From contig JAPOZO010000003.1 in NCBI GenBank assembly GCA_026706025.1, positions 1 through 64,000 of the forward strand: a DNA stretch of 64,000 nt. The letters run 5' to 3'. The notes under the pieces were generated by a model. The model was not told where the DNA came from and did not search any database. It worked only from the letters and a program-made list of their open reading frames with translations. Source of the DNA: Candidatus Poribacteria bacterium (lineage in GTDB: Bacteria; Poribacteria; WGA-4E; WGA-3G). Position numbers and translations under genes: made by a program. This document shows, one piece after another, positions 1-64,000 of the stretch. The first letter of the stretch is position 1, and each line of letters begins with the position of its first letter.

Positions 1-39
1 GAAAGGATACCCAGTATCCTGACTTTTGACAACTATTAT

Positions 40-572
40 TTATGAAACACCCTCAATTAATTCAATATCAATGATCGCACGTACTTCCTGTTCATAATCA
101 AAAGGTTTTCTTTTGTAGAAGTAGGGGTAATATAGGAGATTCTCTGTATCTTCAAGCATCTTAGTTTGGTTTCGATTCTCAATGGATTCACATCGTAGTC
201 TACTTTACCGATGAATATATTAGGTTCATCCGGTAAACTATTCTTCAAATTCTCCATAGTTGTTTTGATTGCGATACCGTTATTGCGTAGGTGATATTTG
301 TCCCACATTGCCATTGATTCTTCATCACCGTGATGCCAACAGTTACACATGATGTATTGACGAAGTTCTGGAACACTACGGGCACGCGTGGCTGTGTAAT
401 ACCGCATTATTAATTCGGGGATGTATCCTTCAAACTTATCATTGTATTTATCGGCACTTGAAAAAAATAAGCATCCTGTTGCTAAAATATCGGCGAATTT
501 CTCAAAACTCATATATCGCCACACAGTATCTGTATTTTTAGGTTGTACGATGCCTTTCAGTTCTATAATCAT
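40..572 (-). pseudogene. DUF2971-family protein, frameshifted
   Basis: The intact part (171 codons from 572) has the DUF2971 pattern: an N-terminal YMSFEKFADIL, FSSADKYNDKFEG and, in the middle, MAMWDKYHLRNNGIAI. After about residue 130 the open frame turns into an unlikely tail. The next frame, read from roughly 165-185 down to a stop at 40-42, gives YYPYFYKRKPFDYEQEVRAI and a short acidic end, which is the expected C-terminal DUF2971 motif. A one-base frameshift near 165-185, real or a sequencing error, therefore breaks the gene. The family's biochemical role is unknown, though it often sits in defence islands. It lies 25 bases after the small gene at 598-945 and is probably co-transcribed with it. 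Confidence 0.75.
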
Positions 573-597
573 AACCTGTTTCCCGATAACTTATCCT

Positions 598-945
598 TCA
601 CTTTCCGTGAAAATCTCTGAAGGCATCACGAGTTTTCATGGCGATAGATTCAATAGTTCCTACATCAAATGTCAGCATATCCATATCTTCAAATTCAGTC
701 TTAACATGTTTTGACATCATGGCATAGATGAACTTATGAGATCTGAACCAGTCATCTATATTATCCATATCAGGCATCTTATCTTTTATCACTCTCATTC
801 TCACCATGTATTTATCGAGAGTCGCGGGAAGATCAGTCAACTGATAGCGTATAAATCTGATTTCTACTAATTTCCAATCTATATCAAAGCCCTTTGATTC
901 TTCTTTCAAAGCTTTTTCAAATTTCTCCTCAAAATTAGTTTTCAT
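598..945 (-). CDS. Small hypothetical protein upstream of the DUF2971 gene
   Basis: A charged 115-residue protein with no signal peptide, no membrane segment and no motif I recognise. An AGGAGG ribosome-binding site six bases before the ATG at 945 supports the start. It is rich in Asp, Lys and Met and looks like a soluble alpha-helical protein. It directly precedes the frameshifted DUF2971 gene with a 25-base gap, so the two look like a two-gene operon. Its function cannot be told from sequence. Confidence 0.7.
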   Translation of the reverse strand: MKTNFEEKFEKALKEESKGFDIDWKLVEIRFIRYQLTDLPATLDKYMVRMRVIKDKMPDMDNIDDWFRSHKFIYAMMSKHVKTEFEDMDMLTFDVGTIESIAMKTRDAFRDFHGK

Positions 946-1232
946 GATTACCTCCTTTATATATATAGTGAGAAAAACTGTATCGCCAGCGCGTCCGCTC
1001 TTGCTTTTCTATATTCCGGTCACCTTGATATAAAAGATAACATGCACTCGGAAGAAAATCAAGTGAAAAAGGAAGCTGCTGTCCAAAGTATACCAAGCGT
1101 AGATAGCATGGAGGTGGGTCGATCCTAATGAGTTTTGACGTTCAAATCAGGTAAACTTTCCTAAATGAAATCACCTTTTTTGATTGTCAAATTTTATCAG
1201 GAAGCGGGAAACGTGTCGGCGTTGTGAGTTAT

Positions 1233-1380
1233 CTACTTCGCAGGTGCATCTAAGACAGGTTCTAACGCGTTGATGGCAGCTTGTTCGTCCTGCTCAATTT
1301 CGATTTAGACTGCGCGTTTGGCATGCTCCAGAAGGTGTTTCGCGTGGTAGCGTAGGTTATGAGAAAAGTGGTAGATTACA
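1233..1380 (-). pseudogene. Degraded coding remnant
   Basis: On the minus strand one frame reads LRYHAKHLLEHAKRAV, a stop, then IEIEQDEQAAINALEPVLDA and a second stop. The sequence is protein-like in composition on both sides of the first stop, but there is no start codon or complete domain. I read it as a fragment of a decayed gene whose family I cannot name. The rest of the 946-1667 gap shows no convincing gene apart from the CRISPR-like repeats. Confidence 0.3.
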
Positions 1381-1482
1381 ACGCTTTTCTATGCCCCATT
1401 TTAATTTGCCATAAGGCAACTCAAAATGTTATAATTAGAAGGTAAACAAAGCCAATATTAGAATCAAGATTATCAATACCTA

Positions 1483-1576
1483 TTAATCGAACCCGTATGG
1501 AATCGAAATATTCCCCTGTCGTGATGCCGTTCTCAAAGTCCCCAACACTTTTAATCGAACCCGTCTGGAATCGAAA
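1483..1576 (+). CRISPR. Possible minimal CRISPR array, two repeats and one spacer
   Basis: Two 26-base copies, at 1483-1508 and 1551-1576, differ at one position (A or C at base 15). Each begins TTAATCGAACCCGT and ends TGGAATCGAAA. The period is 68 and the gap is 42 bases. Layout and repeat resemble 29-30-base type I-B/III repeats that end in GGAATTGAAAC. Weaker look-alikes flank the pair at about 1399-1428 and 1621-1647. No cas gene is in the window, so this would be an orphan or dying array. It could also be a chance duplicated element. Confidence 0.4.
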
Positions 1577-1667
1577 CTGGTGCTTCGACTTTTTGGCAGA
1601 AAGGCCCCGGAAGTTTTTCAGTTTATAATTGCCTATGAAATTTCAAAAAAAATAGAGAGGGCTGATT

Positions 1668-2195
1668 ATGAAACGGACAACTTATTTTGCTATCTTTCTT
1701 GTTTGTTTGATAACCACATTCGCAGGGTGTGCGCAAAGACAGACTGAAAAAACTATTGTTATGACCCCTTTACAAGAGGCAAAAACCGCCTACTGGGCGT
1801 ATCAAAAAAAAATGGTAGAACTGCATAGGTCTTTAGAAAAACAGGGGAAATTAAAAACAGAAGAAGACGCAGAAATACCTCCTTCCATCGTTAAAAAACA
1901 GGATGATCTCAAAATGAAATACCTTGGCATTTCTGAAGAACTGAGCAGTTTATTGCATCGCATCTATTTTCATGAGTATGCCGAAAAGTTTGGTAGAACT
2001 ATCCGGCTTTCAGTAAGTGAGCCACCGCTACTCATTGCATATCTGCGTATCCGTTACACGTACCCTGACAAGTCAGAAGGGGCGTTAAGAGAACTCTATA
2101 GGGAATCTATAAAACGGGGTGAGGTACACGCAGTCATAGGTGGTGAAAATTGGGGATGGGTCCCTAAAAACGATAGACTTGACACCGAAAAATAG
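1668..2195 (+). CDS. Hypothetical lipoprotein
   Basis: A 175-residue protein with a classical lipoprotein signal: a KR start, a hydrophobic stretch, then the lipobox FAGC with Cys at about residue 20. The mature part is lysine- and glutamate-rich and mostly helical, ending in a more structured region with several Arg and Tyr residues. An AGAGAGG ribosome-binding site precedes the ATG. The likely location is the periplasmic face of a membrane. No domain family is recognised. It is flanked upstream by the CRISPR-like repeats and downstream by repeat-filled spacer. Confidence 0.75.
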   Translation: MKRTTYFAIFLVCLITTFAGCAQRQTEKTIVMTPLQEAKTAYWAYQKKMVELHRSLEKQGKLKTEEDAEIPPSIVKKQDDLKMKYLGISEELSSLLHRIYFHEYAEKFGRTIRLSVSEPPLLIAYLRIRYTYPDKSEGALRELYRESIKRGEVHAVIGGENWGWVPKNDRLDTEK

Positions 2196-2230
2196 ACGTG
2201 TACTCTCTACAGAATGGAGATAAGAAGACC

Positions 2231-2338
2231 ATGACCGTATTTATGATAATCGTTAATGTTCTGTTTTTTATCTATTCTCGCTATCGTAATTATTTAGAGG
2301 AAAGCACCAAATGCTTCTACGCACAGTTGGTTATCTAA
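2231..2338 (+). CDS. Possible small membrane peptide
   Basis: A 35-codon frame starts with MTVFMIIVNVLFFIY, which would form a single membrane helix, followed by a charged tail. The ribosome-binding site is weak (AGAAGA). It sits 36 bases after the lipoprotein gene. Composition is plausible for a small membrane peptide, but length and weak signals leave it unproven. Confidence 0.25.
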   Translation: MTVFMIIVNVLFFIYSRYRNYLEESTKCFYAQLVI

Positions 2339-2433
2339 TTTAGAATTGTATTTGGTCAAATACAGCAGACGGTTGATCACAGGACTTGTTGTCACTTGGG
2401 TAATGTTTAACATAGCGGTATTTCAAGTTGCCC

Positions 2434-2554
2434 AGGACTTACGCAATTTTGTTCATCGCAGCCTCTGTGAGAGGAGGCCCCTGTAAAAAACGCAGTCGGT
2501 TTCAGGGCACAACCTGACAGGTTATGCTACAAAAGAGTGCTCTGCGTAAGTCCT
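2434..2554 (+). mobile_element. Non-autonomous element of about 121 bp (AGGACTTACGCA ends)
   Basis: Perfect 12-base terminal inverted repeats AGGACTTACGCA (2434-2445) and TGCGTAAGTCCT (2543-2554) bound a 121-base non-coding segment. A 120-base element with nearly the same ends lies at 37551-37670. The same right end follows the transposase remnant at 38900-38911, so this looks like a MITE mobilised by that insertion-sequence family. Confidence 0.65.
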
Positions 2555-2631
2555 ATTGCCTTAAAAACACACTCCACCGGTTTATACGCTGGCACTCTGC
2601 TGGCGATTCCTGTTTTTTCGTAATAGCTATA

Positions 2632-2777
2632 GCGAAACCCAATAGGTCAAAGCATGGGTGTGATAATACTTGTGTTGGGTTTCACTGGGTTCTTGCTGGC
2701 TGAAGGTTTCTGATCTTCTGTTGCTGTGTGGGCAACTCTCGGAAGGGATGTGGACATAACCGTTCAACCCAACCTAC
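2632..2777 (+). repeat. Partial copy of the 240-bp palindromic repeat
   Basis: It contains the internal pair GCGAAACCCAA and TTGGGTTTCACT and the right end CGTTCAACCCAACCTAC seen in the full copies at 8826-9066, 24962-25203 and 38029-38278. The left terminal part is missing. It is non-coding. Confidence 0.6.
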
Positions 2778-2931
2778 AAGAGCTAAAAGCCGATTCTCAA
2801 GCACAGATCGGAAACTATGATCCTATAAATCCCATAAATCACAGTTCTGACCTTTCTTCCCCTCAAAACCTTCATGTCACAGATGTCGCCCTGCTGGGAC
2901 TTGTTTTTTTATGGGGCTGTGCGTCTACATA

Positions 2932-3461
2932 CCATAGGTGTCAATTTAATAAAAATAACCGTCGCGACCCCCAGTCCGGTAGATTCGGTTTTGCGGTGTA
3001 CATACCCAAATGCGATCTGCATTCCAACCGAACCGGACTTCTACAAACTTATCCACCTTGGGGAAGTCCCGTAGGTGTTTTTGCTGGGGGTCTTTGCTTG
3101 GGTATTTCTGCGGATTTCCGTTAGGTTGAACGGCGTTGAGAAGTGAACTGTTGGTAGGCCAAACACACCTGAAAGTTAATATCCCACTATATCTACTCAA
3201 GAACGGAGTGAAACCCAACTTTACACTGTCAGCACAGCGGAACCTTCAAAGCAAAAGTGTTGGGTTTCACTCAGTTTCTGGGGCCTGTGGTGTATCTGGA
3301 GCAAGTCGTGTTTTTCTCTGATTTGGAGGGTTTTGGTGGCATCCGTTCTACCCAACCTACGGGAAACTCAAGGTTTTCGCGTAGGAGCCGGTTCGGTTAG
3401 GAAACCGAACCTACCGGTCTGGGGGTCGGGACGGTTATTTTTTTTAAATTGACGCTTATGG
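2932..3461 (+). repeat. Composite repeat with about 60-bp inverted ends
   Basis: The left arm starts CCATAGGTGTCAATTT at 2932 and continues through ATAACCGTCGCGACCCCC to about 2995. The right arm, ending at 3461, is its imperfect inverted complement over about 60 bases. An 18-base direct repeat (ATGGGGCTGTGCGTCTAC) lies at 2911-2928 and 3458-3475. A copy of the 240-bp palindromic repeat is nested inside. The same ends recur at 27655-27886 and 37869-38299. The 2196-3556 gap holds these repeats and no convincing gene beyond the small frame at 2231. Confidence 0.6.
3068..3363 (+). repeat. 240-bp palindromic repeat, variant with a split terminal repeat
   Basis: It has the internal inverted pair GTGAAACCCAAC / GTTGGGTTTCAC and the right end CCCAACCTACGGG. 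The left end is interrupted: CCCGTAGGT, then about 47 extra bases (3077-3122), then AGGTTGAACGG. The same insertion, inverted, is found in the half copy at 6080-6247. It is nested in the composite repeat at 2932-3461. Confidence 0.6.
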
Positions 3462-3556
3462 GGCTGTGCGTCTACGCACCTGTCGCCCTGTTGGGATTGA
3501 GGATGGTTTGTAATCACAGTGAATCCCTAAATCACATAAATCTTGGTTCGGACGCA

Positions 3557-4135
3557 TTAATGCGAGCGGAATAAGAAAAAGAGGAGGTAGGAGGCAACGA
3601 ACAGGACGTTTACGATTACCAGACACCAGCGCGCAGGTCGGGTTTTTAGTCTTGGAAATAGATAGATGGAGGCGGCAAGGATGATAATACGTTCTATCGG
3701 TGCGACGATGCGACCGTAGTGATCCGAATCCCAATATGAGATCGGGCTTTCAAAGGCGAAATCGGAGAGTGGGTAGAAATGGTGGTGTCCGTCGTCGTGG
3801 TGTGTGAGGAAGTCGAAGGCACAATGGATCAGGAGACTCCATGCGAAAACGGTTATTCTTTCGGAGTTTAGGAGGTAGTACCCGATCCCTAATAGAATCA
3901 GGATCAGTGGGACAGAATTGAAAATATCGAAGAAATTTTGCCACGCCTCGGTGAAGTATCGGGTGCCCCAGAGTTCGTTTTCGGGTGTCCTAAGGATGAT
4001 GCTTTCAATGATGAAGAAGATGAATAAGGGTAGGTCGGGTAGCACGGCGCCGATGAAGGCATAACGGTGCAGAAACGGTTTGTCTCGCTTGGAGAGGAGT
4101 GCTATATTCAGGATGGCGTGCGAGTGTGTTGTCAT
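3557..4135 (-). CDS. Membrane-bound metal-dependent hydrolase-like protein (YdjM/LexA-binding family)
   Basis: A 192-residue integral membrane protein. It starts with MTTHSHAILNIAL, a His-containing N terminus typical of the PF04307-type membrane hydrolases. A GAVLPDLPLF segment and the central THHDDGHHHFYPLS cluster follow, supplying putative metal ligands. Four or five hydrophobic helices are visible, including one near the C terminus. The family is annotated as inner-membrane metal-dependent hydrolase, but its substrate is unknown. There is no clear ribosome-binding site. The gene stands alone between repeats. Confidence 0.65.
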   Translation of the reverse strand: MTTHSHAILNIALLSKRDKPFLHRYAFIGAVLPDLPLFIFFIIESIILRTPENELWGTRYFTEAWQNFFDIFNSVPLILILLGIGYYLLNSERITVFAWSLLIHCAFDFLTHHDDGHHHFYPLSDFAFESPISYWDSDHYGRIVAPIERIIILAASIYLFPRLKTRPARWCLVIVNVLFVASYLLFFLFRSH

Positions 4136-4340
4136 GGTAATTGGCTGTCAGCCGTCGGCTGTCGGCTTTCAGTAAGAAGAGGGATTATTATAGTAAAACC
4201 TAAAAATATTAGGGCACTTCTTGGCACAACGGGCAATAATGCACGTCGCAACCCCCTTTATCCCCCCTTATCAGGGGGGAATAAGATGGGAATCGCTTCG
4301 ATTTGATGTGTTTCAATAATTATGGGCTTTACTATAAAAC

Positions 4341-4398
4341 TGATTGCTGATTGCTGATTGCTGATCCGCTGATTGCTGACGGCTGATAGCCGATAGCC
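4341..4398 (+). repeat. Heptanucleotide tandem repeat
   Basis: A run of seven-base units TGATTGC and close variants (TGACGGC, TGATAGC, CGATAGC) lies just after the stop of the acetyltransferase gene. Shorter runs of the same motif occur at about 4141-4172, 8790-8821 and 14634-14672. They resemble short tandemly repeated repetitive sequences known from cyanobacteria. The 4136-4401 spacer also holds a CCCCTTATCAGGGGGG palindrome at about 4264-4281 and no gene. Confidence 0.65.
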
Positions 4399-4401
4399 AA
4401 T

Positions 4402-5757
4402 TCAAAGATGCCAGATTTCGCTTTTGAATTCGGGAAATAGGCAATCGAGTAGTACGGCTGCAGTGTCGTTTGTCCAGCAATCGACGAAATTTGATGCCAA
4501 TTCTGCTGTGCGGCACCGTCCGCATAGGAGCTGCAGAAAGGTGAGATCTGGAAATTGGGCATCACCGGCTTCAATGTCTTCTGGTGTCCAGTCTGCTATC
4601 TCTTTTAGGGTACCGTGATGGAATTTGAGATGTATCCCGCTCCGATAGAAACTGATTTTGAGTTCGCCGGTGTATCCTTCCGCAACGGTGCCGATGAGGT
4701 GTTTTTCGAGGGCTGGCTGGATATGCCGTAGGAACGCTACTAAATCCGGTACCCGGATATACCATGCGTACGGCGGTTCTTTACGGACAGCACCTTTAGG
4801 GAAGACGTTATGGACGGGATGCTCACGTCCCAATATGAACTGGACGCCTGTCGTTTCTGGATTGTTGATTTCAGGTGCTGCTGGCGTTGCCTCCGCCTGT
4901 TTCCACAGTGCTCGTAATAGCGAACGGATCAGGTGCAGATACCCAACTCCCGGTTTTAGTTCCATCCGCATGACAAGTAAGTTGGTGCCGGGAGCTCCGG
5001 ATTCGCAAAACCCCTTGATACACCACTGAAGATGTTGCACGTATCCGAGTTGCGTTCCCTCTATATCTTCGATGATGCGCCATTCATGCCGTGCATCACT
5101 CTCTGCGGAGCGTCCGTTGAACTCATATTCCCAGAGTGCGGGTGTCCGTGGACATACGAAAACGTGTGGTTCAACAGCCTTTGCATAGAGTTCTTGGATG
5201 AAAGCGTTATCCGCATCTGTTCGCGGTCGGAGCCGACACGTCTCGGTCTCCTCTTTTTTGAGTTTCGGGATGTGCATGCGGTCAATGACTTGTGCTGCCT
5301 CCATATCGAGTGCCATCTCATATCCGAAGAGTCGGTAATACCACGGTATACCAGTGATACCGAGCATCAGTTCTCCGCGCGCCTCGCTCAATGCATGAAT
5401 CACCTCAAACTGTTTTCGGACGAGTCCTCTTCTGCGGTATGCAGCTTCGGTAGCGACAAATTCGGGCTGTCCGAACTTGAACGGGATGCCGCTATAGGTC
5501 CATGTCTGTGAAATCAGGCAGGTAGATGACACAATTTTCTGGGTCTTGGTATCTTCAACGACGGTAAAATCGCTTGCCTTACAGGTAGGGTGATTTCCTG
5601 ACATCAGGTCCCGGATATTCGGTCCCACATTCTCGGCTTCGTGGAGGCGGATGTTGAATTCAGCGAGGGCGTTCGTGTCGTCCGATGTCGCGAATCGGAG
5701 TTTTAGGTTATCGCCTAAATCCATCGGAAGTTGCGATAAGATGTTGTTTTTTGACAT
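4402..5757 (-). CDS. Eis-like GNAT acetyltransferase with C-terminal SCP2-type domain
   Basis: A 451-residue cytosolic protein. Residues about 20-170 form an N-terminal GNAT fold with the acetyl-CoA loop around AAYRRRGLVRKQFEVIHALS. A second, degenerate GNAT-like region follows at about 180-340, and a sterol-carrier-protein-like C-terminal domain at about 350-451. This three-part architecture and length match the Eis family, which acetylates amines on aminoglycosides, polyamines or protein lysines; the substrate here is unknown. An AGGA ribosome-binding site precedes the ATG at 5757. The gene is monocistronic, with repeats on both sides. Confidence 0.75.
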   Translation of the reverse strand: MSKNNILSQLPMDLGDNLKLRFATSDDTNALAEFNIRLHEAENVGPNIRDLMSGNHPTCKASDFTVVEDTKTQKIVSSTCLISQTWTYSGIPFKFGQPEFVATEAAYRRRGLVRKQFEVIHALSEARGELMLGITGIPWYYRLFGYEMALDMEAAQVIDRMHIPKLKKEETETCRLRPRTDADNAFIQELYAKAVEPHVFVCPRTPALWEYEFNGRSAESDARHEWRIIEDIEGTQLGYVQHLQWCIKGFCESGAPGTNLLVMRMELKPGVGYLHLIRSLLRALWKQAEATPAAPEINNPETTGVQFILGREHPVHNVFPKGAVRKEPPYAWYIRVPDLVAFLRHIQPALEKHLIGTVAEGYTGELKISFYRSGIHLKFHHGTLKEIADWTPEDIEAGDAQFPDLTFLQLLCGRCRTAELASNFVDCWTNDTAAVLLDCLFPEFKSEIWHL

Positions 5758-5790
5758 TGATGTTCCTGTGTGGTTTCCGAGACTCTGACG

Positions 5791-5902
5791 GTGTGAAGTT
5801 GGGTTTCACTGTGTTCTTGGTTACGGACGACAACACGCTGGATTTGAGAGGTATTTGGAAAACACTCCTGCTTTCTGAGTTCTGTTCAACCCAACCTACG
5901 GT
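5791..5902 (+). repeat. Half copy of the 240-bp palindromic repeat
   Basis: It runs from GTGTGAAGTTGGGTTTCACT to GTTCAACCCAACCTACGG, the right half of the full element. The 5758-6356 gap contains this copy, a single GGATCGCGAGCACAGCTCGC palindrome near 5925-5951, the half copy at 6080-6247, and no gene. Confidence 0.6.
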
Positions 5903-6079
5903 ACTACAGGGGTATGAGCGGATCGCGAGCACAGCTCGCTCCTACAGCGGATTTCAATGTTTTTACGGTATATAAAGATTATAGCATAAAGGCAGAAAAA
6001 TTTCAAAAAATCGTACGCCTGTCGCCCGCTGCGGTTAGCATTGAAACATCGTATGTGTTTTTGCTTGGGTGTTTCTGCG

Positions 6080-6247
6080 ACCCTGACAGTGTAAAGTTGG
6101 GTTTCACTCCGTTCATGAGTGGATATAGCGGTATATTAGTTTTCAGGTGTGTTTGGTCTATCAACATCCCACTTTTCAACGCCGTTCAACCTAACGGAAA
6201 TCCGCAGAAATACCCAAGCAAAGACCCCCAGCAAAAACACCTACGGG
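6080..6247 (+). repeat. Half copy of the 240-bp palindromic repeat with split end
   Basis: The right half begins near GTGTAAAGTTGGGTTTCACT. The terminal CCGTTCAACCT is separated from ACCTACGGG by about 46 bases, the inverse of the insertion in the copy at 3068-3363. Two copies sharing one insertion at the same point imply a stable subfamily rather than random damage. Confidence 0.6.
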
Positions 6248-6356
6248 ACTACCCAAGTCTAAAGGCTTGGGCTTCCAAACCGTAAATTTAGGTGGATATT
6301 TTCAGGAATCTTGGTATAATAGCCGGACGTTCTAACCAAAATCCTGTTGGGTTCAG

Positions 6357-8789
6357 ATGAAGTTCAAGCTGCGTCCCGCGCTCTATTTTCTTATCCCGTA
6401 TCTACTCGGCATCATCGTAGGCGGATGGGTATCTATCCCGTTGTTGTGGTTGTGGTTCACCGTGCTACTCTGTCTTATCGGTAGTATCGTGACGCGGCAG
6501 CGGCGGCGTTATCTCTGCTACGGGTTGCTCCATCTTGCTGTTTTTGCGGGCGGTATGCTCCGTCTGGAAACCGCTTCGCATTCACCGATTCCGCCGCATT
6601 TTTACGATCAACCGATCAGTTTCTCCGGCACCACCACATATCAACCCGAACGCGGGGAGGCGTGGGATGCGTGTTATGCCGCTGGCGAACTTCAATTGCT
6701 GTCGGATCCAACGCAGCAGGTGTCGGCGAAATTTCTCATCAGATTCCAAAAGTTAGTACCGCTTCGCTACGGCAGACATATAACCCTCACGGGTGTTCTA
6801 CGGCAACCGCAAGGCAGACGGAATCCCGGCGGTTTCGACTATCGTGCTTACCTTGCCCGGCAAGATGTTGTCGGCATCATTGATGCGAAAGGGCTGCTAC
6901 GGATAGATGAACAGGGCGGATTTTTGCCCGGACGCTGGATAGAGGCACTCCGTATCCGTACCGAACGTGTTATTGACAATATCTACACCGCATCCGGAAC
7001 GGTAGCACCTTCGTTGCACGCGCAGTTACTCAAAGGCATCTTACTTGGCAAACGGAGCGACCTCCCGACAGAGACGTTAGACATCTTCCGAAATAGCGGT
7101 ACGTTTCATGTGCTTGCAGTGTCTGGTTTGCACGTCGGGCTTGTTGCGATGTTCTGCTACTTCGGATTCGGATGCTTCCGGTTGCCACAAAAAATCCTTT
7201 GTCTGCTGACAATCCTTGCAGTGCTTATTTACGCCTCTCTGGTCGGTTTCCGTCCGTCTGTCTTCCGTGCGTCGTTAATGGCAATCCTCTTTCTTTTCGC
7301 AACCCTTATCGACAGGGATGCCGATCTCTTTAATCTGTTAGCATTTGCGGCGTTGGTGTTGCTCCTTTTGAACCCGCTTCAGATATGGGATGTCGGGTTT
7401 CAGCTGTCTTTTGTCGCTGTGGCTGCGATTGTCTATTTCGTTCCGAAAATGGAGCAACCCCTGCGTCGGTTGTGGGAAAATGAACAGGATAGCGTTCCTG
7501 TCCTGAGTAGATTTAGAAACGCTGCTGTGAAATGGCTCGTTCTCTCCTATCTTGTTACACTCGCGGCACAAATTGGGACGACACCGTTGATCGCCTACCA
7601 CTTTTTCCGAACCTATCCACTCGGTTTCGTTGTGGGCCCGTTTGCCGTCGGGCTTGTCTCGCTTATCGTTGCTGTGGGTATGGTATCGGTATGTGTCGGT
7701 TTTATTTGGCTTCCGCTTGCGAAGTTGATTGCCCTCCTTAACCATGTGATTATCTCTGTTTTCTTGGCACTGATCGGGACGTTTGGTCAGACGTGGGGTG
7801 TTGTGAAGTTAGCACCGCCGACATTCGGTCTCTTCGTTCTATATATCGGTGTGTTCTTAGGTATCGCACACTGGCGATATGCCTATAAACAGTGGCGAGC
7901 TGCAAGTCTCATTGGGTTGTCTGTTTTGGCAATCTGGGTTTGGGATACAGCGTTCCACGAAAGGGGCAAGCTGCTGGAAATCGTCACGCTTGACGTTGGG
8001 CAGGGTGACGCGGCGTTTGTCCGGTTTCCTGACAATCGGACGCTGTTGATTGACGGCGGTATCCAGCGGTCATATTACGACGCAAAGAAGCAGCGGCGGG
8101 TTGACTATGATGTCGGTAAACGCGTTGTTGAACCCTATCTCGATTTTCGCGGGATTCGGAAACTTGACATGGTGGTGTTGACGCATCCGGACGTTGACCA
8201 CGGCGGCGGTCTTGGGTATATCTTAGAAAATTTTGAAGTCGGACGCGTCCTCGGTATATCCGATATGTCGCTTAATTCCGAGACACATCAACGACTGCAT
8301 ACGATTGTGAACGCAAACCACATCCCTTATGCGTTTCCGTTTGCTGGGGCAATTGAACTCACACCGACAGCGAGGTTGAATCTATTGCATCCGATAGATG
8401 CGGCATCAACCAATTTGCTGGATCAGGATAAGAACGACGATTCTCTGGTAATCAAGCTTACATATCACGAGGTAGACGTCCTGTTCACTGGGGACATCGG
8501 TAAGAAAGCGGAGTCTCGGCTCATCGCGTCAGGGCAAGACCTGCGTTCTGAGATTCTGAAGGTGCCGCATCACGGGAGCAGCACATCCAGCAGTGCAGCG
8601 TTTATAGATGCGGTTCAGCCGCGTTATGCGATCTTCTCGCTCGGGCAGAGTAGTCTCTATCAATTTCCGCATGCGGATGTCGTTACCCGCTATCGAGAAC
8701 GCGGCTGTGTCCAGATCCGAACCGACGAATTCGGTGCGATTATACTCCGTACCGATGGCAAACGGTGTTGGGTTGAGGGGGTAGAGTAG
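6357..8789 (+). CDS. comEC: ComEC/Rec2-type DNA uptake channel
   Basis: An 810-residue inner-membrane protein of the full ComEC type. It has two N-terminal helices, a DUF4131-like extracytoplasmic OB-type domain (about 60-190), and the multi-helix Competence domain (about 225-520) with FHVLAVSGLHVGLVA. A C-terminal metallo-beta-lactamase domain (about 545-790) carries LDVGQGDAAFVRFPD, LTHPDVDHGGGLG and VPHHGSSTSS. ComEC carries single-stranded DNA across the inner membrane during natural transformation, and the lactamase domain is thought to degrade the other strand. All metal-binding motifs look intact. The ATG at 6357 has a poor ribosome-binding site. No other competence gene is in the window. 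Confidence 0.9.
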   Translation: MKFKLRPALYFLIPYLLGIIVGGWVSIPLLWLWFTVLLCLIGSIVTRQRRRYLCYGLLHLAVFAGGMLRLETASHSPIPPHFYDQPISFSGTTTYQPERGEAWDACYAAGELQLLSDPTQQVSAKFLIRFQKLVPLRYGRHITLTGVLRQPQGRRNPGGFDYRAYLARQDVVGIIDAKGLLRIDEQGGFLPGRWIEALRIRTERVIDNIYTASGTVAPSLHAQLLKGILLGKRSDLPTETLDIFRNSGTFHVLAVSGLHVGLVAMFCYFGFGCFRLPQKILCLLTILAVLIYASLVGFRPSVFRASLMAILFLFATLIDRDADLFNLLAFAALVLLLLNPLQIWDVGFQLSFVAVAAIVYFVPKMEQPLRRLWENEQDSVPVLSRFRNAAVKWLVLSYLVTLAAQIGTTPLIAYHFFRTYPLGFVVGPFAVGLVSLIVAVGMVSVCVGFIWLPLAKLIALLNHVIISVFLALIGTFGQTWGVVKLAPPTFGLFVLYIGVFLGIAHWRYAYKQWRAASLIGLSVLAIWVWDTAFHERGKLLEIVTLDVGQGDAAFVRFPDNRTLLIDGGIQRSYYDAKKQRRVDYDVGKRVVEPYLDFRGIRKLDMVVLTHPDVDHGGGLGYILENFEVGRVLGISDMSLNSETHQRLHTIVNANHIPYAFPFAGAIELTPTARLNLLHPIDAASTNLLDQDKNDDSLVIKLTYHEVDVLFTGDIGKKAESRLIASGQDLRSEILKVPHHGSSTSSSAAFIDAVQPRYAIFSLGQSSLYQFPHADVVTRYRERGCVQIRTDEFGAIILRTDGKRCWVEGVE

Positions 8790-8825
8790 TTGTCGGCTGT
8801 CAGCCGTCAGCAATCAGCAGTCAGT

Positions 8826-9066
8826 CCCGTAGGTTGGGTTGAACGGTTTTAAGAAAACATATGTTGGTGTGCCAATACCCTCAAATCCAACTTGTCATCA
8901 TATACGTCCAAAAACGTAGTGAAACCCAACTTCACACCCCCAGATGCCCGTAAACCGCTAATGCGTTGGGTTTCTCTCGGTTTTTTGTTTCGTGTCCCAT
9001 CTATGAAGAGGGTTTAGGCTTGTGTTACTTTTCAGCGTTTTGGGGTATCCGTTCTACCCAACCTAC
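8826..9066 (+). repeat. 240-bp palindromic repeat, full copy
   Basis: The 241-base copy begins CCGTAGGTTGGGTTGAACGG (after one C) and ends in the inverse form TTCTACCCAACCTAC. It has the internal GTGAAACCCAACTT / GTTGGGTTTCTCT pair. It is followed at about 9090-9105 by AAATTGACACCTATGG, the end of another repeat family. It is non-coding and fills the spacer after comEC. Confidence 0.7.
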
Positions 9067-9097
9067 AGAACAATACGGTTTTTTCTAAAATTGACAC

Positions 9098-10183
9098 CTA
9101 TGGTGCAATAGCGATGCGGATCTCGTCCTGACGTATTGCGTGTTCAAAGGCTTTGTTGATGTCCTCTAATTGGTATGTTTGTCCAATAAGTTCAGCAAAC
9201 GGATAGCGGGACCGGTTTTCTTCTACGAAATGGAGTGCGGTGCCGAGTGCGGTGTAGTGGTAGTTGTGAACGCCTCGGAGTGTTACACATTTTGTGACAA
9301 GGTGATGTGCATCGACAGAGGTATGTGCGTTCGGATAGACGTAGCCGAGCGTTAAGACGCGTCCACCGATTGCCGCCCACGTAACCAGATGCGACAATCC
9401 AATCGTTGCGCCACTAACTTCTACCCCGAGATCAACCCCGCGCCCGTTTGTAAGTTGTTTTAGCACCGAATCAATTTCCTCGATGGATGTCTTGTCTGGG
9501 TTGAAGGTGTGTGTTGCTCCGAAGCGTTTGATGGTCTGTAAACGTTGTTCGTTGATGTCTACAACGGCAACGATATTATAGCCTTGCTCCCGCAAATAGC
9601 AGGCCGCATAGATGCCTAACATACCTGCACCGTGGATGATAGCCGATTCGTTAGGCTGTGTACCGATGGTCGTCAAGCCGTTGACTACGGTCGCAAAGGC
9701 GCAGTTGACCGGTGCCGCCTCTCCGTCTGTTACACTATCAGGGATATGATAGACAGCCGTCCCCGGCTGCAGTTGGATATGGCTGGCAAATCCGCCTGAC
9801 AAAGCAGCAGCACCTTCACTCCGTGCGTGTCCGTATTTGAAAAGCGTCTCACACTTCTGTGGGAGTTCTCTGTTGACGCAATAGTCGCAGGTGCCACAAG
9901 AAGCCATGAGACTCCACGTAACCCGGTCTCCTTCGTTTAGTGGGGCACCGGTTAGGGAACGGAGATGTGTCGGTGCTGCAACGGTGCCGACAATTTCGTG
10001 TCCAAGCACACAGGGTGTATCTGCACCACGCCGACCTGATACGGTATGGAGATCGGAACCACAGATGGTCGAGAGCGTGACACGGACGAGGATATTATCT
10101 GACGTGATGGTTACAGGCATCTCACGAATCTCGAAAGGTGTGCCTGTGCCGTGAAATTGGGAAATTTGTGCTGATATTTGCAT
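9098..10183 (-). CDS. Zinc-dependent alcohol dehydrogenase, HpnZ-like
   Basis: A 361-residue medium-chain dehydrogenase. The N-terminal catalytic domain has Cys in TICGSDLHT and His-Glu in VLGHEIVG for the catalytic zinc. The structural zinc loop is CGTCDYCVNRELPQKC. The Rossmann domain has HGAGMLGIYAACYL. The segment KYGHARSEGAAALSGGFA is characteristic of the group named putative phosphonate-catabolism alcohol dehydrogenase (TIGR03366), but no phosphonate gene lies nearby, so the substrate is open. The ribosome-binding site is weak. The gene is probably monocistronic, convergent with comEC. Confidence 0.75.
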   Translation of the reverse strand: MQISAQISQFHGTGTPFEIREMPVTITSDNILVRVTLSTICGSDLHTVSGRRGADTPCVLGHEIVGTVAAPTHLRSLTGAPLNEGDRVTWSLMASCGTCDYCVNRELPQKCETLFKYGHARSEGAAALSGGFASHIQLQPGTAVYHIPDSVTDGEAAPVNCAFATVVNGLTTIGTQPNESAIIHGAGMLGIYAACYLREQGYNIVAVVDINEQRLQTIKRFGATHTFNPDKTSIEEIDSVLKQLTNGRGVDLGVEVSGATIGLSHLVTWAAIGGRVLTLGYVYPNAHTSVDAHHLVTKCVTLRGVHNYHYTALGTALHFVEENRSRYPFAELIGQTYQLEDINKAFEHAIRQDEIRIAIAP

Positions 10184-10188
10184 TGGGT

Positions 10189-10241
10189 AGTTGTCGGTTA
10201 TCAGTACGATTTTTCTGCGAAAAATCTTTCAGTACTCAGTT
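10189..10241 (+). repeat. Heptamer-flanked hairpin repeat
   Basis: TCAG-type heptamer words flank the hairpin GATTTTTC-tgc-GAAAAATC. Copies with different but still paired stems lie at 14551-14602 and 19181-19234. A second inverted block (TCCTCTTAACTGAAAACTGC) occurs near 10386. The 10184-10532 gap otherwise holds only the argB promoter. Confidence 0.55.
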
Positions 10242-10457
10242 AAGAGACAATGGGTGTTCCTTGAAATATCGGTTTTAGTCTTTTTAAGTATACAGGTTTT
10301 GATGTATTATGTCAACGAAATTTTATAGTCGTCACTTAAAGAAGTTTGCTGCTACTTGAACAGTAACCTCAACTGCCACAAGAGTCCTCTTAACTGAAAA
10401 CTGCTCTCACTGCGAGGCACGATAACTGACAACTACTCTTCTGACAACCGTTTTAAT

Positions 10458-10486
10458 TTGACAAAATTCCAAGCACTTCGTATCAT
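10458..10486 (+). promoter_or_regulatory. Sigma-70-type promoter for argB
   Basis: TTGACA at 10458-10463, a 17-base spacer and TATCAT at 10481-10486, 47 bases before the argB ATG. Confidence 0.6.
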
Positions 10487-10532
10487 ATAGTAAACACTAT
10501 TCTATTAGACGTAGAGGACAAAACATAGCAAA

Positions 10533-11408
10533 ATGAACAGAACGGCTGAAGTGCTTATTGAAGCTTTACCTTACATCCGCCGCTTTTATGATCGGCAGAT
10601 TGTCATCAAATATGGCGGTGCTGCGATGGAGGACGAGAGTCTTATCCATTCCGTTATGGAGGATGTCGTCTTGATGAAATATGTCGGTATTCGACCGATC
10701 ATCGTTCACGGCGGTGGCCCCCGGATTACGACATGGATGGACAAAATCGGGAAAGTGCCAGAATTTGTGCAAGGATTACGTGTAACGGATGCTGAAACGG
10801 CTGAAATCGCCGAAATGGTGCTCGGATCGATTAACAAAGAGATTGTGTCGCGTATCAACCAACACGGCGGGAAAGCGATAGGACTCTCCGGGAAAGACGC
10901 TAATTTGGTGCTTGCCGAAAAACAGGAGACTCAGGTTACCGATGAAAACGGGCAGACTATAGACGTGGACTTGGGGTTCGTTGGGAAGATTATCGGGGTC
11001 AACACCGAGTCGGTTTCTGCACTTGATCGGTCAGGTTATATTCCTGTTATCACACCGATCGGTGTCGGTGTTGATGGGCAAACTTATAACATTAACGCCG
11101 ATACAATGGCAGGCGAGATCGCCTCCGCGTTTCAAGCAGAGAAACTCATTATGCTCACCGACACGCGCGGCATTCTCCGAGACCTCTCGGATGAGGCATC
11201 GTTAATGCCAACGATCCGTATGAGAGAGGTGGACGAATTTATTAGAGAGGGTTGCATCGCGGGCGGTATGCTGCCGAAGGTAGAGGCGTGTATAACGGCA
11301 CTCATCGGTGGCGTGTATAAAACACATATTATTGATGGTAGGATTCCGCATTCGCTGCTGCTTGAAGTTTTTACAGAGGGTGGCATAGGAACCGAAATCG
11401 TTAGATAG
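10533..11408 (+). CDS. argB: Acetylglutamate kinase
   Basis: A 291-residue amino-acid kinase that phosphorylates N-acetyl-L-glutamate with ATP in arginine biosynthesis (cytosol). Family motifs are present in order: IKYGGAAM near residue 25 for phosphate binding, IVHGGGPRI near 65, GLSGKDANLV near 113, YNINADTMAGEIA near 190, and MLPKVEACITAL near 248. The Lys of IKYGGAAM and the Asn of NINADTMA, expected in the active site, are retained. Length is normal for ArgB. It is preceded by a good sigma-70 promoter and followed by a palindromic tandem repeat array. No other arg gene is in the window. Confidence 0.95.
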   Translation: MNRTAEVLIEALPYIRRFYDRQIVIKYGGAAMEDESLIHSVMEDVVLMKYVGIRPIIVHGGGPRITTWMDKIGKVPEFVQGLRVTDAETAEIAEMVLGSINKEIVSRINQHGGKAIGLSGKDANLVLAEKQETQVTDENGQTIDVDLGFVGKIIGVNTESVSALDRSGYIPVITPIGVGVDGQTYNINADTMAGEIASAFQAEKLIMLTDTRGILRDLSDEASLMPTIRMREVDEFIREGCIAGGMLPKVEACITALIGGVYKTHIIDGRIPHSLLLEVFTEGGIGTEIVR

Positions 11409-11409
11409 C

Positions 11410-11594
11410 GGATCGCGAGTGCAGCTCGCTCCTACAAAGGATGGATCGCGAGCGACAAGAAACACCCAAGCAAAAACACTCGCTCCTACAAAGGATGGAT
11501 CGCGAGCGCAGCTCGCTCCTACAAGGGACACGAATGGATCGCGAGCGCAGCTCGCTCCTACAAAGGATGGATCGCGAGCACAGCTCGCTCCTAC
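11410..11594 (+). repeat. Tandem palindromic array (GGATCGCGAGCGCAGCTCGC units)
   Basis: Five copies of GGATCGCGAGYRCAGCTCGC followed by TCCTAC lie head to tail. The second copy is split by about 26 bases reading AAGAAACACCCAAGCAAAAA. The palindrome GCGAGCgcaGCTCGC would form a hairpin in every unit. Single copies occur at about 5925, with relatives at about 36195 and 63386. The array has no stop in one frame and runs into the next gene, but that extension is not the real gene start. Confidence 0.75.
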
Positions 11595-11607
11595 GGGAGG
11601 GAAGAAG

Positions 11608-12786
11608 ATGGCTGATAGTAAGAAAATTGCTGCGATTATTACGACCTATTTTCAGCACTCGCATGCAGACGTAATCGCCACGAAATACATGAAAGGTTTT
11701 CCAACGGATACCGGACTGCAGACGCCGCGCGTTGAATTGGTATCTATCTATCTCGATCAGGTTGATGAACGAGATATTGGTGTCGGCTTGGCAGCTGCGC
11801 ATAACGTTCCTATCTATCCGAGTATTCGACAGGCACTAACGCTCGGCGGCAACGAACTGGCGGTTGATGGCGTACTGCTTATCGGTGAACACGGCGATTA
11901 TCCGTATAACGAATTAGAGCAACACATGTATCCGCGCCGGTATATGTTTGAACAGATTTGTGGCGTTTTTGCATCGAATGGGAAGTCGGTGCCTGTCTTT
12001 TGCGATAAACATCTCTCCTACAATTGGGACGATGCGATTTGGATGTATGAGAGAGCAAAATCACTTGATGTGCCGTTCATGGCGGGGTCTTCGCTACCAC
12101 TCGGTTGGCGGAAACCGTTCTTAGAGCATCTGCTTGATACGGCATTGGAATCGGCTGTCGGCATCGGTTATGGTGGTGTGGAGTCCTACGGTTTTCATGC
12201 GCTTGAGACGTTACAATGTATGATTGAACGCCGAGAGGGTGGCGAGTCCGGGGTTGTAGCGATCCAGTGCTTGGAGGGTGAAGCGGTTTGGGAAGCGGGC
12301 GAAGCAGAAAAATGGTCTTTGGGATTAGCGGAAGCGGCGTGCGCGCAGATCGAAAATCGTCCAGATAGCACGTTTATAGAGGGGTGTCCAAATCCGACGG
12401 CGTTCCTGCTTGAGCATAGTGATGGATTCCGTTCCGCTGTGCTGATGTTGAACGGTTATGTCTCTGATTTCGCTTATGCCGCAAAAGCGGGTGATACGGA
12501 TTATGCCACAGAGGTCTACTTACAGAATGGACCCCCACATTCCCATTTCAGTTATTTGAGTCTCAATATTGAGGAGATGTTCGTGACGGGGGTGCCGCAG
12601 TATCCGGTGGAACGGACGCTGCTTGTGACGGGTATCCTTGATGCGCTGATGCACTCGCGAGCAGACGGATATGTTCGTGTTGAGACCCCGCATTTAGGGG
12701 AACTCGCGTATCGCTCTTACGAGAGGATGCCTATCCGACCAGTGGCACCGCGTCCTGAAGGTGCGACGTTGGAAACACAAGTTTAA
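11608..12786 (+). CDS. Conserved protein of unknown function
   Basis: A 392-residue soluble protein starting MADSKKIAAIITTYFQHSHA. GGGAGGGAAG just before the ATG at 11608 is a strong ribosome-binding site. An in-frame start further upstream (11419) lies in the repeat array and is rejected. The first 150 residues alternate hydrophobic strands and helices, including AVDGVLLIGEHGDYPYNELE, giving a Rossmann-like look. The rest includes a GYGGVESYGFHALETLQCM segment. I recall similar annotations only as conserved hypothetical proteins. There is no signal peptide and the function is unknown. The only close neighbour is argB, across the array. Confidence 0.75.
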   Translation: MADSKKIAAIITTYFQHSHADVIATKYMKGFPTDTGLQTPRVELVSIYLDQVDERDIGVGLAAAHNVPIYPSIRQALTLGGNELAVDGVLLIGEHGDYPYNELEQHMYPRRYMFEQICGVFASNGKSVPVFCDKHLSYNWDDAIWMYERAKSLDVPFMAGSSLPLGWRKPFLEHLLDTALESAVGIGYGGVESYGFHALETLQCMIERREGGESGVVAIQCLEGEAVWEAGEAEKWSLGLAEAACAQIENRPDSTFIEGCPNPTAFLLEHSDGFRSAVLMLNGYVSDFAYAAKAGDTDYATEVYLQNGPPHSHFSYLSLNIEEMFVTGVPQYPVERTLLVTGILDALMHSRADGYVRVETPHLGELAYRSYERMPIRPVAPRPEGATLETQV

Positions 12787-12814
12787 GAAGTACTTTCTGC
12801 AATCCGAACAGTGG

Positions 12815-13222
12815 TTATTGAAACTGTCGAAGAAAGTCAGTTGCTGTTACGATATGAATCCCTTGATAGTGCTGCAGTGGTAACAAGTGTCTCTTGTCCC
12901 CAGTAACAATGTGAGTAGCACCACCAACAACAGCACATTCTATTATTTTATCGTCGTCAGGATCTTTGGTGACCCCTTTAAGTTTATTTGTAATTTTAAC
13001 GGTTCGGAGGCAACCAAGGAGTCTGGTAACGATTCTTGAGATTCGGAACTGCGGATATTCAAGTTTGGTGGTTAACTTTTCAGTAAATTCATCAATTATT
13101 TCGGCACAGATTACGCCTTCAATTCTATCTGTCATTGCGAGTTTGATGCAGTCATAAGGAGTTCCACCCCATACCATACCGGATATCAAAATATTTGTAT
13201 CATAAACGACTATTGGTCGCAT
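12815..13222 (-). CDS. PIN-domain toxin-like ribonuclease
   Basis: A 135-residue PIN-fold protein of the putative-toxin (TIGR00305/PilT-like) group. Acidic residues expected to bind Mg or Mn are at VVYDTNILISG (Asp near residue 7), the Glu of IIDEFTEKL, DPDDDKIIECAV, and the C-terminal VTGDKRHLL. Such proteins cleave RNA and are held in check by the partner encoded just upstream. The start overlaps the upstream gene by 13 bases, typical for a toxin-antitoxin pair. Confidence 0.75.
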   Translation of the reverse strand: MRPIVVYDTNILISGMVWGGTPYDCIKLAMTDRIEGVICAEIIDEFTEKLTTKLEYPQFRISRIVTRLLGCLRTVKITNKLKGVTKDPDDDKIIECAVVGGATHIVTGDKRHLLPLQHYQGIHIVTATDFLRQFQ

Positions 13223-13467
13223 TCCCTGTCCTCGTGAACGAGATCATCAATAAAACCTATTCGTTCTTCTTCGGTCATAGCGTCCCAATCTAACCCGCGT
13301 GCTGCACATACCTTACGGACCTTTGCTTCGCCGTATTGTATCTGTTCAGTGTGTTCGGCGTGTGCCTGCTCAGCGAGTTTAGTGAGGACTGCGAGTTTCT
13401 CTTCCGGCGGAATCTGCTGGATAAAATCAATGATTTGTTCTGTTGTTAAATTAACAGTGAACTCCAT
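13210..13467 (-). CDS. Putative antitoxin partner of the PIN protein
   Basis: An 85-residue acidic protein starting MEFTVNLTTEQIIDFIQQIP, then KLAVLTKLAEQAHAEHTEQ and a C-terminal EERIGFIDDLVHEDRECDQ. The family is not named with confidence, but size, acidity, helical content and overlap with the PIN gene fit an antitoxin. An AGGAGG-type ribosome-binding site lies before the ATG at 13467. The acidic tail could occupy the toxin active site, which is inference only. Confidence 0.65.
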   Translation of the reverse strand: MEFTVNLTTEQIIDFIQQIPPEEKLAVLTKLAEQAHAEHTEQIQYGEAKVRKVCAARGLDWDAMTEEERIGFIDDLVHEDRECDQ

Positions 13468-13498
13468 TTTAATTCCTCCTTTTAATTGGATGTAGTAA

Positions 13499-13518
13499 GC
13501 GCGGCAATAAAGCCGCGC
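13499..13518. terminator. GC hairpin between minus-strand genes
   Basis: GCGCGGC-aataaa-GCCGCGC forms a seven-base-pair stem downstream of the oxidoreductase gene at 13527-14531. There is no strong T run on the minus strand, so termination is possible but not proven. Confidence 0.35.
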
Positions 13519-13526
13519 CTATTGTT

Positions 13527-14531
13527 TTAGCGTTCTGGACGCGCGGGGACTCCTGTATCTGCGGATTCATAGATGAGATCCATCAATTCAGATTGGATAA
13601 TCCCGTTCATCGGATTTGTCCGGGGTTCTGCTCTGCCCATGAGTGTATCAATGAAGTTATCGTCAGGTGAGCCAGCGGACATGTCATCTGTAATTGGCGG
13701 TGGATCTAATGCTTCGCCACCTTTCCAGACGCGAATCCAACCGCCGCCCCAACCGTCAACTTCAATCCGACCGTTCTCAAAGACTAACGCCATGTGCGTG
13801 CCGCCCGGACTTGGACAATTACCACTGACCGCCATTGCAGCAAGGACACCGTTTTCAAATTTGACGTTAATCGAAGAGTTGATGTCTACATCACGGTCCT
13901 GATTATCGGTATAAGCATAGACTTCAGCGACTTTCGATTCGACTGCCCAGCAGAGGCTATTCAGGAGGTGCGCCCCGCTGTCATAAGCCTGTCCACCACC
14001 GGAGAGTTTCGGATTCTGCCGCCACGTTCCAGTTGTCCCGCCTTTCCAACCTTGTGTAATATACCCGATTACCAATTCCAACTTACCGAGTTCTCCGCTT
14101 CGGACGACCTCTCGGGTATAGTAGAAGTTTGGTGAGCACGGCGTATTGTAACCGATGGTAAGCGTGAGTCCGGTTTCTTCCACCTTCTCAGCGAGGGTAT
14201 ACGCATCTTGAGAAGACGTAACCATCGGTTTTTCCATTAACACGTGGCACCCGGCTTCAAGTGCCTGCATGCCCTGCTCAAAATGGAGTGTGTGCGGTGT
14301 AGAGATCACCACGGCGTCCGGTGTTGTCTCTTTGAGCATTTTACCGATGTCATCATAGGCACCCGGACGTGGGCTGAGATCGGACAGATTCCGATCAATG
14401 TAGCCCTTGGCGATGTCTGTACTTACATCACAGGTGCCGACGATTTGTACGTCGGGGTTTGCGTTCATACGTCTGGCGTGGCCGGAGGAGTTTCCGCCAC
14501 ACCCAATCATGGCAAGTCGAATCTTCGCCAT
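13527..14531 (-). CDS. Gfo/Idh/MocA-family oxidoreductase
   Basis: A 334-residue NAD(P)-dependent sugar or cyclitol dehydrogenase-like protein. The N-terminal Rossmann motif is IGCGGNSSGHARRM (residues 9-22). VLMEKPMVTS near residue 95 carries the family Lys, and the C-terminal half is the dimerising alpha/beta domain with a His in SGAHLLNSL. The substrate cannot be predicted. An AGGAG ribosome-binding site precedes the ATG. It is transcribed in the same direction as the PIN pair but separated from it by a hairpin. Similar genes are often found near PhyH dioxygenases, as here. Confidence 0.85.
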   Translation of the reverse strand: MAKIRLAMIGCGGNSSGHARRMNANPDVQIVGTCDVSTDIAKGYIDRNLSDLSPRPGAYDDIGKMLKETTPDAVVISTPHTLHFEQGMQALEAGCHVLMEKPMVTSSQDAYTLAEKVEETGLTLTIGYNTPCSPNFYYTREVVRSGELGKLELVIGYITQGWKGGTTGTWRQNPKLSGGGQAYDSGAHLLNSLCWAVESKVAEVYAYTDNQDRDVDINSSINVKFENGVLAAMAVSGNCPSPGGTHMALVFENGRIEVDGWGGGWIRVWKGGEALDPPPITDDMSAGSPDDNFIDTLMGRAEPRTNPMNGIIQSELMDLIYESADTGVPARPER

Positions 14532-14550
14532 ATTTTTCTCCTTGTTTAGT

Positions 14551-14602
14551 AGTTGTCAGTAGTCAGGGCGGATTTTTTCAAAAATCCTTTCAGCAGTCAG
14601 TA
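14551..14602 (+). repeat. Heptamer-flanked hairpin repeat
   Basis: AGTTGTCAGTAGTCAG, then GGATTTTT-tc-AAAAATCC, then TTTCAGCAGTCAGT. It has the same plan as 10189-10241 and 19181-19234 with a different, still complementary stem. A heptamer run follows at 14634-14672, up to the next gene. Confidence 0.55.
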
Positions 14603-14678
14603 GAAGAGGTTATCGTTTAACGAGGAACGCTTTACTGATTGCTGATTGCCGATTGCTGATTGCTGGCTGCTCCGAAAC

Positions 14679-15500
14679 CTAATAAACGAGTGGGCTTTCA
14701 TGCTGAAACTTCGATAAATCGGCGACACGAATCGCGTCATCGCCGAACACCCGCGTAAAGATATGCCCGTTATGTGACTTCGTGTCACCATGCATGTAGC
14801 AGACACTAAACGCGCGTCGCGGAATATCCGTATCGTTTGTCCCGGAACTGTGCAGCATCCAATTATGGAGTAAAACGACTTCTCCCGCTTTCAGCTCCAT
14901 CGGTAGCGGTGTAGCCTTCGCGACGATGTCGTCGATGTGCTCCTGTGTGAGAAAACCGGATCCATTTTCAGGGTTGATGAGTCTGCTATGCGACTTCGGA
15001 ATGATATGTACACAACCGTTCTCAATCATTGCTGGGTCCAAGGCGGTATAAATGGTAATCTGCGGATCGCGGTCGAGATCCTGCCACCTGTCTTGATGCC
15101 ACGTGAGCTGCGTGCCTTCGTGTGCGGGTTTATTCATGAACATCGCCCGAAAACAGGTAACTGGGGTATCATCGCCGTAGATTTTTGCGCAAACTTCCTC
15201 AAAAACCGGTTTCTGGAGATACGCCAAAAAGATCGGATCGAGTTCAAGGTTCTGAATCTTCCGATATAGGAGTGTTGCCCCTTTGTGTCCTTTAGACTGC
15301 GGTCCGGGTACGTTTTTTCCGGGTTCTCGGTCAAGCTGCATCATGATCTGGTCGTAATCCAAGGGTGCTTTGCCGAGCATGATGTCATCCATCCGTTGTT
15401 GTATTTGTGCGAGCTCGGCATCCGTTGCGACTTGTCCGATGCGCACATAACCGTTTTCCTCAAAATGTTCCCACTGTTCGTCTGTTATATGGTGTTCCAT
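14679..15500 (-). CDS. Phytanoyl-CoA dioxygenase (PhyH) family protein
   Basis: A 273-residue Fe(II)/2-oxoglutarate dioxygenase. The start is set at the ATG at 15498-15500 (MEHHITDEQWEHFEENGYV), preceded by GGAGGT. A longer frame to 15587 lacks a ribosome-binding site. The facial triad is visible as LTWHQDRW (His-x-Asp) and the distal His in LLHNWMLHSSGTN, with an Arg for 2-oxoglutarate downstream in DIPRRAFSVCY. Substrates of this family range widely from lipids to secondary metabolites and are not predictable here. It is the first of five PhyH proteins in the window. Confidence 0.85.
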   Translation of the reverse strand: MEHHITDEQWEHFEENGYVRIGQVATDAELAQIQQRMDDIMLGKAPLDYDQIMMQLDREPGKNVPGPQSKGHKGATLLYRKIQNLELDPIFLAYLQKPVFEEVCAKIYGDDTPVTCFRAMFMNKPAHEGTQLTWHQDRWQDLDRDPQITIYTALDPAMIENGCVHIIPKSHSRLINPENGSGFLTQEHIDDIVAKATPLPMELKAGEVVLLHNWMLHSSGTNDTDIPRRAFSVCYMHGDTKSHNGHIFTRVFGDDAIRVADLSKFQHESPLVY

Positions 15501-15768
15501 GCTGTACCTCCGAGTTGAGCATGTCGTGGTTCCAACTTTTGTATAGCAAGTTTTGACTTGTAAGCTGTGCCAAAAGTCTGTATACAAATTATAGCATATA
15601 TTTTACGATGTATAAAAGCAAATTGCGATTTTGGGTGAATTTTAGAATTACTTGGACATCTTTAGCAAACACAAATCCCCGTAGAAGAAACACCCCAGCA
15701 AAAACACCCCCCTTATCTGGAGGGAATTTGGTTATTGATTGTCTAATCTCAGGGATTTTTTTAAATAA

Positions 15769-15796
15769 TGCAACCTTTTGAAATCTAAGTTACGTC
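15769..15796 (+). promoter_or_regulatory. ECF-type promoter element, copy 1
   Basis: TGCAACC at 15769-15775, a 17-base spacer and CGTC at 15793-15796, embedded in AATAATGCAACCTTTT and CGTCACT. It nearly repeats copy 2 at 16075-16102 base for base. Downstream is no large gene, only a very short hydrophobic frame. The 15501-15889 spacer otherwise shows a possible minus-strand TATAAT at 15588-15593 and a CCCCTTATCTGGAGGG palindrome. Confidence 0.6.
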
Positions 15797-15902
15797 ACTA
15801 CAATCAATGGATGTTAAATTTCAGGCGAGTTGTTCCGCATAAATTGAACGGTCTCTTCATTTTCAAAAGACACTTCGGAAGGAGAAAACCGTGCGCTTTT
15901 TC

Positions 15903-15965
15903 ATGATTAATCTGATTCTTGTCTTTTTGTTCTTCTTTGGGATTGGTTACCTTGCTTTCGGCTAA
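15903..15965 (+). CDS. Possible 20-residue membrane peptide
   Basis: The frame MINLILVFLFFFGIGYLAFG is entirely hydrophobic. A GGAAGGAG ribosome-binding site lies at about 15876-15883, better spaced for a GTG at 15890, but that frame stops after six codons. So either the peptide starts at 15903 with poor spacing or there is a small frameshift. Its position behind an ECF-type promoter makes it notable. Confidence 0.3.
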   Translation: MINLILVFLFFFGIGYLAFG

Positions 15966-16074
15966 ACTCCTGACAAATTAAGGACGCAGACACTTGAGCA
16001 GCGAGAGGCAGAAGATAATACTGACGGATGTTTAGCCCAACCGGAGATCAATTTTTTAGTTTTTTCAGAAATAA

Positions 16075-16102
16075 TGCAACCTTTTGAAACGTAAGTTACG
16101 TC
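16075..16102 (+). promoter_or_regulatory. ECF-type promoter element, copy 2 (first sigma-propeller gene)
   Basis: TGCAACC at 16075-16081, 17 bases, CGTC at 16099-16102, 47 bases before the ATG of the first sigma-propeller gene. The same element precedes the other two paralogues, which points to autoregulation. Confidence 0.7.
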
Positions 16103-16148
16103 ACTTCAATCAACAGACGGAATAATTAATTCGGGAAGGAGGCGTGCA

Positions 16149-19100
16149 ATGCAACAGAGCGATGCGCAACTCATTCAGCAGGTATTACAAGGGAACCAGG
16201 AAGCATTCAGTCCCTTAGTTAAAAAATATCAAAAAGGTGTTCATGCGTTGGCGTGGCGGAAAATCGGTGATTTTCACATCGCCCAAGAAATTACGCAAGA
16301 CGCGTTTCTCAAGGCGTACCGGCAACTACGGACATTGAAAGACCATAACGCGTTTGGCGGCTGGCTTTACGTTATCGTAGCCCGCGAGTGCCTTGATTAT
16401 CTCCGAAGGAATCGCATACCCATGGAATCCCTTGATACTGAGGATTCAAACGAGGTGGACAAAGTGTCATATTCTCAATATGTAGCAGAAAAACAGGAAG
16501 AGGATGCCGATGAGACGCGCCGCGAGGTCGTCAAGGAGCTGCTGAAAAAATTACCGGAAAGCGAGCGGACAGTAATGACGCTCCACTATCTCGGTGAAAT
16601 GACAATCAAAGCCATTTCTGAGTTTCTCGGTGTCTCGCAGAATACCGTCAAAAGCCGTCTCAGCCGCGCACGCAACCGTTTACGGAAAGAGGAAGACGTA
16701 ATTCATCAGAACCTCGGCAGCTTCCAACTTCCGGACAACTTGGCAGAGAACATTATGCAGGAGGTTTCACGTATAGCACCCGTTCCGCCTGCGGTGAGTA
16801 AACCGATGGCACCTTTAGCAATTTCTGCCGCCGCTGCTGTCTTGATTTTCCTAATGATCGGGGTTGGCACACCGTATCTCTCCCGTTTTCAGAAACCGTA
16901 CAGTCTAAACGCCACCTCAGAACCGACGGTTGAGTTGATTGACGCGGTTTTTGTTGTGGATACCCCGGCGAAGCCTGCGATCCGATATCAGCCAGGGAGT
17001 TCACATACCCCGGGTAGGAGTCCCGGCGCAGGTCAGAAACAGGACGAATCGCTTTTTGCCACACTGCCAGTTGATACAGTGGAAGTTTCAACGCCGAAGT
17101 CTCAGTGGAACCAGACTAAGGGTCCCGAAGGCGGGGTCGTTAACAGCCTCTTCATGGCATCTAACGGCGACGTTTATGCCGGATCGGGTGCGGAGCTCTA
17201 TAGGTTAACAGACGATAGAAGCACGTGGATACCTGCCAATACTGACGTGTCTATTAAGGGTTACTGGCAAATGGCAGAACATGAGGATACCCTCTACATC
17301 GTTTCTGACACGGAAACGCTTGCTTCGGTAGATAGAGGTGAGACCTGGCGCGTGCAGGGCGCGCGTCCAGAAGGGCAATTAATTGACACTGTCATAACAG
17401 ATGAAGCCCTTTACTTGGGGCTTGTTGAAGGTGTGTTCCGCTCTGTAGATGCCGGTAAATCGTGGACATCTCTTGGTGATGGAAGCCTGGCGGATAAGAA
17501 AATTCAGGCAATCACGGCTATTGGCAACACTGTCTTTGTAGGTACAGATAAAGGCCTCTATCGCCACAGTTCGGAAGGCTGGGTGCAATTACAGGTAGGT
17601 GAAACCGGAAATATTCGCGCATTGGCGAGTGCTGAACACCGACTCTACGTTGCTGTCGGAAATGATGTTCAGCATAAGATGTTTTCGATGACCATATCAA
17701 TTTCATCGACATCTAAGACCACTTTGTCGCTTTACCGATCAACAGACCTCGGAGATTCGTGGCAAGCAATAGATTTCCCAGAAACAGTTTCCGATTCCAA
17801 GGAAAACGGTTGGTTTAGTTTTTCCCATGAAGTTAACAAACCTCAAGTGGCAGCACAAACGGCAGACAATTCAGAAGTAGAAGAGACTTCCCGCCTTAAG
17901 ATGGTAGCAGGGCAAGAGAGACTTTTAGTCTTAGATGGCGGGAATAGTCATTACTCCAGTGATGCCGGGGAGACATGGATATCTTTAGATACAGGCACCC
18001 TAAATATGGCAGATACTTTCGCCGTTGCCATGTCGGGTGCGAATACTTTCTACACAGGGGGACGATTCGGGATTCTGCGCACGACCGATGCAGGCGAAAC
18101 ATGGCATCCGTTTAACACAGGATTGGTGAGGACGAGTGTGGGCAATTTGGTACATGCCAATCATGCGCTCTACGCAACAATATGGAGAGAACTCGTTGTC
18201 TCATTTGATGGGGGTGAATCGTGGGCACCTGTGCTACGTCGTCCTGAAACGCTTATGAGTCTGATGAAATTTAACGATATGCTCTATGTCAAAGGTGTCC
18301 AAGAGACATCGCCGCAACTTTTCCGCGTATCTGCCGAGGATAACGGGTTAGCCCCTGTCCCCGAAATGCCGAGTTTAGTGGTGTCAGACGTTGAAACACT
18401 TATCCGTGAAAAATTTGAAAATATCCTTTCGGAACTCGTTCAAGATGAACCTGAGAAAAACGCTGAGGAACGTACGGGATTAACACTTGGAGATCTCGAT
18501 CTCGATCTCTCTAAGCTCAGCACGGTTGGTAGTCAGACCTTAGAGAAAGGTGTGGTTGAACTCATTCAGGCATATTTCGGGAGTTTTGCTGTCAGCGGTA
18601 GCACTTACTATATGGAATATAACCAGCAACTCTTCAGGTGGAAGCCCGGTATGACGGAATGGTTTAATACCGGCTTAGCAGATGCAGGTGAGGCTATTGA
18701 TTCTGTTGCTGACCTTGAGGATCAGGGTTCCATAGATTTCAAAATCGCTGTCTCAGGCAAAACCGTTTATGTTGGCAAACGGGACGGACACCTCCTTCAA
18801 TCGTTTGATGAAGGCGACACTTGGAACGATGTCACGACAGCCCTCCCGTTTTCTGTTACGCAATTCAAGGCTATCGGCTTCGCCGGACCAACGCTTTACG
18901 TGGCAACCGATAAAGGTGTTATGTATTCAAGCGATGGGACTCGCTGGCACACGGCGATCGATGCAGAAGGCGCACCGCTTGTTATAGAAAAAATGGCAGT
19001 TGAGGACACAACCGTATACGGTGCAACTGCGCAACAGATATATCAATTGAAAGAGAATTCAAACACATGGGAACCCGTTACACCGGAAGTTCCGAGCGAG

Positions 19101-19181
19101 ATTAACTCGTTTACTGTTGATGGTAATATACTTTATGTTGGGACGCCTGGGCATGGCGTGCTACGTTTTACGCTGCATTAG
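16149..19181 (+). CDS. Membrane-tethered ECF sigma factor fused to Asp-box beta-propeller, paralogue 1
   Basis: A 1010-residue fusion. Residues about 5-88 are sigma region 2 (DFHIAQEITQDAFLKAYRQL, FGGWLYVI). Residues about 130-182 are sigma region 4 with KLPESERTVMTLHYLGEMTI and SQNTVKSRLSRARNRL. One membrane helix follows at about 221-244 (LAISAAAAVLIFLMIGVG), then a linker to about 310. The C-terminal 700 residues are a beta-propeller with at least eight Asp-box motifs of S-x-D-x-G-x-T-W type (SVDRGETW, SVDAGKSW, STDLGDSW, TTDAGETW, SFDEGDTW). A helical insert lies near 745-815. GGAAGGAGG precedes the ATG. The sigma part should be cytoplasmic and the propeller outside the membrane; signal and targets are unknown. 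Confidence 0.85.
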   Translation: MQQSDAQLIQQVLQGNQEAFSPLVKKYQKGVHALAWRKIGDFHIAQEITQDAFLKAYRQLRTLKDHNAFGGWLYVIVARECLDYLRRNRIPMESLDTEDSNEVDKVSYSQYVAEKQEEDADETRREVVKELLKKLPESERTVMTLHYLGEMTIKAISEFLGVSQNTVKSRLSRARNRLRKEEDVIHQNLGSFQLPDNLAENIMQEVSRIAPVPPAVSKPMAPLAISAAAAVLIFLMIGVGTPYLSRFQKPYSLNATSEPTVELIDAVFVVDTPAKPAIRYQPGSSHTPGRSPGAGQKQDESLFATLPVDTVEVSTPKSQWNQTKGPEGGVVNSLFMASNGDVYAGSGAELYRLTDDRSTWIPANTDVSIKGYWQMAEHEDTLYIVSDTETLASVDRGETWRVQGARPEGQLIDTVITDEALYLGLVEGVFRSVDAGKSWTSLGDGSLADKKIQAITAIGNTVFVGTDKGLYRHSSEGWVQLQVGETGNIRALASAEHRLYVAVGNDVQHKMFSMTISISSTSKTTLSLYRSTDLGDSWQAIDFPETVSDSKENGWFSFSHEVNKPQVAAQTADNSEVEETSRLKMVAGQERLLVLDGGNSHYSSDAGETWISLDTGTLNMADTFAVAMSGANTFYTGGRFGILRTTDAGETWHPFNTGLVRTSVGNLVHANHALYATIWRELVVSFDGGESWAPVLRRPETLMSLMKFNDMLYVKGVQETSPQLFRVSAEDNGLAPVPEMPSLVVSDVETLIREKFENILSELVQDEPEKNAEERTGLTLGDLDLDLSKLSTVGSQTLEKGVVELIQAYFGSFAVSGSTYYMEYNQQLFRWKPGMTEWFNTGLADAGEAIDSVADLEDQGSIDFKIAVSGKTVYVGKRDGHLLQSFDEGDTWNDVTTALPFSVTQFKAIGFAGPTLYVATDKGVMYSSDGTRWHTAIDAEGAPLVIEKMAVEDTTVYGATAQQIYQLKENSNTWEPVTPEVPSEINSFTVDGNILYVGTPGHGVLRFTLH

Positions 19182-19234
19182 TTATCAGTTGTCAGTGCGG
19201 TTTTTTCTCCGAAAAAACCTTTCAGTTATCAGTA
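19181..19234 (+). repeat. Heptamer-flanked hairpin repeat
   Basis: GTTATCAGTTGTCAGT, then GGTTTTTTC-tcc-GAAAAAACC, then TTTCAGTTATCAGT, directly at the stop codon of the sigma-propeller gene. An inverted heptamer block lies at about 19282-19312. It may act as a transcription attenuator, but it has no T run. Confidence 0.55.
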
Positions 19235-19341
19235 ACAAGAGGTGTTGGAATCACCTAAAACTGTTTAGTGAATCTAAAACCTCTTAACCGATGACTGATA
19301 ACTGATGACCGATAAAAAATATAAAAAAAGGAGATTTAAAA

Positions 19342-20622
19342 ATGTTAAAGACGATTGGACGCTTAAAAACACATTACCTCAGGTTACACCTACAAGGCAA
19401 AACAGTAACGCTTTTGTTCGCCACTTTACTGATGGCGATGAGTTTACAACTGACCCTCCATGCAGGGACATCTCAGTTTCTCTTTGATATGGATGCGATT
19501 AAAGATCCGGGCAGTTTGGCGGTGAAACTCGAAGACACGCGCGCACCGGTGTCCCAATGGATCGCATCGCAATTGTCCGAAGATATACAGTGGCTGTTAG
19601 TCGGATACGATGGCGTAAGCGATCCGTCTCCGAAACTCCAAGAAGCACTGCTATCAGAGCTGAATCGGCTGCTTCAAGCGGGTCCTCTCTATGATGCGCA
19701 AGTGTTCGCTGATATTGAACTCAGCGAAGAGACGCAGGTGCTCATTGCCCAAAATCCGAAAGATGGAGAAGCGTTGGTTCGCCTAAATCGGTGGCTCTTA
19801 GCAGATACCTATCCTTATGAATTAGCCTCACTTTCAGGGCAGCAAGATGCTGAGGATGCCAAAGGTATTGCGGCATGCAGGGAAAATTTGAGGCAGATAA
19901 AACTGGCACGTGAAAAATATCGAGCTGCCAATGCAGATACAGATCCGCAATGGCTTTCCGAACTTGCCCCAGAATATCTGGATAGCAAAACACTTCTTTG
20001 TCCTGCAGATGCGACAGCGGGCGTGCCTGGAGTTTTAACCGAAGGCGCGTCGGATCCAACACTGCCGTGCAGTTATCTCTATGAGATGCGTCCGTCTAAG
20101 AAAGGTGATCAGGAAATTCTGTGGATGCAGGAAGGTGATATGACGCCCATCGTTCGGTGTGAACATCATCGCCTCAACTTAAGTGTTGCTGGGAAAATTT
20201 ATCGAAACGGACCGGAAAGAAATATCTATAATAGCAACAAGACAGAGTTTTCTGCCTTATCTGATTTTTTACGTGACTTACGGTCGCAACACGGAGAGAA
20301 TTTTCTCAAGACACAAACGGTCAGAGAGGAAATTAAGACAGCGACTGAGACATTGGTACTCAAACACGTGCCGAAGGTGCTCAGTCGCATGGAGGTTAGT
20401 ATCCTTGAACAAGCTAAGCCGCAGATAGAAGCACAACTTGGAAAAGGTATTCTTGAGACACAAATGGGTATGGAGATCCTCCAACAAGTGACCGTGCAGG
20501 TGAGAGATCAAGTTAAGGGACAACTGCAGTCGCAACTTGAAGCGCACCTCGGCGCAGAATTCCTTAAGACAGAAGAGGGCCAGGACATCCTTCAGCAGCT
20601 ATCGGTGTTGATGTCTCCTTGA
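19342..20622 (+). CDS. Secreted protein with pseudopilin-like segment and coiled-coil tail
   Basis: A 426-residue protein with an N-terminal membrane or signal segment (TVTLLFATLLMAMSLQLTLHAG, residues about 21-42). Residues 175-250 (CRENLRQIKLAREKYRAAN, then PQWLSELAPEYL and LLCPAD) resemble the non-helical part of type II-secretion-like pseudopilins that report an item list and a final Cys-Pro pair. The last 110 residues are a strongly helical, Gln/Glu-rich repeat with LEQAKPQIEAQLGKGILETQ. AAAAGGAG precedes the ATG. It sits 160 bases after the first sigma-propeller gene and may belong to its regulon. Function unknown. Confidence 0.65.
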   Translation: MLKTIGRLKTHYLRLHLQGKTVTLLFATLLMAMSLQLTLHAGTSQFLFDMDAIKDPGSLAVKLEDTRAPVSQWIASQLSEDIQWLLVGYDGVSDPSPKLQEALLSELNRLLQAGPLYDAQVFADIELSEETQVLIAQNPKDGEALVRLNRWLLADTYPYELASLSGQQDAEDAKGIAACRENLRQIKLAREKYRAANADTDPQWLSELAPEYLDSKTLLCPADATAGVPGVLTEGASDPTLPCSYLYEMRPSKKGDQEILWMQEGDMTPIVRCEHHRLNLSVAGKIYRNGPERNIYNSNKTEFSALSDFLRDLRSQHGENFLKTQTVREEIKTATETLVLKHVPKVLSRMEVSILEQAKPQIEAQLGKGILETQMGMEILQQVTVQVRDQVKGQLQSQLEAHLGAEFLKTEEGQDILQQLSVLMSP

Positions 20623-20644
20623 CGTGCCATTTTGCTTTTCCGAG

Positions 20645-20679
20645 TTCGGGAGGCGAGGATTGAATCCTCGCCTCCCGAA
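20645..20679. terminator. Perfect 17-bp hairpin after the coiled-coil gene
   Basis: TTCGGGAGGCGAGGATT and its exact complement are separated by one base. The hairpin is very strong but no T run follows on the plus strand. Related GGCGAGG hairpins occur at 27595-27623 and 39802-39830, so it may be a repeated terminator-like element. Confidence 0.55.
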
Positions 20680-20799
20680 TAAAACCGCAGGAAACCTCAT
20701 AACTAAAATCTTATAGGTAGCAACTTCGAGTGTAATATACAACGACTATTCCAAAAACGTGAACGGTTCATAAAATAAAAAACCGGAGGAGAAATTATC

Positions 20800-22263
20800 A
20801 TGTTAATGACGTTGATTCAAAAAGAGATTATGCATCATATTTTGAGCGTTCGGTTTGTCGCTCTCCTTCTAATGTGTCTTCTGCTGATTCCACTTACGCT
20901 TTCTATCGGTTATCGAAATTACCAACAAAACCTTGTGGATTACCAAGAAACCGTCAAATTGGCAAACATCGAGGAAGCAAAGATGAATCCAAAAATGGAA
21001 CTGAAGCCGGAGTTGGAAGTTTCTAAACTTTTCCTCAAGCCGGCCCCCTTGAGCGTTTTCGCAAACGGATTAGGGGATGCGCTACCGAGTTATCTTGGAA
21101 TGACGCGCAACGGAATTACACAGGGTGCTCCGGCTTTGGTTTCAGATTCCCTTTCTTATCTTTTGGGCCATCTCGATTTTCTTTTCCTCGTTGGCACTGT
21201 TTTCAGTTTGCTTGCACTCCTGTTTACTTTTGATGCCGTTGCTGGTGAAAGAGAGGCGGGAACCCTTCGGATTACGCTATCAAATTCCCTACCGAGGGAC
21301 CTCTTCCTATGGAGTAAACTGATCGGTGGTTACTTAGTGTTCGTCGTTCCGTTCTTGGTATCGCTGCTTTTTGGTTTACTGATGCTTGTTTGGCAAGGCT
21401 TTCCGCTTGGCGAACCCGAAATTTTCCCACGGGTGCTGAGTTTAATCGTTGTCTCGTTACTCTACATCGGGGTATTTTTTGCGATAGGGACGGTAATTTC
21501 GACTTATTTAGATAATTCCAAGACGGCACTCATCCTCGCGTTTACCGTCTGGGTATTTGCCGTGTTAATTACACCGCGTGTTGGGTTCCTCGCTGCGAAA
21601 TTCATCGCCCCGACACAAACATTGCAGAGTGTCTATCTCGAAAAGACTGCCCTCCGCGAGAATTTCAACGCAGAACTTGAAGAAAAGAAACAGAAAATGC
21701 ATGACGAATTCTGGAAAAGCCGTTCTAACAACCAACCGCAACCTACAAGTGAAGCAGATATTGAAAAGACCCTTGAAGCACATTTCGCGTCGGGTTTTGG
21801 TCCAACAAAAGAACTCGACGAACAGGTGAAACCGCTTGTGGAGGAATTTCGACAGAAATTCAAGGAGGGTGCTGACGAGATAGATCGACGTTATAAGCGC
21901 GAAAAAGCACGGCAAGAAGCGGTAGGGGAAATCCTTTCACGGGTCACACCAACATCTTCGCTTATTTATCTCACCACAAACCTAACACAGACCGGAAAGA
22001 CAAAACGAGACAACTACTTTCAAACTGGCGATCGTTATTATGATGCGCTTGATACGGATTGGTTTAGCAAAGTTGTAGATCATGTTTCTATGAGAATTGT
22101 GGCAGCATATGATACTGTCCAAATGACACAACCGCCCCCTTTAGAAATCACAACCTTGGGAGAGACGCTTGGTCAATCGATGGTGGACATCCTATTGCTC
22201 TGTTTTTTTGCAGTGATATTGACTACCGGGGCGTTTCTGAAATTCTTCCGTTCCGATATTTAA
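20800..22263 (+). CDS. ABC-2-type transporter permease, paralogue 1
   Basis: A 487-residue integral membrane protein. It has an N-terminal helix (VRFVALLLMCLLLIPLTLSI, about 19-38), a large loop, then helices from about 125 on. The ABC-2 signature VAGEREAGTLRITLSNSLPR at about 147-166 is the likely site of contact with an ATPase. A long charged region at about 275-400, probably extracytoplasmic, precedes a last helix and the C-terminal KFFRSDI. Such permeases export or are involved in envelope assembly. No ATP-binding subunit lies next to it. GGAGGAGA precedes the ATG. A close paralogue lies at 23465-24907. Confidence 0.8.
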   Translation: MLMTLIQKEIMHHILSVRFVALLLMCLLLIPLTLSIGYRNYQQNLVDYQETVKLANIEEAKMNPKMELKPELEVSKLFLKPAPLSVFANGLGDALPSYLGMTRNGITQGAPALVSDSLSYLLGHLDFLFLVGTVFSLLALLFTFDAVAGEREAGTLRITLSNSLPRDLFLWSKLIGGYLVFVVPFLVSLLFGLLMLVWQGFPLGEPEIFPRVLSLIVVSLLYIGVFFAIGTVISTYLDNSKTALILAFTVWVFAVLITPRVGFLAAKFIAPTQTLQSVYLEKTALRENFNAELEEKKQKMHDEFWKSRSNNQPQPTSEADIEKTLEAHFASGFGPTKELDEQVKPLVEEFRQKFKEGADEIDRRYKREKARQEAVGEILSRVTPTSSLIYLTTNLTQTGKTKRDNYFQTGDRYYDALDTDWFSKVVDHVSMRIVAAYDTVQMTQPPPLEITTLGETLGQSMVDILLLCFFAVILTTGAFLKFFRSDI

Positions 22264-22291
22264 AGCGATCATTACATGCGACGTCAAACAC

Positions 22292-22449
22292 AAACCGAGT
22301 GAAACCTAACACTTTTGGGGTTTCCGGGGTTCTATCGGTATGAAGTTGGGTTTCACTGTGTTCTTGAGTGTATAGGACGACATGTCAGATTTGATGTGTC
22401 TTTGAAACCCTGCAGTTGTCTTCTGAGTTCCGTTCAACCCAACCTACGG
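22292..22449 (+). repeat. Partial copy of the 240-bp palindromic repeat
   Basis: It contains GTGAAACCTAACACTT, GAAGTTGGGTTTCACT and the right end GTTCAACCCAACCTACGG. The left terminal repeat is absent. It fills the gap between the permease gene and the next reading frame. Confidence 0.6.
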
Positions 22450-22518
22450 ACGCTGATCTAAAACTACTATTCCGAAGTATGGAGTGGTTAATTAATAAAA
22501 AACAGAGGAGAAATTACC

Positions 22519-23289
22519 ATGTTAATGACGAGGACACCAAAAGGTATGAAATTGATAGTTGTTGGACTGAGTGTTTTTCTCTTTACTTTCTCTGCATGGG
22601 CAGGTAAGTTTTTGGAGAAATTTGATGACCGAGATTTAGAGGCGTGGCGAGAATTAATTAGGCTTGATTCAGATATCGGGCGAACTTCTTGGGAAGTCGT
22701 TGAGGGTACGCTTGAAGGTGCCACGCGTTCCGCACTGATCCGTTTACTCACGATGGGGAACGAGAGATGGAGCAATTATGACTTTGAATTTGATGTCAAG
22801 CCTCTGGAAAAACACAATGAGGGTAACATTACGATTGCAGCACGGGTTAAGGGAAACCGAACGATCATCTGCATAATTGGTGACGGTCCCAGGTTCGCTA
22901 AACCGGGAGAAGGAATCCCAGCTGTGCCTGAACCCATGGCGACATGTATGGGTGGGAATTTTCACAGTGCTACAGGCATGCGGATTTTTGCACAGGCACC
23001 GAGTCCACTTTTGAAATTAAATAAGTGGTCGAATCTGAAGGTGAGCGTCCATGGCGATACCCTAACTTTCTGGATTAACGGAAAGGCGGTTTTGGGACCG
23101 GTAGTTATGGAGCCGAAGGAAGGCACACTGCCTCTTCTGAGAGGTAAAATCGGCGTAGGGCTCGCAAATTATACAGCGAGGTTTGACAACCTCGCCATTA
23201 CCGGTGGTAGTGTCAGAGATAACGGGGGGTTCTCTGTATCACCAAATGCGAAAATCGCAACGACATGGGCAAGTCTAAAGCAGTTCTAA
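22519..23289 (+). CDS. Secreted lectin-fold (LamG/DUF1080-like) protein 1
   Basis: A 256-residue exported protein with a concanavalin-like jelly-roll pattern: an N-terminal FLEKFDDRDLEAWRELI, central VKPLEKHNEGNITIAARVKG, NKWSNLKVSVHGDTLTFWIN and VGLANYTARFDNLAITGG. It ends KIATTWASLKQF, the C-terminal motif shared by this family. The first nine codons (MLMTRTPKG) copy the start of the neighbouring permease genes, including the ribosome-binding site. The natural signal peptide probably begins at the internal ATG at 22546 (MKLIVVGLSVFLFTFSAWAG). Binding of a carbohydrate or cell-surface ligand is a guess. Confidence 0.75.
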   Translation: MLMTRTPKGMKLIVVGLSVFLFTFSAWAGKFLEKFDDRDLEAWRELIRLDSDIGRTSWEVVEGTLEGATRSALIRLLTMGNERWSNYDFEFDVKPLEKHNEGNITIAARVKGNRTIICIIGDGPRFAKPGEGIPAVPEPMATCMGGNFHSATGMRIFAQAPSPLLKLNKWSNLKVSVHGDTLTFWINGKAVLGPVVMEPKEGTLPLLRGKIGVGLANYTARFDNLAITGGSVRDNGGFSVSPNAKIATTWASLKQF

Positions 23290-23464
23290 TACCATTTCTA
23301 AAAATTTACATCGCATTAGCCACATCTTTCACCCAAACCCGGTAGGTGCCTAAGTCCTAAAAATTGATTAGTGATAGCCAAATCAATTCGGGAAAAGGTA
23401 GAGAAAAACCCAATTTTGACTTTTACAAAAGATCAAAGGATAAAAAAATAGCGGAGAAATTACG

Positions 23465-24907
23465 ATGCTAATGACATTGATTCAAAAAGAGATTATGCAC
23501 CACATTTTGAGTGTCCGGTTTGTTGCGCTGCTGTTAATGTGCCTTTTGCTGGTGCCACTGACCCTTTCGATCAATCATCGAAGGTATAGCCAGAACCTGG
23601 TGGACTACCAAGAGTCGATTAAACGCGAACAGGCAGAAGCGAAAGAAAATCCGCCGAATGCGCAGGACCCGAACACGGAGGTTTCCAAGTTGTTCCTCAA
23701 ACCTACACCTTTGAGCGTGTTTGCGAACGGTTTAGAGGATGCGCTGCCGACCTATCTTGGCATGACGCGTAATGGGGTCCGGCAAGGTTCAGCAGGCGTT
23801 TCTCAAGCCTCCGTTGCGTATGTATTGGGCAATCTCGATTTCCTGTTTATCGTAGGGACAGTTTTCAGTCTGTTGGCACTGCTGTTCACGTTTGATGCTG
23901 TTGCTGGGGAGCGGGAGGCGGGAACGCTGCGGATAAATCTATCGAATTCCCTGCCGCGAGATGTGTTTTTGTGGAGCAAGTTAATCGGTGGCTACATTGT
24001 GTTTGTCGTTCCGTTTTTAGTGTCATTCCTGTTAGGGTTGCTCCTAATCACTTGGCAGGGATTTCCGCTCGGTGAGTTCAAAATTGCACTGCCTGTATTG
24101 GGTCTGACGCTGATCTCGTTGCTCTATATTGCTGTATTTTTTGCGATAGGCGTGTTCATTTCAACCTATCTGGATAATGCCAAGACCGCGCTGATTGTCG
24201 CTTTCACGTTTTGGGTGTTTGCGGTGTTGATCGTGCCACGCGGCGCGTTTGTGGTGGCTAAACTCGTTTCACCGACCCGGACACAGCAGGCGGTTTATAT
24301 GGAAAAAACGATACTTCGTAATAACTTGAGTAAAGATAAGGATGAAAAAATTGGCGAAAAAATGGCTGAAGCGTTCGCGAGTAGTGAAGGTATTGCTATT
24401 CGCTCAGACGACACAGCATTCCAAGAAAGAATGGATAAACTCAGAAAACCGATTGAGGAGCAGTTTCGACGGGCGTTTCAGAATCAAACGGACAAGATTG
24501 ATAGGGACTATCAGCGTGAGAAGGATCGGCAAGAACAAGTTGGAGAGACCCTTTCTCGGATCGCGCCAACCTCTTCTCTGAGTTATATTGCGATAAATCT
24601 AACGCAAACGGGTAAGTTGAAAAGGGACGGCTACTTTCAAACGGGTGAGCGGTACTACAGCCAACTTGATGACTCGTATTTCAGCGAAGTTTCCGACGAT
24701 GCACTGGCACAGATTCTGCAGATAGCGAATCGGATGACTGATTCTTCTGAATCCGAAACAGACAAAATTCCACCGCCGCCAACCTTGACGGAGCCTTCTT
24801 TATCGGACACGTTGCGTCGCTCTGCAGTAGACGTGTGCTTGCTCGGTTTTTTCGCGGTGGCGTTTACGGCGATAGCATTCCTAAAATTCTTCCGTTCTGA
24901 TATTTGA
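23465..24907 (+). CDS. ABC-2-type transporter permease, paralogue 2
   Basis: A 480-residue paralogue of the permease at 20800-22263, with identical first 20 residues (MLMTLIQKEIMHHILSVRFV) and the same signature AGEREAGTLRINLSNSLPRD and C-terminal KFFRSDI. Differences concentrate in the extracytoplasmic loop (about 275-380), where this copy is shorter, so the two may handle different partners or substrates. GCGGAGAAA precedes the ATG. It lies between two secreted lectin-fold genes and has no adjoining ATPase gene. Confidence 0.8.
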   Translation: MLMTLIQKEIMHHILSVRFVALLLMCLLLVPLTLSINHRRYSQNLVDYQESIKREQAEAKENPPNAQDPNTEVSKLFLKPTPLSVFANGLEDALPTYLGMTRNGVRQGSAGVSQASVAYVLGNLDFLFIVGTVFSLLALLFTFDAVAGEREAGTLRINLSNSLPRDVFLWSKLIGGYIVFVVPFLVSFLLGLLLITWQGFPLGEFKIALPVLGLTLISLLYIAVFFAIGVFISTYLDNAKTALIVAFTFWVFAVLIVPRGAFVVAKLVSPTRTQQAVYMEKTILRNNLSKDKDEKIGEKMAEAFASSEGIAIRSDDTAFQERMDKLRKPIEEQFRRAFQNQTDKIDRDYQREKDRQEQVGETLSRIAPTSSLSYIAINLTQTGKLKRDGYFQTGERYYSQLDDSYFSEVSDDALAQILQIANRMTDSSESETDKIPPPPTLTEPSLSDTLRRSAVDVCLLGFFAVAFTAIAFLKFFRSDI

Positions 24908-24961
24908 TACGGTTGGATATCATGTATGCTGCTATGTTTGCTCCAGGCCCGGTAGTATCGT

Positions 24962-25203
24962 CCCGTAGGTTGGGTTGAACGGATGCTCCCAAAACGCTGA
25001 AAAGGAACACAAGGCTCAGCCTGCACCATAGACGGCATCTCAAACAGAAAATTGAGAGAAACCCAACACCTTTGCGGTTTCCGGGCACCTGAGGGTATCA
25101 AGTTGGGTTTCACTGCGTTTTTGGATGTATAGGACGACAGGTTGGATTTGAGGGTATTGGCACACCGACATATACCTTTTCAACACCGTTCAACCCAACC
25201 TCT
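24962..25203 (+). repeat. 240-bp palindromic repeat, full copy
   Basis: It begins CCGTAGGTTGGGTTGAACGG (after one C) and ends CCGTTCAACCCAACC, with the internal pair GAGAAACCCAAC / GTTGGGTTTCAC. It is about 242 bases long, non-coding, and fills most of the gap between the second permease and the lectin-fold gene at 25252. Confidence 0.7.
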
Positions 25204-25251
25204 CGAAGAGGTTTTAACCACGATAGAGATCGCATCGAAAGGAAAATTATT

Positions 25252-25995
25252 ATGAAATTTGTGTCTATTGTAGCAATCCTTTTTCTCTTCACCTCCTCTG
25301 TATGGGCAGGGACGTTTGTAGAAACCTTTGGTGATGGTGATCTGGAAGGATGGAAGGAACTCGTCCAGTTGAATAAAGCCCCTGGTTCTTGGGAAATTGT
25401 TGGCGATGAACTGCACGCCATAAGCCGTGAAACGTTTATACGTTTACTTACGACCGGAGATAACACATGGGAAGACTACACCGTTGAGTTTGATATCAAG
25501 CCGCTTAAGAAACACGGTATTTCCAGTATCTCGATTGCTGCACGGGTTAAGGGGACATGGGTAGTTTACTGCAGTGTTGAGGATTTAGTGGTTATAATCG
25601 ATGATAAACCTCCAGTTCACCAACCACGAATAGTTTGTGTAGTAGGCAATTTACACGGTGTATCATTCGCATCTCTCCACGATGCTCGACATCCACTCTT
25701 AAAGTTGAACAAATGGTCACATTTAAAATTAAGTGTCCAAGGCGATAGCTTCACCTTTTGGATTAATGGGGAGCAGGTTATGGAACCTACGAAACTTCAG
25801 ATTTTCAGAGAAGTTGCGGTTTTTAAGGACTTTCCTGACTTTCTGACAGGTGGTGTAGGCTTCGGTCTCTCGAATTATACGGCGCGTTTCGATAATATTA
25901 CGATCACCGGCGATACGATTCCAAACAGCGGTGGGTTCACCGTAACATCCCAAGACAAACTCGCGACAACTTGGGGAAACTTGAAGCGGTTTTAA
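25252..25995 (+). CDS. Secreted lectin-fold protein 2
   Basis: A 247-residue protein with signal peptide MKFVSIVAILFLFTSSVWAG and probable cleavage before TFVETF. The mature part follows the family plan: GDLEGWKELVQLNKAPGSWE, DIKPLKKHGISSISIAARVK, NKWSHLKLSVQGDSFTFWIN, VGFGLSNYTARFDNITITGD, then the C-terminal KLATTWGNLKRF. AAAGGAAA precedes the ATG. It is the first of three tandem copies with 34-base gaps between them, almost certainly one transcript. Confidence 0.8.
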   Translation: MKFVSIVAILFLFTSSVWAGTFVETFGDGDLEGWKELVQLNKAPGSWEIVGDELHAISRETFIRLLTTGDNTWEDYTVEFDIKPLKKHGISSISIAARVKGTWVVYCSVEDLVVIIDDKPPVHQPRIVCVVGNLHGVSFASLHDARHPLLKLNKWSHLKLSVQGDSFTFWINGEQVMEPTKLQIFREVAVFKDFPDFLTGGVGFGLSNYTARFDNITITGDTIPNSGGFTVTSQDKLATTWGNLKRF

Positions 25996-26029
25996 TTTCA
26001 ACAAAAATCACATCTAAAGGGGAATCTCT

Positions 26030-26767
26030 ATGAAATGTGTGAGTATTATAGCAACTCTTTTTCTTCTCACCTTCTCTGTATGGGCAGGGAGGTTTGTCGA
26101 AACCTTTGATGATGACTTAGCCGACTGGCAGGAACTTAACGCGCATAATGCTGTACCCGGCTCATGGGAAATCATTGATGCGGAACTTGAGATGACAAAT
26201 CCTGGAGGGGGTGCCCGTTTTTTTACGACAGGGGACGAAACGTGGCAAGATTACAGTATCGAGGTTAATGTGAAACCGCTCGAAAAACGCGGACCCGGAA
26301 ATATCGGGATTCTTGCACGGGTTAAAGGAAACCGGGCAGTTTGGTGTCTGGTGAGTGACCTCTTCTTAAACGATCCTGAATCAAAAGTGATGTGTATCAG
26401 TCGCGACTTTAATGAAAAAGTACACGAAGCACTGTACATAAAACGTCACAGACTTTTAAGATTGAATAAATGGTCTAAACTCAAATTGAGCGTCGGTGGA
26501 GACCACTTCACTTTCTCGATAGATGGAAAAAAAATAACGGAAACAGGAGATCCTTTTATCCTTTTACATCGTGGTGAAGAACTCATGATAAAGACAAAAG
26601 ATATTGCATCGCATCCTGCAGGCAGTGCCGGTTTTGGGCTCGCGAACTATACGGCGCGCTTTGATAATATCACGATCACCGGCGATACGATTCCAAACAG
26701 CGGTGGATTCGCCGTAAAATCCCAAGGCAAACTCGCGACAACTTGGGGAAACTTGAAGCGGTTTTAA
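26030..26767 (+). CDS. Secreted lectin-fold protein 3
   Basis: A 245-residue tandem paralogue of the previous protein, with signal MKCVSIIATLFLLTFSVWAG. The middle of the protein diverges, but the last 70 or so bases of the gene are nearly identical to those of lectin 2, ending KLATTWGNLKRF, which suggests recent duplication or gene conversion. AAAGGGGAAT precedes the ATG. It is likely exported and either surface-held or released. Confidence 0.8.
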   Translation: MKCVSIIATLFLLTFSVWAGRFVETFDDDLADWQELNAHNAVPGSWEIIDAELEMTNPGGGARFFTTGDETWQDYSIEVNVKPLEKRGPGNIGILARVKGNRAVWCLVSDLFLNDPESKVMCISRDFNEKVHEALYIKRHRLLRLNKWSKLKLSVGGDHFTFSIDGKKITETGDPFILLHRGEELMIKTKDIASHPAGSAGFGLANYTARFDNITITGDTIPNSGGFAVKSQGKLATTWGNLKRF

Positions 26768-26801
26768 TCTTAAGTGAAATCACATCGAAAGGAGAATCTC
26801 T

Positions 26802-27539
26802 ATGAAGTGTGTGAGTATTATGGCAATCCTTTTTCTGCTCACCTTCTCTGTATGGGCAGGGAGGTTTGTCGAAACCTTTGATGGTAAGAAACTTCGAGAG
26901 TGGAAGGAGCTTGTCCAGCATAATGCTGCTCCGGGTTCTTGGAAGATTATTAATGGCGAACTCGAGGCAATAAGCCGTGGAAATGCAACCCGTTTGCTCA
27001 CGCTTGGGGATGAAACGTGGCGAAATTACATTGTTGAACTGAATGTAAAGCCTCTCAGAAAACATGGTCCCGGAAACATCGCAATTGCCGCCCCGATTCA
27101 GGGAACCTGGTTGATGTACTATGTAATTGGGGACCTTCCTTTTCTCGGACGTGAATCCATGGCTACGGCGATCGCTGGCAATTTTCACCTGAATAAATCT
27201 GTCTTTTTTAGTTTTGAACCCAGTCCATTTTTTGACGTAAACAAGTGGTCAATTCTGAAGTTGAGCGTTTATGGAAATACTTTTAACCTCTCAGTTAACG
27301 GTAAACAGCTTTTTAAAACTATAGGAGGCATCCCTATCCCATGGGCTAAAGTATTTCAAGTGATTGATCCGGAATTCCCCGACTTCCAAACAGGTGGGGT
27401 TGGCTTTGGTCTCACAAATTATACAGCGAGATTCGATAATATTACCATTACTGGCGAGGGAATTCCAGACAGAGGCGGGTTATCAGTAATGCCAAGAGCC
27501 AAACTTGCAACAACGTGGGGCAGTTTGAAGCGATTTTAG
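26802..27539 (+). CDS. Secreted lectin-fold protein 4
   Basis: A 245-residue third tandem paralogue, with signal MKCVSIMAILFLLTFSVWAG almost identical to copy 3. The body includes LREWKELVQHNAAPGSWKI and VGFGLTNYTARFDNITITGE and ends KLATTWGSLKRF. GAAAGGAGAA precedes the ATG. It is the last gene before a T-tailed hairpin at 27595-27623, so the three-gene unit probably ends here. Confidence 0.8.
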   Translation: MKCVSIMAILFLLTFSVWAGRFVETFDGKKLREWKELVQHNAAPGSWKIINGELEAISRGNATRLLTLGDETWRNYIVELNVKPLRKHGPGNIAIAAPIQGTWLMYYVIGDLPFLGRESMATAIAGNFHLNKSVFFSFEPSPFFDVNKWSILKLSVYGNTFNLSVNGKQLFKTIGGIPIPWAKVFQVIDPEFPDFQTGGVGFGLTNYTARFDNITITGEGIPDRGGLSVMPRAKLATTWGSLKRF

Positions 27540-27594
27540 AAAAATTTCGCAAATGTAGGGCGAGGTTCTTACGCTTTACCATTTGTTGATCGGT

Positions 27595-27623
27595 AGGCGA
27601 GGTTTAATCACCTCGCCTTTTTT
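27595..27623 (+). terminator. Rho-independent terminator after the lectin-fold genes
   Basis: AGGCGAGGT-ttaatc-ACCTCGCCT forms a nine-base-pair stem followed directly by six Ts in one run. Confidence 0.75.
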
Positions 27624-27654
27624 CTGTTACTGATGTGTGATTTTTCCGCTTACA

Positions 27655-27886
27655 CCATAGGTATCAATTTAGGGATTTTTCACGGTATTTTAGAACAGTT
27701 ATTATACACATGCCGCCCTTACAGGGCTTGGGTCTTTGTTTGAGACCACTTCTATAAACATGACGTCCCTACGGGACTGAAGAGGTTTTTGAAGTCTTCA
27801 AGGTTTTCGCGTAGAATCCGGTTCGGTTGGGAAACCGAACCTACCGGTTTGGGGTCGCGAGGGTTATTTTTTCTTGACATCTATGG
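27655..27886 (+). repeat. Repeat bounded by CCATAGGTRTCAATTT-type ends
   Basis: The left end is CCATAGGTATCAATTT at 27655. The right arm carries the AACCGAACCTACCGGTTTGGGG block and ends TCTTGACATCTATGG, matching the right arm of 2932-3461. It lies between the terminator and the second sigma-propeller promoter. No gene is seen in this 450-base gap. Confidence 0.5.
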
Positions 27887-27945
27887 TGATTTTTTCCGCT
27901 TGTTCCTATTTACAATGTATCTATAATTGCGATTAGAAAAAATAA

Positions 27946-27973
27946 TGCAACCTTTCAATATTCGGAATTCGTC
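27946..27973 (+). promoter_or_regulatory. ECF-type promoter element, copy 3 (second sigma-propeller gene)
   Basis: TGCAACC at 27946-27952, a 17-base spacer, CGTC at 27970-27973, followed by ACTTTAATTAAAAGATG as in copy 4. It lies 44 bases before the chosen ATG. Confidence 0.7.
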
Positions 27974-28017
27974 ACTTTAATTAAAAGATGGAGATGGACG
28001 CTTCCGGGGGGCTTGTC

Positions 28018-31000
28018 ATGAAACAGAAGGATGCCGAACTCATTCAACGGATATTAGCGGGTGATCAGGACGCATTTACGCCGTTGGTCAACAAATATCA
28101 GAAAGGGGTTCACGCGTTGGCGTGGCGCAAAATTGGGGACTTTCACATCGCACAAGAGATTACGCAGGACGCGTTTCTTAAGGCATATCAGAAACTCGGA
28201 ACCTTGAAAAGTTACGAGTTGTTTGGCGGCTGGCTTTACGTGATTGCGTCAAATTTGTGTCTCGACTATCTCCGAAAGAATCCCCCACCGGAACAATCCT
28301 TGGAAGTTACCGATGTAAGCGAGGTGAATCAAGTGTCATATTCTCGATACATAACAGGAAAGCAGGCAGCAGAAGCGGATGCGTCACGTCGTGAAGTCGT
28401 CAAGAAACTGCTCCAAAAACTGCCAGAGAGCGAAAGAACGGTGATGACGCTGCATTATCTCGGAGAGATGACGATTAAAACGATCAGTGAGTTCCTCGGC
28501 GTATCCCCGAACACTGTCAAAAGCCGGCTCAGTCGGGCGCGGAACCGTTTGAAGAAGGAGGAAGACATGATCCGACAAAACCTCGGCAGTTTCCAACTGC
28601 CTGCGAACTTAACAGAGACCATCATGCGAGAAGTCTCGCGTCTTGTTCCCGCTGCACCTGCTGCGAGTAAACCTGTATTGCCGTGGGCAGTCTCAGCAGC
28701 GTCTGCCGTTTTGATTTTTCTGCTGATGGGTGTTGGTGCACAATACCTTTCGCGTTTCCAGAAACCGTACAATCTAAACGCCACATCGGAGCCGACGGTT
28801 GATCTTATTGAGGCACTTTTTGTTGTGGATACGCCTGCGAAGCCTGCTGTTCGGAATCAGGCAGGGCATTCCGCTATGCCGGGTAGAAATCCAGGGGCAG
28901 GTCGGCAGCCCGAGGCACGACTCTTCGCCGCAGCAGCAGTAGATGAAGCGGAGGTTGTAACCCCGACACCACAGTGGGCGAGAACCAAAGGTCCGGAGGG
29001 CGGTATCGTCAATACCCTCTTTACGACGAATGCTGGTGATATTTACGCAGGGACCCCTTCCAGCCTCTATAAACTCACAGCGGATTCCGGCGCATGGAAA
29101 CACGTCAACACGTGGAGTGCGAGTTCTCTTAACCTCCAAGACTGGATAGTAGGTGCGATACAGATGACAGAGCACGGTGATAGGCTCTATCTCGCCACGG
29201 ATACTGAAATATTAGCATCCAAAGATAAGGGGGAGACATGGAATGTGTTAGGTGTCCATCCAGAAGGAGGATCCAGAGGCTTTGCGGTAACCGACTCTGG
29301 GTTTTATCTCGCACTTATGGAGGGTGTTTACTATTCCAAAGATGGCAAGGCATCGTGGGTAGTGCTGAAAGATGGTATGGCAGCAGAGAAGGTTCGCGCA
29401 CTTGCTGCCGTTGAAAATACGGTGTTTGCTGGCACGGATAGTGGACTTTATCGGCTCAATGCTGAGATGTGGGAACTTGTATCCGTGGGTCCGGTAGATA
29501 AACATGGAGAAAAACCTATAATCCATGCTATGGCTGCTTCAAAACATCGACTCTATGTTGCAGCCGGAAGAGAAGTTACAACGGGGTTTGGGGCACAATT
29601 GAAAACAATAATAACTGGCGGTGACTGGTGGTCGCTTTACCGTTCAACGGATTTGGGGGAGACATGGTATGACATAGATCCGAGAGAAAGGACGGAGAAT
29701 GAGAGGAAACAAAAAGGTGGATTTTCGATTCAATTCCCGGTACGTGGTAAAGATTCGACACAAATGGATTTCACTTACTCGAAGGTCAAGATAATTACGG
29801 CAGAAGGGAGGGTTATGTTAGCGGATTCAAGAGAGCTTTTCTATTCAGTTAACGCAGGTGAGACTTGGCTGTCTTTAGATTTAAAGGATAGATCAGCCGG
29901 CGTTAACAACCTTGCGCCACCTATTGTGATGTTGGATGCGAATACCTTCTACATAGGCACACAATCTGGGGTCCATCGCACAACCGATGCGGGTGAATCG
30001 TGGGATCAATTTAATACCGGACTCGCTGGCACGACTGTTATGTATTTATTCGCTCTTGATGGCAAACTTTATGCGTTCACGATGAATGGATTTGTTACTT
30101 CAACGGATGGTGGCGCATCGTGGATACCGCTTGCCAAAGGTGTTGACGTTAACACAAATAAGGTGGACAAATTTGGCGGTCATCTCTACGCAAGGCGGAT
30201 AAATGGCACGACCCCTCAAATTCTTCGATTTTCAACACAGGACAATAAACTCACCCAGATCGCTGGGATGCCTATACTTATTGAAAAAGTCAATCCGATG
30301 AATAATGATCTAACAAATCAGATCGAACAGACAAGCAATGAGGCGATATTGGAAGCACTGACAGATGCGGGCAAACAGAAGTTTGAGGATGGTAAAGCTC
30401 CAAACTTTGAAGATATTGATCTTGAGCGGTTAGACGAGTGGCAGGACACAATGAGTAAGGTAATCCAAGAGCAGGCTGCAGCTTCCGTGAAACTGGTTTT
30501 GGGAAGCTTTGCTGTTAGTGGCGAGACGTACTACGTCGAATACGGGCAGAAACTTTTCAGATGGAAATCCGGTGAGACTGAATGGTACAACACGGGGTTA
30601 GTAGATGAAGGCGAAGACGTTTTTTCGACTTTATTTTCTGACCCTTTTGACTATTCCCGTGGTATTTCTATGCTAACGAATATGATAGATTCTGTGGGTT
30701 TCAAGATTGCAGTCTCAGGAAAAACCGTTTACGTTGCAAAGCGGGATGGACATCTTGTTCAATCGTTTGATGAAGGAGACACTTGGAAGGATGTCAGGCA
30801 AGAACTTCCGTTTTCTTTTGCGGCGTTTAAGGCACTCACTTTCGCGGGAGCAACTGTTTATGTGGCAACTGACAAAGGGGTGGCACATTCAAGCGACGGT
30901 GCCAACTGGCACGCGGCAACCGATGCGGAAGGTAACCCGCTTGTCGTGGAGAAGTTTGCAGTAGCGGGAACGACAGTATATGGTACAGTTGGGCAATATG

Positions 31001-31146
31001 TGTATCAGTTGAAAGCGGGTTCAAACACGTGGGAACAAGTGACACCTGAGATTCCAGATACCGTATTTTCGCTTGCTGTTGATGGAAACACCCTCTATGT
31101 TGGGACTTCCAGCAGTGGTGTACTACGTTTTACGCTTGATGAATAG
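28018..31146 (+). CDS. Membrane-tethered ECF sigma factor fused to Asp-box beta-propeller, paralogue 2
   Basis: A 1042-residue paralogue. The start is set at 28018 because MKQKDAELIQ aligns with the first residues of the other two copies and is preceded by GGGGGG; an earlier ATG at 27988 adds ten unmatched residues. Sigma region 2 (DFHIAQEITQDAFLKAYQKL) and region 4 (PNTVKSRLSRARNRLKKEE) are intact. The membrane helix is LPWAVSAASAVLIFLLMGVG at about 222-241. The conserved juxtamembrane stretch has RFQKPYNLNATSEPTVDLIE. The propeller carries Asp boxes such as SKDKGETW, STDLGETW, TTDAGESW and SFDEGDTW and ends LRFTLDE. The segment around residues 770-820 differs strongly from the other copies. 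Confidence 0.85.
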   Translation: MKQKDAELIQRILAGDQDAFTPLVNKYQKGVHALAWRKIGDFHIAQEITQDAFLKAYQKLGTLKSYELFGGWLYVIASNLCLDYLRKNPPPEQSLEVTDVSEVNQVSYSRYITGKQAAEADASRREVVKKLLQKLPESERTVMTLHYLGEMTIKTISEFLGVSPNTVKSRLSRARNRLKKEEDMIRQNLGSFQLPANLTETIMREVSRLVPAAPAASKPVLPWAVSAASAVLIFLLMGVGAQYLSRFQKPYNLNATSEPTVDLIEALFVVDTPAKPAVRNQAGHSAMPGRNPGAGRQPEARLFAAAAVDEAEVVTPTPQWARTKGPEGGIVNTLFTTNAGDIYAGTPSSLYKLTADSGAWKHVNTWSASSLNLQDWIVGAIQMTEHGDRLYLATDTEILASKDKGETWNVLGVHPEGGSRGFAVTDSGFYLALMEGVYYSKDGKASWVVLKDGMAAEKVRALAAVENTVFAGTDSGLYRLNAEMWELVSVGPVDKHGEKPIIHAMAASKHRLYVAAGREVTTGFGAQLKTIITGGDWWSLYRSTDLGETWYDIDPRERTENERKQKGGFSIQFPVRGKDSTQMDFTYSKVKIITAEGRVMLADSRELFYSVNAGETWLSLDLKDRSAGVNNLAPPIVMLDANTFYIGTQSGVHRTTDAGESWDQFNTGLAGTTVMYLFALDGKLYAFTMNGFVTSTDGGASWIPLAKGVDVNTNKVDKFGGHLYARRINGTTPQILRFSTQDNKLTQIAGMPILIEKVNPMNNDLTNQIEQTSNEAILEALTDAGKQKFEDGKAPNFEDIDLERLDEWQDTMSKVIQEQAAASVKLVLGSFAVSGETYYVEYGQKLFRWKSGETEWYNTGLVDEGEDVFSTLFSDPFDYSRGISMLTNMIDSVGFKIAVSGKTVYVAKRDGHLVQSFDEGDTWKDVRQELPFSFAAFKALTFAGATVYVATDKGVAHSSDGANWHAATDAEGNPLVVEKFAVAGTTVYGTVGQYVYQLKAGSNTWEQVTPEIPDTVFSLAVDGNTLYVGTSSSGVLRFTLDE

Positions 31147-31214
31147 AGGTATAGACCGTTTCCTTATGTCAATCACTGACACAATGTAAACACCACATAG
31201 GTAATTCTAAAATC

Positions 31215-31370
31215 TAACCCAAGTTGCTACTCATAAGATTTTAGGCGTGCGGAGACCATTTTCATTGAAAGTGATTGATTCTCCGCAGGATTTTGTAGCG
31301 TCCAATTTTAGTTTGCGTCTCCGCAAGCACAATCTGGAAGATTATGCTACAAAGATGGCAACTTGCGTTA
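31215..31370 (+). mobile_element. Non-autonomous element of 156 bp (TAACCCAAGTTGCTAC ends)
   Basis: The left end is TAACCCAAGTTGCTAC (31215-31230). The right end, GGCAACTTGCGTTA and upstream bases (31355-31370), is inverted with 13 of 16 matches. A 154-base relative lies at 37187-37340. It sits directly before the ribosome-binding site of the next gene. Confidence 0.55.
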
Positions 31371-31394
31371 AAATCTACTCTAAAGGAGAACAGC

Positions 31395-32162
31395 ATGTAT
31401 TTTCTGAAAAAAGGCTTGCCTTTTGCTATGGCTGCCATTGTTGTGGGTATTGGTGCATTTTTTTGGGGGCGTGCTAACAAACCGGGTCCTCCGGTCACCA
31501 TCTATAAAGCCGTTCAACCTGCGCCGAAAGCAAACGAAACACAAAACACCCGTACGGAGATTGCAGATCATGTTTATATACCGCCAGAATCAACCTCAGA
31601 GGCAGGTCATCGTGGTCGCTCACCAATTGAACTCCGAGAGACGGAAGGCGAAGAAGTAACATCTAATGCCGAGGGCGATATCAATAAATCTATGGTTGGC
31701 GAAGAACCCACACCGCACCTCGCTAAAGGTGAGGTGCCTCCAGAACTCTCACGAGAAGCCATGGAGCGAAGGCATGAAGACTATAGACAGCAGCAACGTG
31801 TTCTTGAAATCATGGAGGAAATAAGAAGTTATGCCAACAACTCCGTGACCAGTGGAGAAGATACTTTACGTGTTCTTGAACTTCAAGAAGAACTTCTCCG
31901 TATTCAGCAGAAGCGAGGACTGTTGGAGCAAACAGGCGGGGATGTATTTAAGGTTCTCGAATTTAGTAAAATCGTAGCCACACACACGACTGATGATGGA
32001 AGATTTCCGACGGCCAAAGCCTCTGTTTTGATTGAAGGTATAAGAGCGCTCACGCCGGATTTCCCAGAAAAACAAGTTGCACTTGAACACCTCAACCAGG
32101 TCGTCGCCACCGCTATGGAAAATGGAAACGAATACTTTGATCTAAACCTTTTCAATGAGTAA
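31395..32162 (+). CDS. Membrane-anchored hypothetical protein
   Basis: A 255-residue protein. The start at 31395 (MYFLKKGLPFAMAAIVVG) follows AAAGGAGAA; a longer frame to 31344 runs into the mobile element and is rejected. One N-terminal helix (about 9-24) is followed by a disordered, Pro/Glu-rich stretch to about 120. A predicted coiled-coil follows (REAMERRHEDYRQQQRVLEI and on), then a small C-terminal domain. It is likely anchored in the inner membrane with the rest outside. It lies between sigma-propeller copies 2 and 3, so a link to that system is possible but unproven. Confidence 0.65.
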   Translation: MYFLKKGLPFAMAAIVVGIGAFFWGRANKPGPPVTIYKAVQPAPKANETQNTRTEIADHVYIPPESTSEAGHRGRSPIELRETEGEEVTSNAEGDINKSMVGEEPTPHLAKGEVPPELSREAMERRHEDYRQQQRVLEIMEEIRSYANNSVTSGEDTLRVLELQEELLRIQQKRGLLEQTGGDVFKVLEFSKIVATHTTDDGRFPTAKASVLIEGIRALTPDFPEKQVALEHLNQVVATAMENGNEYFDLNLFNE

Positions 32163-32271
32163 AAAGCAGGAGCATTTTTTCTTTAATAATGATCGCCCCA
32201 AGAATTTTCAGACAAGGAGCATTGGCGGTCTGGGTTCTCAATTTGGACACTAAGATGTGGAGGAAATTGAT

Positions 32272-32826
32272 ATGCGCCGGAAACGATTATATATCTGTCT
32301 GCTGATTGTGCTCGCTGTGCCGCTTGTTCTCAAATTTGGATGCGTGCCCCAAACACTCGGCAGAACTGGCTTTGGTGTTACGCTGTCAGTTACCGGGATG
32401 ACACGCTTTACTTCTGTGTTTCGTGTTTTGTATGCGTTGCAAAAGATTGATGCCCTGGTTATTGATGATGCGACTTACAAGGTAACAGAAGCCAGGCTGC
32501 CAGTTGGTGAAGTGAACCGTAAACCCCAAATTTCGATAAAGCACGTCCCTTCTACGGGTGAAGTTTCGTTTGAAAAGGTTACAGATGCGCCAACCGAACC
32601 TATTTTACGAAATGAGATTGGATGGCACCTAAACCCTGATGCGCCTAAGTACTTTACTGTTGAAGTATGGGCACTCGCTGGAGCAGACCCGAAGCAGGGT
32701 GTGAACGAAGCAATTTCTGAACGTGTGAGTGCAGTATTAATTGAGACTGTTGAACGATCCGGTTTTGAGGCGAGTATAGAAAGTATAGAACCGCGTGAGG
32801 CAGATTACAAACTTATATTTGATTAA
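32272..32826 (+). CDS. Exported hypothetical protein
   Basis: A 184-residue protein. The start at 32272 (MRRKRLYICLLIVLAVPLV) follows GGAGGAAA; five extra in-frame codons upstream are unlikely. The N-terminal helix ends at KFGCVPQ, which could be a poor lipobox. The mature part is beta-rich, with VTLSVTGMTRFTSVFRVLYA and a C-terminal alpha/beta region. I do not recognise the family. It lies 109 bases after the previous gene, is followed by a T-tailed hairpin, and is probably co-transcribed with its neighbour. Confidence 0.65.
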   Translation: MRRKRLYICLLIVLAVPLVLKFGCVPQTLGRTGFGVTLSVTGMTRFTSVFRVLYALQKIDALVIDDATYKVTEARLPVGEVNRKPQISIKHVPSTGEVSFEKVTDAPTEPILRNEIGWHLNPDAPKYFTVEVWALAGADPKQGVNEAISERVSAVLIETVERSGFEASIESIEPREADYKLIFD

Positions 32827-32887
32827 ATCTAACATAAGCATCTCAATACGCATTGTTATTCCGATGTTAGCAAGATTTGATTTATCA

Positions 32888-32916
32888 AAGGCGCGCTGCC
32901 AAGCGTGCCTTTTTTG
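32888..32916 (+). terminator. Rho-independent terminator before the third sigma-propeller gene
   Basis: AAGGCGCGCT-gcca-AGCGTGCCTT hairpin with one internal mismatch, followed by TTTT. It isolates the next gene's own promoter. Confidence 0.7.
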
Positions 32917-32954
32917 TTTGCATAAACCCTCTTTCTGAAAATATCGTTAAATAA

Positions 32955-32982
32955 TGCAACCTTTTAATATCGAAACCCTGTC
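32955..32982 (+). promoter_or_regulatory. ECF-type promoter element, copy 4 (third sigma-propeller gene)
   Basis: TGCAACC at 32955-32961, a 17-base spacer, TGTC at 32979-32982 (one base off the CGTC of the other copies), then ACTTAAATCAAAAGATG. It lies 40 bases before the ATG. Confidence 0.7.
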
Positions 32983-33022
32983 ACTTAAATCAAAAGATGT
33001 TAGGATTCCGAAGGAGCTTGCA

Positions 33023-36000
33023 ATGGAGCAGAAAGATGCGCAACTCATTCAGCAAGTACTACAGGGCGACCAAGAGGCGTTTGCTATCCTCGTCAACAAG
33101 TATCAGAAAGGTGTGCATGCCCTTGCGTGGCGGAAAATTGGTGATTTTCACATCGCTCAGGAAATCACGCAGGACGCGTTTCTCAGGGCATATCAGAAGC
33201 TCGAAACATTAAAAAATCACAACTTGTTTGGCGGCTGGCTTTATGTCATCGCGGCACGCTTGTGTGCTGATTGGTTTGAAAAGAAATCCTTACCGGAACA
33301 ATCCTTGGAGGTCACTGATATGAGTGAGGTGAATCGCGGGTCATACTCTCGATATGTAGCCGAGAAACAGGAAGCCGAAGCCGATGAGACGCGTCGTGAA
33401 ATCGTCAAGGAACTGCTCCAAAAGCTGCCGGAGAGCGAACGCACAGTGATGACGCTGCATTATCTCGGAGAGATGACAATCAAAACCATTAGTGAGTTCC
33501 TTGGTGTATCCCCGAACACTGTCAAGAGTCGCCTCAGTCGGGCGCGTAACCGTTTGAAGAAGGAGGAAGCCATGATCCGACAAAACCTCGGCAGTTTCCA
33601 ACTGCCTGCGAACTTAACAGAGACCATTATGCGAGAAATATCGCGTCTTGTTCCCGCTGCACCTGCTGCGAGTAAACCCGTCTTACCGTGGGCACTCTCG
33701 GCAGCGTCTGCCGTTTTGATTTTTCTACTAATAGGTGTTGGAACACAATACCTCTCTCGTTTCCAGAAGCCGTATAATCTAAATGCTACATCCGAACCGA
33801 CTGTTGATCTCATCGAGGCAGTTTTTGTTGTTGATACGCTTGCGAAACCCGCTGTGCGAAATCAGGCGGGGGGTTCTACTATACCGGGTAGAAATCCGGG
33901 CGCGGGGCAGCAACCTAATGCCCGATTCCTCGCCGCCGCAGCGGCTGAGGAGACCGAAGTTACAACCTTAATACCGCAGTGGACGCAGACCAAAGGACCG
34001 GAAGGCGGTTTCGTCAATAATTTCTTCACGACGAATTCGGGTGATATTTACGCAGGGACCTCAACGAGTCTTTACAAACTCGGAGCCGATGGACGTGCAT
34101 GGCGACGTGTCAACGCGAGAAGGCTCGGTTCACTGAGCATCCAAGATTGGTTGGGGACTGCGGCACTGATGGCAGCGCATGGTAATATGCTTTATCTCGC
34201 TACCGATACTGAAATATTGGCATCCGAAGATAAGGGTGAGACGTGGCATGCGTTGGGTACGCATCCAAAAGGAATTGCCAGAGGATTTGTGGTGGCTGAC
34301 TCAGGATTTTACCTCGCGCTTACCGGCGGGGTTTACTACTCCAAAGATGGTAAGACTTCGTGGGTTGCTCTGAAAGGTGGCATGGGACTTAATAAGGTTC
34401 GTGCACTTGCAGTTGTTGAAAATACGGTATTTGCTGGGACGAGTAGCGGACTCTATCGGCTTAACGCTCAGACTTGGGAATTGCTGGCAGTTGGTTCTAC
34501 AGATTTGCACGGCGAGAAACCCGTGATCCATGCTTTGGCTGCTTCAAAACATCGACTCTATGTTGCAGCTGGGAAAGAGATGGAAAGGGGGTTCGGCACG
34601 CTATTCAGGTCAAGAAAAACAGACGACAATTGGTGGTCCCTTTATCGCTCAACAGATAAAGGTAAGTCGTGGTACCCTATAGACCCACGCGAGAGGCAGG
34701 AACGTGAGGCGGGTAGGCAGCGGAGGGGTCAAGCTTCGACGGGTTCCCCACTACTCGGGTCAGATAACATTCCGAGCGTTAAGATATTCGCAACAGCTGC
34801 AGGGGTTATGGTGACGGATGCAGAGGGCGAGTTTTTCTACTCCACAAACACTGGAGAGACATGGACGACCTTAGAAAAGGATGGGTCAGGTGGCGGTATC
34901 GCTCCGCCGCTACTGATAGCCGATACAAACATTTTTTATAAAGGTGGCCAGTCCGGGATTCTGCGCACAACCGATGGCGGCGAATCTTGGCATCCGTTTA
35001 ATACGGGGTTTGTTAGCACGCCTGTTACGACTTTAATCGCTGTTAAGGATAGACTCTACGCAAACTCGGTGAATAATAAGTATGTTACCTCAACAGACGG
35101 TGGTGAATCATGGACGCTGCTTCCGAAAATTGACGACAGTGTCCTTATCGCTGCATTTGATAGTAACATATATCTGAAGAAAGGACAGAATATGAATTTA
35201 CCTTCACCGCTACTTCGTCTATCTACTGAAAACAATGGCTTAGAACTTATACCCGATATGCCCGGTTTTGAGGGGGGCAATTCAAGTAACACGGTACAGA
35301 CGGAGATAGACGTGCCTGAAGAAATGATGATCACGGCTTTGCGGGAAGTCTTGCAGGAATCATTTCCAGATAAGGTTAATCAAAATATTGAGGGTCTTGA
35401 TCTTGAACAGGTAGCTGAGATACTCAAGGATATCAATCCTGACCAATTATCTGACCGGATAATTGAGAAACTCGAGAGTAACCCTGATTATGCCAAGGTA
35501 ATGAGTGAGGCGTTCAATAAGGCTTTTGAGGAACAAGTTTCAACGGGTATGCCGTCGTTTTTTGGTAGTTTTGCCGTTAGTGGCGAGAAGTACTACGTCG
35601 AATACGGGCAGAAACTTTTCAGGTGGGAACCCGATATGTCTGAATGGTACGATACGGGGTTAATAGATGAGACTGAAGTTGTTTTTCCTGTTGACTATTC
35701 TGCTGAGGCTTCCACATCTATAAATGTCCGTGATTCCATAGGTTTCAAGATTGCTGTGTCAGGTAACACCGTCTATGTCGGGAAACGGGATGGTCACCTC
35801 TCTCAATCGTTTGATAAGGGGGGGACTTGGAGTGATGTTACTGCTGATCTCCCGTTTTCTGTTACGGCGTTTAATGCAATCACCTTTGCGGGATCAACTG
35901 TTTATGTAGGGACCAACAGCGGGGTGGCACATTCAAGCGATGGCACCCATTGGCACGCGGCAACCAATACTGAGGGTGAACCACTTGTCATGGAGAAGTT

Positions 36001-36190
36001 TGCGGTAGAAGGAACAACGGTCTATGGTACAACCGGGCAATACGTCTATCAGTTGGAAGAAGGTTCAAGCACATGGAAACGGGTGACACCTGAAATCCCG
36101 GATTCCGTCCTTTCGTTTGTTGTGGATGGTAACGTGCTTTATGTTGGGACTACCAGCAGCGGCGTGCTACGTTTCACGTTTGATGAATAA
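33023..36190 (+). CDS. Membrane-tethered ECF sigma factor fused to Asp-box beta-propeller, paralogue 3
   Basis: A 1055-residue paralogue. The start at 33023 (MEQKDAQLIQQVLQGDQEAF) has GAAGGAG before it and matches the other copies; the frame is open to an ATG at 32954, but that ATG lies inside the promoter element. Sigma regions 2 and 4 are intact, including HYLGEMTIKTISEFLGVSP. The membrane helix is LPWALSAASAVLIFLLIGVG at about 222-241. Asp boxes include SEDKGETW, STDKGKSW, STNTGETW, TTDGGESW, STDGGESW and SFDKGGTW. A helical insert (DLEQVAEILKDINPDQLSDR) interrupts the propeller at about 775-850. It ends LRFTFDE. Confidence 0.85.
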   Translation: MEQKDAQLIQQVLQGDQEAFAILVNKYQKGVHALAWRKIGDFHIAQEITQDAFLRAYQKLETLKNHNLFGGWLYVIAARLCADWFEKKSLPEQSLEVTDMSEVNRGSYSRYVAEKQEAEADETRREIVKELLQKLPESERTVMTLHYLGEMTIKTISEFLGVSPNTVKSRLSRARNRLKKEEAMIRQNLGSFQLPANLTETIMREISRLVPAAPAASKPVLPWALSAASAVLIFLLIGVGTQYLSRFQKPYNLNATSEPTVDLIEAVFVVDTLAKPAVRNQAGGSTIPGRNPGAGQQPNARFLAAAAAEETEVTTLIPQWTQTKGPEGGFVNNFFTTNSGDIYAGTSTSLYKLGADGRAWRRVNARRLGSLSIQDWLGTAALMAAHGNMLYLATDTEILASEDKGETWHALGTHPKGIARGFVVADSGFYLALTGGVYYSKDGKTSWVALKGGMGLNKVRALAVVENTVFAGTSSGLYRLNAQTWELLAVGSTDLHGEKPVIHALAASKHRLYVAAGKEMERGFGTLFRSRKTDDNWWSLYRSTDKGKSWYPIDPRERQEREAGRQRRGQASTGSPLLGSDNIPSVKIFATAAGVMVTDAEGEFFYSTNTGETWTTLEKDGSGGGIAPPLLIADTNIFYKGGQSGILRTTDGGESWHPFNTGFVSTPVTTLIAVKDRLYANSVNNKYVTSTDGGESWTLLPKIDDSVLIAAFDSNIYLKKGQNMNLPSPLLRLSTENNGLELIPDMPGFEGGNSSNTVQTEIDVPEEMMITALREVLQESFPDKVNQNIEGLDLEQVAEILKDINPDQLSDRIIEKLESNPDYAKVMSEAFNKAFEEQVSTGMPSFFGSFAVSGEKYYVEYGQKLFRWEPDMSEWYDTGLIDETEVVFPVDYSAEASTSINVRDSIGFKIAVSGNTVYVGKRDGHLSQSFDKGGTWSDVTADLPFSVTAFNAITFAGSTVYVGTNSGVAHSSDGTHWHAATNTEGEPLVMEKFAVEGTTVYGTTGQYVYQLEEGSSTWKRVTPEIPDSVLSFVVDGNVLYVGTTSSGVLRFTFDE

Positions 36191-36404
36191 TAGCGGGTTG
36201 CCCGCTCCTACCCCATCCTGGCACAATGAATGTCGGTCCCTCGCCGCGTTTCGCGATTCGATATATGTGCTTATGCCACGCATGCCGCAAGTGGGAGAAA
36301 AAAGGGGAGTGGAATATCTGGATGCCCTGAAAAAATTATGTGTCAAACCAAACGAAAAATCTCATAAGAGATTTCTGAAGCGATTTAGCAATGGAGGTAG
36401 AAAG

Positions 36405-37178
36405 ATGAGCCAAGTCGAACCGTGGGTAGTTTCACTGCTCGTAAGAAAAATAAAATATTTTGCTGTACTTTTCATGGTTGTAGGAGTTGCTCTTTTGAGT
36501 CTGGCTCTCGCAGCGGATGCAGTGGCTCAGAAGATACTCATACAAGATGGATTTGAGAACCATCCCCTAGACAAACTAGATAAACATCCCTTGTTGAAAG
36601 GGCTCGGTTTTAAAATAACGAACAAACCTGTCAAAACCGGCAAAAAATCGTTTGCTATTTCCGGGAAGGCATTAGTCCATACCTATGGCATACCGATAAG
36701 AACAGATGAACCGATCACATCAGTTGAATGCTGGGTCTATATTGAGAAAGGTGGTCGTTCTTTCAGTTTGAAGCTTACTTCAAATGATGAATCTTTTGAC
36801 AATAGAGGCCCCGATGTCGGTTGGGATACGGGATTTGTGCAATTTTATGCTCACGACAGGTGGCAGGAGATTGGTAAATTTGCCATCAATGAATGGAGAT
36901 ATATCCGGATTGTTGCCAATTTTGACAAAAACGTGTTTGATTTCTACTCTGGAGGCAGCAAACGCGAGGTTTTGCGTGCCAGACCGAAAGAACGAATCCC
37001 GTTTCGGATGAAAGCAGCTGGACCCGCCGCCACGTCAATTGTTTTTTCTATGGAAAGATCAACTGTCCCGGGGTACATTGACGATCTGATCGTCTATGAA
37101 GGCGAAAACCCAATAGTCCTTGCTGTTGAACCTAACCGAAAACTCGCGACGGTATGGGGACATATCAAGCAACAATAG
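36405..37178 (+). CDS. Secreted lectin-fold protein 5
   Basis: A 257-residue protein. The start at 36405 follows GGAGGTAG; the frame is open upstream to 36117, but that part overlaps the sigma-propeller gene and repeat DNA. The signal or anchor helix is at about 17-37 (YFAVLFMVVGVALLSLALA). The mature part has a concanavalin-like pattern with SVECWVYIEKGGRSFSLKLT, NEWRYIRIVANFDKNVFDFY and GYIDDLIVYEG, and ends KLATVWGHIKQQ, the shared C-terminal motif. It lies 214 bases after sigma-propeller 3 and may be in its regulon. It is distinct in sequence from lectins 1-4. Confidence 0.7.
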   Translation: MSQVEPWVVSLLVRKIKYFAVLFMVVGVALLSLALAADAVAQKILIQDGFENHPLDKLDKHPLLKGLGFKITNKPVKTGKKSFAISGKALVHTYGIPIRTDEPITSVECWVYIEKGGRSFSLKLTSNDESFDNRGPDVGWDTGFVQFYAHDRWQEIGKFAINEWRYIRIVANFDKNVFDFYSGGSKREVLRARPKERIPFRMKAAGPAATSIVFSMERSTVPGYIDDLIVYEGENPIVLAVEPNRKLATVWGHIKQQ

Positions 37179-37186
37179 TTCTAATA

Positions 37187-37340
37187 TAACTCGAGTTGCC
37201 ACCTTGTAGCATAACCTGTTAGGTTGTGCCTCTTCGCGCCGAAAATAACACGGAACGCTCCGAATCTTTCGCAAAAATGAAGGCTGCTTGCTTAAAAATG
37301 GTATCCGTGGGTCTAAAATCATTAGGTAGCAGTTGGGTTA
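37187..37340 (+). mobile_element. Non-autonomous element of 154 bp (TAACTCGAGTTGCCAC ends)
   Basis: The left end is TAACTCGAGTTGCCAC and the right end GTAGCAGTTGGGTTA, inverted and imperfect. Length and ends match the 156-base element at 31215-31370. The 37179-38469 gap holds this element, the next two repeats and no gene. Confidence 0.55.
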
Positions 37341-37550
37341 ATATAGAGAATAGGACACGGTGTTCTTGCCTTAGCAAGCCTGTTATGTAAAAGTTGATGC
37401 CGGCCGCGAGTCTCCACCGGTTTACCGTCGGCAAGCGACTGTTGTGTGAGATATGCTTCGTATGCTAAAAAAAGTCGTCAATTTTACAGAAAAGGGTTAG
37501 GATACTCATCAGAGAACTCCTTTTGGTTAGAGAGTATGGATAACCTCATC

Positions 37551-37670
37551 AGGACTTACACACATTGCGTAAATATCGGACGTTTGGACGGAAAAAAAGG
37601 TAATTTCTGTCCTTTAAACCCCCTAAATCCCCCTTATCAGGGGGACTTTAAGAGGAAATGCGTAAGTCCT
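37551..37670 (+). mobile_element. Non-autonomous element of 120 bp (AGGACTTACGCA-type ends)
   Basis: AGGACTTACACA (37551-37562) and TGCGTAAGTCCT (37659-37670) bound 120 bases, with one mismatch between ends. Inside is the CCCCCTTATCAGGGGG palindrome also found near 4264 and 38939. It is a second copy of the 2434-2554 element. Confidence 0.6.
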
Positions 37671-37737
37671 ACTCATTATACCAAAGGGGTTCTCTTGATA
37701 CAAAAACTTTCAGTTATTTATCAAACTCCCGTTAACA

Positions 37738-38435
37738 TAACCCAAGTTGCTACCAACGGATTTTTGGCATTCTAACACGGTTTTTCGGAGCCTTTCTTCA
37801 CCCCTAATGAGGTTTAAGAAATAAATTGGGTAATCTTCTAACCAGACCCGGTTCGGTTAGGAAAACGAACCATAGGTGTCAATTTTAAAAAAAATAACCG
37901 TCGCGACCCCCAGGCCGGTAGATGCGGAATGTAATACAAGGAATGGATTTAGTCTATTCCCAGACTAAATCCCCTAACCGCATCGGATACTTCGCGAAAA
38001 CCTTGATGACTTCAAAAACCTCTTGAGTCCCGTAGGTTGGGTTGAACGGATGCCACCAAAACCCGAGAATCAGAGAAAAACACAACTCGCGCCAGAGACA
38101 CCACACCCATCAGAGACCGAGTGAAACCCAACGCTTTGGATTTCAAGGTTCCGCGGTGCTGACAGCGTAAAGTTGGGTTTCACTCCATCCACGAATAGAT
38201 ATGGCCGGATATTGACTTTCAGGGGTGTTTGACCTGTTAACAGTCCACTTCTCAACACCGTTCAACCCAACCTACGGGACTAAATTGACACCTATGGTGC
38301 GGTTAGGAAACCGCACCTACTGAGCCTTGGAGTGCTGAAATTACCCGATTAAATTCCTAATCTTCATACGGGGTGAGGAAAGGGGTTGAAAACTTATTCA
38401 AACGTCTATAACGCGTCAGGTAACAACTTGGGTTA
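37738..38435 (+). repeat. Composite of nested inverted-repeat elements
   Basis: The outer ends TAACCCAAGTTGCTAC (37738-37753) and GTAACAACTTGGGTTA (38420-38435) match as inverted repeats at 15 of 16 positions. Inside lie CCATAGGTGTCAATTT and AAATTGACACCTATGG ends (about 37870 and 38299), and inside those a full 240-bp palindromic repeat. Three element families thus appear inserted one within another. Confidence 0.55.
38029..38278 (+). repeat. 240-bp palindromic repeat, full copy
   Basis: A 250-base copy with both terminal repeats intact (CCGTAGGTTGGGTTGAACGG after one C, and TTCAACCCAACCTACGGG) and the internal GTGAAACCCAAC / GTTGGGTTTCAC pair. It is the best-preserved copy in the window. 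Confidence 0.75.
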
Positions 38436-38469
38436 AAACTAAATGCCCCTGGCATTATAGGAGGAATTT

Positions 38470-38911
38470 ATGCGTATGAAACGCACGCGAACTTATGTGA
38501 TATTAGGAATGGCGTTGTTGCTAAGTATGAGTCTATTGACCAAGAAGATCGCTCCAGCGAAACATCAATATTCTGGCAATGCCCAGAAAGTCGTCAATGG
38601 CATAGGTGTCGTCACGTGTCTCTACGTCAATCCGATGTTTCTGCGACACGACGAGGGTGTAGCAGTCGCTGGCAGGTTGAACACTTTCACCGTGAGGCTA
38701 AACAGCTAACAGGTTTGGAAAAATGCCAATGTCGCCTCGCGCGTATCGTGCGGAATCACATCGGTGCTGCGTTCCTTGTATGGGTTTACCTGATGCGGAA
38801 AGCTTATGAAACCGGTCAAACCCTTTATCAAGTCAAACATGGCATGCTCTCTGAGTATCTGCGTCAACAACTCAAATCACCTATGATAAAAATTAAAAAT
38901 GCGTAAGTCCT
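38470..38911 (+). pseudogene. DDE transposase remnant (IS701/IS4-like), internally deleted
   Basis: The first part, in one frame, reads KKIAPAKHQYSGNAQKVVNG followed by GVVTCLYV, which resembles the region after the first catalytic Asp of IS701/IS4-type transposases. After about 38640 another frame gives WQVEHFHREAKQLTGLEKCQ and RNHIGAAFLVWVYLMRKA, the C-terminal part with the catalytic Glu. The middle, with the second Asp, is missing. The 20 bases after its stop contain TGCGTAAGTCCT (38900-38911), the end shared with the 120-bp elements. The first 24 codons look like a signal peptide with its own ribosome-binding site, probably foreign to the transposase. Confidence 0.65.
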
Positions 38912-39192
38912 ACGTATAATGGTTTTGCCTTAAAACCCCCTAAATCCCCTTATCAGGCGGACTGGCAGTCTGTTTCCCGATACAAAATTCTTAATCTGAT
39001 TCATATTTCTGAAAATTCTGCACCCTTTTTGTCTGTGAGACGCGTCATTAATAGTAGAAAGCGCATTATGAACAACGAGAAAGGTTGTCGTTTAAGGTAA
39101 ACTTAATGCAGCTAAACGACACAGAATCTTGCAGCTGCTAATACCGAGCAGGGTTCTCAAAGTATGAGTTAGGAGACGTTAGGAGACATAAA

Positions 39193-39756
39193 ATGAAGAT
39201 TAAAGACTATGACACGGCAATTCGGCTAAAGCCGAGCAGAATCACCCTTATCCTTGCTTATGTTAAAAGAGCCAACGCGAAGTTGGATGTGGGTGACAAT
39301 ATCAGTGCTATTGAAGATTATAATGAGGCGATCCGTCTGCAACCGAAAAATGCTGTCATTCTTACTGTTGCATATCTCAATCGTGGACTTGCAAGGTTCA
39401 ATATGGGTGACACTATAGGCGCGATCAGGGATTACGACGTGGTTATCCGTCTGCAACCGAAAAATGCTGTGCTTGCCAGTGCCTATGTCCATCGTGCTAT
39501 AGCGAAGTCTAAATTAGGGGACAATATCGGTGCGATCAACGATTATGATGATACGATCCATCTTGCTTTAGAGAATACTGATTTTGCAGCCTACATCTAT
39601 AGTAAACGAGCCGCTGCCAAGTTGGAGATATGTGACAATATAGGCGCGATTGAAGACAGTGATACGGCGGTTCATCTTGATCCCGACTTGGCTGAAGCGT
39701 ATGGGATCCGAGATGCGGCAAAGTCGAATCTTCGGAACTATGCGGAGGCCGTTTAA
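39193..39756 (+). CDS. Tetratricopeptide-repeat protein
   Basis: A 187-residue protein made of four to five TPR units of about 38 residues. Each contains AYxxRxxAKxxxGDNIGAIxDY and xAIRLQPKNAV-like helices. Two DNA segments (near 39334 and 39448) are almost identical, showing recent internal duplication. There is no signal peptide and the first unit looks truncated, so the N terminus may have been lost. GTTAGGAGA precedes the ATG. TPRs mediate protein contacts; the partner is unknown. Confidence 0.75.
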   Translation: MKIKDYDTAIRLKPSRITLILAYVKRANAKLDVGDNISAIEDYNEAIRLQPKNAVILTVAYLNRGLARFNMGDTIGAIRDYDVVIRLQPKNAVLASAYVHRAIAKSKLGDNIGAINDYDDTIHLALENTDFAAYIYSKRAAAKLEICDNIGAIEDSDTAVHLDPDLAEAYGIRDAAKSNLRNYAEAV

Positions 39757-39801
39757 GTTTGTGGGCACCCACAAGGAGTGCCGCCGCTGAAGGGACCCTA
39801 C

Positions 39802-39830
39802 CATTGGCGAGGTTTGACACCTCGCCAATG
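39802..39830. terminator. Hairpin after the TPR gene
   Basis: CATTGGCGAGGT-ttgac-ACCTCGCCAATG forms a perfect 12-base-pair stem 45 bases after the TPR stop. There is no T run. It shares the GGCGAGG core with hairpins at 20645 and 27595. Confidence 0.5.
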
Positions 39831-39969
39831 CCCAAACCACCCTACATCGTCAATCTTCCCGCTCGTATTGCGCTTTTAATGTCAACGCAATTCACTTAAA
39901 TCCGTTATAATTGATAAATTTCTCCGTCTGAGGTCCGCCAGTCAAGCCTCTGAAAATCAGAGATGGCGT

Positions 39970-39998
39970 TTGACAATAAGATCTTAACTTGCTAAAAT
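39970..39998 (+). promoter_or_regulatory. Sigma-70-type promoter for the outer-membrane cassette
   Basis: TTGACA at 39970-39975, 17 bases, TAAAAT at 39993-39998, 33 bases before the ATG at 40032. Confidence 0.65.
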
Positions 39999-40031
39999 GT
40001 CACAACTTTCTCGTATTGTGTTTAGAAAAGT

Positions 40032-42308
40032 ATGAAAACGCGTATTTTTATCTTATTCCTATTGCTAATCGCATCTGGACTCACACACGCCGAAACGACT
40101 GACGGCAGAATCGCTTTTGATTGCCCTGATGCACCACACGCCCAATTTCAATTCCATTTTACTCGCGAACTTATCGCACTTGCTGGCACGACAGCACCTT
40201 TTAACACAGTGTCGGATATTTATTTCCGCACCTATGACGCTGAAGTCGGTATATTTGATCAATTCGCGCAGTACTATGGTGAGACCTTGAAAACCGCAAA
40301 CTGGCAAAGTCTACAAGAAGATAACGACGTATTCCTCTATACGCTGGAGGCATCCAGTGTGCAGAGTTCGCAGTCAGATAAAGCGATTTTGGGTATCTTC
40401 GCAGTTGTAAAAAGCGACAGCGATGTGCATCTGCTAAACATCGTAGGCAATATTCCGCCGCAACAGACAAGGCAGCTTTTAGCGAATCTGGGTCAAATTG
40501 GGATAGAGGTCTCTGCATTAGAATCGCTTGATGCGCAAATATTTCAGAAATTTGAAAAACCACCAGAACCGATGGCACCACCAACCTTGTTGCGTACCAC
40601 TGGCAAGCAGCCAGATTTTTTTAGCGTGAAGTTTTCAACGAAAAGAGAGGCGTCAAAGTTTGGCTTCTCGTTCTCAAGAAGCCACAATGAAACCCTTCAT
40701 GGACAGTGGCATTACTATGGGCATCCGATTGAACAGATCCATATTCGGTCTGACAGTAAAGCGCGTATAGCCGAAATTAGTGAGGCACTTCAAAAAGGAC
40801 CCGCTGACATTGAGGCTGTAATGGCGCGTCTTCCATCCGTAAATACATCTGAATATAAGAAGAAACTTATTGTTCACACATCGGAACGTCTTGCGACGAT
40901 TAGCGTTGGGAATATACCAGACCATAAAAATGAACCTTTTATGTTAGCGAAACAGTTTCGGACCGGAGAAGGGGAGCCAATTCGTGAGATACGGATTCAA
41001 GGACATCGAGACACACATCTGAAGGATGTTAAAAAGGCACTTGAAAAGGGGCCGGAAGACATCGAAAAGGCGATCAGAACACTGCCGAGCGAGATATCGG
41101 GTTTAGAAGATGCACGTCTCCGAATTGAAGGGGAAGGTGCTCAACGTACAGCGATAATTACCATAGTCGAAACACCGCTTCCCTTACGTTTTTATTTTGA
41201 TAGTGCCCCGTGGGCTGGGTTCAATCGCGTCACTGGATGGGAGTTAGGGGCACGTGTCAATTCTGGTTATCGGAAAGGGGAGCGTCCAAACACATCTTAC
41301 AACATCAGCGTTCCGAGTGTCTTCCGTGGCGATGATCTCTCAAAATTTTTCGGACGGGTCGGTTATGGATTTGGTAATAAACAGTTCTATTACCGGATTG
41401 GTGGCAAGGCTGCTTGGGATGAACCTGATTCGTGGCATCTTGGATTAACAACGCAGTTCCATCGCACGACAAGCGTCATTGCCCCGGATCTTTTTCCGTT
41501 TTATGATGATACAGGTATGAGCATTCTCCGAGTTTTGGGGGTGCCGGATCATCAGAATTACTATTTGAGGGAAGGACTTGAGATCGCCTTACAATGGAGA
41601 CCTATTCGGCAAAGGCATTCGTTCAAACTGAGTCTACTTGCGGAGTCACACGACAGTCTACAAAAAAGCACGGATTGGCACTTCTTCAACTGGCGGTCAA
41701 AATCAGAAGTGCGTGAAAATCCAGTAGTAACGCCGGGTAGAATGCGGAGTGTCATGTTCAGATACGATTACAGTACTCGGCACGATTTTCTCGGTTGGCA
41801 CAATACCTTTTTCGCTGAGCATAGCAATACGGCGATCGGATCCGATTTTGATTTTACACGGTATCAACTCCACCTACGCTATGCGCATCCGTTGGGTAGC
41901 CATCAGGTACGCACACGGACAGTCGGCAGCTTTTCAACCGCACCGCTGCCGATTCAACGCCAATTTGTTATCGGTGGACCCGGGTTACTGAACGGCTATC
42001 CGCTTTACGCTTTTGCGGGTGACCGGGGATTCCTCTTCAATATCGAGTTTCTTTTCCATTTGCCTGCGTTAATGACTTGGAATAGCGTATTCGATTTTTC
42101 CGATTTCCCTCTTTTTTTAGCGCTGTTTTTTGATGCCGGGCAGGCATGGAACGCGTCAGAGGAGAAATACATTTTTGAACCCAAGAGCAATGCTGGTATC
42201 GGCTTGCAGTTCGGTGAAACAGATCTTATCTTGCGGTTTAACGTTTCACAAGCCTTTGAAGCCGATCAAGGAATTCAGTTCAACACAGCGTGGTTTTATA
42301 GTTTCTAA
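40032..42308 (+). CDS. Omp85/BamA-like outer-membrane protein A with DUF4252-like N domain
   Basis: A 758-residue protein. The signal peptide is MKTRIFILFLLLIASGLTHA. Residues about 25-175 resemble DUF4252 (ILGIFAVVKSDSDVHLLNIV). Two or three short POTRA-like units follow (IREIRIQGHRDTHLKDVKKA), each with a long acidic helix around EKGPEDIEKAIRTLP. From about 390 a surface-antigen barrel begins at FNRVTGWELGARV and includes RQFVIGGPGLLNGYPLYAFA, the Omp85 signature loop, and a final FNTAWFYSF with C-terminal Phe. It is probably an outer-membrane insertion or export pore. A paralogue lies at 43490-45979. Confidence 0.8.
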   Translation: MKTRIFILFLLLIASGLTHAETTDGRIAFDCPDAPHAQFQFHFTRELIALAGTTAPFNTVSDIYFRTYDAEVGIFDQFAQYYGETLKTANWQSLQEDNDVFLYTLEASSVQSSQSDKAILGIFAVVKSDSDVHLLNIVGNIPPQQTRQLLANLGQIGIEVSALESLDAQIFQKFEKPPEPMAPPTLLRTTGKQPDFFSVKFSTKREASKFGFSFSRSHNETLHGQWHYYGHPIEQIHIRSDSKARIAEISEALQKGPADIEAVMARLPSVNTSEYKKKLIVHTSERLATISVGNIPDHKNEPFMLAKQFRTGEGEPIREIRIQGHRDTHLKDVKKALEKGPEDIEKAIRTLPSEISGLEDARLRIEGEGAQRTAIITIVETPLPLRFYFDSAPWAGFNRVTGWELGARVNSGYRKGERPNTSYNISVPSVFRGDDLSKFFGRVGYGFGNKQFYYRIGGKAAWDEPDSWHLGLTTQFHRTTSVIAPDLFPFYDDTGMSILRVLGVPDHQNYYLREGLEIALQWRPIRQRHSFKLSLLAESHDSLQKSTDWHFFNWRSKSEVRENPVVTPGRMRSVMFRYDYSTRHDFLGWHNTFFAEHSNTAIGSDFDFTRYQLHLRYAHPLGSHQVRTRTVGSFSTAPLPIQRQFVIGGPGLLNGYPLYAFAGDRGFLFNIEFLFHLPALMTWNSVFDFSDFPLFLALFFDAGQAWNASEEKYIFEPKSNAGIGLQFGETDLILRFNVSQAFEADQGIQFNTAWFYSF

Positions 42309-42374
42309 GCGAAATTAATTCTGTTTAGGTGTCCTTTCTGACCGCACAGTTTCAAATGCAGGGGGTATAATGCG

Positions 42375-43475
42375 ATGCGAAGACGCACAAACCGTGCCTT
42401 GTTGCTATCATTTGGTCTACATATTGCGTTGGCGTTAATGCTCTCCCCGTTTCTTGTGAATCATTTCGATGCAGAGAAAGAGAGCATATCTGCGGAGATC
42501 CTGGAAGTGGACTCGGAAAAACGGGTGAAACGGCAGGTTTTGCCGCCGCGTCTGCGGCTAATGGCACGAGCGGCAAGTGCTGAAACATCATCGGCTTCAC
42601 CGGCTTCACCGACTTATGCGCCGCGGGTCAGTGCGCCTAAAGCACCCGTTCATACCGATGTTGCGCCTGATGTCGTTACACACGCCGATATACCAAAAGC
42701 GGATCGTCCCAGTGTCGTTTCCAATACCAGTTTTGGCGAAGGGAAAACTCTGGGAGGTCCCGTTGCCATTGAAGGGCAGAATGGAAGAGGCGCGGGTGGC
42801 GTTGGTGTCGGTTTCGGTGGACCTGATCGTCAAGGGAGTGGCTTTGGCATGGGGTTAGCCAGTGGGATGGGTGTATCGGAAGCCGGACTGGATATCCCGG
42901 TTCGTATAGATACAGGACTCGGTATTTTTGGTACGGAAGTGAAACCCGGGCACGGATTAGTCGGACAAGTTTATGTACCCGGGGAGGTTATCTCCCAAAT
43001 GCCTGATTTTGACAGCTTGGTACCTGTCTATACTTTTGTCACAGCAAACTTAAATGTCCCTAAACGAATCTATACCGCGGGCTTTCCGACACCTGAGAAG
43101 CAGTCTGTCATTGAGAATTTTGCGATTCGCTTCCGTACCGAATTGGAGATTAATATACCGGGTACGTATATCTTTGAACTCAGCTCAGATGACGGCTCAC
43201 AATTATATATTAATGGGTCTCTCGTTGTGGATAATGATGGAATCCATTCAGTAATAAGTAGGCAGGGACGTATAAGGCTTGGAACGGGCATACACCTTGT
43301 TGAGATACACTATTTCCAAGGTCCTCGAGATGCTATCGCCCTACAATGGTTTTATCAACCCCCAAATGGCTTCAGACAAATTGTGCCACCCGATGTGATC
43401 TATCACCCCGGCGAACCACAAATTCCAGATGCTTTGAAAAAACTACAGCAACGCCTGAAAAGGGTTCAAGAATAG
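42375..43475 (+). CDS. PA14-domain protein with TonB-like N terminus
   Basis: A 366-residue protein. An N-terminal helix (LLLSFGLHIALALMLSPFLV, about 9-28) preceded by Arg residues looks like the anchor of TonB-like proteins. It is followed by a basic and Ala/Pro-rich linker and a Gly-rich segment (GVGFGGPDRQGSGFGMGLAS). The C-terminal half (about 215-345) is a PA14 domain with FELSSDDGSQLYINGSLVVD and a DD motif likely to bind calcium or sugar. It should be anchored in the inner membrane and span the periplasm. It lies between two Omp85-like genes with gaps of 66 and 14 bases, so one operon is likely. Confidence 0.75.
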   Translation: MRRRTNRALLLSFGLHIALALMLSPFLVNHFDAEKESISAEILEVDSEKRVKRQVLPPRLRLMARAASAETSSASPASPTYAPRVSAPKAPVHTDVAPDVVTHADIPKADRPSVVSNTSFGEGKTLGGPVAIEGQNGRGAGGVGVGFGGPDRQGSGFGMGLASGMGVSEAGLDIPVRIDTGLGIFGTEVKPGHGLVGQVYVPGEVISQMPDFDSLVPVYTFVTANLNVPKRIYTAGFPTPEKQSVIENFAIRFRTELEINIPGTYIFELSSDDGSQLYINGSLVVDNDGIHSVISRQGRIRLGTGIHLVEIHYFQGPRDAIALQWFYQPPNGFRQIVPPDVIYHPGEPQIPDALKKLQQRLKRVQE

Positions 43476-43489
43476 TAACGGAGATGTAG

Positions 43490-45979
43490 ATGAAATATCC
43501 CATTGCGGGTACGTTAGTGCTGTTCTTATTTCTGATATGTTATTCAGTCAATTCACAATCCGACAACGGGCTTGTCCCTTTTGATTGCCCGGATGTGTCA
43601 TCGTCTCAGTTCCAATTTGATTTACGGCGCGATGTTATCGCGCTCGTTATGGAAGACCCGACCTCCGACGTTGCGCCACTGTTTAAAAGCGTGGATAACT
43701 TATATCTCAGGAACTACCGAAACCGAGCTGGCAATTTTAAGAAGATGATTAAGTATTACAGCGAAGCACTGAAAACACGTGATTGGAGTGCGTTAGGACA
43801 GTATCCACAAACTGATGCTGAGAAAATTAGTCTTCACCTTTACGTTCTGCTTCAGAATGAAACCGTTAAAGGCATCTTCGTCATCGTCAAAGACAAGGAC
43901 GGAATTTACCTGATAAACATTGTCTGCGAGATTCCGAGGCGGCAGCTGGGTGAGTTATTGATGAACCTGAATCAACTCGGTATCGAAATTCCGAGATTGA
44001 TGTCGCTAAAGCCTCGTGATTTAGAACTCGCGCCGCCACCGCCACCGCCACCGCCTGAACCCCTTAAACCAGATCCAGAGCCCCCGATTACAGAGAAACG
44101 TGAGACAGCGGAACCCACCACAGATGAGACCCCTGAGCCACCGCCGCTTTGGGATTGGTATGCTGATGGCGATAGGATTCATGAGATACAGATTCAGAGC
44201 AAGCTCACATCCCCTGAAGGCACCGATCCAAAGTTGATTGAAGAAACAATCGTAGCCGAAAGGGAGAAGCTCCTGAAGATTCTAAGAAACGGCTCTGGTG
44301 AACTCAGAGAGGTTATACCAATTCTATCAGGCGCGCTTGATGATTCCAGAAAGGTATCTCTGCGGACTACAGAAGAAGGGACGAAACGCATCGCTATCAT
44401 TAGCGTGATATCTATGAAGAAAATATCGGTGCTGAAATCTATGGAGATCTCAGGTAAGCGAGAACAGGTAACAGTGGAGGATACGTGGTTCCTTTCACAA
44501 GAAGATCAGTTTGATACGCCGCTTGCAGCAACACGATTTTGGGCAAAGGATGTCCCGATTCACGAGGTCCGTATCCGCGGCAATCAGAAGGTACCAGAAT
44601 CGCGTATTCGGCAGACGCTTGATAACGCTTCACCTGATATTGATAAGGCACTCAGGACGCTCTTTAAAGTGATGCCCTATTTTGAGGAGGTCCGGCTACA
44701 GGTTGATGAAGCGGATGCAAAGTATATCGCCACGATCTCTGTAGAAGAAAAACCACTTTCTACAGATGCCTATCTCGGTCTCAGTCCGCCGATACGCCTC
44801 GGTTTTAACCGCGTGACAGGATGGGAAATCGGCACAAGTTTTGAAGCCGGAAAACGCAAAGAGGTCGGTCCTCTCTGGATGTGGAGCATCAGGAATTCAC
44901 AGCGCAATCAAATCTCAAGGCTGTTTGGAAAAGTCAGTTATGCATTCGGCAACCCACATATCCATTACCATCTGGGGGGAATTGCGAATTGGGGAAAACC
45001 GTATGCTTGGAACTTGAAGCTTATCGGGCAACTCCACCGGTTGACAGATGCAGTTGCCCCTGAACTTTTTCCGGGCTACAACAGCGGAATAAGCATTTTC
45101 CAGCGTATTATTGGTGTGCCGGACCTTCAAAATTACTATTTGCGACAAGGTGCTGAGATCGGATTGTATTGGGCACCGATTATGCCGACGCATTCGTTCA
45201 GGTTGTCAATGCTTGCTGAGTCACACGCAAGTCTTCAGAAAAGCACTGATTGGTTTATTACCAATTGGACATCGAAACTAAGTGTCAGAGAGAATCCACC
45301 GATAACTGCCGGTCAGCTGCGGGGTCTTATCTTTCAATACGATTTTCTGAATAGAACAAAATCCCTCGGCTGGCATAATACTTTTCTTGCTGAACATAGT
45401 AGTGCAGCTGTGGGGTCTGATTTTGATTTCACACGATTACAATTACACCTTCGATATGCTTTCCCACTTGAGAATAACCGAATTCGGACCCGGCTTTTGC
45501 TTGGTTATTCTAACTCGCCATTGCCCATTCAACGCCAATTCGTGGTTGGTGGGATGGGTGGACTTAGAGGATATCCTTGGTATAGACAAGAAGACGGAGC
45601 TGATGGTATAATAACCTATGAGAGTGGACATGCATCTTCTCCTTATGCGTTCGCAGGGGACAGCGGATTTCTTCTCAATATTGAATATCACTACAAACTG
45701 TCGAATCTATTGCGTTGGAATATTTTCAAAAATGCGTTTCTCGTGGCTTTCTTTGATGAGGGACAAGTCTGGAACGTATCTGATACTGATTATACCTTTG
45801 ATCCAAAAGCAAGTGTTGGCATCGGTTTACAATTTGGTCAAGACGACTCTGCTGTTGTAGTTAACGTTCCGAGTTTACACTCTGGACGCGACGATTCTTT
45901 CTTTAGGGTTAACATTGCCAAAGCCCTTGAATCTGGTCTTGGTGTTCAAATTACGACTGCTTGGTATCGCAGTTTTTAA
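43490..45979 (+). CDS. Omp85/BamA-like outer-membrane protein B
   Basis: An 829-residue paralogue of the protein at 40032. Signal peptide (LVLFLFLICYSVNSQ), DUF4252-like domain (GIFVIVKDKDGIYLINIVCE), then a proline-rich linker with eight consecutive Pro at about 183-190. Two POTRA-like units follow (IHEVRIRGNQKVPESRIRQT), then the barrel from FNRVTGWEIGTSFEAG. It has RQFVVGGMGGLRGYPW, the Omp85 loop in its canonical form, and ends ITTAWYRSF. The loop after RGYPW is longer than in protein A. GGAGATG precedes the ATG. It may form a second, specialised channel working with the PA14 protein. Confidence 0.8.
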   Translation: MKYPIAGTLVLFLFLICYSVNSQSDNGLVPFDCPDVSSSQFQFDLRRDVIALVMEDPTSDVAPLFKSVDNLYLRNYRNRAGNFKKMIKYYSEALKTRDWSALGQYPQTDAEKISLHLYVLLQNETVKGIFVIVKDKDGIYLINIVCEIPRRQLGELLMNLNQLGIEIPRLMSLKPRDLELAPPPPPPPPEPLKPDPEPPITEKRETAEPTTDETPEPPPLWDWYADGDRIHEIQIQSKLTSPEGTDPKLIEETIVAEREKLLKILRNGSGELREVIPILSGALDDSRKVSLRTTEEGTKRIAIISVISMKKISVLKSMEISGKREQVTVEDTWFLSQEDQFDTPLAATRFWAKDVPIHEVRIRGNQKVPESRIRQTLDNASPDIDKALRTLFKVMPYFEEVRLQVDEADAKYIATISVEEKPLSTDAYLGLSPPIRLGFNRVTGWEIGTSFEAGKRKEVGPLWMWSIRNSQRNQISRLFGKVSYAFGNPHIHYHLGGIANWGKPYAWNLKLIGQLHRLTDAVAPELFPGYNSGISIFQRIIGVPDLQNYYLRQGAEIGLYWAPIMPTHSFRLSMLAESHASLQKSTDWFITNWTSKLSVRENPPITAGQLRGLIFQYDFLNRTKSLGWHNTFLAEHSSAAVGSDFDFTRLQLHLRYAFPLENNRIRTRLLLGYSNSPLPIQRQFVVGGMGGLRGYPWYRQEDGADGIITYESGHASSPYAFAGDSGFLLNIEYHYKLSNLLRWNIFKNAFLVAFFDEGQVWNVSDTDYTFDPKASVGIGLQFGQDDSAVVVNVPSLHSGRDDSFFRVNIAKALESGLGVQITTAWYRSF

Positions 45980-46099
45980 GTCGAGTGAACGTCTTTATCT
46001 CTGTTATGATATCCGTGCCGACTGCTTCTATGAATTCACTGGAGGATGCGGATACATTCACTTTCGTATTAAGATTGTCTCTGTTTGGAGCGAGCAATC

Positions 46100-46828
46100 A
46101 TGCGAATTATTCTATTACTAACGATTATTGTCATAATGTCTGTCCCGGCAGTGCTTCTGGACGGAGAAGGCGACAGCGACCTATTTACCTTTGTTCGCTT
46201 GAAATATAGCGGGCAACTCACGCGACTGCGTAGTTGGAGTGTGGATTGGCCAGCCTCGGATCGGAATTTTATCTGGCAGCTCAGTAAGCAGACGAACATT
46301 TCGGTCGCGCCCCGTGAAAAGATTATTGAGGTCGGTGCGTTAGAGTTATTTGAATACCCTTTCGCGTATATGCTCGAAGTCGGTAGCCTCAGGTTAAGCA
46401 CGAGCGAGGCAGAAAATCTACGGGAATATCTCTTACGTGGTGGGTTTATCTTTATTGACGATTTTCACGGAGAACGTGAATGGAAGTGGTTTTATACTGA
46501 GTTCAAGAAAATTTTCCCTGATCGTGAACCGGTGGACATCCCGATTTCACATCCAATTTTCCGCTGCTTTTTTAAAATTGACAAGTTGATCCAAATCCCT
46601 GGGCTCCGTTCGCTCTTTAATGATCGCACCTACGAACGACACGACGGATATCCTGCGTACTGCCGTGGTGTTTACGATGATTATGGCAGATTGATGATGA
46701 TGATCAATTTTAATTCCGATCTTGGCGATGCATGGGAACACGCCGCTGAGGACTACTACCCGCGTGAGTATTCGGATATGGCACTGAAGATGGGTATCAA
46801 TGCTGTTGTTTATACGCTCACCCATTAG
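46100..46828 (+). CDS. DUF4159-domain protein
   Basis: A 242-residue exported protein. The start at 46100 (MRIILLLTIIVIMSVPAVLL) follows TTGGAGCGAG. The mature part is a DUF4159 domain: FTFVRLKYSGQ, SWSVDWPASDRNFIWQLSKQ, PFAYMLEVGSLRLSTSEAEN, GGFIFIDDFHGEREW, then HPIFRCFFKI. The fold resembles a glutamine-amidotransferase-like domain without a known activity. It lies 120 bases after Omp85-like B, probably the last gene of the cassette. Confidence 0.8.
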   Translation: MRIILLLTIIVIMSVPAVLLDGEGDSDLFTFVRLKYSGQLTRLRSWSVDWPASDRNFIWQLSKQTNISVAPREKIIEVGALELFEYPFAYMLEVGSLRLSTSEAENLREYLLRGGFIFIDDFHGEREWKWFYTEFKKIFPDREPVDIPISHPIFRCFFKIDKLIQIPGLRSLFNDRTYERHDGYPAYCRGVYDDYGRLMMMINFNSDLGDAWEHAAEDYYPREYSDMALKMGINAVVYTLTH

Positions 46829-47020
46829 TCAAGATTCTTCTTTTCAAAGTTGTAATGGGTCTCCATAACCCATAAATCCTGTTAAACTTTTTGCGTTAAT
46901 GAGAGTCTAAATCAAGAATCCTTTCTGGGCCAGTTTCCGTATATGTTCGCGCGTTTATAGGTTCGCAGGACATTTCGATGATAGAAACTCCGTCAGTAAA
47001 AAGTAGGGAGACAACAAAAT

Positions 47021-47794
47021 ATGCTCACTCGTAAACAGAAGTTAGATTTTTATGAAAATGGCTATATCTCTGTTCCTGGTGTTGTGCCAAGACTGATGGT
47101 GGATGCCGCGCGAAAGGCGATAAATCACTCCATCGGCGCGGTTGGCATGCACGAAGGAGACTTAGAACGCTTTCGGGCACAGTCCTATTGCAACGAGATT
47201 CGCAATGCTCCGGAACTCGTAGATCTTTTCGGCAAGACCCCTATCCGTCAAATTGCGGAGTCGTTGATGGGTGAAGGGAATGTCCAGATACCTGGTTCTG
47301 CCCAGATTGCGCTCCGGTTCCCGGGTCCGTTGGGGACAGATCCGAACGAACCGCGTGGACATCTTGATGGGTTGGGAAGTGGCACAAATGGTATGGAAAA
47401 AGGCGTTTATCGGCGTGGTTTTACTGCCCTTGCGGTTGTCTACCTTGCGGATGTACCGGAACCATATAGCGGCAATTTCACCGTCTGGCCGAAATCACAC
47501 AGTTTCTTCGCCGATTATTTTAAAAAGGAAGGACATGAGATATTGGCAAACGGGATGCCGCGACCTGAACTCCCTGAGGGACCTAAACAGATAGTGGGTC
47601 AGGCAGGGGATGTTGTCTTGACGCATCATCAGATCGTTCATTCTGCGGCACCGAACGCCGCTGCTGATGTCCGTTACGCTGTGATTTTCCGGCTGCGTCA
47701 TGTCGATTGTGCCGAAAACGGTTACGATGCCTACACAGATATATGGAAAGAGTGGCCCGGTATTCAAGAGGTTATTACGCCGACGGAAGGGTAG
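47021..47794 (+). CDS. PhyH-family dioxygenase
   Basis: A 257-residue Fe(II)/2-oxoglutarate dioxygenase. N terminus MLTRKQKLDFYENGYISVPG. The metal ligands are RGHLDGLG (His-x-Asp) and a distal His in VVLTHHQIVHSAAPN, with an Arg after it in VRYAVIFRLRH. AGGGAGA precedes the ATG. It is convergent with the LamG gene, with a strong hairpin between. The substrate is unknown. Confidence 0.85.
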   Translation: MLTRKQKLDFYENGYISVPGVVPRLMVDAARKAINHSIGAVGMHEGDLERFRAQSYCNEIRNAPELVDLFGKTPIRQIAESLMGEGNVQIPGSAQIALRFPGPLGTDPNEPRGHLDGLGSGTNGMEKGVYRRGFTALAVVYLADVPEPYSGNFTVWPKSHSFFADYFKKEGHEILANGMPRPELPEGPKQIVGQAGDVVLTHHQIVHSAAPNAAADVRYAVIFRLRHVDCAENGYDAYTDIWKEWPGIQEVITPTEG

Positions 47795-47811
47795 GGGTTG
47801 AAAGAAACAGT

Positions 47812-47837
47812 ACGGGTGGTGCGAGTGCACCACCCGT
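47812..47837. terminator. Hairpin between convergent genes
   Basis: ACGGGTGGTGC-gagt-GCACCACCCGT, a perfect 11-base-pair stem between the PhyH gene (+) and the LamG gene (-). It probably ends both transcripts, although neither side has a long T run. Confidence 0.6.
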
Positions 47838-47848
47838 CCAGATTTGGA

Positions 47849-48667
47849 TCACTTCGTCTCTTTGATGTCTGCCCAAGTCGTGGTAAGTTTGTCAGCCGGT
47901 TCAACAGCAAATGGATTACTTTGTCCCTTGGCAAGACGTTCTACTTCCTCTTCGGAGAGTGCCCGATGGAACAGCAAGAACTCGTCGATAAGTCCATTGA
48001 ACGCCCACGTTGGTCCGACTGCTGCATCAAACGCAGCGGCTTCTGATCCAATTCCGATAAATCCGTACCGTGCCTGTCCTGCCCCGATCACTTTTGATGG
48101 CGCGGCTATTTTCTCATCTAAATCGCCATCAACATAGATGCGTTTCTCTTTGCCATCAAAAGTTGCGACGAGATGATGCCATTTGTCATCTGCGACATCC
48201 GTTTTCCCAAACCAATCATGTATTCCACAACAGGTGTCAAAGGCAACAAAGGTTGTACCAGCATTTGCACCGACATCATCGCCTACGGCAAAACGGAAAA
48301 ATTCGCTTCTGTCCCAAGAGGCGATCATGCCTCTTACGTCCGTTTTTGCCCAAGCGGCAAGCGTAATTTCGTCAATCGGATCTTTATACATGTGTTCCCG
48401 CACCGAAATATATTGCGCTGCACTACCAGGGAATTCCATGCATTCTCCGACTTTGCCCTTTACAATTTTTAAGTCATTACCGTGTAGAAAGCCATCATTT
48501 CCATTCCCAGACACGTCTAAGACATCATCACCTTTTAGTGTATCTTTGTTGAAGCTATAGTAGATGATAAGTTCATCATCGCTGATGCCCTGTGCATGGC
48601 CCGCTACTACTGCTCCTGTCAGCATCAGACTTAACACCAAAAACTTGAAAATAAAATCAGCTTTCAT
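47849..48667 (-). CDS. Secreted LamG-domain protein
   Basis: A 272-residue exported protein. Signal peptide MKADFIFKFLVLSLMLTGAV with cleavage near AGHAQG. One LamG/concanavalin domain spans residues about 30-245: YYSFNKDTLKGDDVLDVSGN, CMEFPGSAAQYISV, ITLAAWAKTD, WHHLVATFDGKEKRIYVDGD and IDEFLLFHRALSEEEV are typical. It ends KLTTTWADIKETK, the C-terminal motif also seen in the lectin-fold proteins. AAAGGAGG precedes the ATG. It probably binds glycans or surface material. Confidence 0.85.
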   Translation of the reverse strand: MKADFIFKFLVLSLMLTGAVVAGHAQGISDDELIIYYSFNKDTLKGDDVLDVSGNGNDGFLHGNDLKIVKGKVGECMEFPGSAAQYISVREHMYKDPIDEITLAAWAKTDVRGMIASWDRSEFFRFAVGDDVGANAGTTFVAFDTCCGIHDWFGKTDVADDKWHHLVATFDGKEKRIYVDGDLDEKIAAPSKVIGAGQARYGFIGIGSEAAAFDAAVGPTWAFNGLIDEFLLFHRALSEEEVERLAKGQSNPFAVEPADKLTTTWADIKETK

Positions 48668-48991
48668 CGAGAGCCTCCTTTATATGGAACACGCGCGTCA
48701 ACACGTGTTTTCAGAGCGGTTAATATCTCAAAACATAAGAGGTTGAGGTTGAAATATAGTGGGCAAAACCTGATTGCAGTATATGACCCAAATTGCCACT
48801 TAATAGATTTGACTAAATAAACGAAAGCAATATAGGAACACCTCCTTCGGAATTCACCGAGTTACAGTTCCAATAATCCAAGTTGCCTTTTAATAAGATA
48901 TGAGCACTTGGAAGTTTGCTTGTAAATCCATGGGAACTCTCTTGTAGCGTTCTATCCTACCACAGATCCAAACGCTAAAATGGAGTATCTC

Positions 48992-49057
48992 ATGGATTTA
49001 ACTAAAGAGTTGGTGTTGGAATGCAGTGCGCAATTCCTAATTACAATATATATATAA
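48992..49057 (+). CDS. Very short frame, possibly a truncated gene
   Basis: MDLTKELVLECSAQFLITIY (21 codons in all) follows ATGGAG. The first half looks like a real N terminus, then it runs into AT-rich DNA. It could be the start of a lost gene. The rest of the 48668-49080 gap holds ATCCAAGTTGCC-like repeat ends at about 48783 and 48877 and nothing else recognised. Confidence 0.2.
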   Translation: MDLTKELVLECSAQFLITIYI

Positions 49058-49080
49058 GAATTGTCATAAAAAAGCAACAA

Positions 49081-49596
49081 TTATTTTTCGTCTCTTGTCA
49101 GGAATTTTTCCAGATAGTACACATCGCAGAATTTGCCTTCAAGTTTCACATGTTTCTTGGCAATGCCGATTTTTTCAAAACCGAGATTGCCATAAAACCG
49201 GAGGGCACGCGTGTTGTCCGCGATTACCTGAATAGCGATTTTTTTAAAGTTTTCGGCGTGGGCAAACTTGAATGATGCCTCTGCAAGCAATTGTCCAATC
49301 TTGCGTCCTCGGTAGTTAGATTGTACCCACGTCCCGACTGTTGCTACATGTTGCATTGAATCGGTATATTGCGCTAAGGCATCTGGTTCAATGATCTGAA
49401 TGCCAACGATCTCGTTGTCTACCTCTGCAACAAACAGCGCGCTTCGATCACACAGCCCTTCAATAAAGGCGCGTTCCTCTTCTACTGTGAACGGGTTGGT
49501 TAACGCGGTGTATTTTCCTTCCAAAATAACCGAGTTAATCACCGCCGCAACGGCTTTCGCGTCATCTGGTATCGCTTTTCTAATGACAGGTTCCAT
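49081..49596 (-). CDS. GNAT-family N-acetyltransferase
   Basis: A 171-residue single-domain GNAT. N terminus MEPVIRKAIPDDAKAVAAVI. The acetyl-CoA loop is VQSNYRGRKIGQLLAEASFK near residue 93, and the C-terminal ALRFYGNLGFEKIGIAKKHV has the usual Tyr of GNAT motif B. The pattern is closest to small-molecule or amino-acid N-acyltransferases. Substrate unknown. It is first in a run of minus-strand genes but separated by 63 bases from the PhyH gene. Confidence 0.8.
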   Translation of the reverse strand: MEPVIRKAIPDDAKAVAAVINSVILEGKYTALTNPFTVEEERAFIEGLCDRSALFVAEVDNEIVGIQIIEPDALAQYTDSMQHVATVGTWVQSNYRGRKIGQLLAEASFKFAHAENFKKIAIQVIADNTRALRFYGNLGFEKIGIAKKHVKLEGKFCDVYYLEKFLTRDEK

Positions 49597-49659
49597 GTTT
49601 TTCTCATCGGATTGTGTGGCTACTTACCACTGTGTTTTTAGGTATCCTCACCTTTTTGT

Positions 49660-50496
49660 TTAGGAGTATCCACCGATACCGAGTAGCATCCGTTCTTCCA
49701 TGTCTGCCTCTTTAATAAAATCGTGTGTTAACCCGTCTTCGGGTTGTGCCCCGCCGTGTGGCGATTTCCGTAACCATGTCGGTGTATAACTTAGGATTAA
49801 CATTCGCCGTTTGGCGTTTAGCGTCGGTAAGCCTCGGTGCCAGAGATTACCGTGGATGAGGACACCCCCTCCAGCTTTCACCTGTAGATGTACCTCACCT
49901 TCTACAGGTTCGTGGACAGTCGGTGATGCTTTGTCTAACCAGTTGTGAGACCCCGGGACAATAGCGACTGCCCCTGTATCTTCATTCAAATCATCGAGAT
50001 AGATGAGACAATCGATGCAGTGTGGACGTGAAAACCATGGCGGGATTGGGTTCGGAATCACTCGCATGTGTTGGTGCCACGGCGTTTGGTGTTCCCGACC
50101 ATCACCCGGATAAGTGATGCGTGCGCTCAAACCACGCAGCCGGACGAGCGGTCCCATCATCGCTCGTGCGATTGACAGGGTCGGTTGAAATTTCAAGAGC
50201 TGAAGAAAAACTTCATCTTTATCCATAAGGTGGCGCGGGATGAAGCCCCAACCTTTCTTACCAGCAATAGCACTGTCGCGTTTTTCCCATTCCCGTTCTT
50301 CCAAACGATCCAAAGCATCTCTCAGCTTTTCGAGTGCTTCACCTTGAAAAAGTCCTTCACGAATAAGATAACCGGTCTCGGCAAACGTTTGTAGTTCTTC
50401 GGAAGTGGCATGCACATCCACTTCCCAGTGCTCTCCCGTCTCTCCGGATGGATCGAATCTGTTCATCATTTCATAGTGAAGTTTATGTCGTTCCAT
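49660..50496 (-). CDS. PhyH-family protein with altered iron-binding motif
   Basis: A 278-residue protein. The start at 50496 (MERHKLHYEMMNRFDPSGET) follows GAGGGA; a longer frame to 50544 lacks a ribosome-binding site. The fold is PhyH-like with CLIYLDDLNEDTGAVAIVPG and a distal His at IHGNLWHRGLPT, but the usual His-x-Asp is TPWHQHMRV here, giving His-x-His. The C-terminal Arg is present in KRRMLILSY. The enzyme may bind iron differently, use a neighbouring Asp, or not be a hydroxylase. Confidence 0.8.
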   Translation of the reverse strand: MERHKLHYEMMNRFDPSGETGEHWEVDVHATSEELQTFAETGYLIREGLFQGEALEKLRDALDRLEEREWEKRDSAIAGKKGWGFIPRHLMDKDEVFLQLLKFQPTLSIARAMMGPLVRLRGLSARITYPGDGREHQTPWHQHMRVIPNPIPPWFSRPHCIDCLIYLDDLNEDTGAVAIVPGSHNWLDKASPTVHEPVEGEVHLQVKAGGGVLIHGNLWHRGLPTLNAKRRMLILSYTPTWLRKSPHGGAQPEDGLTHDFIKEADMEERMLLGIGGYS

Positions 50497-50611
50497 AGTT
50501 CCCTCAATTGATTTTAAACAATAGATATTATGTTTCCAGCGCAACGATGGCTTTCACACACCATAGGAAAATCTCTTTCTGGTTCAGCGTTGACATCGGT
50601 GTGGGCAATAA

Positions 50612-51007
50612 TCAGTTGTCTTCAAGACTGGTGAACAATTCGCGATATACAGGTAAGGCGAGCTCCAATTCTAACGCTTCATTGATCCCAAACCATCCAA
50701 TTATTGAGTGTTCCTCTGGTTGTAGATGCTCTGGTTTACCTTTCCAATCGGTTACGACAAATACATAGTAGGTGTGATCGTTGTTGGAATCAAACAGGGT
50801 TGAGATGTGTTCAAACTGAATTGGTGTAACACCGATTTCCTCTTGCAACTCCCTGATGAGGGTCTGTGTTAGTGTTTCACCATTTTCGCGGTGTCCACCA
50901 ATCATATCCCAGACGCTTGGATAAGAAGTCCGGTGTTTAGTCCTTTTGCCCAACAGAATTTTTCCGTTCCTGAACAAGATTCCGAGCGCGCAAACTTTTA
51001 ATTCCAC
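50612..51007 (-). CDS. NUDIX hydrolase
   Basis: A 131-residue NUDIX protein. The box reads GHRENGETLTQTLIRELQEE followed by IG, matching the consensus GX5EX7REUXEEXGU at about residues 38-60. These enzymes cleave nucleoside diphosphates linked to another moiety; the precise substrate is unknown. The start is GTG, preceded by AAGGAG at the ideal distance. It lies downstream of the SDR and PhyH genes on the same strand. Confidence 0.88.
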   Translation of the reverse strand: MELKVCALGILFRNGKILLGKRTKHRTSYPSVWDMIGGHRENGETLTQTLIRELQEEIGVTPIQFEHISTLFDSNNDHTYYVFVVTDWKGKPEHLQPEEHSIIGWFGINEALELELALPVYRELFTSLEDN

Positions 51008-51122
51008 GGTTCTCCTTTCACATTTTCAATGTATAGTTTGGAGAGGCCTCTCATCGCCAATCTGCTTGTGGACAGTGTTTTGTTCAATCCCCCGAATAAA
51101 TAGTATGCTGGAAACAAATTTA

Positions 51123-51881
51123 TTAAATTGTGGGCATTACATTTCCACCACACACCGGAATATAAGCACCCGTGATATAACTCGCCAGATCTGATGCGAG
51201 AAAAAGCACTGCATTGGCGATTTCTTGGGCAGTCCCCCGACGCTGCATCGGTACTTTGCTCCAATAGTGTTCATCCGATTCACTCGCCGTGCTTTTTTCA
51301 CTGATCGTCCATCCTGGAGCCACTTGGTTGACAGTAATGCCGTGTGCACCTACCTCTTTCGCGAGCACCCGTAGCACGCCGTCCATACCGCGCTTTCCTG
51401 ATGTGTAGGCACTCTGTCCTGCAAAGTTTTGCATCGAACATTCCGTATTAATACTGATGACGCGTCCCCATTCTGATTTAATCATCGCAGGAACGAACGC
51501 TTGTGCCATGTATACATTATGCAGGACACAAGATTGGAACTGGCTCTCATAGTCTTCGGGTGACTGCTCTAAGACGGATGTCCAGTTGTACTGAATGACA
51601 GCATTGTTGACGATAATATCCGCTGCACCGAGTGTGTTCACGACAGCATCACGCATAGCGTTTATTGAATCCTGATTCGTGACATCTGCCTGCACAACGG
51701 CTGCCCGTACATGCTTGGCAGTGATTTCGTCTCGTAGGAGACGCGCCGTTTCCTGATCCCGGTGGTAGCAGATTGCGATATCCGCACCCGCTTCCGCCAG
51801 CGTCCGTACCATAACACGCCCTAACGCGCCTGACCCCCCTGTAATTACTGCCACTTTGTTGCTAAGATCAATCGGAATCAT
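51123..51881 (-). CDS. Short-chain dehydrogenase/reductase
   Basis: A 252-residue SDR. The cofactor motif is VAVITGGSGALGRVMV near residue 10, the NAG-like motif is DIIVNNAVIQ, and the catalytic region is Ser in ISINTECS, then Tyr-x-x-x-Lys in SAYTSGKRGMDG. The conserved C-terminal GAYIPVCGG fits the classical SDR group. AGAGG precedes the ATG. It is 18 bases after the PhyH gene upstream, so both are in one operon and may act in the same pathway. Confidence 0.9.
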   Translation of the reverse strand: MIPIDLSNKVAVITGGSGALGRVMVRTLAEAGADIAICYHRDQETARLLRDEITAKHVRAAVVQADVTNQDSINAMRDAVVNTLGAADIIVNNAVIQYNWTSVLEQSPEDYESQFQSCVLHNVYMAQAFVPAMIKSEWGRVISINTECSMQNFAGQSAYTSGKRGMDGVLRVLAKEVGAHGITVNQVAPGWTISEKSTASESDEHYWSKVPMQRRGTAQEIANAVLFLASDLASYITGAYIPVCGGNVMPTI

Positions 51882-51899
51882 ATTTGCCTCTATATGCTA

Positions 51900-52685
51900 T
51901 CACTGTAAAAAATGGGTGGGAATACGAGACATCGGATAGTTCGCGTCCTCGTCTCGATTGGCAATAATCTCGGGGATTTCACGATCCCAATAGTCAGGTA
52001 CTGTATTCGGACGACTGTGCCATGCGAGAATTAGGGTGCGTCGAACATCGGTAAGGTTTTTGTGGGCGGAGTGCAAGATACGCGCGTCTGCTATTACCAG
52101 CGAACCTGCCTTGGCACAGACATCTACCTGATCCGGGTGATCACTGAACATGATTGGATGGTCATCATCAATGAACCGTGCGCCTTGTTCATGTGCTGGC
52201 ACTAATATGTCGTGCAAATCAATCCGTTTGCGATGCGTGCCTGGAATAACCTTTAGACAGCCATTTTCCCGGTTTGTGTCGGTGAGATAATAATTAAGAA
52301 AAATCGTTTGGGGCCACGGTGCACAGCTGAGCGGATCGTTCCAGCGCATCCAATCTTGATGCCAATAGAGTGGGGGTCCCCCGGATTCCTTCGTCAGAAT
52401 AATGATCCCGCCAGAGGTCGTGAAATCTCCGAAACCGATTTGTTCGAGTGCGTCGCGTGATGGCTGCCACTCCAATAGTTTCTGAATATGCGTGTTATCC
52501 TCGCCGCGGACGTTGACATGCTGTCCTTGATAGACGACATCGTCGGGTTCCACATGTCCGGCGATTAGGCGTTCTGACTCGTCGTGAAGTTCTTGTAAAA
52601 ATTCCTCAGTTAGAACATCGTCAACAACGCAGAAACCCTCTTCAATCATCTGTTCTCGTTTTTCTAAAGCGACTTCAGGTGTCAT
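51900..52685 (-). CDS. PhyH-family dioxygenase
   Basis: A 261-residue Fe(II)/2-oxoglutarate dioxygenase. Motifs are LYWHQDWMRWND (His-x-Asp), a distal His in DARILHSAHKN and Arg in VRRTLILAWHS. The N terminus is MTPEVALEKREQMIEEGFCV. AAGGAG precedes the ATG. It is transcribed together with the SDR gene. Oxidation by PhyH followed by SDR is a plausible two-step conversion. Confidence 0.87.
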   Translation of the reverse strand: MTPEVALEKREQMIEEGFCVVDDVLTEEFLQELHDESERLIAGHVEPDDVVYQGQHVNVRGEDNTHIQKLLEWQPSRDALEQIGFGDFTTSGGIIILTKESGGPPLYWHQDWMRWNDPLSCAPWPQTIFLNYYLTDTNRENGCLKVIPGTHRKRIDLHDILVPAHEQGARFIDDDHPIMFSDHPDQVDVCAKAGSLVIADARILHSAHKNLTDVRRTLILAWHSRPNTVPDYWDREIPEIIANRDEDANYPMSRIPTHFLQ

Positions 52686-52829
52686 TACTTACTCCTTTGC
52701 CTGTGAATACTGTTCTGAAACTGATGCCAATAGGAGGCAGCTTAAAGGTTTATATTATTCTATACAAATTGGCAGGAGAAAACAACAATTTTTTCTACCA
52801 TCCGATTATACTTGCCTTAGCAATAAACA

Positions 52830-52858
52830 TTGACTTCCTTTACGGCGTATGCTATACT
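52830..52858 (+). promoter_or_regulatory. Sigma-70-type promoter for the nucleotidyltransferase-HEPN gene
   Basis: TTGACT at 52830-52835, 17 bases, TATACT at 52853-52858, 23 bases before the chosen ATG. Confidence 0.7.
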
Positions 52859-52881
52859 TTAGAAAAATAGGAGGAAGGCAG

Positions 52882-53640
52882 ATGGTTACTCGGGAAGACA
52901 TCCAAGCGACTTGTGACGACATCGTGCGTGAATTCGCGCCATTGCAGGTTATTCTCTTTGGGTCTTATGCGTATGGCACGCCAACCGAAGATTCGGATGT
53001 TGATTTGCTCGTCGTCATGGATATTCCTGAATCAGAGACGCGCCGCCACAGCGTGGAGATTCGGCAGCGCATTCCGCGTCGTTTCCCAATGGATGTGCTC
53101 GTGCGATCGCCAGAGGAAATCGCCTATCGTATTTCATACAACGATTGGTTTCTCCGAGAAATCACGGAAAAAGGAGAGGTGCTTTATGAATCCAGAGGGC
53201 TCTTCAAGAAAATCTGGGAAAAGGAAAGAGGGATGATGAATCCGTTAACGCTGGAATGGGTACAGAAGGCTGAAGGCGATTATGCGGCAATAGCATTGCA
53301 TCAACAAGTAGCATCACCGAATTTCGATATGCTCTGTTTCCATGCCCAGCAGTGTATTGAAAAATACCTCAAAGCGTGGCTTCAAGAGGCGAATACCCCT
53401 TTCTCAAGAACACACGATTTGGAAACATTACTGGATTTAATAGTACCTACTGTCCCCGCTTGGCAGACTTGGCAAACTGACTTCGTAAAGATTTCCGATC
53501 ATGCAGTGGATCTCCGCTATCCGGGTAAGTTTGCCACTGCCTCTGAGGCACAACACGCAATGAAAGTTTGCAGCGCGGTCCGTCAAGCCATCCGATCTGA
53601 ACTAAAACTTCCTCAAAACGAATCAGAAAGGCAGGTTTAG
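52882..53640 (+). CDS. Fused MNT nucleotidyltransferase and HEPN domain protein
   Basis: A 252-residue protein. The start at 52882 (MVTREDIQATCDDIVREFAP) follows GGAGGAAGG. Residues 1-105 form a minimal nucleotidyltransferase with FGSYAYGTPTEDSDVDLLVV, holding the GS and DxD catalytic motif. Residues about 118-245 form a HEPN domain with LEWVQKAEGDYAAIALHQQ, CFHAQQCIEKYLKAWL and RTHDLETLL. These domains are normally two genes of a toxin-antitoxin pair, in which the MNT enzyme AMPylates and silences the HEPN RNase. Here they are one polypeptide, with its own promoter. It lies 9 bases before a PhyH gene. Confidence 0.8.
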   Translation: MVTREDIQATCDDIVREFAPLQVILFGSYAYGTPTEDSDVDLLVVMDIPESETRRHSVEIRQRIPRRFPMDVLVRSPEEIAYRISYNDWFLREITEKGEVLYESRGLFKKIWEKERGMMNPLTLEWVQKAEGDYAAIALHQQVASPNFDMLCFHAQQCIEKYLKAWLQEANTPFSRTHDLETLLDLIVPTVPAWQTWQTDFVKISDHAVDLRYPGKFATASEAQHAMKVCSAVRQAIRSELKLPQNESERQV

Positions 53641-53649
53641 AAGGTGAAA

Positions 53650-54465
53650 ATGATGGGAAAAACAGTAAATATTCCTATACTCGAAATCTCCGAACAGGAA
53701 CGTGCTGAAGGCAAACCTACCCCGGAAAGCGTTGATGCGGGTGAGCGTCTTTTACGCGAGGCAGGCTTGGTCGTCATCGAAAGCGTTCTCCGGCGCGACT
53801 GGATAGCTGATCTTGATGTCGCTATGGAAACCGTACTCAGTAACGAAGAGGAGAGACAGAATGGCGAAAATCCGATGCTAAAAATGCCGTTCATGGATCC
53901 ACGTATCATTGATAACCCGTTCGCGATGCCGATTCTGAAAGCAGCGATGGGTGAACAAATTTTCGCATACCTGCCCTATGGCTGCAATTCAACGCGTCCG
54001 GGTAACGATATCCAGTGGATTCACCGAGATTCGGGGCAACTCTTCCCGGAACTACCGTTTGCACTACCTGTCACAACAATTGTCGTCAATATCCCGCTCG
54101 TCGATTTCACGGTAGAGAACGGTGCCACCGAAGTATGGCCTGGTTCGCATCTCATCGTTGATGACGAGGCAGTCCGCAATACGCCTTACAACGTCTGTGA
54201 AGAAGAACGCGCCGCAAATTATCCGTCATTTCAGTTAGAGATGCCTGCGGGTTCGGTTGTTGTCCGAGATATGCGGTGCTGGCACCGGGCGATGCCCAAT
54301 CGGACAGAATCTACTGTTAGGCACATGCTCGCCTTGGTCTATTTTAGACGGTTACATCACGCGCCTAATGCCCCCGGAATCTTCGGCGCACGCGTCCCTG
54401 AAGAGATATGGAACAATATGTCTGAAGAGAGTCAAGAGATTTATCGGTTTCAGGCACACGATTAA
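53650..54465 (+). CDS. PhyH-family dioxygenase
   Basis: A 271-residue protein (ATG at 53650, AAGGTG before it; a GTG at 53644 is an alternative). Motifs are IQWIHRDSGQLFPE (His-x-Asp), VNIPLVDFTVENGATEVWPG and the distal His in MRCWHRAMPNRTE, with Arg in VRHMLALVYF. It follows the MNT-HEPN gene by 9 bases and precedes the GH43-like gene by 20 bases, so the three probably share one transcript from the promoter at 52830. Confidence 0.87.
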   Translation: MMGKTVNIPILEISEQERAEGKPTPESVDAGERLLREAGLVVIESVLRRDWIADLDVAMETVLSNEEERQNGENPMLKMPFMDPRIIDNPFAMPILKAAMGEQIFAYLPYGCNSTRPGNDIQWIHRDSGQLFPELPFALPVTTIVVNIPLVDFTVENGATEVWPGSHLIVDDEAVRNTPYNVCEEERAANYPSFQLEMPAGSVVVRDMRCWHRAMPNRTESTVRHMLALVYFRRLHHAPNAPGIFGARVPEEIWNNMSEESQEIYRFQAHD

Positions 54466-54485
54466 GAAATCACACGGAGGAAAAT

Positions 54486-55373
54486 ATGGAACGAACACTG
54501 CTAATTCATCCTGAGATGCCTGAGATTGACAGGGAACACGGTTTTTCTAATATCAATGGACCTTCACTCGTTCGTGTGCCTGAATGGGTGGAGAACCCGT
54601 TGGGCAAATATTATCTCTACTTCGCACACCACCGCGGTGCCTATATCCGCTTGGCTTATGCTGATGCTATTGAAGGCCCCTATACTGTTTATCGTCCCGG
54701 CGTGCTACATCGTGATAACACTGTATTCCGAGAGGGAGATCACATCGCTTCACCGGATGTACATATAGATGAAGAGAACCACCGTTTCTTTATGTATTTT
54801 CATGGGAGTTATCGGGGGCAGTCAACCTGTTGGGCGACTTCTACGGATGGTGTGAGCTATACTGCTTCGGATACAGGGGATAAACGCATGGGTGCCTATT
54901 ATCGCGTTTTCTGGTGGAAGGGTTACCCGTATGCAACGTATCACGGTTGGTTAAGTCGGGGACAAACCCCTGAATGGACAACATCGTTCATTCCGCGAGA
55001 CACGCCGCTTTTTCACCGTAAGTCGGAAAAAGACAACACCGGTTTCCCACGGCACACAGCGAACCTCCTTGAAGGTGATACCCTGACCGTCTATTATTCA
55101 CTTTACGGTGATAGTCCAGAGCGTATCCGAAAAAGCACGGTTCAGTTAACAGAGGATTGGAACGATTGGCAGCCGTCTGAACCGATAGAAGTTATCGCGC
55201 CGAAACACGATTTTGAGGGGGTAGATATGCCGATTAGACCCTCGACAGGTGGGTTAGATCGGGAGCGGGTGCATGAACTTCGCGACCCGGCGGTTTTTTG
55301 TGAGGATGGAGACACATGGCTGCTCTATTCTGTAGCGGGTGAGCAAGGGATTGCGATTATGCGTATATCATAA
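54486..55373 (+). CDS. GH43-like five-bladed propeller protein
   Basis: A 295-residue cytosolic protein without signal peptide. Its strand pattern fits the GH43/GH32-type five-bladed propeller fold: GKYYLYFAHHRGAYIRLAYA, EGPYTVYRPGVL, IASPDVHIDEENHRFFMYFH, TLTVYYSLYGDSPERI and the final HELRDPAVFCEDGDTWLLYS are typical. Acidic residues suitable for catalysis are in ASPDVHID and ELRDPAV, but the three-residue set cannot be fixed. It could act on an arabinose- or xylose-type glycoside or be a non-catalytic relative. GGAGGAAA precedes the ATG. Confidence 0.75.
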   Translation: MERTLLIHPEMPEIDREHGFSNINGPSLVRVPEWVENPLGKYYLYFAHHRGAYIRLAYADAIEGPYTVYRPGVLHRDNTVFREGDHIASPDVHIDEENHRFFMYFHGSYRGQSTCWATSTDGVSYTASDTGDKRMGAYYRVFWWKGYPYATYHGWLSRGQTPEWTTSFIPRDTPLFHRKSEKDNTGFPRHTANLLEGDTLTVYYSLYGDSPERIRKSTVQLTEDWNDWQPSEPIEVIAPKHDFEGVDMPIRPSTGGLDRERVHELRDPAVFCEDGDTWLLYSVAGEQGIAIMRIS

Positions 55374-55415
55374 CGGTTGATTCGTTGTCTAATTTACCGA
55401 CTCTTTTCTGTAATT

Positions 55416-55598
55416 CTATTGACGTTTCTCGATGAGTCTTCCGACGAAAAAGATTAAAATGCCGAGGGTTAATAACCCCATCTCAATACCCATCAATTTG
55501 GATTCACTATAATCGAGCGGATTGGTAAAGACAAAGAGAAGTGCTGCGCCTAAACACGCTATGCCCATCAGTTCTAAAGTTTTTCCGATATAATACAC
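55416..55598 (-). CDS. Small membrane protein
   Basis: A 60-residue protein with two hydrophobic segments, ELMGIACLGAALLFVF and GIEMGLLTLGILIFFVGRLI. The frame is open up to 55649, but that start lies within the terminator of the upstream gene. The GTG at 55598 with GGAG eight bases before is preferred. It is a conserved hypothetical type, often found near transport or envelope genes. Its function is unknown. Confidence 0.55.
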   Translation of the reverse strand: MYYIGKTLELMGIACLGAALLFVFTNPLDYSESKLMGIEMGLLTLGILIFFVGRLIEKRQ

Positions 55599-55618
55599 GA
55601 ATTCTCCAATACCGTTTG

Positions 55619-55655
55619 AAAAAAAAATAGGGCGCGGTTGTTGTCCCACGCCCTA
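55619..55655 (-). terminator. Rho-independent terminator of the CBM9-like gene
   Basis: On the minus strand the stem TAGGGCG / CGCCCTA is followed by nine or so Ts (55619-55627), just after the stop of the CBM9-like gene. Confidence 0.75.
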
Positions 55656-55665
55656 CAGCAACGGA

Positions 55666-56376
55666 TTAGTAGAGGCTTTTGATGCGTCCCCACTGAATCA
55701 ATTTTTGTTGTTTATTCGGTTCAATTTTCGCAGTGAAGACGAGATCGGGAAGGAACTCATCTTCTTCAGTATAACCGTCCGGTGCCCATGTGATTTTATG
55801 GCGTAGGCTTCCGCTATCGACATCGTTATAAGTGATACAGAAATCAATAGTATTACCCTTGCTTGCGATGTCATCAAGCCGGAAACTTAACTCACATGTT
55901 TGTCCATCGTTTCCCCATTCCACTCGCGTTAATGGGTGTTTGAGTACACCGGTTCTGTCGCGAATCGGTATATCAAATCGGTAAAGATCGTCCTTTCGTC
56001 CTAAGTGGTGTGGCCCCAAGTGAAGCGTAAGATGATCTTCCCGAAGGAGTTTTGTTTGGCGCGTTTCGATTTGATCGTCCGTTAGCTTAACGGCTACATA
56101 AAGGAACCCGTTTCGCCAAACCGCTGCGAAGGATCCAGTGAAATCAGAAGATTCGTGCCAATGTTGCCCGGTAATTAGATCTTGTTCCATTTTTCCGGGG
56201 GCCGCTATCTGCCAAGCTGGGTCATCAAGATAGCCGTCTACGATCGGGGCAACTGGCGCGAGTTCTGCATTATATTGAAAATTTTGAAGGTTTTCACCGA
56301 TTATATGCCCTAATGCATAAGACGTTGTCATTAGCAAAAGGCTGATTGTTACAATTATCTGTTTGTTAAGGTTCAT
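55666..56376 (-). CDS. Secreted CBM9-like protein
   Basis: A 236-residue exported protein. The signal peptide is KQIIVTISLLLMTTSYALGH. The rest resembles the family-9 carbohydrate-binding fold: IVDGYLDDPAWQIAAPG, FTGSFAAVWRNGFLYVAVKL, YRFDIPIRDRTG and CELSFRLDDI. It ends KQQKLIQWGRIKSLY, a diverged form of the C-terminal WGxIK motif. AGGAGGAATT precedes the ATG. Likely a surface or periplasmic glycan-binding protein. Confidence 0.75.
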   Translation of the reverse strand: MNLNKQIIVTISLLLMTTSYALGHIIGENLQNFQYNAELAPVAPIVDGYLDDPAWQIAAPGKMEQDLITGQHWHESSDFTGSFAAVWRNGFLYVAVKLTDDQIETRQTKLLREDHLTLHLGPHHLGRKDDLYRFDIPIRDRTGVLKHPLTRVEWGNDGQTCELSFRLDDIASKGNTIDFCITYNDVDSGSLRHKITWAPDGYTEEDEFLPDLVFTAKIEPNKQQKLIQWGRIKSLY

Positions 56377-56746
56377 GAATTCCTCCTTTTCCTATCTACC
56401 TTTGTCAGAGGGGTTCAATAGCGTTACCTTAGTTTTATCTTGCTTGTCGCCGGATTTGTATCAGACAAACATTCCGACGAACGTTGAAAATTTTGTTGCT
56501 TCTATCCGTAATTTATTCATTAATTTATAGTATACCTTAAAACTTATTCTTTTATCCAATTAAAATTACGAGGCTATTTAGTTTTAGACTTTTTGTCCAA
56601 TTTAACGGGACAACCATGATCAGGAGGTGCTCTTACAGCAAAACATCTGAAACTGAAAATCGAAAATTTTGGAAAACTAAATGCCTCTATAAAATTACCA
56701 ATATTGCGCCTCAGATTTCCGAATATGTCTTTTTTTGAAAAATCAG

Positions 56747-56775
56747 TTGAAATTTGGTAAAATATTTGTTATACT
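56747..56775 (+). promoter_or_regulatory. Sigma-70-type promoter for the ftsH operon
   Basis: TTGAAA at 56747-56752, 17 bases, TATACT at 56770-56775, 62 bases before the GTG. The 56377-56746 stretch is AT-rich with no gene found on either strand. Confidence 0.65.
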
Positions 56776-56837
56776 TTTAAACAGGTTTTAAAATCGCATT
56801 TTGTCTGAGCTCAGATTTTATAGAGAGGCAATTGGTT

Positions 56838-58754
56838 GTGAATAAAAGTACAAGAAGCATGATGATATGGTGGGTAGTTATTGCTGGCATTGTAGTGCTC
56901 GGTATTTACCAGCTATTCAACCGCAGAGACCCGGTTTACCAACTGGCAACCTCTGATTTTCATCAATATATAACACGCGAACAGAATGTGTTTGATGGAT
57001 ACCTAACGCTGGATGAGGAATGGATTGAAGGTCGGTTCCGTCAAGACATTATTGATGAAATCGGTGCCGAGATTCTGAGTAATGTGCTGCCGCAAGAACG
57101 GGATGCTCATCTTCCACCAAGATGGGAAGGCGAATTTAGAGCAAGCCGTGATGCTATTGATGATTATGACATCCAAGCAAAGCTTGATGAAAATGGTATC
57201 CGTTATAATGTTGAGCCGCCATCTAAATTTCCGCAGGGGCTGCTTATCTTCGGGACGACGATCGTACCGCTCCTTATCTTCTTGGGTTTAATGATTTTCT
57301 TGTCCCGTCAAATGCAGGGGAGCGGAAATCGAGCCCTCTCTTTTGGAAAAAGTCGGGCACGGCTGCATTCTGAGAATCAAACAAAGATAACATTTGAGGA
57401 TGTCGCTGGTGTCGATGAGGCAAAAGAAGCACTTGAGGAAGTTATCCAATTTCTGAAGACCCCGAAAAAGTTTGAACGTCTTGGTGGCAGAATCCCGAAA
57501 GGTGTACTACTCATGGGACCGCCGGGTACTGGTAAAACAATGCTGGCGAAAGCGGTTGCGGGTGAAGCAGATGTTCCGTTCTATAGTATCAGTGGTTCCG
57601 ATTTCGTAGAAATGTTTGTCGGTGTAGGGGCATCTCGCGTGCGGGATCTGTTTGAACTCGGCAAGAAGAACGCTCCATGTATCATCTTTATCGACGAATT
57701 AGATGCTGTCGGTAGGCACCGCGGGGCAGGTATCGGTGGTGGACACGATGAACGCGAACAGACTTTAAATCAACTGCTTGTTGAAATGCAGGGGTTTGAA
57801 GACGTTCTCGGTGTGATTCTTATTGCCGCAACGAACCGCCCGGATGTCTTGGATCCAGCACTGCTTCGACCTGGCAGATTTGACCGGCAGATCGTTGTTG
57901 ATCTCCCCGATGTGCGTGGTAGAGAAGCGATCCTCAAGGTACATACCAAACAACCCTATAAACTCGCGGAAGATGTCAACCTGGAAATCTTGGCGAAAGC
58001 GACCCCTGGCTTCTCTGGCGCGGATCTCGAAAATATGACAAATGAAGCCGCCCTGCTTGCCGCAAGACGCGATAACGAGAACATTGACATGATGTGTTTT
58101 GACGAAGCAAAAGACCGCGTGCTGATGGGACCTGAACGGCGAAGTCTTGTCATTAGTGATGAAGAACGGCGTGTCACTGCTTATCACGAAGCTGGACACG
58201 CACTTATGTTACACTTTGTACCGGAGAGCGACCCGAATTATAAGTGCACCATCGTTCCACGTGGCAGGGCACTTGGTGTGACTGCTAAACTTCCGCTTGA
58301 AGAACGTCATAACATGAGCAAAAAGCGGCTGCTGGCACATATTATTTTTGCGCTCGGGGGCAGAGTTGCCGAAGAAATTATTTTTGGTGAACAGACGACC
58401 GGCGCGCAAAACGATTTCGAGCAGGCGACGGCACTCGCACGCCGAATGGTCACACAATGGGGAATGAGCCACATGGGACCGCTCACCTACGGTAGAAGAG
58501 ATGAGCAGGTTTTCCTTGGTAAGGAATTGAGCGTCCATCAGGACTATAGCGAGAAAACGGCTATTGAAATTGATAAGGCGGTCCATGATATTGTCACAGA
58601 GTGCTATAAAAAAGCATGGGATATTTTGGAAACGAATCTTGAAGGATTAAAATTGTTGGCAGACGCTTTATTAGAACGCGAAACGCTTGTTACCGAAGAA
58701 ATTGATGAAATTCTCGGGCCCCGACCCCAATTGCCTGCAAAATCAATTTTATGA
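56838..58754 (+). CDS. ftsH: ATP-dependent zinc metalloprotease FtsH
   Basis: A 638-residue membrane AAA protease that degrades membrane and short-lived cytosolic proteins. The start is set at GTG 56838, with GAGAGG nine bases before; a TTG at 56832 is too close. Membrane helices lie at about 9-27 and 131-154. The AAA domain has Walker A GPPGTGKT at about 227-234, Walker [12 protein letters not shown], and the second region of homology with [20 protein letters not shown]. The zinc site HEAGH is at 450-454, with a third ligand Asp further on. It overlaps folP by 4 bases; ftsH next to folP is an order also seen in proteobacteria. Confidence 0.96.
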
Positions 58755-59575
58755 ACTGTCGTGGCAAGACACTCACTTTAGGGGACCGCACGCATGTGAT
58801 GGGGATATTGAACGTCACACCGGACTCCTTTTCCGATGGTGGGTGTTATCTTGATGTCCAGCGAGCTATCGCACATACGCAATTGATGGTAGAAGAAGGG
58901 GCAACGCTCGTTGATATAGGCGGTGAATCCTCACGTCCAGGGGCATCACAGGTACCCGTTGATGAAGAATTGGCACGCGTATTACCGGTCATTCGGGCGA
59001 TTGTTGGCAGTGTTGATGTCCATATTTCTGTCGATACATATAAAGCGGAAGTGGCTCGGCAAGCACTTGAGGCGGGTGCTCATCTTGTTAATGACATCAC
59101 TGCTCTGCGTGGTGATGTCGCTATGGCATCTGTCGTGGCAAGGATGGAGGCGGGTCTCATTCTGATGCACATGAAGGGGACACCGCGTACAATGCAGCAC
59201 GCACCGCATTATGATGATGTTGTCAGCGAGGTTCGAGCGTCGCTGCAGGAAAGTGTCCGAACTGCTGAAGAACAGGGCGTTTCTGCTGAACGGATTATTA
59301 TTGATCCGGGGATCGGATTTGGTAAGACGGCGGAACATAACCTTGAACTCTTAAAACATCTCGCAGCGTTCCAATCGTTGAATAAACCGCTGCTTATCGG
59401 TACTTCACGGAAGTCGTTTATAGGAAATGTTTTAGGGCTTCCGATAAATGAACGCGTTGAAGGTACGGCGGCGACAGTCTGTTGGGCAATCGCACACGGT
59501 GCTGATATTGTGCGTGTCCATGATGTCAAGGCAAACGTCCGTGCTGCACTGATGACAGATGCCCTTTACAGATAA
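58751..59575 (+). CDS. folP: Dihydropteroate synthase
   Basis: A 274-residue cytosolic enzyme that joins p-aminobenzoate to 6-hydroxymethyl-dihydropterin diphosphate in folate synthesis, the target of sulfonamides. Motifs are MGILNVTPDSFSDGG, DIGGESSRPGA, VHISVDTYKAEVA, LVNDITALRGD, LMHMKGTPRTMQ, IIIDPGIGFGKT and IGTSRKSF. The start ATG overlaps the ftsH stop (ATGA), so translation is probably coupled. Length is normal. Confidence 0.96.
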   Translation: MNCRGKTLTLGDRTHVMGILNVTPDSFSDGGCYLDVQRAIAHTQLMVEEGATLVDIGGESSRPGASQVPVDEELARVLPVIRAIVGSVDVHISVDTYKAEVARQALEAGAHLVNDITALRGDVAMASVVARMEAGLILMHMKGTPRTMQHAPHYDDVVSEVRASLQESVRTAEEQGVSAERIIIDPGIGFGKTAEHNLELLKHLAAFQSLNKPLLIGTSRKSFIGNVLGLPINERVEGTAATVCWAIAHGADIVRVHDVKANVRAALMTDALYR

Positions 59576-59579
59576 ATTG

Positions 59580-59972
59580 ATGCACCAACAAAAAATATAC
59601 GGAATAGGCATTGATATTGTTGAAGTCACACGGATTCAAGAAGCGTCCCGTCGGTGGGGGGCGCGCTTTGAGCAGCGGATCTACACTCACCAAGAACTGA
59701 CATATTGTGGGGATACCCCCTCTCGGTACTGGCGGCTTGCCGCCCGTTTTGCTGCTAAAGAGGCTACACTTAAGGCACTTGGCACCGGCTTAACGACGGG
59801 TATGCGTTGGCAAGATGTAGAGATTCAGGCGGATGCTGTCGGAAAGCCGGAAATCGTCTTACACGGTGAAGTTGAGCGCTATGCTCACGCGCACAATATC
59901 GGTGCTGTATTTGTTTCGATGTCCCATACGAATGCGTATGCTGTAGCACAAGTGACATTATGTTCCCTATGA
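59580..59972 (+). CDS. acpS: Holo-[acyl-carrier-protein] synthase
   Basis: A 130-residue phosphopantetheinyl transferase that loads ACP from coenzyme A. Motifs are YGIGIDIVEVTRI with the Mg-binding Asp, YWRLAARFAAKEATLKALGTG with the E-Lys pair, and VSMSHTNAYAVAQV at the C terminus. The ATG at 59580 is chosen for N-terminal length; an ATG at 59559 would overlap folP by 17 bases. No clear ribosome-binding site is visible, so coupling to folP translation is likely. Confidence 0.9.
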   Translation: MHQQKIYGIGIDIVEVTRIQEASRRWGARFEQRIYTHQELTYCGDTPSRYWRLAARFAAKEATLKALGTGLTTGMRWQDVEIQADAVGKPEIVLHGEVERYAHAHNIGAVFVSMSHTNAYAVAQVTLCSL

Positions 59973-60053
59973 TTTAATCTACATTCTCCACCCGACCCCC
60001 ATATTCTTAGAAAAGTCATGCGCCACGCGCATCTCTTTCGCATGAGGTTATAA

Positions 60054-61187
60054 ATGAAATACGTCCATAATTGTGCTGCAACCATCCTATTCTGTCTCAC
60101 TGCCTATTTTTCTCTTCTGAGTAGTATCGCTGCAGCGGCAAGTACAACAGCTGCGGCAGATGGGTTTCTTAAACGACTACTAAGTGCTGAGCAATACGGG
60201 ATGGGTGGTAGTTTTGTGGGTACAAGCCATGGCGCAAATGCCCTCGGCAGTAACCCTGCTGGTATCAGTACAGCAGCGGGAAACCGGTTTGTTATTCACG
60301 CAACCCGTTTTCCACGGACTATTGCCTTGCTCTCTAAACCGAACCACAATGCTAATTACGAGGATTATAGTCGCTATGAGCAGCGGGCGTATGGTATTGA
60401 AACGCTGAATTACACATTCCCTACGGGCAAATTCGGCACCGTTGGATTAGGGTTCGCGTTTGAACAGGCGGGTCCCTTTCGCCGAGTTGATTATAGTGGA
60501 AAAGCGCTCAACAATTTTCCCGAAAATAACCTTGCTATCGGTTTCAGTTACGGACTTAAATTATTCGGGCGCACCCGTGTTGGGATTGATACGAAATGGC
60601 TCCGTTCTAAAGTTGCTGATGTTGAGGGAAGGGAATACCTTGGGCATGGATATGCCTATAATGTCGGCATTAGCCAGCAAATTGGTGACAGTACGCTGGT
60701 GGGTATCGTCGCAAGGAACTTGAGCAATGGACTCTCCTTCTCTGAACCTTCTATTCCAGATGCGATGGCGCGTACAATTGTCGCTGGCATTGCCCATCAG
60801 TACGCCATATCAGACGTAACCTTGCGGGTCGGTTTGGATGTTCATCCGCCCTTCCGCGATGGTATCCGCGCAAATGCAGGCGGTGAGGTGTGGTACCGCC
60901 ATAGGGTTGGCGCGAGAATTGGTTACCTCAGGCATACTGAAAAGCGTTATGCGCAAGTGTTTCTCTTAGAAGAGGGTGCCTTTGAGGCAGAAGAACGGCT
61001 TTGGAAAGCGGAAGGTTTCTGCTTTGGACTCGGTGTTAGATTTGGAAGCCTAATACTCAATGTAGCCTATACACCGCAATTCAGACCTGTCGCAGCGGAG
61101 AATGAACGTATCCATATTGTTCAAGGGAATGCCCTGTACACCTTTTCAATCAGCAGAACTTTTAGCAAGCCGATGCTGCTATTGTGA
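60054..61187 (+). CDS. PorV/PorQ-like outer-membrane barrel protein
   Basis: A 377-residue protein. Signal peptide with FCLTAYFSLLSSIAAAASTT. The mature start, AEQYGMGGSFVGTSHGANAL followed by GSNPAGIS, is the typical opening of the PorV/PorQ (UPF0164) family of FadL-like barrels. Amphipathic strands fill the rest. Members in Bacteroidetes serve type IX secretion, but no other type IX component is seen here, so the role is open. It lies 81 bases after acpS and ends 3 bases before the YigZ gene. Confidence 0.78.
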   Translation: MKYVHNCAATILFCLTAYFSLLSSIAAAASTTAAADGFLKRLLSAEQYGMGGSFVGTSHGANALGSNPAGISTAAGNRFVIHATRFPRTIALLSKPNHNANYEDYSRYEQRAYGIETLNYTFPTGKFGTVGLGFAFEQAGPFRRVDYSGKALNNFPENNLAIGFSYGLKLFGRTRVGIDTKWLRSKVADVEGREYLGHGYAYNVGISQQIGDSTLVGIVARNLSNGLSFSEPSIPDAMARTIVAGIAHQYAISDVTLRVGLDVHPPFRDGIRANAGGEVWYRHRVGARIGYLRHTEKRYAQVFLLEEGAFEAEERLWKAEGFCFGLGVRFGSLILNVAYTPQFRPVAAENERIHIVQGNALYTFSISRTFSKPMLLL

Positions 61188-61190
61188 CGT

Positions 61191-61781
61191 ATGTCTGACC
61201 AATACAGAACCGTGGCAGGAATTGCCGAATCGCATCACGTTGTAAAGAAATCCCGATTTTTTGCCGAAGCAACGGCTGTCCGGACGCAAGCTGAGGTAAA
61301 AGAATTTCTTACTCAGGTGCAAGAACGGAATTCACGTGCTTCACACTACTGTTATGCTTACAGTATCGGTAGTGGCAGCGTCCTACGTGAATACGCGACA
61401 GATGCGGGAGAGCCTACTCACGCTGCCGGACCTCCGATTCTCTCCGCTGTTCGGGGTTTCGGTTTGTCTAATGTTATCTGTGTTGTTGCCAGATATTATG
61501 GTGGTATCAATCTCGGTATCGGCGGATTAATACGTGCTTACGGGCAGTGTGCAAGAGACTGCTTTCAAAATGCGACAATTGAGACTTGTATTTTTTATGA
61601 AAATGTGTATGTAAAAGTCAATTATTCAGACATTGGTACTGTTGTTACCCTGTGCAAACGTTTGGGTGGGAAGGTAATAGGTATAAAATATGAACCGGAT
61701 CCTATCGTCGAAATTCAGATACGTCAAAGAATGCTTGAAACCTTCCAAGCACAACTCCAAGGTTACGGAATTGGATTGTGA
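61191..61781 (+). CDS. yigZ: YigZ/IMPACT-family protein
   Basis: A 196-residue cytosolic protein. The N-terminal impact domain has HHVVKKSRFFAEATAV, ASHYCYAYSI, DAGEPTHAAGPPIL and YYGGINLGIGGLIRAYGQCA. A small C-terminal ferredoxin-like domain follows (VKVNYSDIGTVVTLCKRLGG). The family is related to the yeast translation-stress regulator IMPACT/YIH1; the bacterial role is not established. It is 3 bases after the barrel gene and in the same run. Confidence 0.88.
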   Translation: MSDQYRTVAGIAESHHVVKKSRFFAEATAVRTQAEVKEFLTQVQERNSRASHYCYAYSIGSGSVLREYATDAGEPTHAAGPPILSAVRGFGLSNVICVVARYYGGINLGIGGLIRAYGQCARDCFQNATIETCIFYENVYVKVNYSDIGTVVTLCKRLGGKVIGIKYEPDPIVEIQIRQRMLETFQAQLQGYGIGL

Positions 61782-61817
61782 TAGTACCGCATCATGTTGA
61801 ATCGGAGGAATTTCGTG

Positions 61818-62258
61818 ATGAAAAATGTTGAGATAAAATATACAACGACACATGAGTGGATTGAGGTTTTCGATTCAGGAGAGTGTAACGTCGGGATCAC
61901 CGAACGAATTCAGGATGTCTACGGCAGCATTGTTTTTGTAGAGTTGCCAATTCTTGGCGAATACGAACAGGGAGAAATTATCGGGCGCATTGAGACATCA
62001 GATGGACGCAATTTCTATATCTACGCCCCAGTGAGCGGCGAGGTTTATGAAGTCAATACTGCCCTTGATGACGATATTGAATTACTTAATCGTTTCCCAG
62101 AGGGTGATGGCTGGATCTGTAAATTCTATATGGAGAATCCGAACGAAAAAGGTGCGCTTCTCAGTTTGCGTGAATACGAGGCACATGAAGAGGAAGAACT
62201 CAACGAAGAGGAATACTTGCCAGAGACTGATTTTTATGAAAACGTTGAGGATTATTGA
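61818..62258 (+). CDS. GcvH-like protein lacking the lipoyl lysine
   Basis: A 146-residue protein (ATG at 61818; GGAGG nine bases before; GTG 61815 and ATG 61794 are alternatives). It follows the glycine-cleavage H pattern: TTHEWIEVFDSGECNVGITE, GSIVFVELPILG, APVSGEVYEVNTAL, GWICKFYME. Where H proteins have ESVKAAS with the lipoylated Lys, it reads RIETSDGRNFYIYAPV with no Lys. The tail is long and acidic (EEEELNEEEYLPETD). It cannot carry lipoate at the usual site and probably has another role. Confidence 0.8.
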   Translation: MKNVEIKYTTTHEWIEVFDSGECNVGITERIQDVYGSIVFVELPILGEYEQGEIIGRIETSDGRNFYIYAPVSGEVYEVNTALDDDIELLNRFPEGDGWICKFYMENPNEKGALLSLREYEAHEEEELNEEEYLPETDFYENVEDY

Positions 62259-62295
62259 GTCGCAAACGTTGTCGTAAACAAGGAATCGGCAGCTG

Positions 62296-63237
62296 TCAGT
62301 CTATTACAGAAGTAATAAAAATGCGCCTCACGATACTCAGTTTCGGCACTGGGAGAATAGTTTCTATCTGATAGCCTAAGTCGTTTAAGGGTTTACTGAG
62401 ATCTCGGAGGTCAATGAACCCGGCTTTTGGTGCACACGTCCGTAAGTTGGCTAAAATCTCTGCGTCTTGAGAGTTATCTTTGGTGAGATTGATGCCGTAA
62501 GGTAGGTCGGTTGCGATTGCGTCGAATTGCCCTTGCACCTGTCTCGCATCACCTAACGCGACATCTGCAGTGAGTCCAAAATGCTGAAGGTTCTTCGTCG
62601 TTGCGCCGATCATCCGTAGATTTAGATCGTAACCAACAGCTCGGATGCCACTATGTGCAGCGGACATCACAATTGTACCGGTACCACAACACGGGTCGAG
62701 TAGACTATCCCCTGGGCGTGCTACTAAATTGACAAGGACACGCGCAAGCCGTGCTGGTAACGAACTTGAAGTGACGTAAGGACGTTGGTTGTGCGCAAGC
62801 CACATACTATCAGATTCGGAAAGGAGTCGTCCGAACCATATCTTTTCAGCTGTGAGAACCGCGATAAAGGTAAACTGTGGACTGTTTAGATTCGCACGAC
62901 CCCCAATGGCACTACCGATGTCCCGGGCAAGTTCCATAGAGTTTACCTTGAGACTCCGAGGTTTTTTCACAACAGACACCCGGAATTCGTCGGCGTGTAA
63001 ACCTGCGGATTGGATGTCCGCACAGAGTTCAGTAAGACTCCCTGTTTCAAAAAGGACCTCGATACAACTCTTTAGATATGCACCTCGACGGACATCAACA
63101 CGGTGTTCTGAAATTGCGATGCCGTGCGCGTTTGGCGCAGATCCTGTCAGGGCAACACACTCGGCACCGACTAACGCTGAGAGTCGATCCGGTATTGCTG
63201 TAAGATATAGGTATGTGGGTTTCGCTGGCAACCCCAT
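62296..63237 (-). CDS. THUMP/Trm11-like RNA methyltransferase
   Basis: A 313-residue protein. The start is set at 63237 (MGLPAKPTYLYLT), with GGAG twelve bases before; the frame extends to 63288. The N-terminal half is a THUMP-like RNA-binding region (YLKSCIEVLFETGSLTELCA, FRVSVVKKPRSLKVNSMELA). The C-terminal half is a Rossmann methyltransferase with LLDPCCGTGTIVMSAAHSG, VGYDLN and the catalytic TDLPYG. DLPYG resembles the N/DPPY motif of base-amino methylation. The likely substrate is tRNA guanosine-N2, but it could be rRNA. Confidence 0.8.
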   Translation of the reverse strand: MGLPAKPTYLYLTAIPDRLSALVGAECVALTGSAPNAHGIAISEHRVDVRRGAYLKSCIEVLFETGSLTELCADIQSAGLHADEFRVSVVKKPRSLKVNSMELARDIGSAIGGRANLNSPQFTFIAVLTAEKIWFGRLLSESDSMWLAHNQRPYVTSSSLPARLARVLVNLVARPGDSLLDPCCGTGTIVMSAAHSGIRAVGYDLNLRMIGATTKNLQHFGLTADVALGDARQVQGQFDAIATDLPYGINLTKDNSQDAEILANLRTCAPKAGFIDLRDLSKPLNDLGYQIETILPVPKLSIVRRIFITSVID

Positions 63238-63442
63238 TCTTGTGTAACACTCCAAAGTCGATATAAATTTACCACAAGACCGATTCAAACAATTTTATTG
63301 TATCACTATGAGAAGAAAACTGCAATCAGATACTGCAAAGGAATCACAGCTATTCAGTTTTCAGTTTTGCTGTTTTTATCAAAGGCCGCGATTCGGAGAT
63401 CGCTCCTACAAAAAAACTAAATGACTATAGCAAAGGAATACT

Positions 63443-64000
63443 ATGTCACAGACAGAAAAAGTCCGGATTGGACACAGTCCAGATTCCGATGACGCGTTTA
63501 TGTTCTACGCGCTTGCTAAAGGATTAATTCCGACGGACCCTTTTGAGATTGTTCATGTTATTGAAGATATTGAGACATTAAATCAGCGCGCGCTCGCTGC
63601 GGAACTTGAGGTCACAGCGATTTCAGTTCACGCTTATGCTTATGTTGCGAAGGATTATGCCCTCATGCCGTGCGGGGCAAGTATTGGTGACCGTTATGGT
63701 CCACTTGTTGTCTCCAAAACACCGATAGATACCCTTGAAGGTAAACGTATCGCTATCCCCGGCGAAATGACAACGGCTTATCTTACGCTTAGCCTTTTCC
63801 AACCCAATTTTGAAGCAGAAACCCGTCCATTTGATCAGATATTGGACGCTGTTCAAAAAGACGAAGTGGACGCTGGACTCATTATTCATGAGGGACAGTT
63901 GACTTACGCACGCGAAGGTCTTCACAAAGTTATTGATTTGGGAGAGTGGTGGTATGAAGAGACAGGGTTACCCTTGCCTCTCGGTGCCAATGTTATTCGC
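63443..64000 (+). CDS. MqnD/MqnA-family protein, C terminus outside the window
   Basis: The first 186 residues of an exported-substrate-binding-like fold used by 1,4-dihydroxy-6-naphthoate synthase and relatives of the futalosine menaquinone route. Motifs are IGHSPDSDDAFMFYALA at the N terminus, VTAISVHAYAYVAKDYAL, IAIPGEMTTAYLTL, DAGLIIHEGQLTYAREGLHK and GLPLPLGANVI. AAAGGAA precedes the ATG. No signal peptide is present. No other mqn gene is seen, so the menaquinone role is inferred from family likeness. The 63289-63442 spacer contains a GCGATTCGGAGATCGC palindrome. Confidence 0.78.
   Translation, partial: MSQTEKVRIGHSPDSDDAFMFYALAKGLIPTDPFEIVHVIEDIETLNQRALAAELEVTAISVHAYAYVAKDYALMPCGASIGDRYGPLVVSKTPIDTLEGKRIAIPGEMTTAYLTLSLFQPNFEAETRPFDQILDAVQKDEVDAGLIIHEGQLTYAREGLHKVIDLGEWWYEETGLPLPLGANVIR

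Follow-up and report, generated by a model that had tools for sequence, protein, structure and literature searches.

A conserved Poribacteria cassette in which a PA14 protein with a TonB/TolA-type anchor lies between two predicted DUF4252-Omp85 barrels

The question raised by this locus is whether two Omp85-type barrels, a PA14 protein and a DUF4159 protein, encoded side by side in the genome of a sponge symbiont, work together across the cell envelope. The window analysed is the stretch of 64,000 nucleotides from Candidatus Poribacteria bacterium (GCA_026706025.1, contig JAPOZO010000003.1, positions 1 to 64,000, forward strand), and the cassette occupies positions 40032-46828 on the + strand in the order B1, PA14, B2, DUF4159. 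All four genes lie on the strand and at the positions given by an earlier sequence-only reading, and the observation itself is confirmed. The explanation that we favour, on an evenly balanced judgement, is a trans-envelope energy-transduction module: a transducer driven by the proton-motive force (PMF), with interchangeable heads, acting on DUF4252-POTRA-Omp85 barrels.

Layout of the cassette and conservation of its gene order

B1 (40032-42308, 758 aa; Pfam Omp85, 3.4e-8) is predicted to comprise a signal peptide, a DUF4252-type domain, a POTRA-like region and an Omp85 barrel. It is followed by the PA14 protein (42375-43475, 366 aa; Pfam PA14, 5.9e-12), which consists of a TonB/TolA-type anchor, a Pro/Gly-rich linker, a PA14 head and a conserved tail. 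After a gap of 14 bp comes B2 (43490-45979, 829 aa; Pfam Omp85, 1e-13; AlphaFold2 model), in which a signal peptide and a DUF4252 domain precede two POTRA units and an Omp85 barrel. The last gene encodes a secreted DUF4159 protein (46085-46828; Pfam, 3.1e-50), for which the ATG at 46100 is a likelier start than 46085.

A promoter-like site (39970-39998, + strand; TTGACA-17-TAAAAT with TG before the second hexamer, 11 of 12 matches) lies 34 bases before B1; we consider it weak because the region is no richer in such sites than shuffled sequence (19 against a shuffle mean of 19.2). Downstream, the gene for a PhyH-type dioxygenase (47021-47794, + strand) is a conserved neighbour in genus g1 but is separate in g18 and not adjacent in g19; it was rejected as a module part and kept outside the module count. 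Between it and a converging gene, a GC-rich hairpin of 11 pairs, eight of them G-C (47812-47837, listed on the - strand), is a possible shared terminator.

The sequence-only reading had proposed conservation of the four-gene order in relatives as a check; this was run, and the order is kept in three genera. The g1 count comprises 32 loci, from 32 of the 38 genomes seen for the genus, with G011, G013, G023, G027, G082 and G083 outside the count. PA14 and B2 are adjacent in 32 of 32 of these loci, and the full order B1-PA14-B2-DUF4159 is complete in 24. Eight loci are incomplete: two stop short of DUF4159 (L075, L077) and two begin within PA14 (L034, L039). Close to a contig end, L072 and L079 carry a sigma-BNR gene upstream of PA14; B1 is missing upstream in L042 and L073, the latter with a broken PA14. 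The complete order recurs in both g18 genomes (2/2) and in six g19 loci, with flanking genes that differ from those of g1. In a scan of genome contigs, all confirmed loci (11/11) belonged to Poribacteria. Purifying selection acts on all four genes (dN/dS 0.04-0.29), most strongly on the DUF4159 gene (0.042-0.071, the lowest of the four). Conserved order and purifying selection together make the cassette more than a chance arrangement.

The membership of the set varies, as judged per genome on genome-level best E-values for the barrel and PA14. Sixteen genomes of the sister genus g19 have PA14 at E<1e-90; eight of them carry no B1/B2-type barrel, and all eight keep PA14 and DUF4159 side by side. 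Within family f4, PA14 is missing from two barrel-bearing genomes, G043 and G047, and DUF4159 from the barrel-PA14 loci (L064, L065, L070). G019 and G035 have no B1 beside PA14. PA14 is thus kept with barrels in f4 and with DUF4159 in g19, and its steady partner therefore varies by lineage. The earlier suggestion of one joint system stands as far as a conserved gene set is concerned, although the g19 and f4 arrangements make that set looser than an obligate four-part complex.

Anchor, heads and tail of the PA14 protein

The predicted anchor helix carries Ser12 and His16 (S-X3-H, 42408-42422, + strand), the only invariant columns of alignment A5, which holds 32 PA14-protein N-termini chosen from a larger set and reaching down to 26% identity. 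Ser-X3-His occurs in 61 of 61 PA14-bearing homologues, several of which come from one genome. In the accessible part of PMC12215075, the Ser and His of this motif are described as contacting ExbB and TolQ in E. coli TonB and TolA, and the last two SHLS residues as less conserved in Ton. In our set, the remainder of the SHLS motif (-X6-Leu-X3-Ser) is represented by Leu23 in the window protein and by Ile, Val or Leu in others, with no Ser at 27. In the sequence and the alignments, the helix is followed by a strand-like stretch, ESISAEILEV (42480-42509, + strand), a candidate 'motor box' in the term used in the accessible text of PMC12204202.

PDB and Pfam profiles gave only chance-level matches for the anchor, none of them to a profile named TonB, and NCBIfam gave a weak TolA match (0.028) in 3 of 32 members; for this reason the anchor was compared with TonB proteins of the same phylum. 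The comparison set comprised 14 anchors picked from TonB_C loci by a regular expression, leaving aside TonB loci without the pattern or a long enough frame. The hhalign match was 96.8% (E 2.5e-10), a value favoured by the set itself, since the expression demands a His in the hydrophobic stretch. Against the B1/B2 signal regions the anchor scored <1%, and against DUF4159 N-termini, some of which carry a relic anchor, 53%. Pfam finds only PA14, a domain of sugar-binding type, in the protein (residues 246-325; 43110-43349, + strand), with no TonB_C or TolA C-terminal domain, and we therefore file it as neither TonB nor TolA. These comparisons indicate that its N-terminus is a TonB/TolA-type motor-binding helix on which PA14 replaces the TonB C-terminal domain. 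The earlier label 'TonB-like' thereby becomes precise: it denotes a Ser-X3-His motor-binding signature and a match to Poribacteria TonB anchors. PHROGs yielded no match for the PA14 protein or the DUF4159 protein.

The head appears to be exchangeable. In G006, the position of PA14 is taken by DUF4159, with the same anchor and linker before it and the same tail after it; the tail, PQIPDALKKLQQRLKRVQE (43413-43472, + strand), is retained, and its residues P351, L354, L357, Q358, R360 and L361 are invariant in the 27 rows of alignment A1, the head-swapped G006 protein included. Other S-X3-H proteins in the window's genome have DUF4159 or vWA heads, L138 being a vWA-headed example. The same genome encodes one clear ExbB (1.7e-32) and three ExbD in a row (G000:C95:88168-90242), with a second, marginal MotA_ExbB match on C72 (9.5e-4); none of these motor genes adjoins the cassette.

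An alternative consistent with this interchange of heads is that PA14 and DUF4159 operate as a self-contained pair. A PMF-driven transducer and its partner in the periplasm would then act on peptidoglycan or on glycan of the envelope, and the barrels would be independent outer-membrane assembly or uptake proteins in the same operon. The adjacency of the two genes in the barrel-less g19 genomes fits such a pair, as do the barrels of G043 and G047 and the DUF4159 gene of G080, whose product opens with a signal peptide resembling that of B2, the pattern that a deletion of B2 would leave. Set against this are the tight packing of PA14 and B2 where both occur, seen in the short gap here and in every g1 locus, and the persistence of PA14 with barrels in f4 despite the absence of DUF4159. 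On balance, an independent pair is possible, though we doubt it.

Domain architecture of the two barrels

The AlphaFold2 model of B2 (mean pLDDT 76.4) shows a signal helix, a DUF4252 domain (residues 41-178; 43610-44023; domain model pLDDT 89.5), two POTRA units of b-a-a-b-b type (residues 232-308, 44183-44413; residues 359-420, 44564-44749), also supported by profile comparison, and a barrel (residues 436-825; 44795-45964) that the motif and fold comparison likewise support, all on the + strand. The predicted barrel has 16 strands, as counted by eye from the DSSP line, and gives Z 20-22.8 to Sam50, TamA and BamA. By its POTRA units and 16-strand barrel, the modelled B2 belongs to the Omp85 superfamily; B1 is assigned there by Pfam and alignment. 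For the loop L6 motif of Omp85 proteins, [VIL]RG[FY], B2 has LRGY at 45563-45574 (+ strand), and B1 has LNGY, a split repeated, with exceptions, across 54 rows. By sequence, B2 matched nothing significantly among solved structures.

Pfam recognises DUF4252 in B2 (27.8 bits against a gathering cut-off of 23.9, E 3.2e-6) and gives no match in B1 at E<=1. The B1 N-terminus is homologous to that of B2 (E 1.2e-27, 37% identity), and with B2 left out it matches stand-alone DUF4252-type proteins (hhalign 99.45%, E 5.1e-22); this independent profile comparison supports the DUF4252-type domain of B1 (residues 23-169; 40098-40538, + strand) that was also found by our own HMM, for which B1 was in the training set. 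Its POTRA-like region (residues 230-381; 40719-41174, + strand) is a single match of 152 residues, a length that could hold two units. A DUF4252-like region, an unusual addition in such proteins, followed by POTRA-like units and a barrel, as the sequence-only reading described both proteins, is thus borne out for B2 by the model and for B1 by homology.

The N-terminal part is also distinct from an ordinary POTRA extension: hhalign scores the DUF4252 domain at 0.05-1.7% against the POTRA units and the POTRA units at 98.7% against each other, which together with the domain model rules out that explanation. In Foldseek, DcrB-type folds ranked highest for this domain (DcrB: E 1.8e-3, Z 7.0, rmsd 4.2 over 116 residues), with no match at E<=0.001 and no POTRA entry among the matches listed. 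DcrB/PsbP/Mog1-like proteins are thus its best structural matches, at a Z below 8 that may reflect a common arrangement only; a PDB profile search with DUF4252 returned nothing significant and showed no sequence relation to them.

The resemblance to assembly barrels raises a second alternative, in which the two barrels serve secretion or assembly in the manner of two-partner systems or TamA. The PA14 protein would then be a passive bridge like TamB, anchored in the inner membrane and drawing on no PMF. TamA-TamB does tie an inner-membrane-anchored periplasmic protein to an Omp85 barrel. The two POTRA units with an Omp85 barrel, the presence of TamA among the closest folds (Z 21.1-21.5), the Pfam ShlB profile (two-partner TpsB) just under its cut-off on both barrels (19.8 and 18.7 against 22.7 bits), and the position of the PA14 gene between the barrel genes all agree with a bridge of this kind. 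The NCBIfam models, however, fall far under their cut-offs on both barrels (BamA 37.8 and 19.8 against 297 bits; TamA at most 13 against 625), the two invariant anchor residues are the motor-binding residues of TonB and TolA, and 366 aa is small for such a role. A passive bridge is therefore unlikely.

A possible energised link to the outer membrane

The energy-transduction module remains our preferred reading because of the invariant anchor Ser and His, the TonB-anchor match, the presence of ExbB-ExbD in the genome, the gene order, the head swap and purifying selection. We propose that the PA14-protein helix would dock on the genome's ExbB-ExbD motor and that the proton-motive force would move the PA14 head. 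Through its head or tail the protein could then act on the DUF4252/POTRA domains that B2, and perhaps B1, exposes to the periplasm, and so power an outer-membrane step, for example opening, or the export or insertion of a protein or glycan-linked substrate. The coupling of transducer to barrels is inferred from gene order. DUF4159 would have two roles, one as periplasmic partner and one as the head of other transducers of this type. Observations that weigh against this reading are the barrel-less PA14-DUF4159 loci of g19, the barrels without PA14, the f4 loci without DUF4159, the absence of B1 in G019 and G035, the distance of the motor genes, the fact that Leu-X3-Ser is not kept as such, the absence of a TonB-named profile match for the anchor, and the bias built into its TonB comparison set.

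A trans-envelope system, as first suggested, fits a conserved set predicted for the inner membrane, periplasm and outer membrane. Its proposed role in 'surface display or export' is not supported: the analysis turned up no cargo gene, and a PA14 head on a TonB-type helix would stay periplasmic. An envelope-sensing or stress module, in which DUF4252 barrels are linked to ECF sigma signalling without a transport role, is very improbable: paralogous DUF4252-CBM9-Omp85 genes do adjoin genes for an ECF sigma factor and a zf-HC2 protein, often with one for a stand-alone DUF4252 protein as well, and many cassettes have ECF sigma-BNR genes upstream, but sigma-BNR genes are repeated in the window (16149, 27988, 32954) and missing upstream of some cassettes (e.g. 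L145, L146), so that their tie to the cassette is loose. The sigma-BNR gene was ruled out as a module part as too widespread.

Like TonB-ExbB-ExbD and TolA-TolQ-TolR, the preferred transducer module has an S-X3-H anchor helix, with Leu at +11 from Ser in the window protein; unlike them, it lacks their C-terminal domains, and its putative partner is an Omp85-type barrel instead of a plugged TonB-dependent transporter or Pal/TolB. With the Omp85 superfamily (TamA, BamA, TpsB) it shares POTRA units and a barrel predicted to have 16 strands, with FxDxG in a late strand and, in B2, LRGY in L6; it differs in placing DUF4252 ahead of the POTRA units and in having N or S for Arg in the B1 L6 motif. 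Its difference from TamA-TamB lies in the size of the PA14 partner and in the motor-binding helix.

The sequence-only reading could match the cassette to no described system. This holds only in part: SHLS-anchored force transducers with a vWA head, and hence not TonB-headed, have been published (PMC12204202, Mol Biol Evol 2025). As far as the accessible text of that paper goes, these share with the present protein the conserved Ser and His of a motor-binding helix, a disordered linker whose strand-like segment has a candidate counterpart here, and a head that is not related to the C-terminal domain of TonB or TolA; in the present case the head is PA14 or DUF4159, and the genes accompany Omp85 barrels, not motor genes. 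The terms PA14 and Poribacteria each have 0 occurrences in that text. Literature searches found no match for DUF4159 or for Omp85, TonB and PA14 domain together, and the matches for Poribacteria with PA14 and for PA14 domain with ExbB bear titles on other subjects. PA14 heads, DUF4159 heads and the pairing with Omp85 barrels appear to be new.

Omp85 barrels operate in a membrane without ATP and without an ion gradient. A more specific proposal, which we offer tentatively and rather doubt, is a PMF-driven Omp85 translocon in which ExbB-ExbD would act, via a SHLS transducer with a PA14 head, on the DUF4252/POTRA domains of paired Omp85 barrels. If true, it would give an Omp85 machine an energy source of a kind not known for BamA or TamA. 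The module also shows the TonB/TolA anchor as a general adaptor, with TonB_C, vWA, DUF4159 and PA14 heads all occurring on it in one lineage. DUF4159 thereby gains a first role open to testing, and DUF4252 a setting among other domains. As a concrete system open to mutation, the cassette lets one ask whether the inner membrane can power an Omp85 machine, and it may show how cells pass energy to Omp85-like barrels.

A TonB/TolA-type anchor on the PA14 protein

We compared the cassette at 40032-46828 (+) of the window (G000:C3; genome of 6.27 Mb in 103 contigs) with relatives, those in named collections being Candidatus Poribacteria MAGs. The four ORFs described in the sequence-only reading were present as claimed: a barrel protein, B1 (40032-42308), a PA14 protein of 366 aa, a second barrel protein, B2 (43490-45979), and a DUF4159 protein. 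Pfam detected Omp85 in B1 and B2, PA14, DUF4159, and, above cut-off, DUF4252 in B2. Four comparisons per gene gave dN/dS values of 0.17-0.24 for B1, 0.18-0.29 for PA14, 0.14-0.21 for B2 and 0.04-0.07 for DUF4159.

The PA14 protein starts with a hydrophobic helix made up of its first 30 residues, RALLLSFGLHIALALML; the TolA helix that we set against it, quoted in passages of PMC12215075, is RAIIISAVLHVILFAAL. Ser12 and His16 were the sole invariant columns across 32 PA14 N-termini, down to 26% identity, and the anchor Ser and His were found in 61/61 PA14-bearing homologues; according to passages of PMC8928145 and PMC12215075, TonB and TolA contact the motor through this Ser and His. Profile comparison of the PA14 anchor with the anchors of Poribacteria TonB_C proteins gave 96.8% (E 2.5e-10), a match somewhat inflated because the TonB set was chosen by a pattern needing His in the hydrophobic stretch. 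The corresponding values were <1% against the B1/B2 signal regions and 53% against the DUF4159 N-termini, some of which bear a relic of the same anchor. A Pro/Gly-rich linker follows, and then the PA14 domain, at the position where TonB instead has its own C-terminal domain. On its sequence features, the PA14 protein is predicted to be a TonB/TolA-type transducer. The surface display proposed in the sequence-only reading is without support, since a TonB-type anchor would retain the head (here PA14) in the periplasm.

The window's own genome has true TonB_C proteins (four matches), and its motor genes comprised one clear ExbB, one marginal second match and three adjacent ExbD. The ExbB at L124:7602-9646 (G000:C95) has an N-terminal carboxypeptidase-regulatory-like domain and is followed by tandem ExbD genes.

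Domain composition of the two barrels

A Pfam search of the B1 N-terminus returned no match. This region shares 37% identity with the B2 N-terminus (E 1.2e-27), and a B1-only profile matched stand-alone DUF4252-type proteins at 99.45% (E 5.1e-22), one of which itself matches Pfam DUF4252 (9.7e-9). Modelled alone (66 sequences), the DUF4252 domain reached a mean pLDDT of 89.5, with the order b-a-b-a-b-b-b-b-a. A POTRA identity was ruled out: profile comparison with either POTRA unit gave 0.05-1.7%, against 98.7% for POTRA 1 versus POTRA 2. The best structural matches were DcrB (Foldseek E 1.8e-3, Z 7.0) and other PsbP/Mog1-like proteins; with matches of this strength, the modelled likeness is no more than a lead.

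When B2 was modelled in full (mean pLDDT 76.4, pTM 0.51), the signal helix was followed by DUF4252 (41-178), disorder across 188-219, two POTRA units (~232-308 and ~359-420) and a barrel of 16 strands by our own count. Matches to solved structures begin near residue 228 of the model and reach Z 22.8 for Sam50, 21.5 for TamA and 20.8 for BamA. The L6 motif of the Omp85 superfamily reads LRGY in the window's B2, whereas it is LNGY in B1. In a 54-row barrel alignment, grouped by our own assignment, the L6 position held R in 28 of 31 B2 rows, K in one (L154) and N in two from family f4; the 23 B1 rows held N or S, except for R in the distant paralogues L067 and L069. Cassette B1 barrels, with Asn or Ser for the L6 Arg, mostly retain FxDxG.

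HMMs built for this analysis, in which one long match can span two units, counted two POTRA units in B2 proteins of family f1, one in several B1 proteins of 563-679 aa, and none in B1 of genus g18 (604 and 609 aa). DUF4252 was present in every cassette barrel scanned for it with these HMMs, a scan covering loci other than L201-L203. POTRA number thus varies among cassette barrels, and DUF4252 is constant.

At L080-L083 and L203 (G000:C94 and relatives), paralogous DUF4252-Omp85 proteins have a CBM9-like domain where POTRA would be; their neighbours are an ECF sigma factor, a zf-HC2 protein and, in many cases, a DUF4252 protein that stands alone. Tandem related genes adjoin this ECF-linked locus (L081:2974-6418 and L083:9086-13810, with 4 and 5 copies), and one copy is DUF5694.

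Gene order and loss across relatives

In the window's genus, g1, the order B1-PA14-B2-DUF4159 was found in 24/32 examined loci, including L052, where a 3.7-kb insert separates B1 from PA14; PA14 adjoins B2 in all 32, and extra PA14 or DUF4159 copies are frequent. The full order recurs in 2/2 genomes of genus g18, and the full set in six genomes of genus g19 (G070, G074, G075, G076, G079 and G081). The flanking genes in g19 are unlike those in g1, and the cassette therefore moves and persists as a unit.

PA14 was detected at E<1e-90 in 16/18 g19 genomes, eight of which (G065, G066, G068, G069, G071, G073, G077 and G080) gave no B1/B2-type barrel match. In all eight, PA14 and DUF4159 are still neighbours, a 133-aa ORF intervening in G073; the G066 contig measures just 3.7 kb. 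The G080 DUF4159 protein (L200:9573-10370) opens with a signal peptide resembling that of B2, which appears to be what a deletion of B2 left behind. Family f4 has barrels and PA14 without DUF4159 at L064, L065 and L070, and a barrel with no PA14 match in G043 and G047. The neighbours of PA14 thus fall into two types, barrels and DUF4159, either of which has been lost in some lineages, and these losses speak against a single obligate four-part machine.

Elsewhere in the window, a DDE transposase fragment lies upstream of the cassette (38616-38906), and each of three large proteins combines an ECF sigma factor with BNR/Sortilin-type repeats (16149-19181, 27988-31146 and 32954-36190). The last, with a hydrophobic stretch between its sigma and repeat parts, may be a membrane-tied sigma factor. 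A tRNA-Glu call at 49846-49929 (+), inside an opposite-strand ORF (49660-50544), is possibly false.

Interchangeable heads and the proposed mechanism

A natural head swap was found in G006 (L046:8356-9636, 426 aa; Pfam DUF4159 1.6e-50): between the B1 and PA14 genes, a protein that shares the anchor, the linker and the C-terminal tail of the PA14 protein bears DUF4159 in place of PA14. At L053, L062, L074 and L075 the same slot holds DUF4159 with a shorter anchor-like N-terminus, from which the His is missing in 3/4. Outside the cassette in the window's own genome, S-X3-H anchors bear DUF4159 (about 440-490 aa) or vWA heads, Pfam having been run on one of each; the vWA-headed protein at L138:1089-2180 (G000:C2) resembles the transducers of PMC12204202. 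In G068 and G073 (L194 and L198; Pfam for L194), PA14 also heads a protein encoded away from the cassette, whose S-X3-H anchor differs from that of the cassette protein.

PMC12204202 described SHLS transducers, which carry this kind of anchor, with a foreign (vWA) head in 2025, and this kind of transducer is therefore already known. Our searches of open-licence PMC papers turned up no PA14 or DUF4159 heads and no pairing of such a transducer with DUF4252-Omp85 barrels. By term search, neither of two Poribacteria genome papers mentions Omp85 or PA14. TonB is absent from one of them; the other reports that TonB is expressed and that an ExbD was found at the membrane.

Taken together, the best-fitting reading is that the PA14 protein would act as a PMF transducer, its head working near the outer membrane on the DUF4252/POTRA domains, and that DUF4159 would be both a periplasmic partner and an alternative head. 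The conserved anchor residues support a putative motor-binding step, and gene order is what points to a possible barrel-binding step. The PA14 domains, and the CBM9 domain of the paralogous DUF4252-Omp85 proteins, suggest that the substrate may be a glycan.
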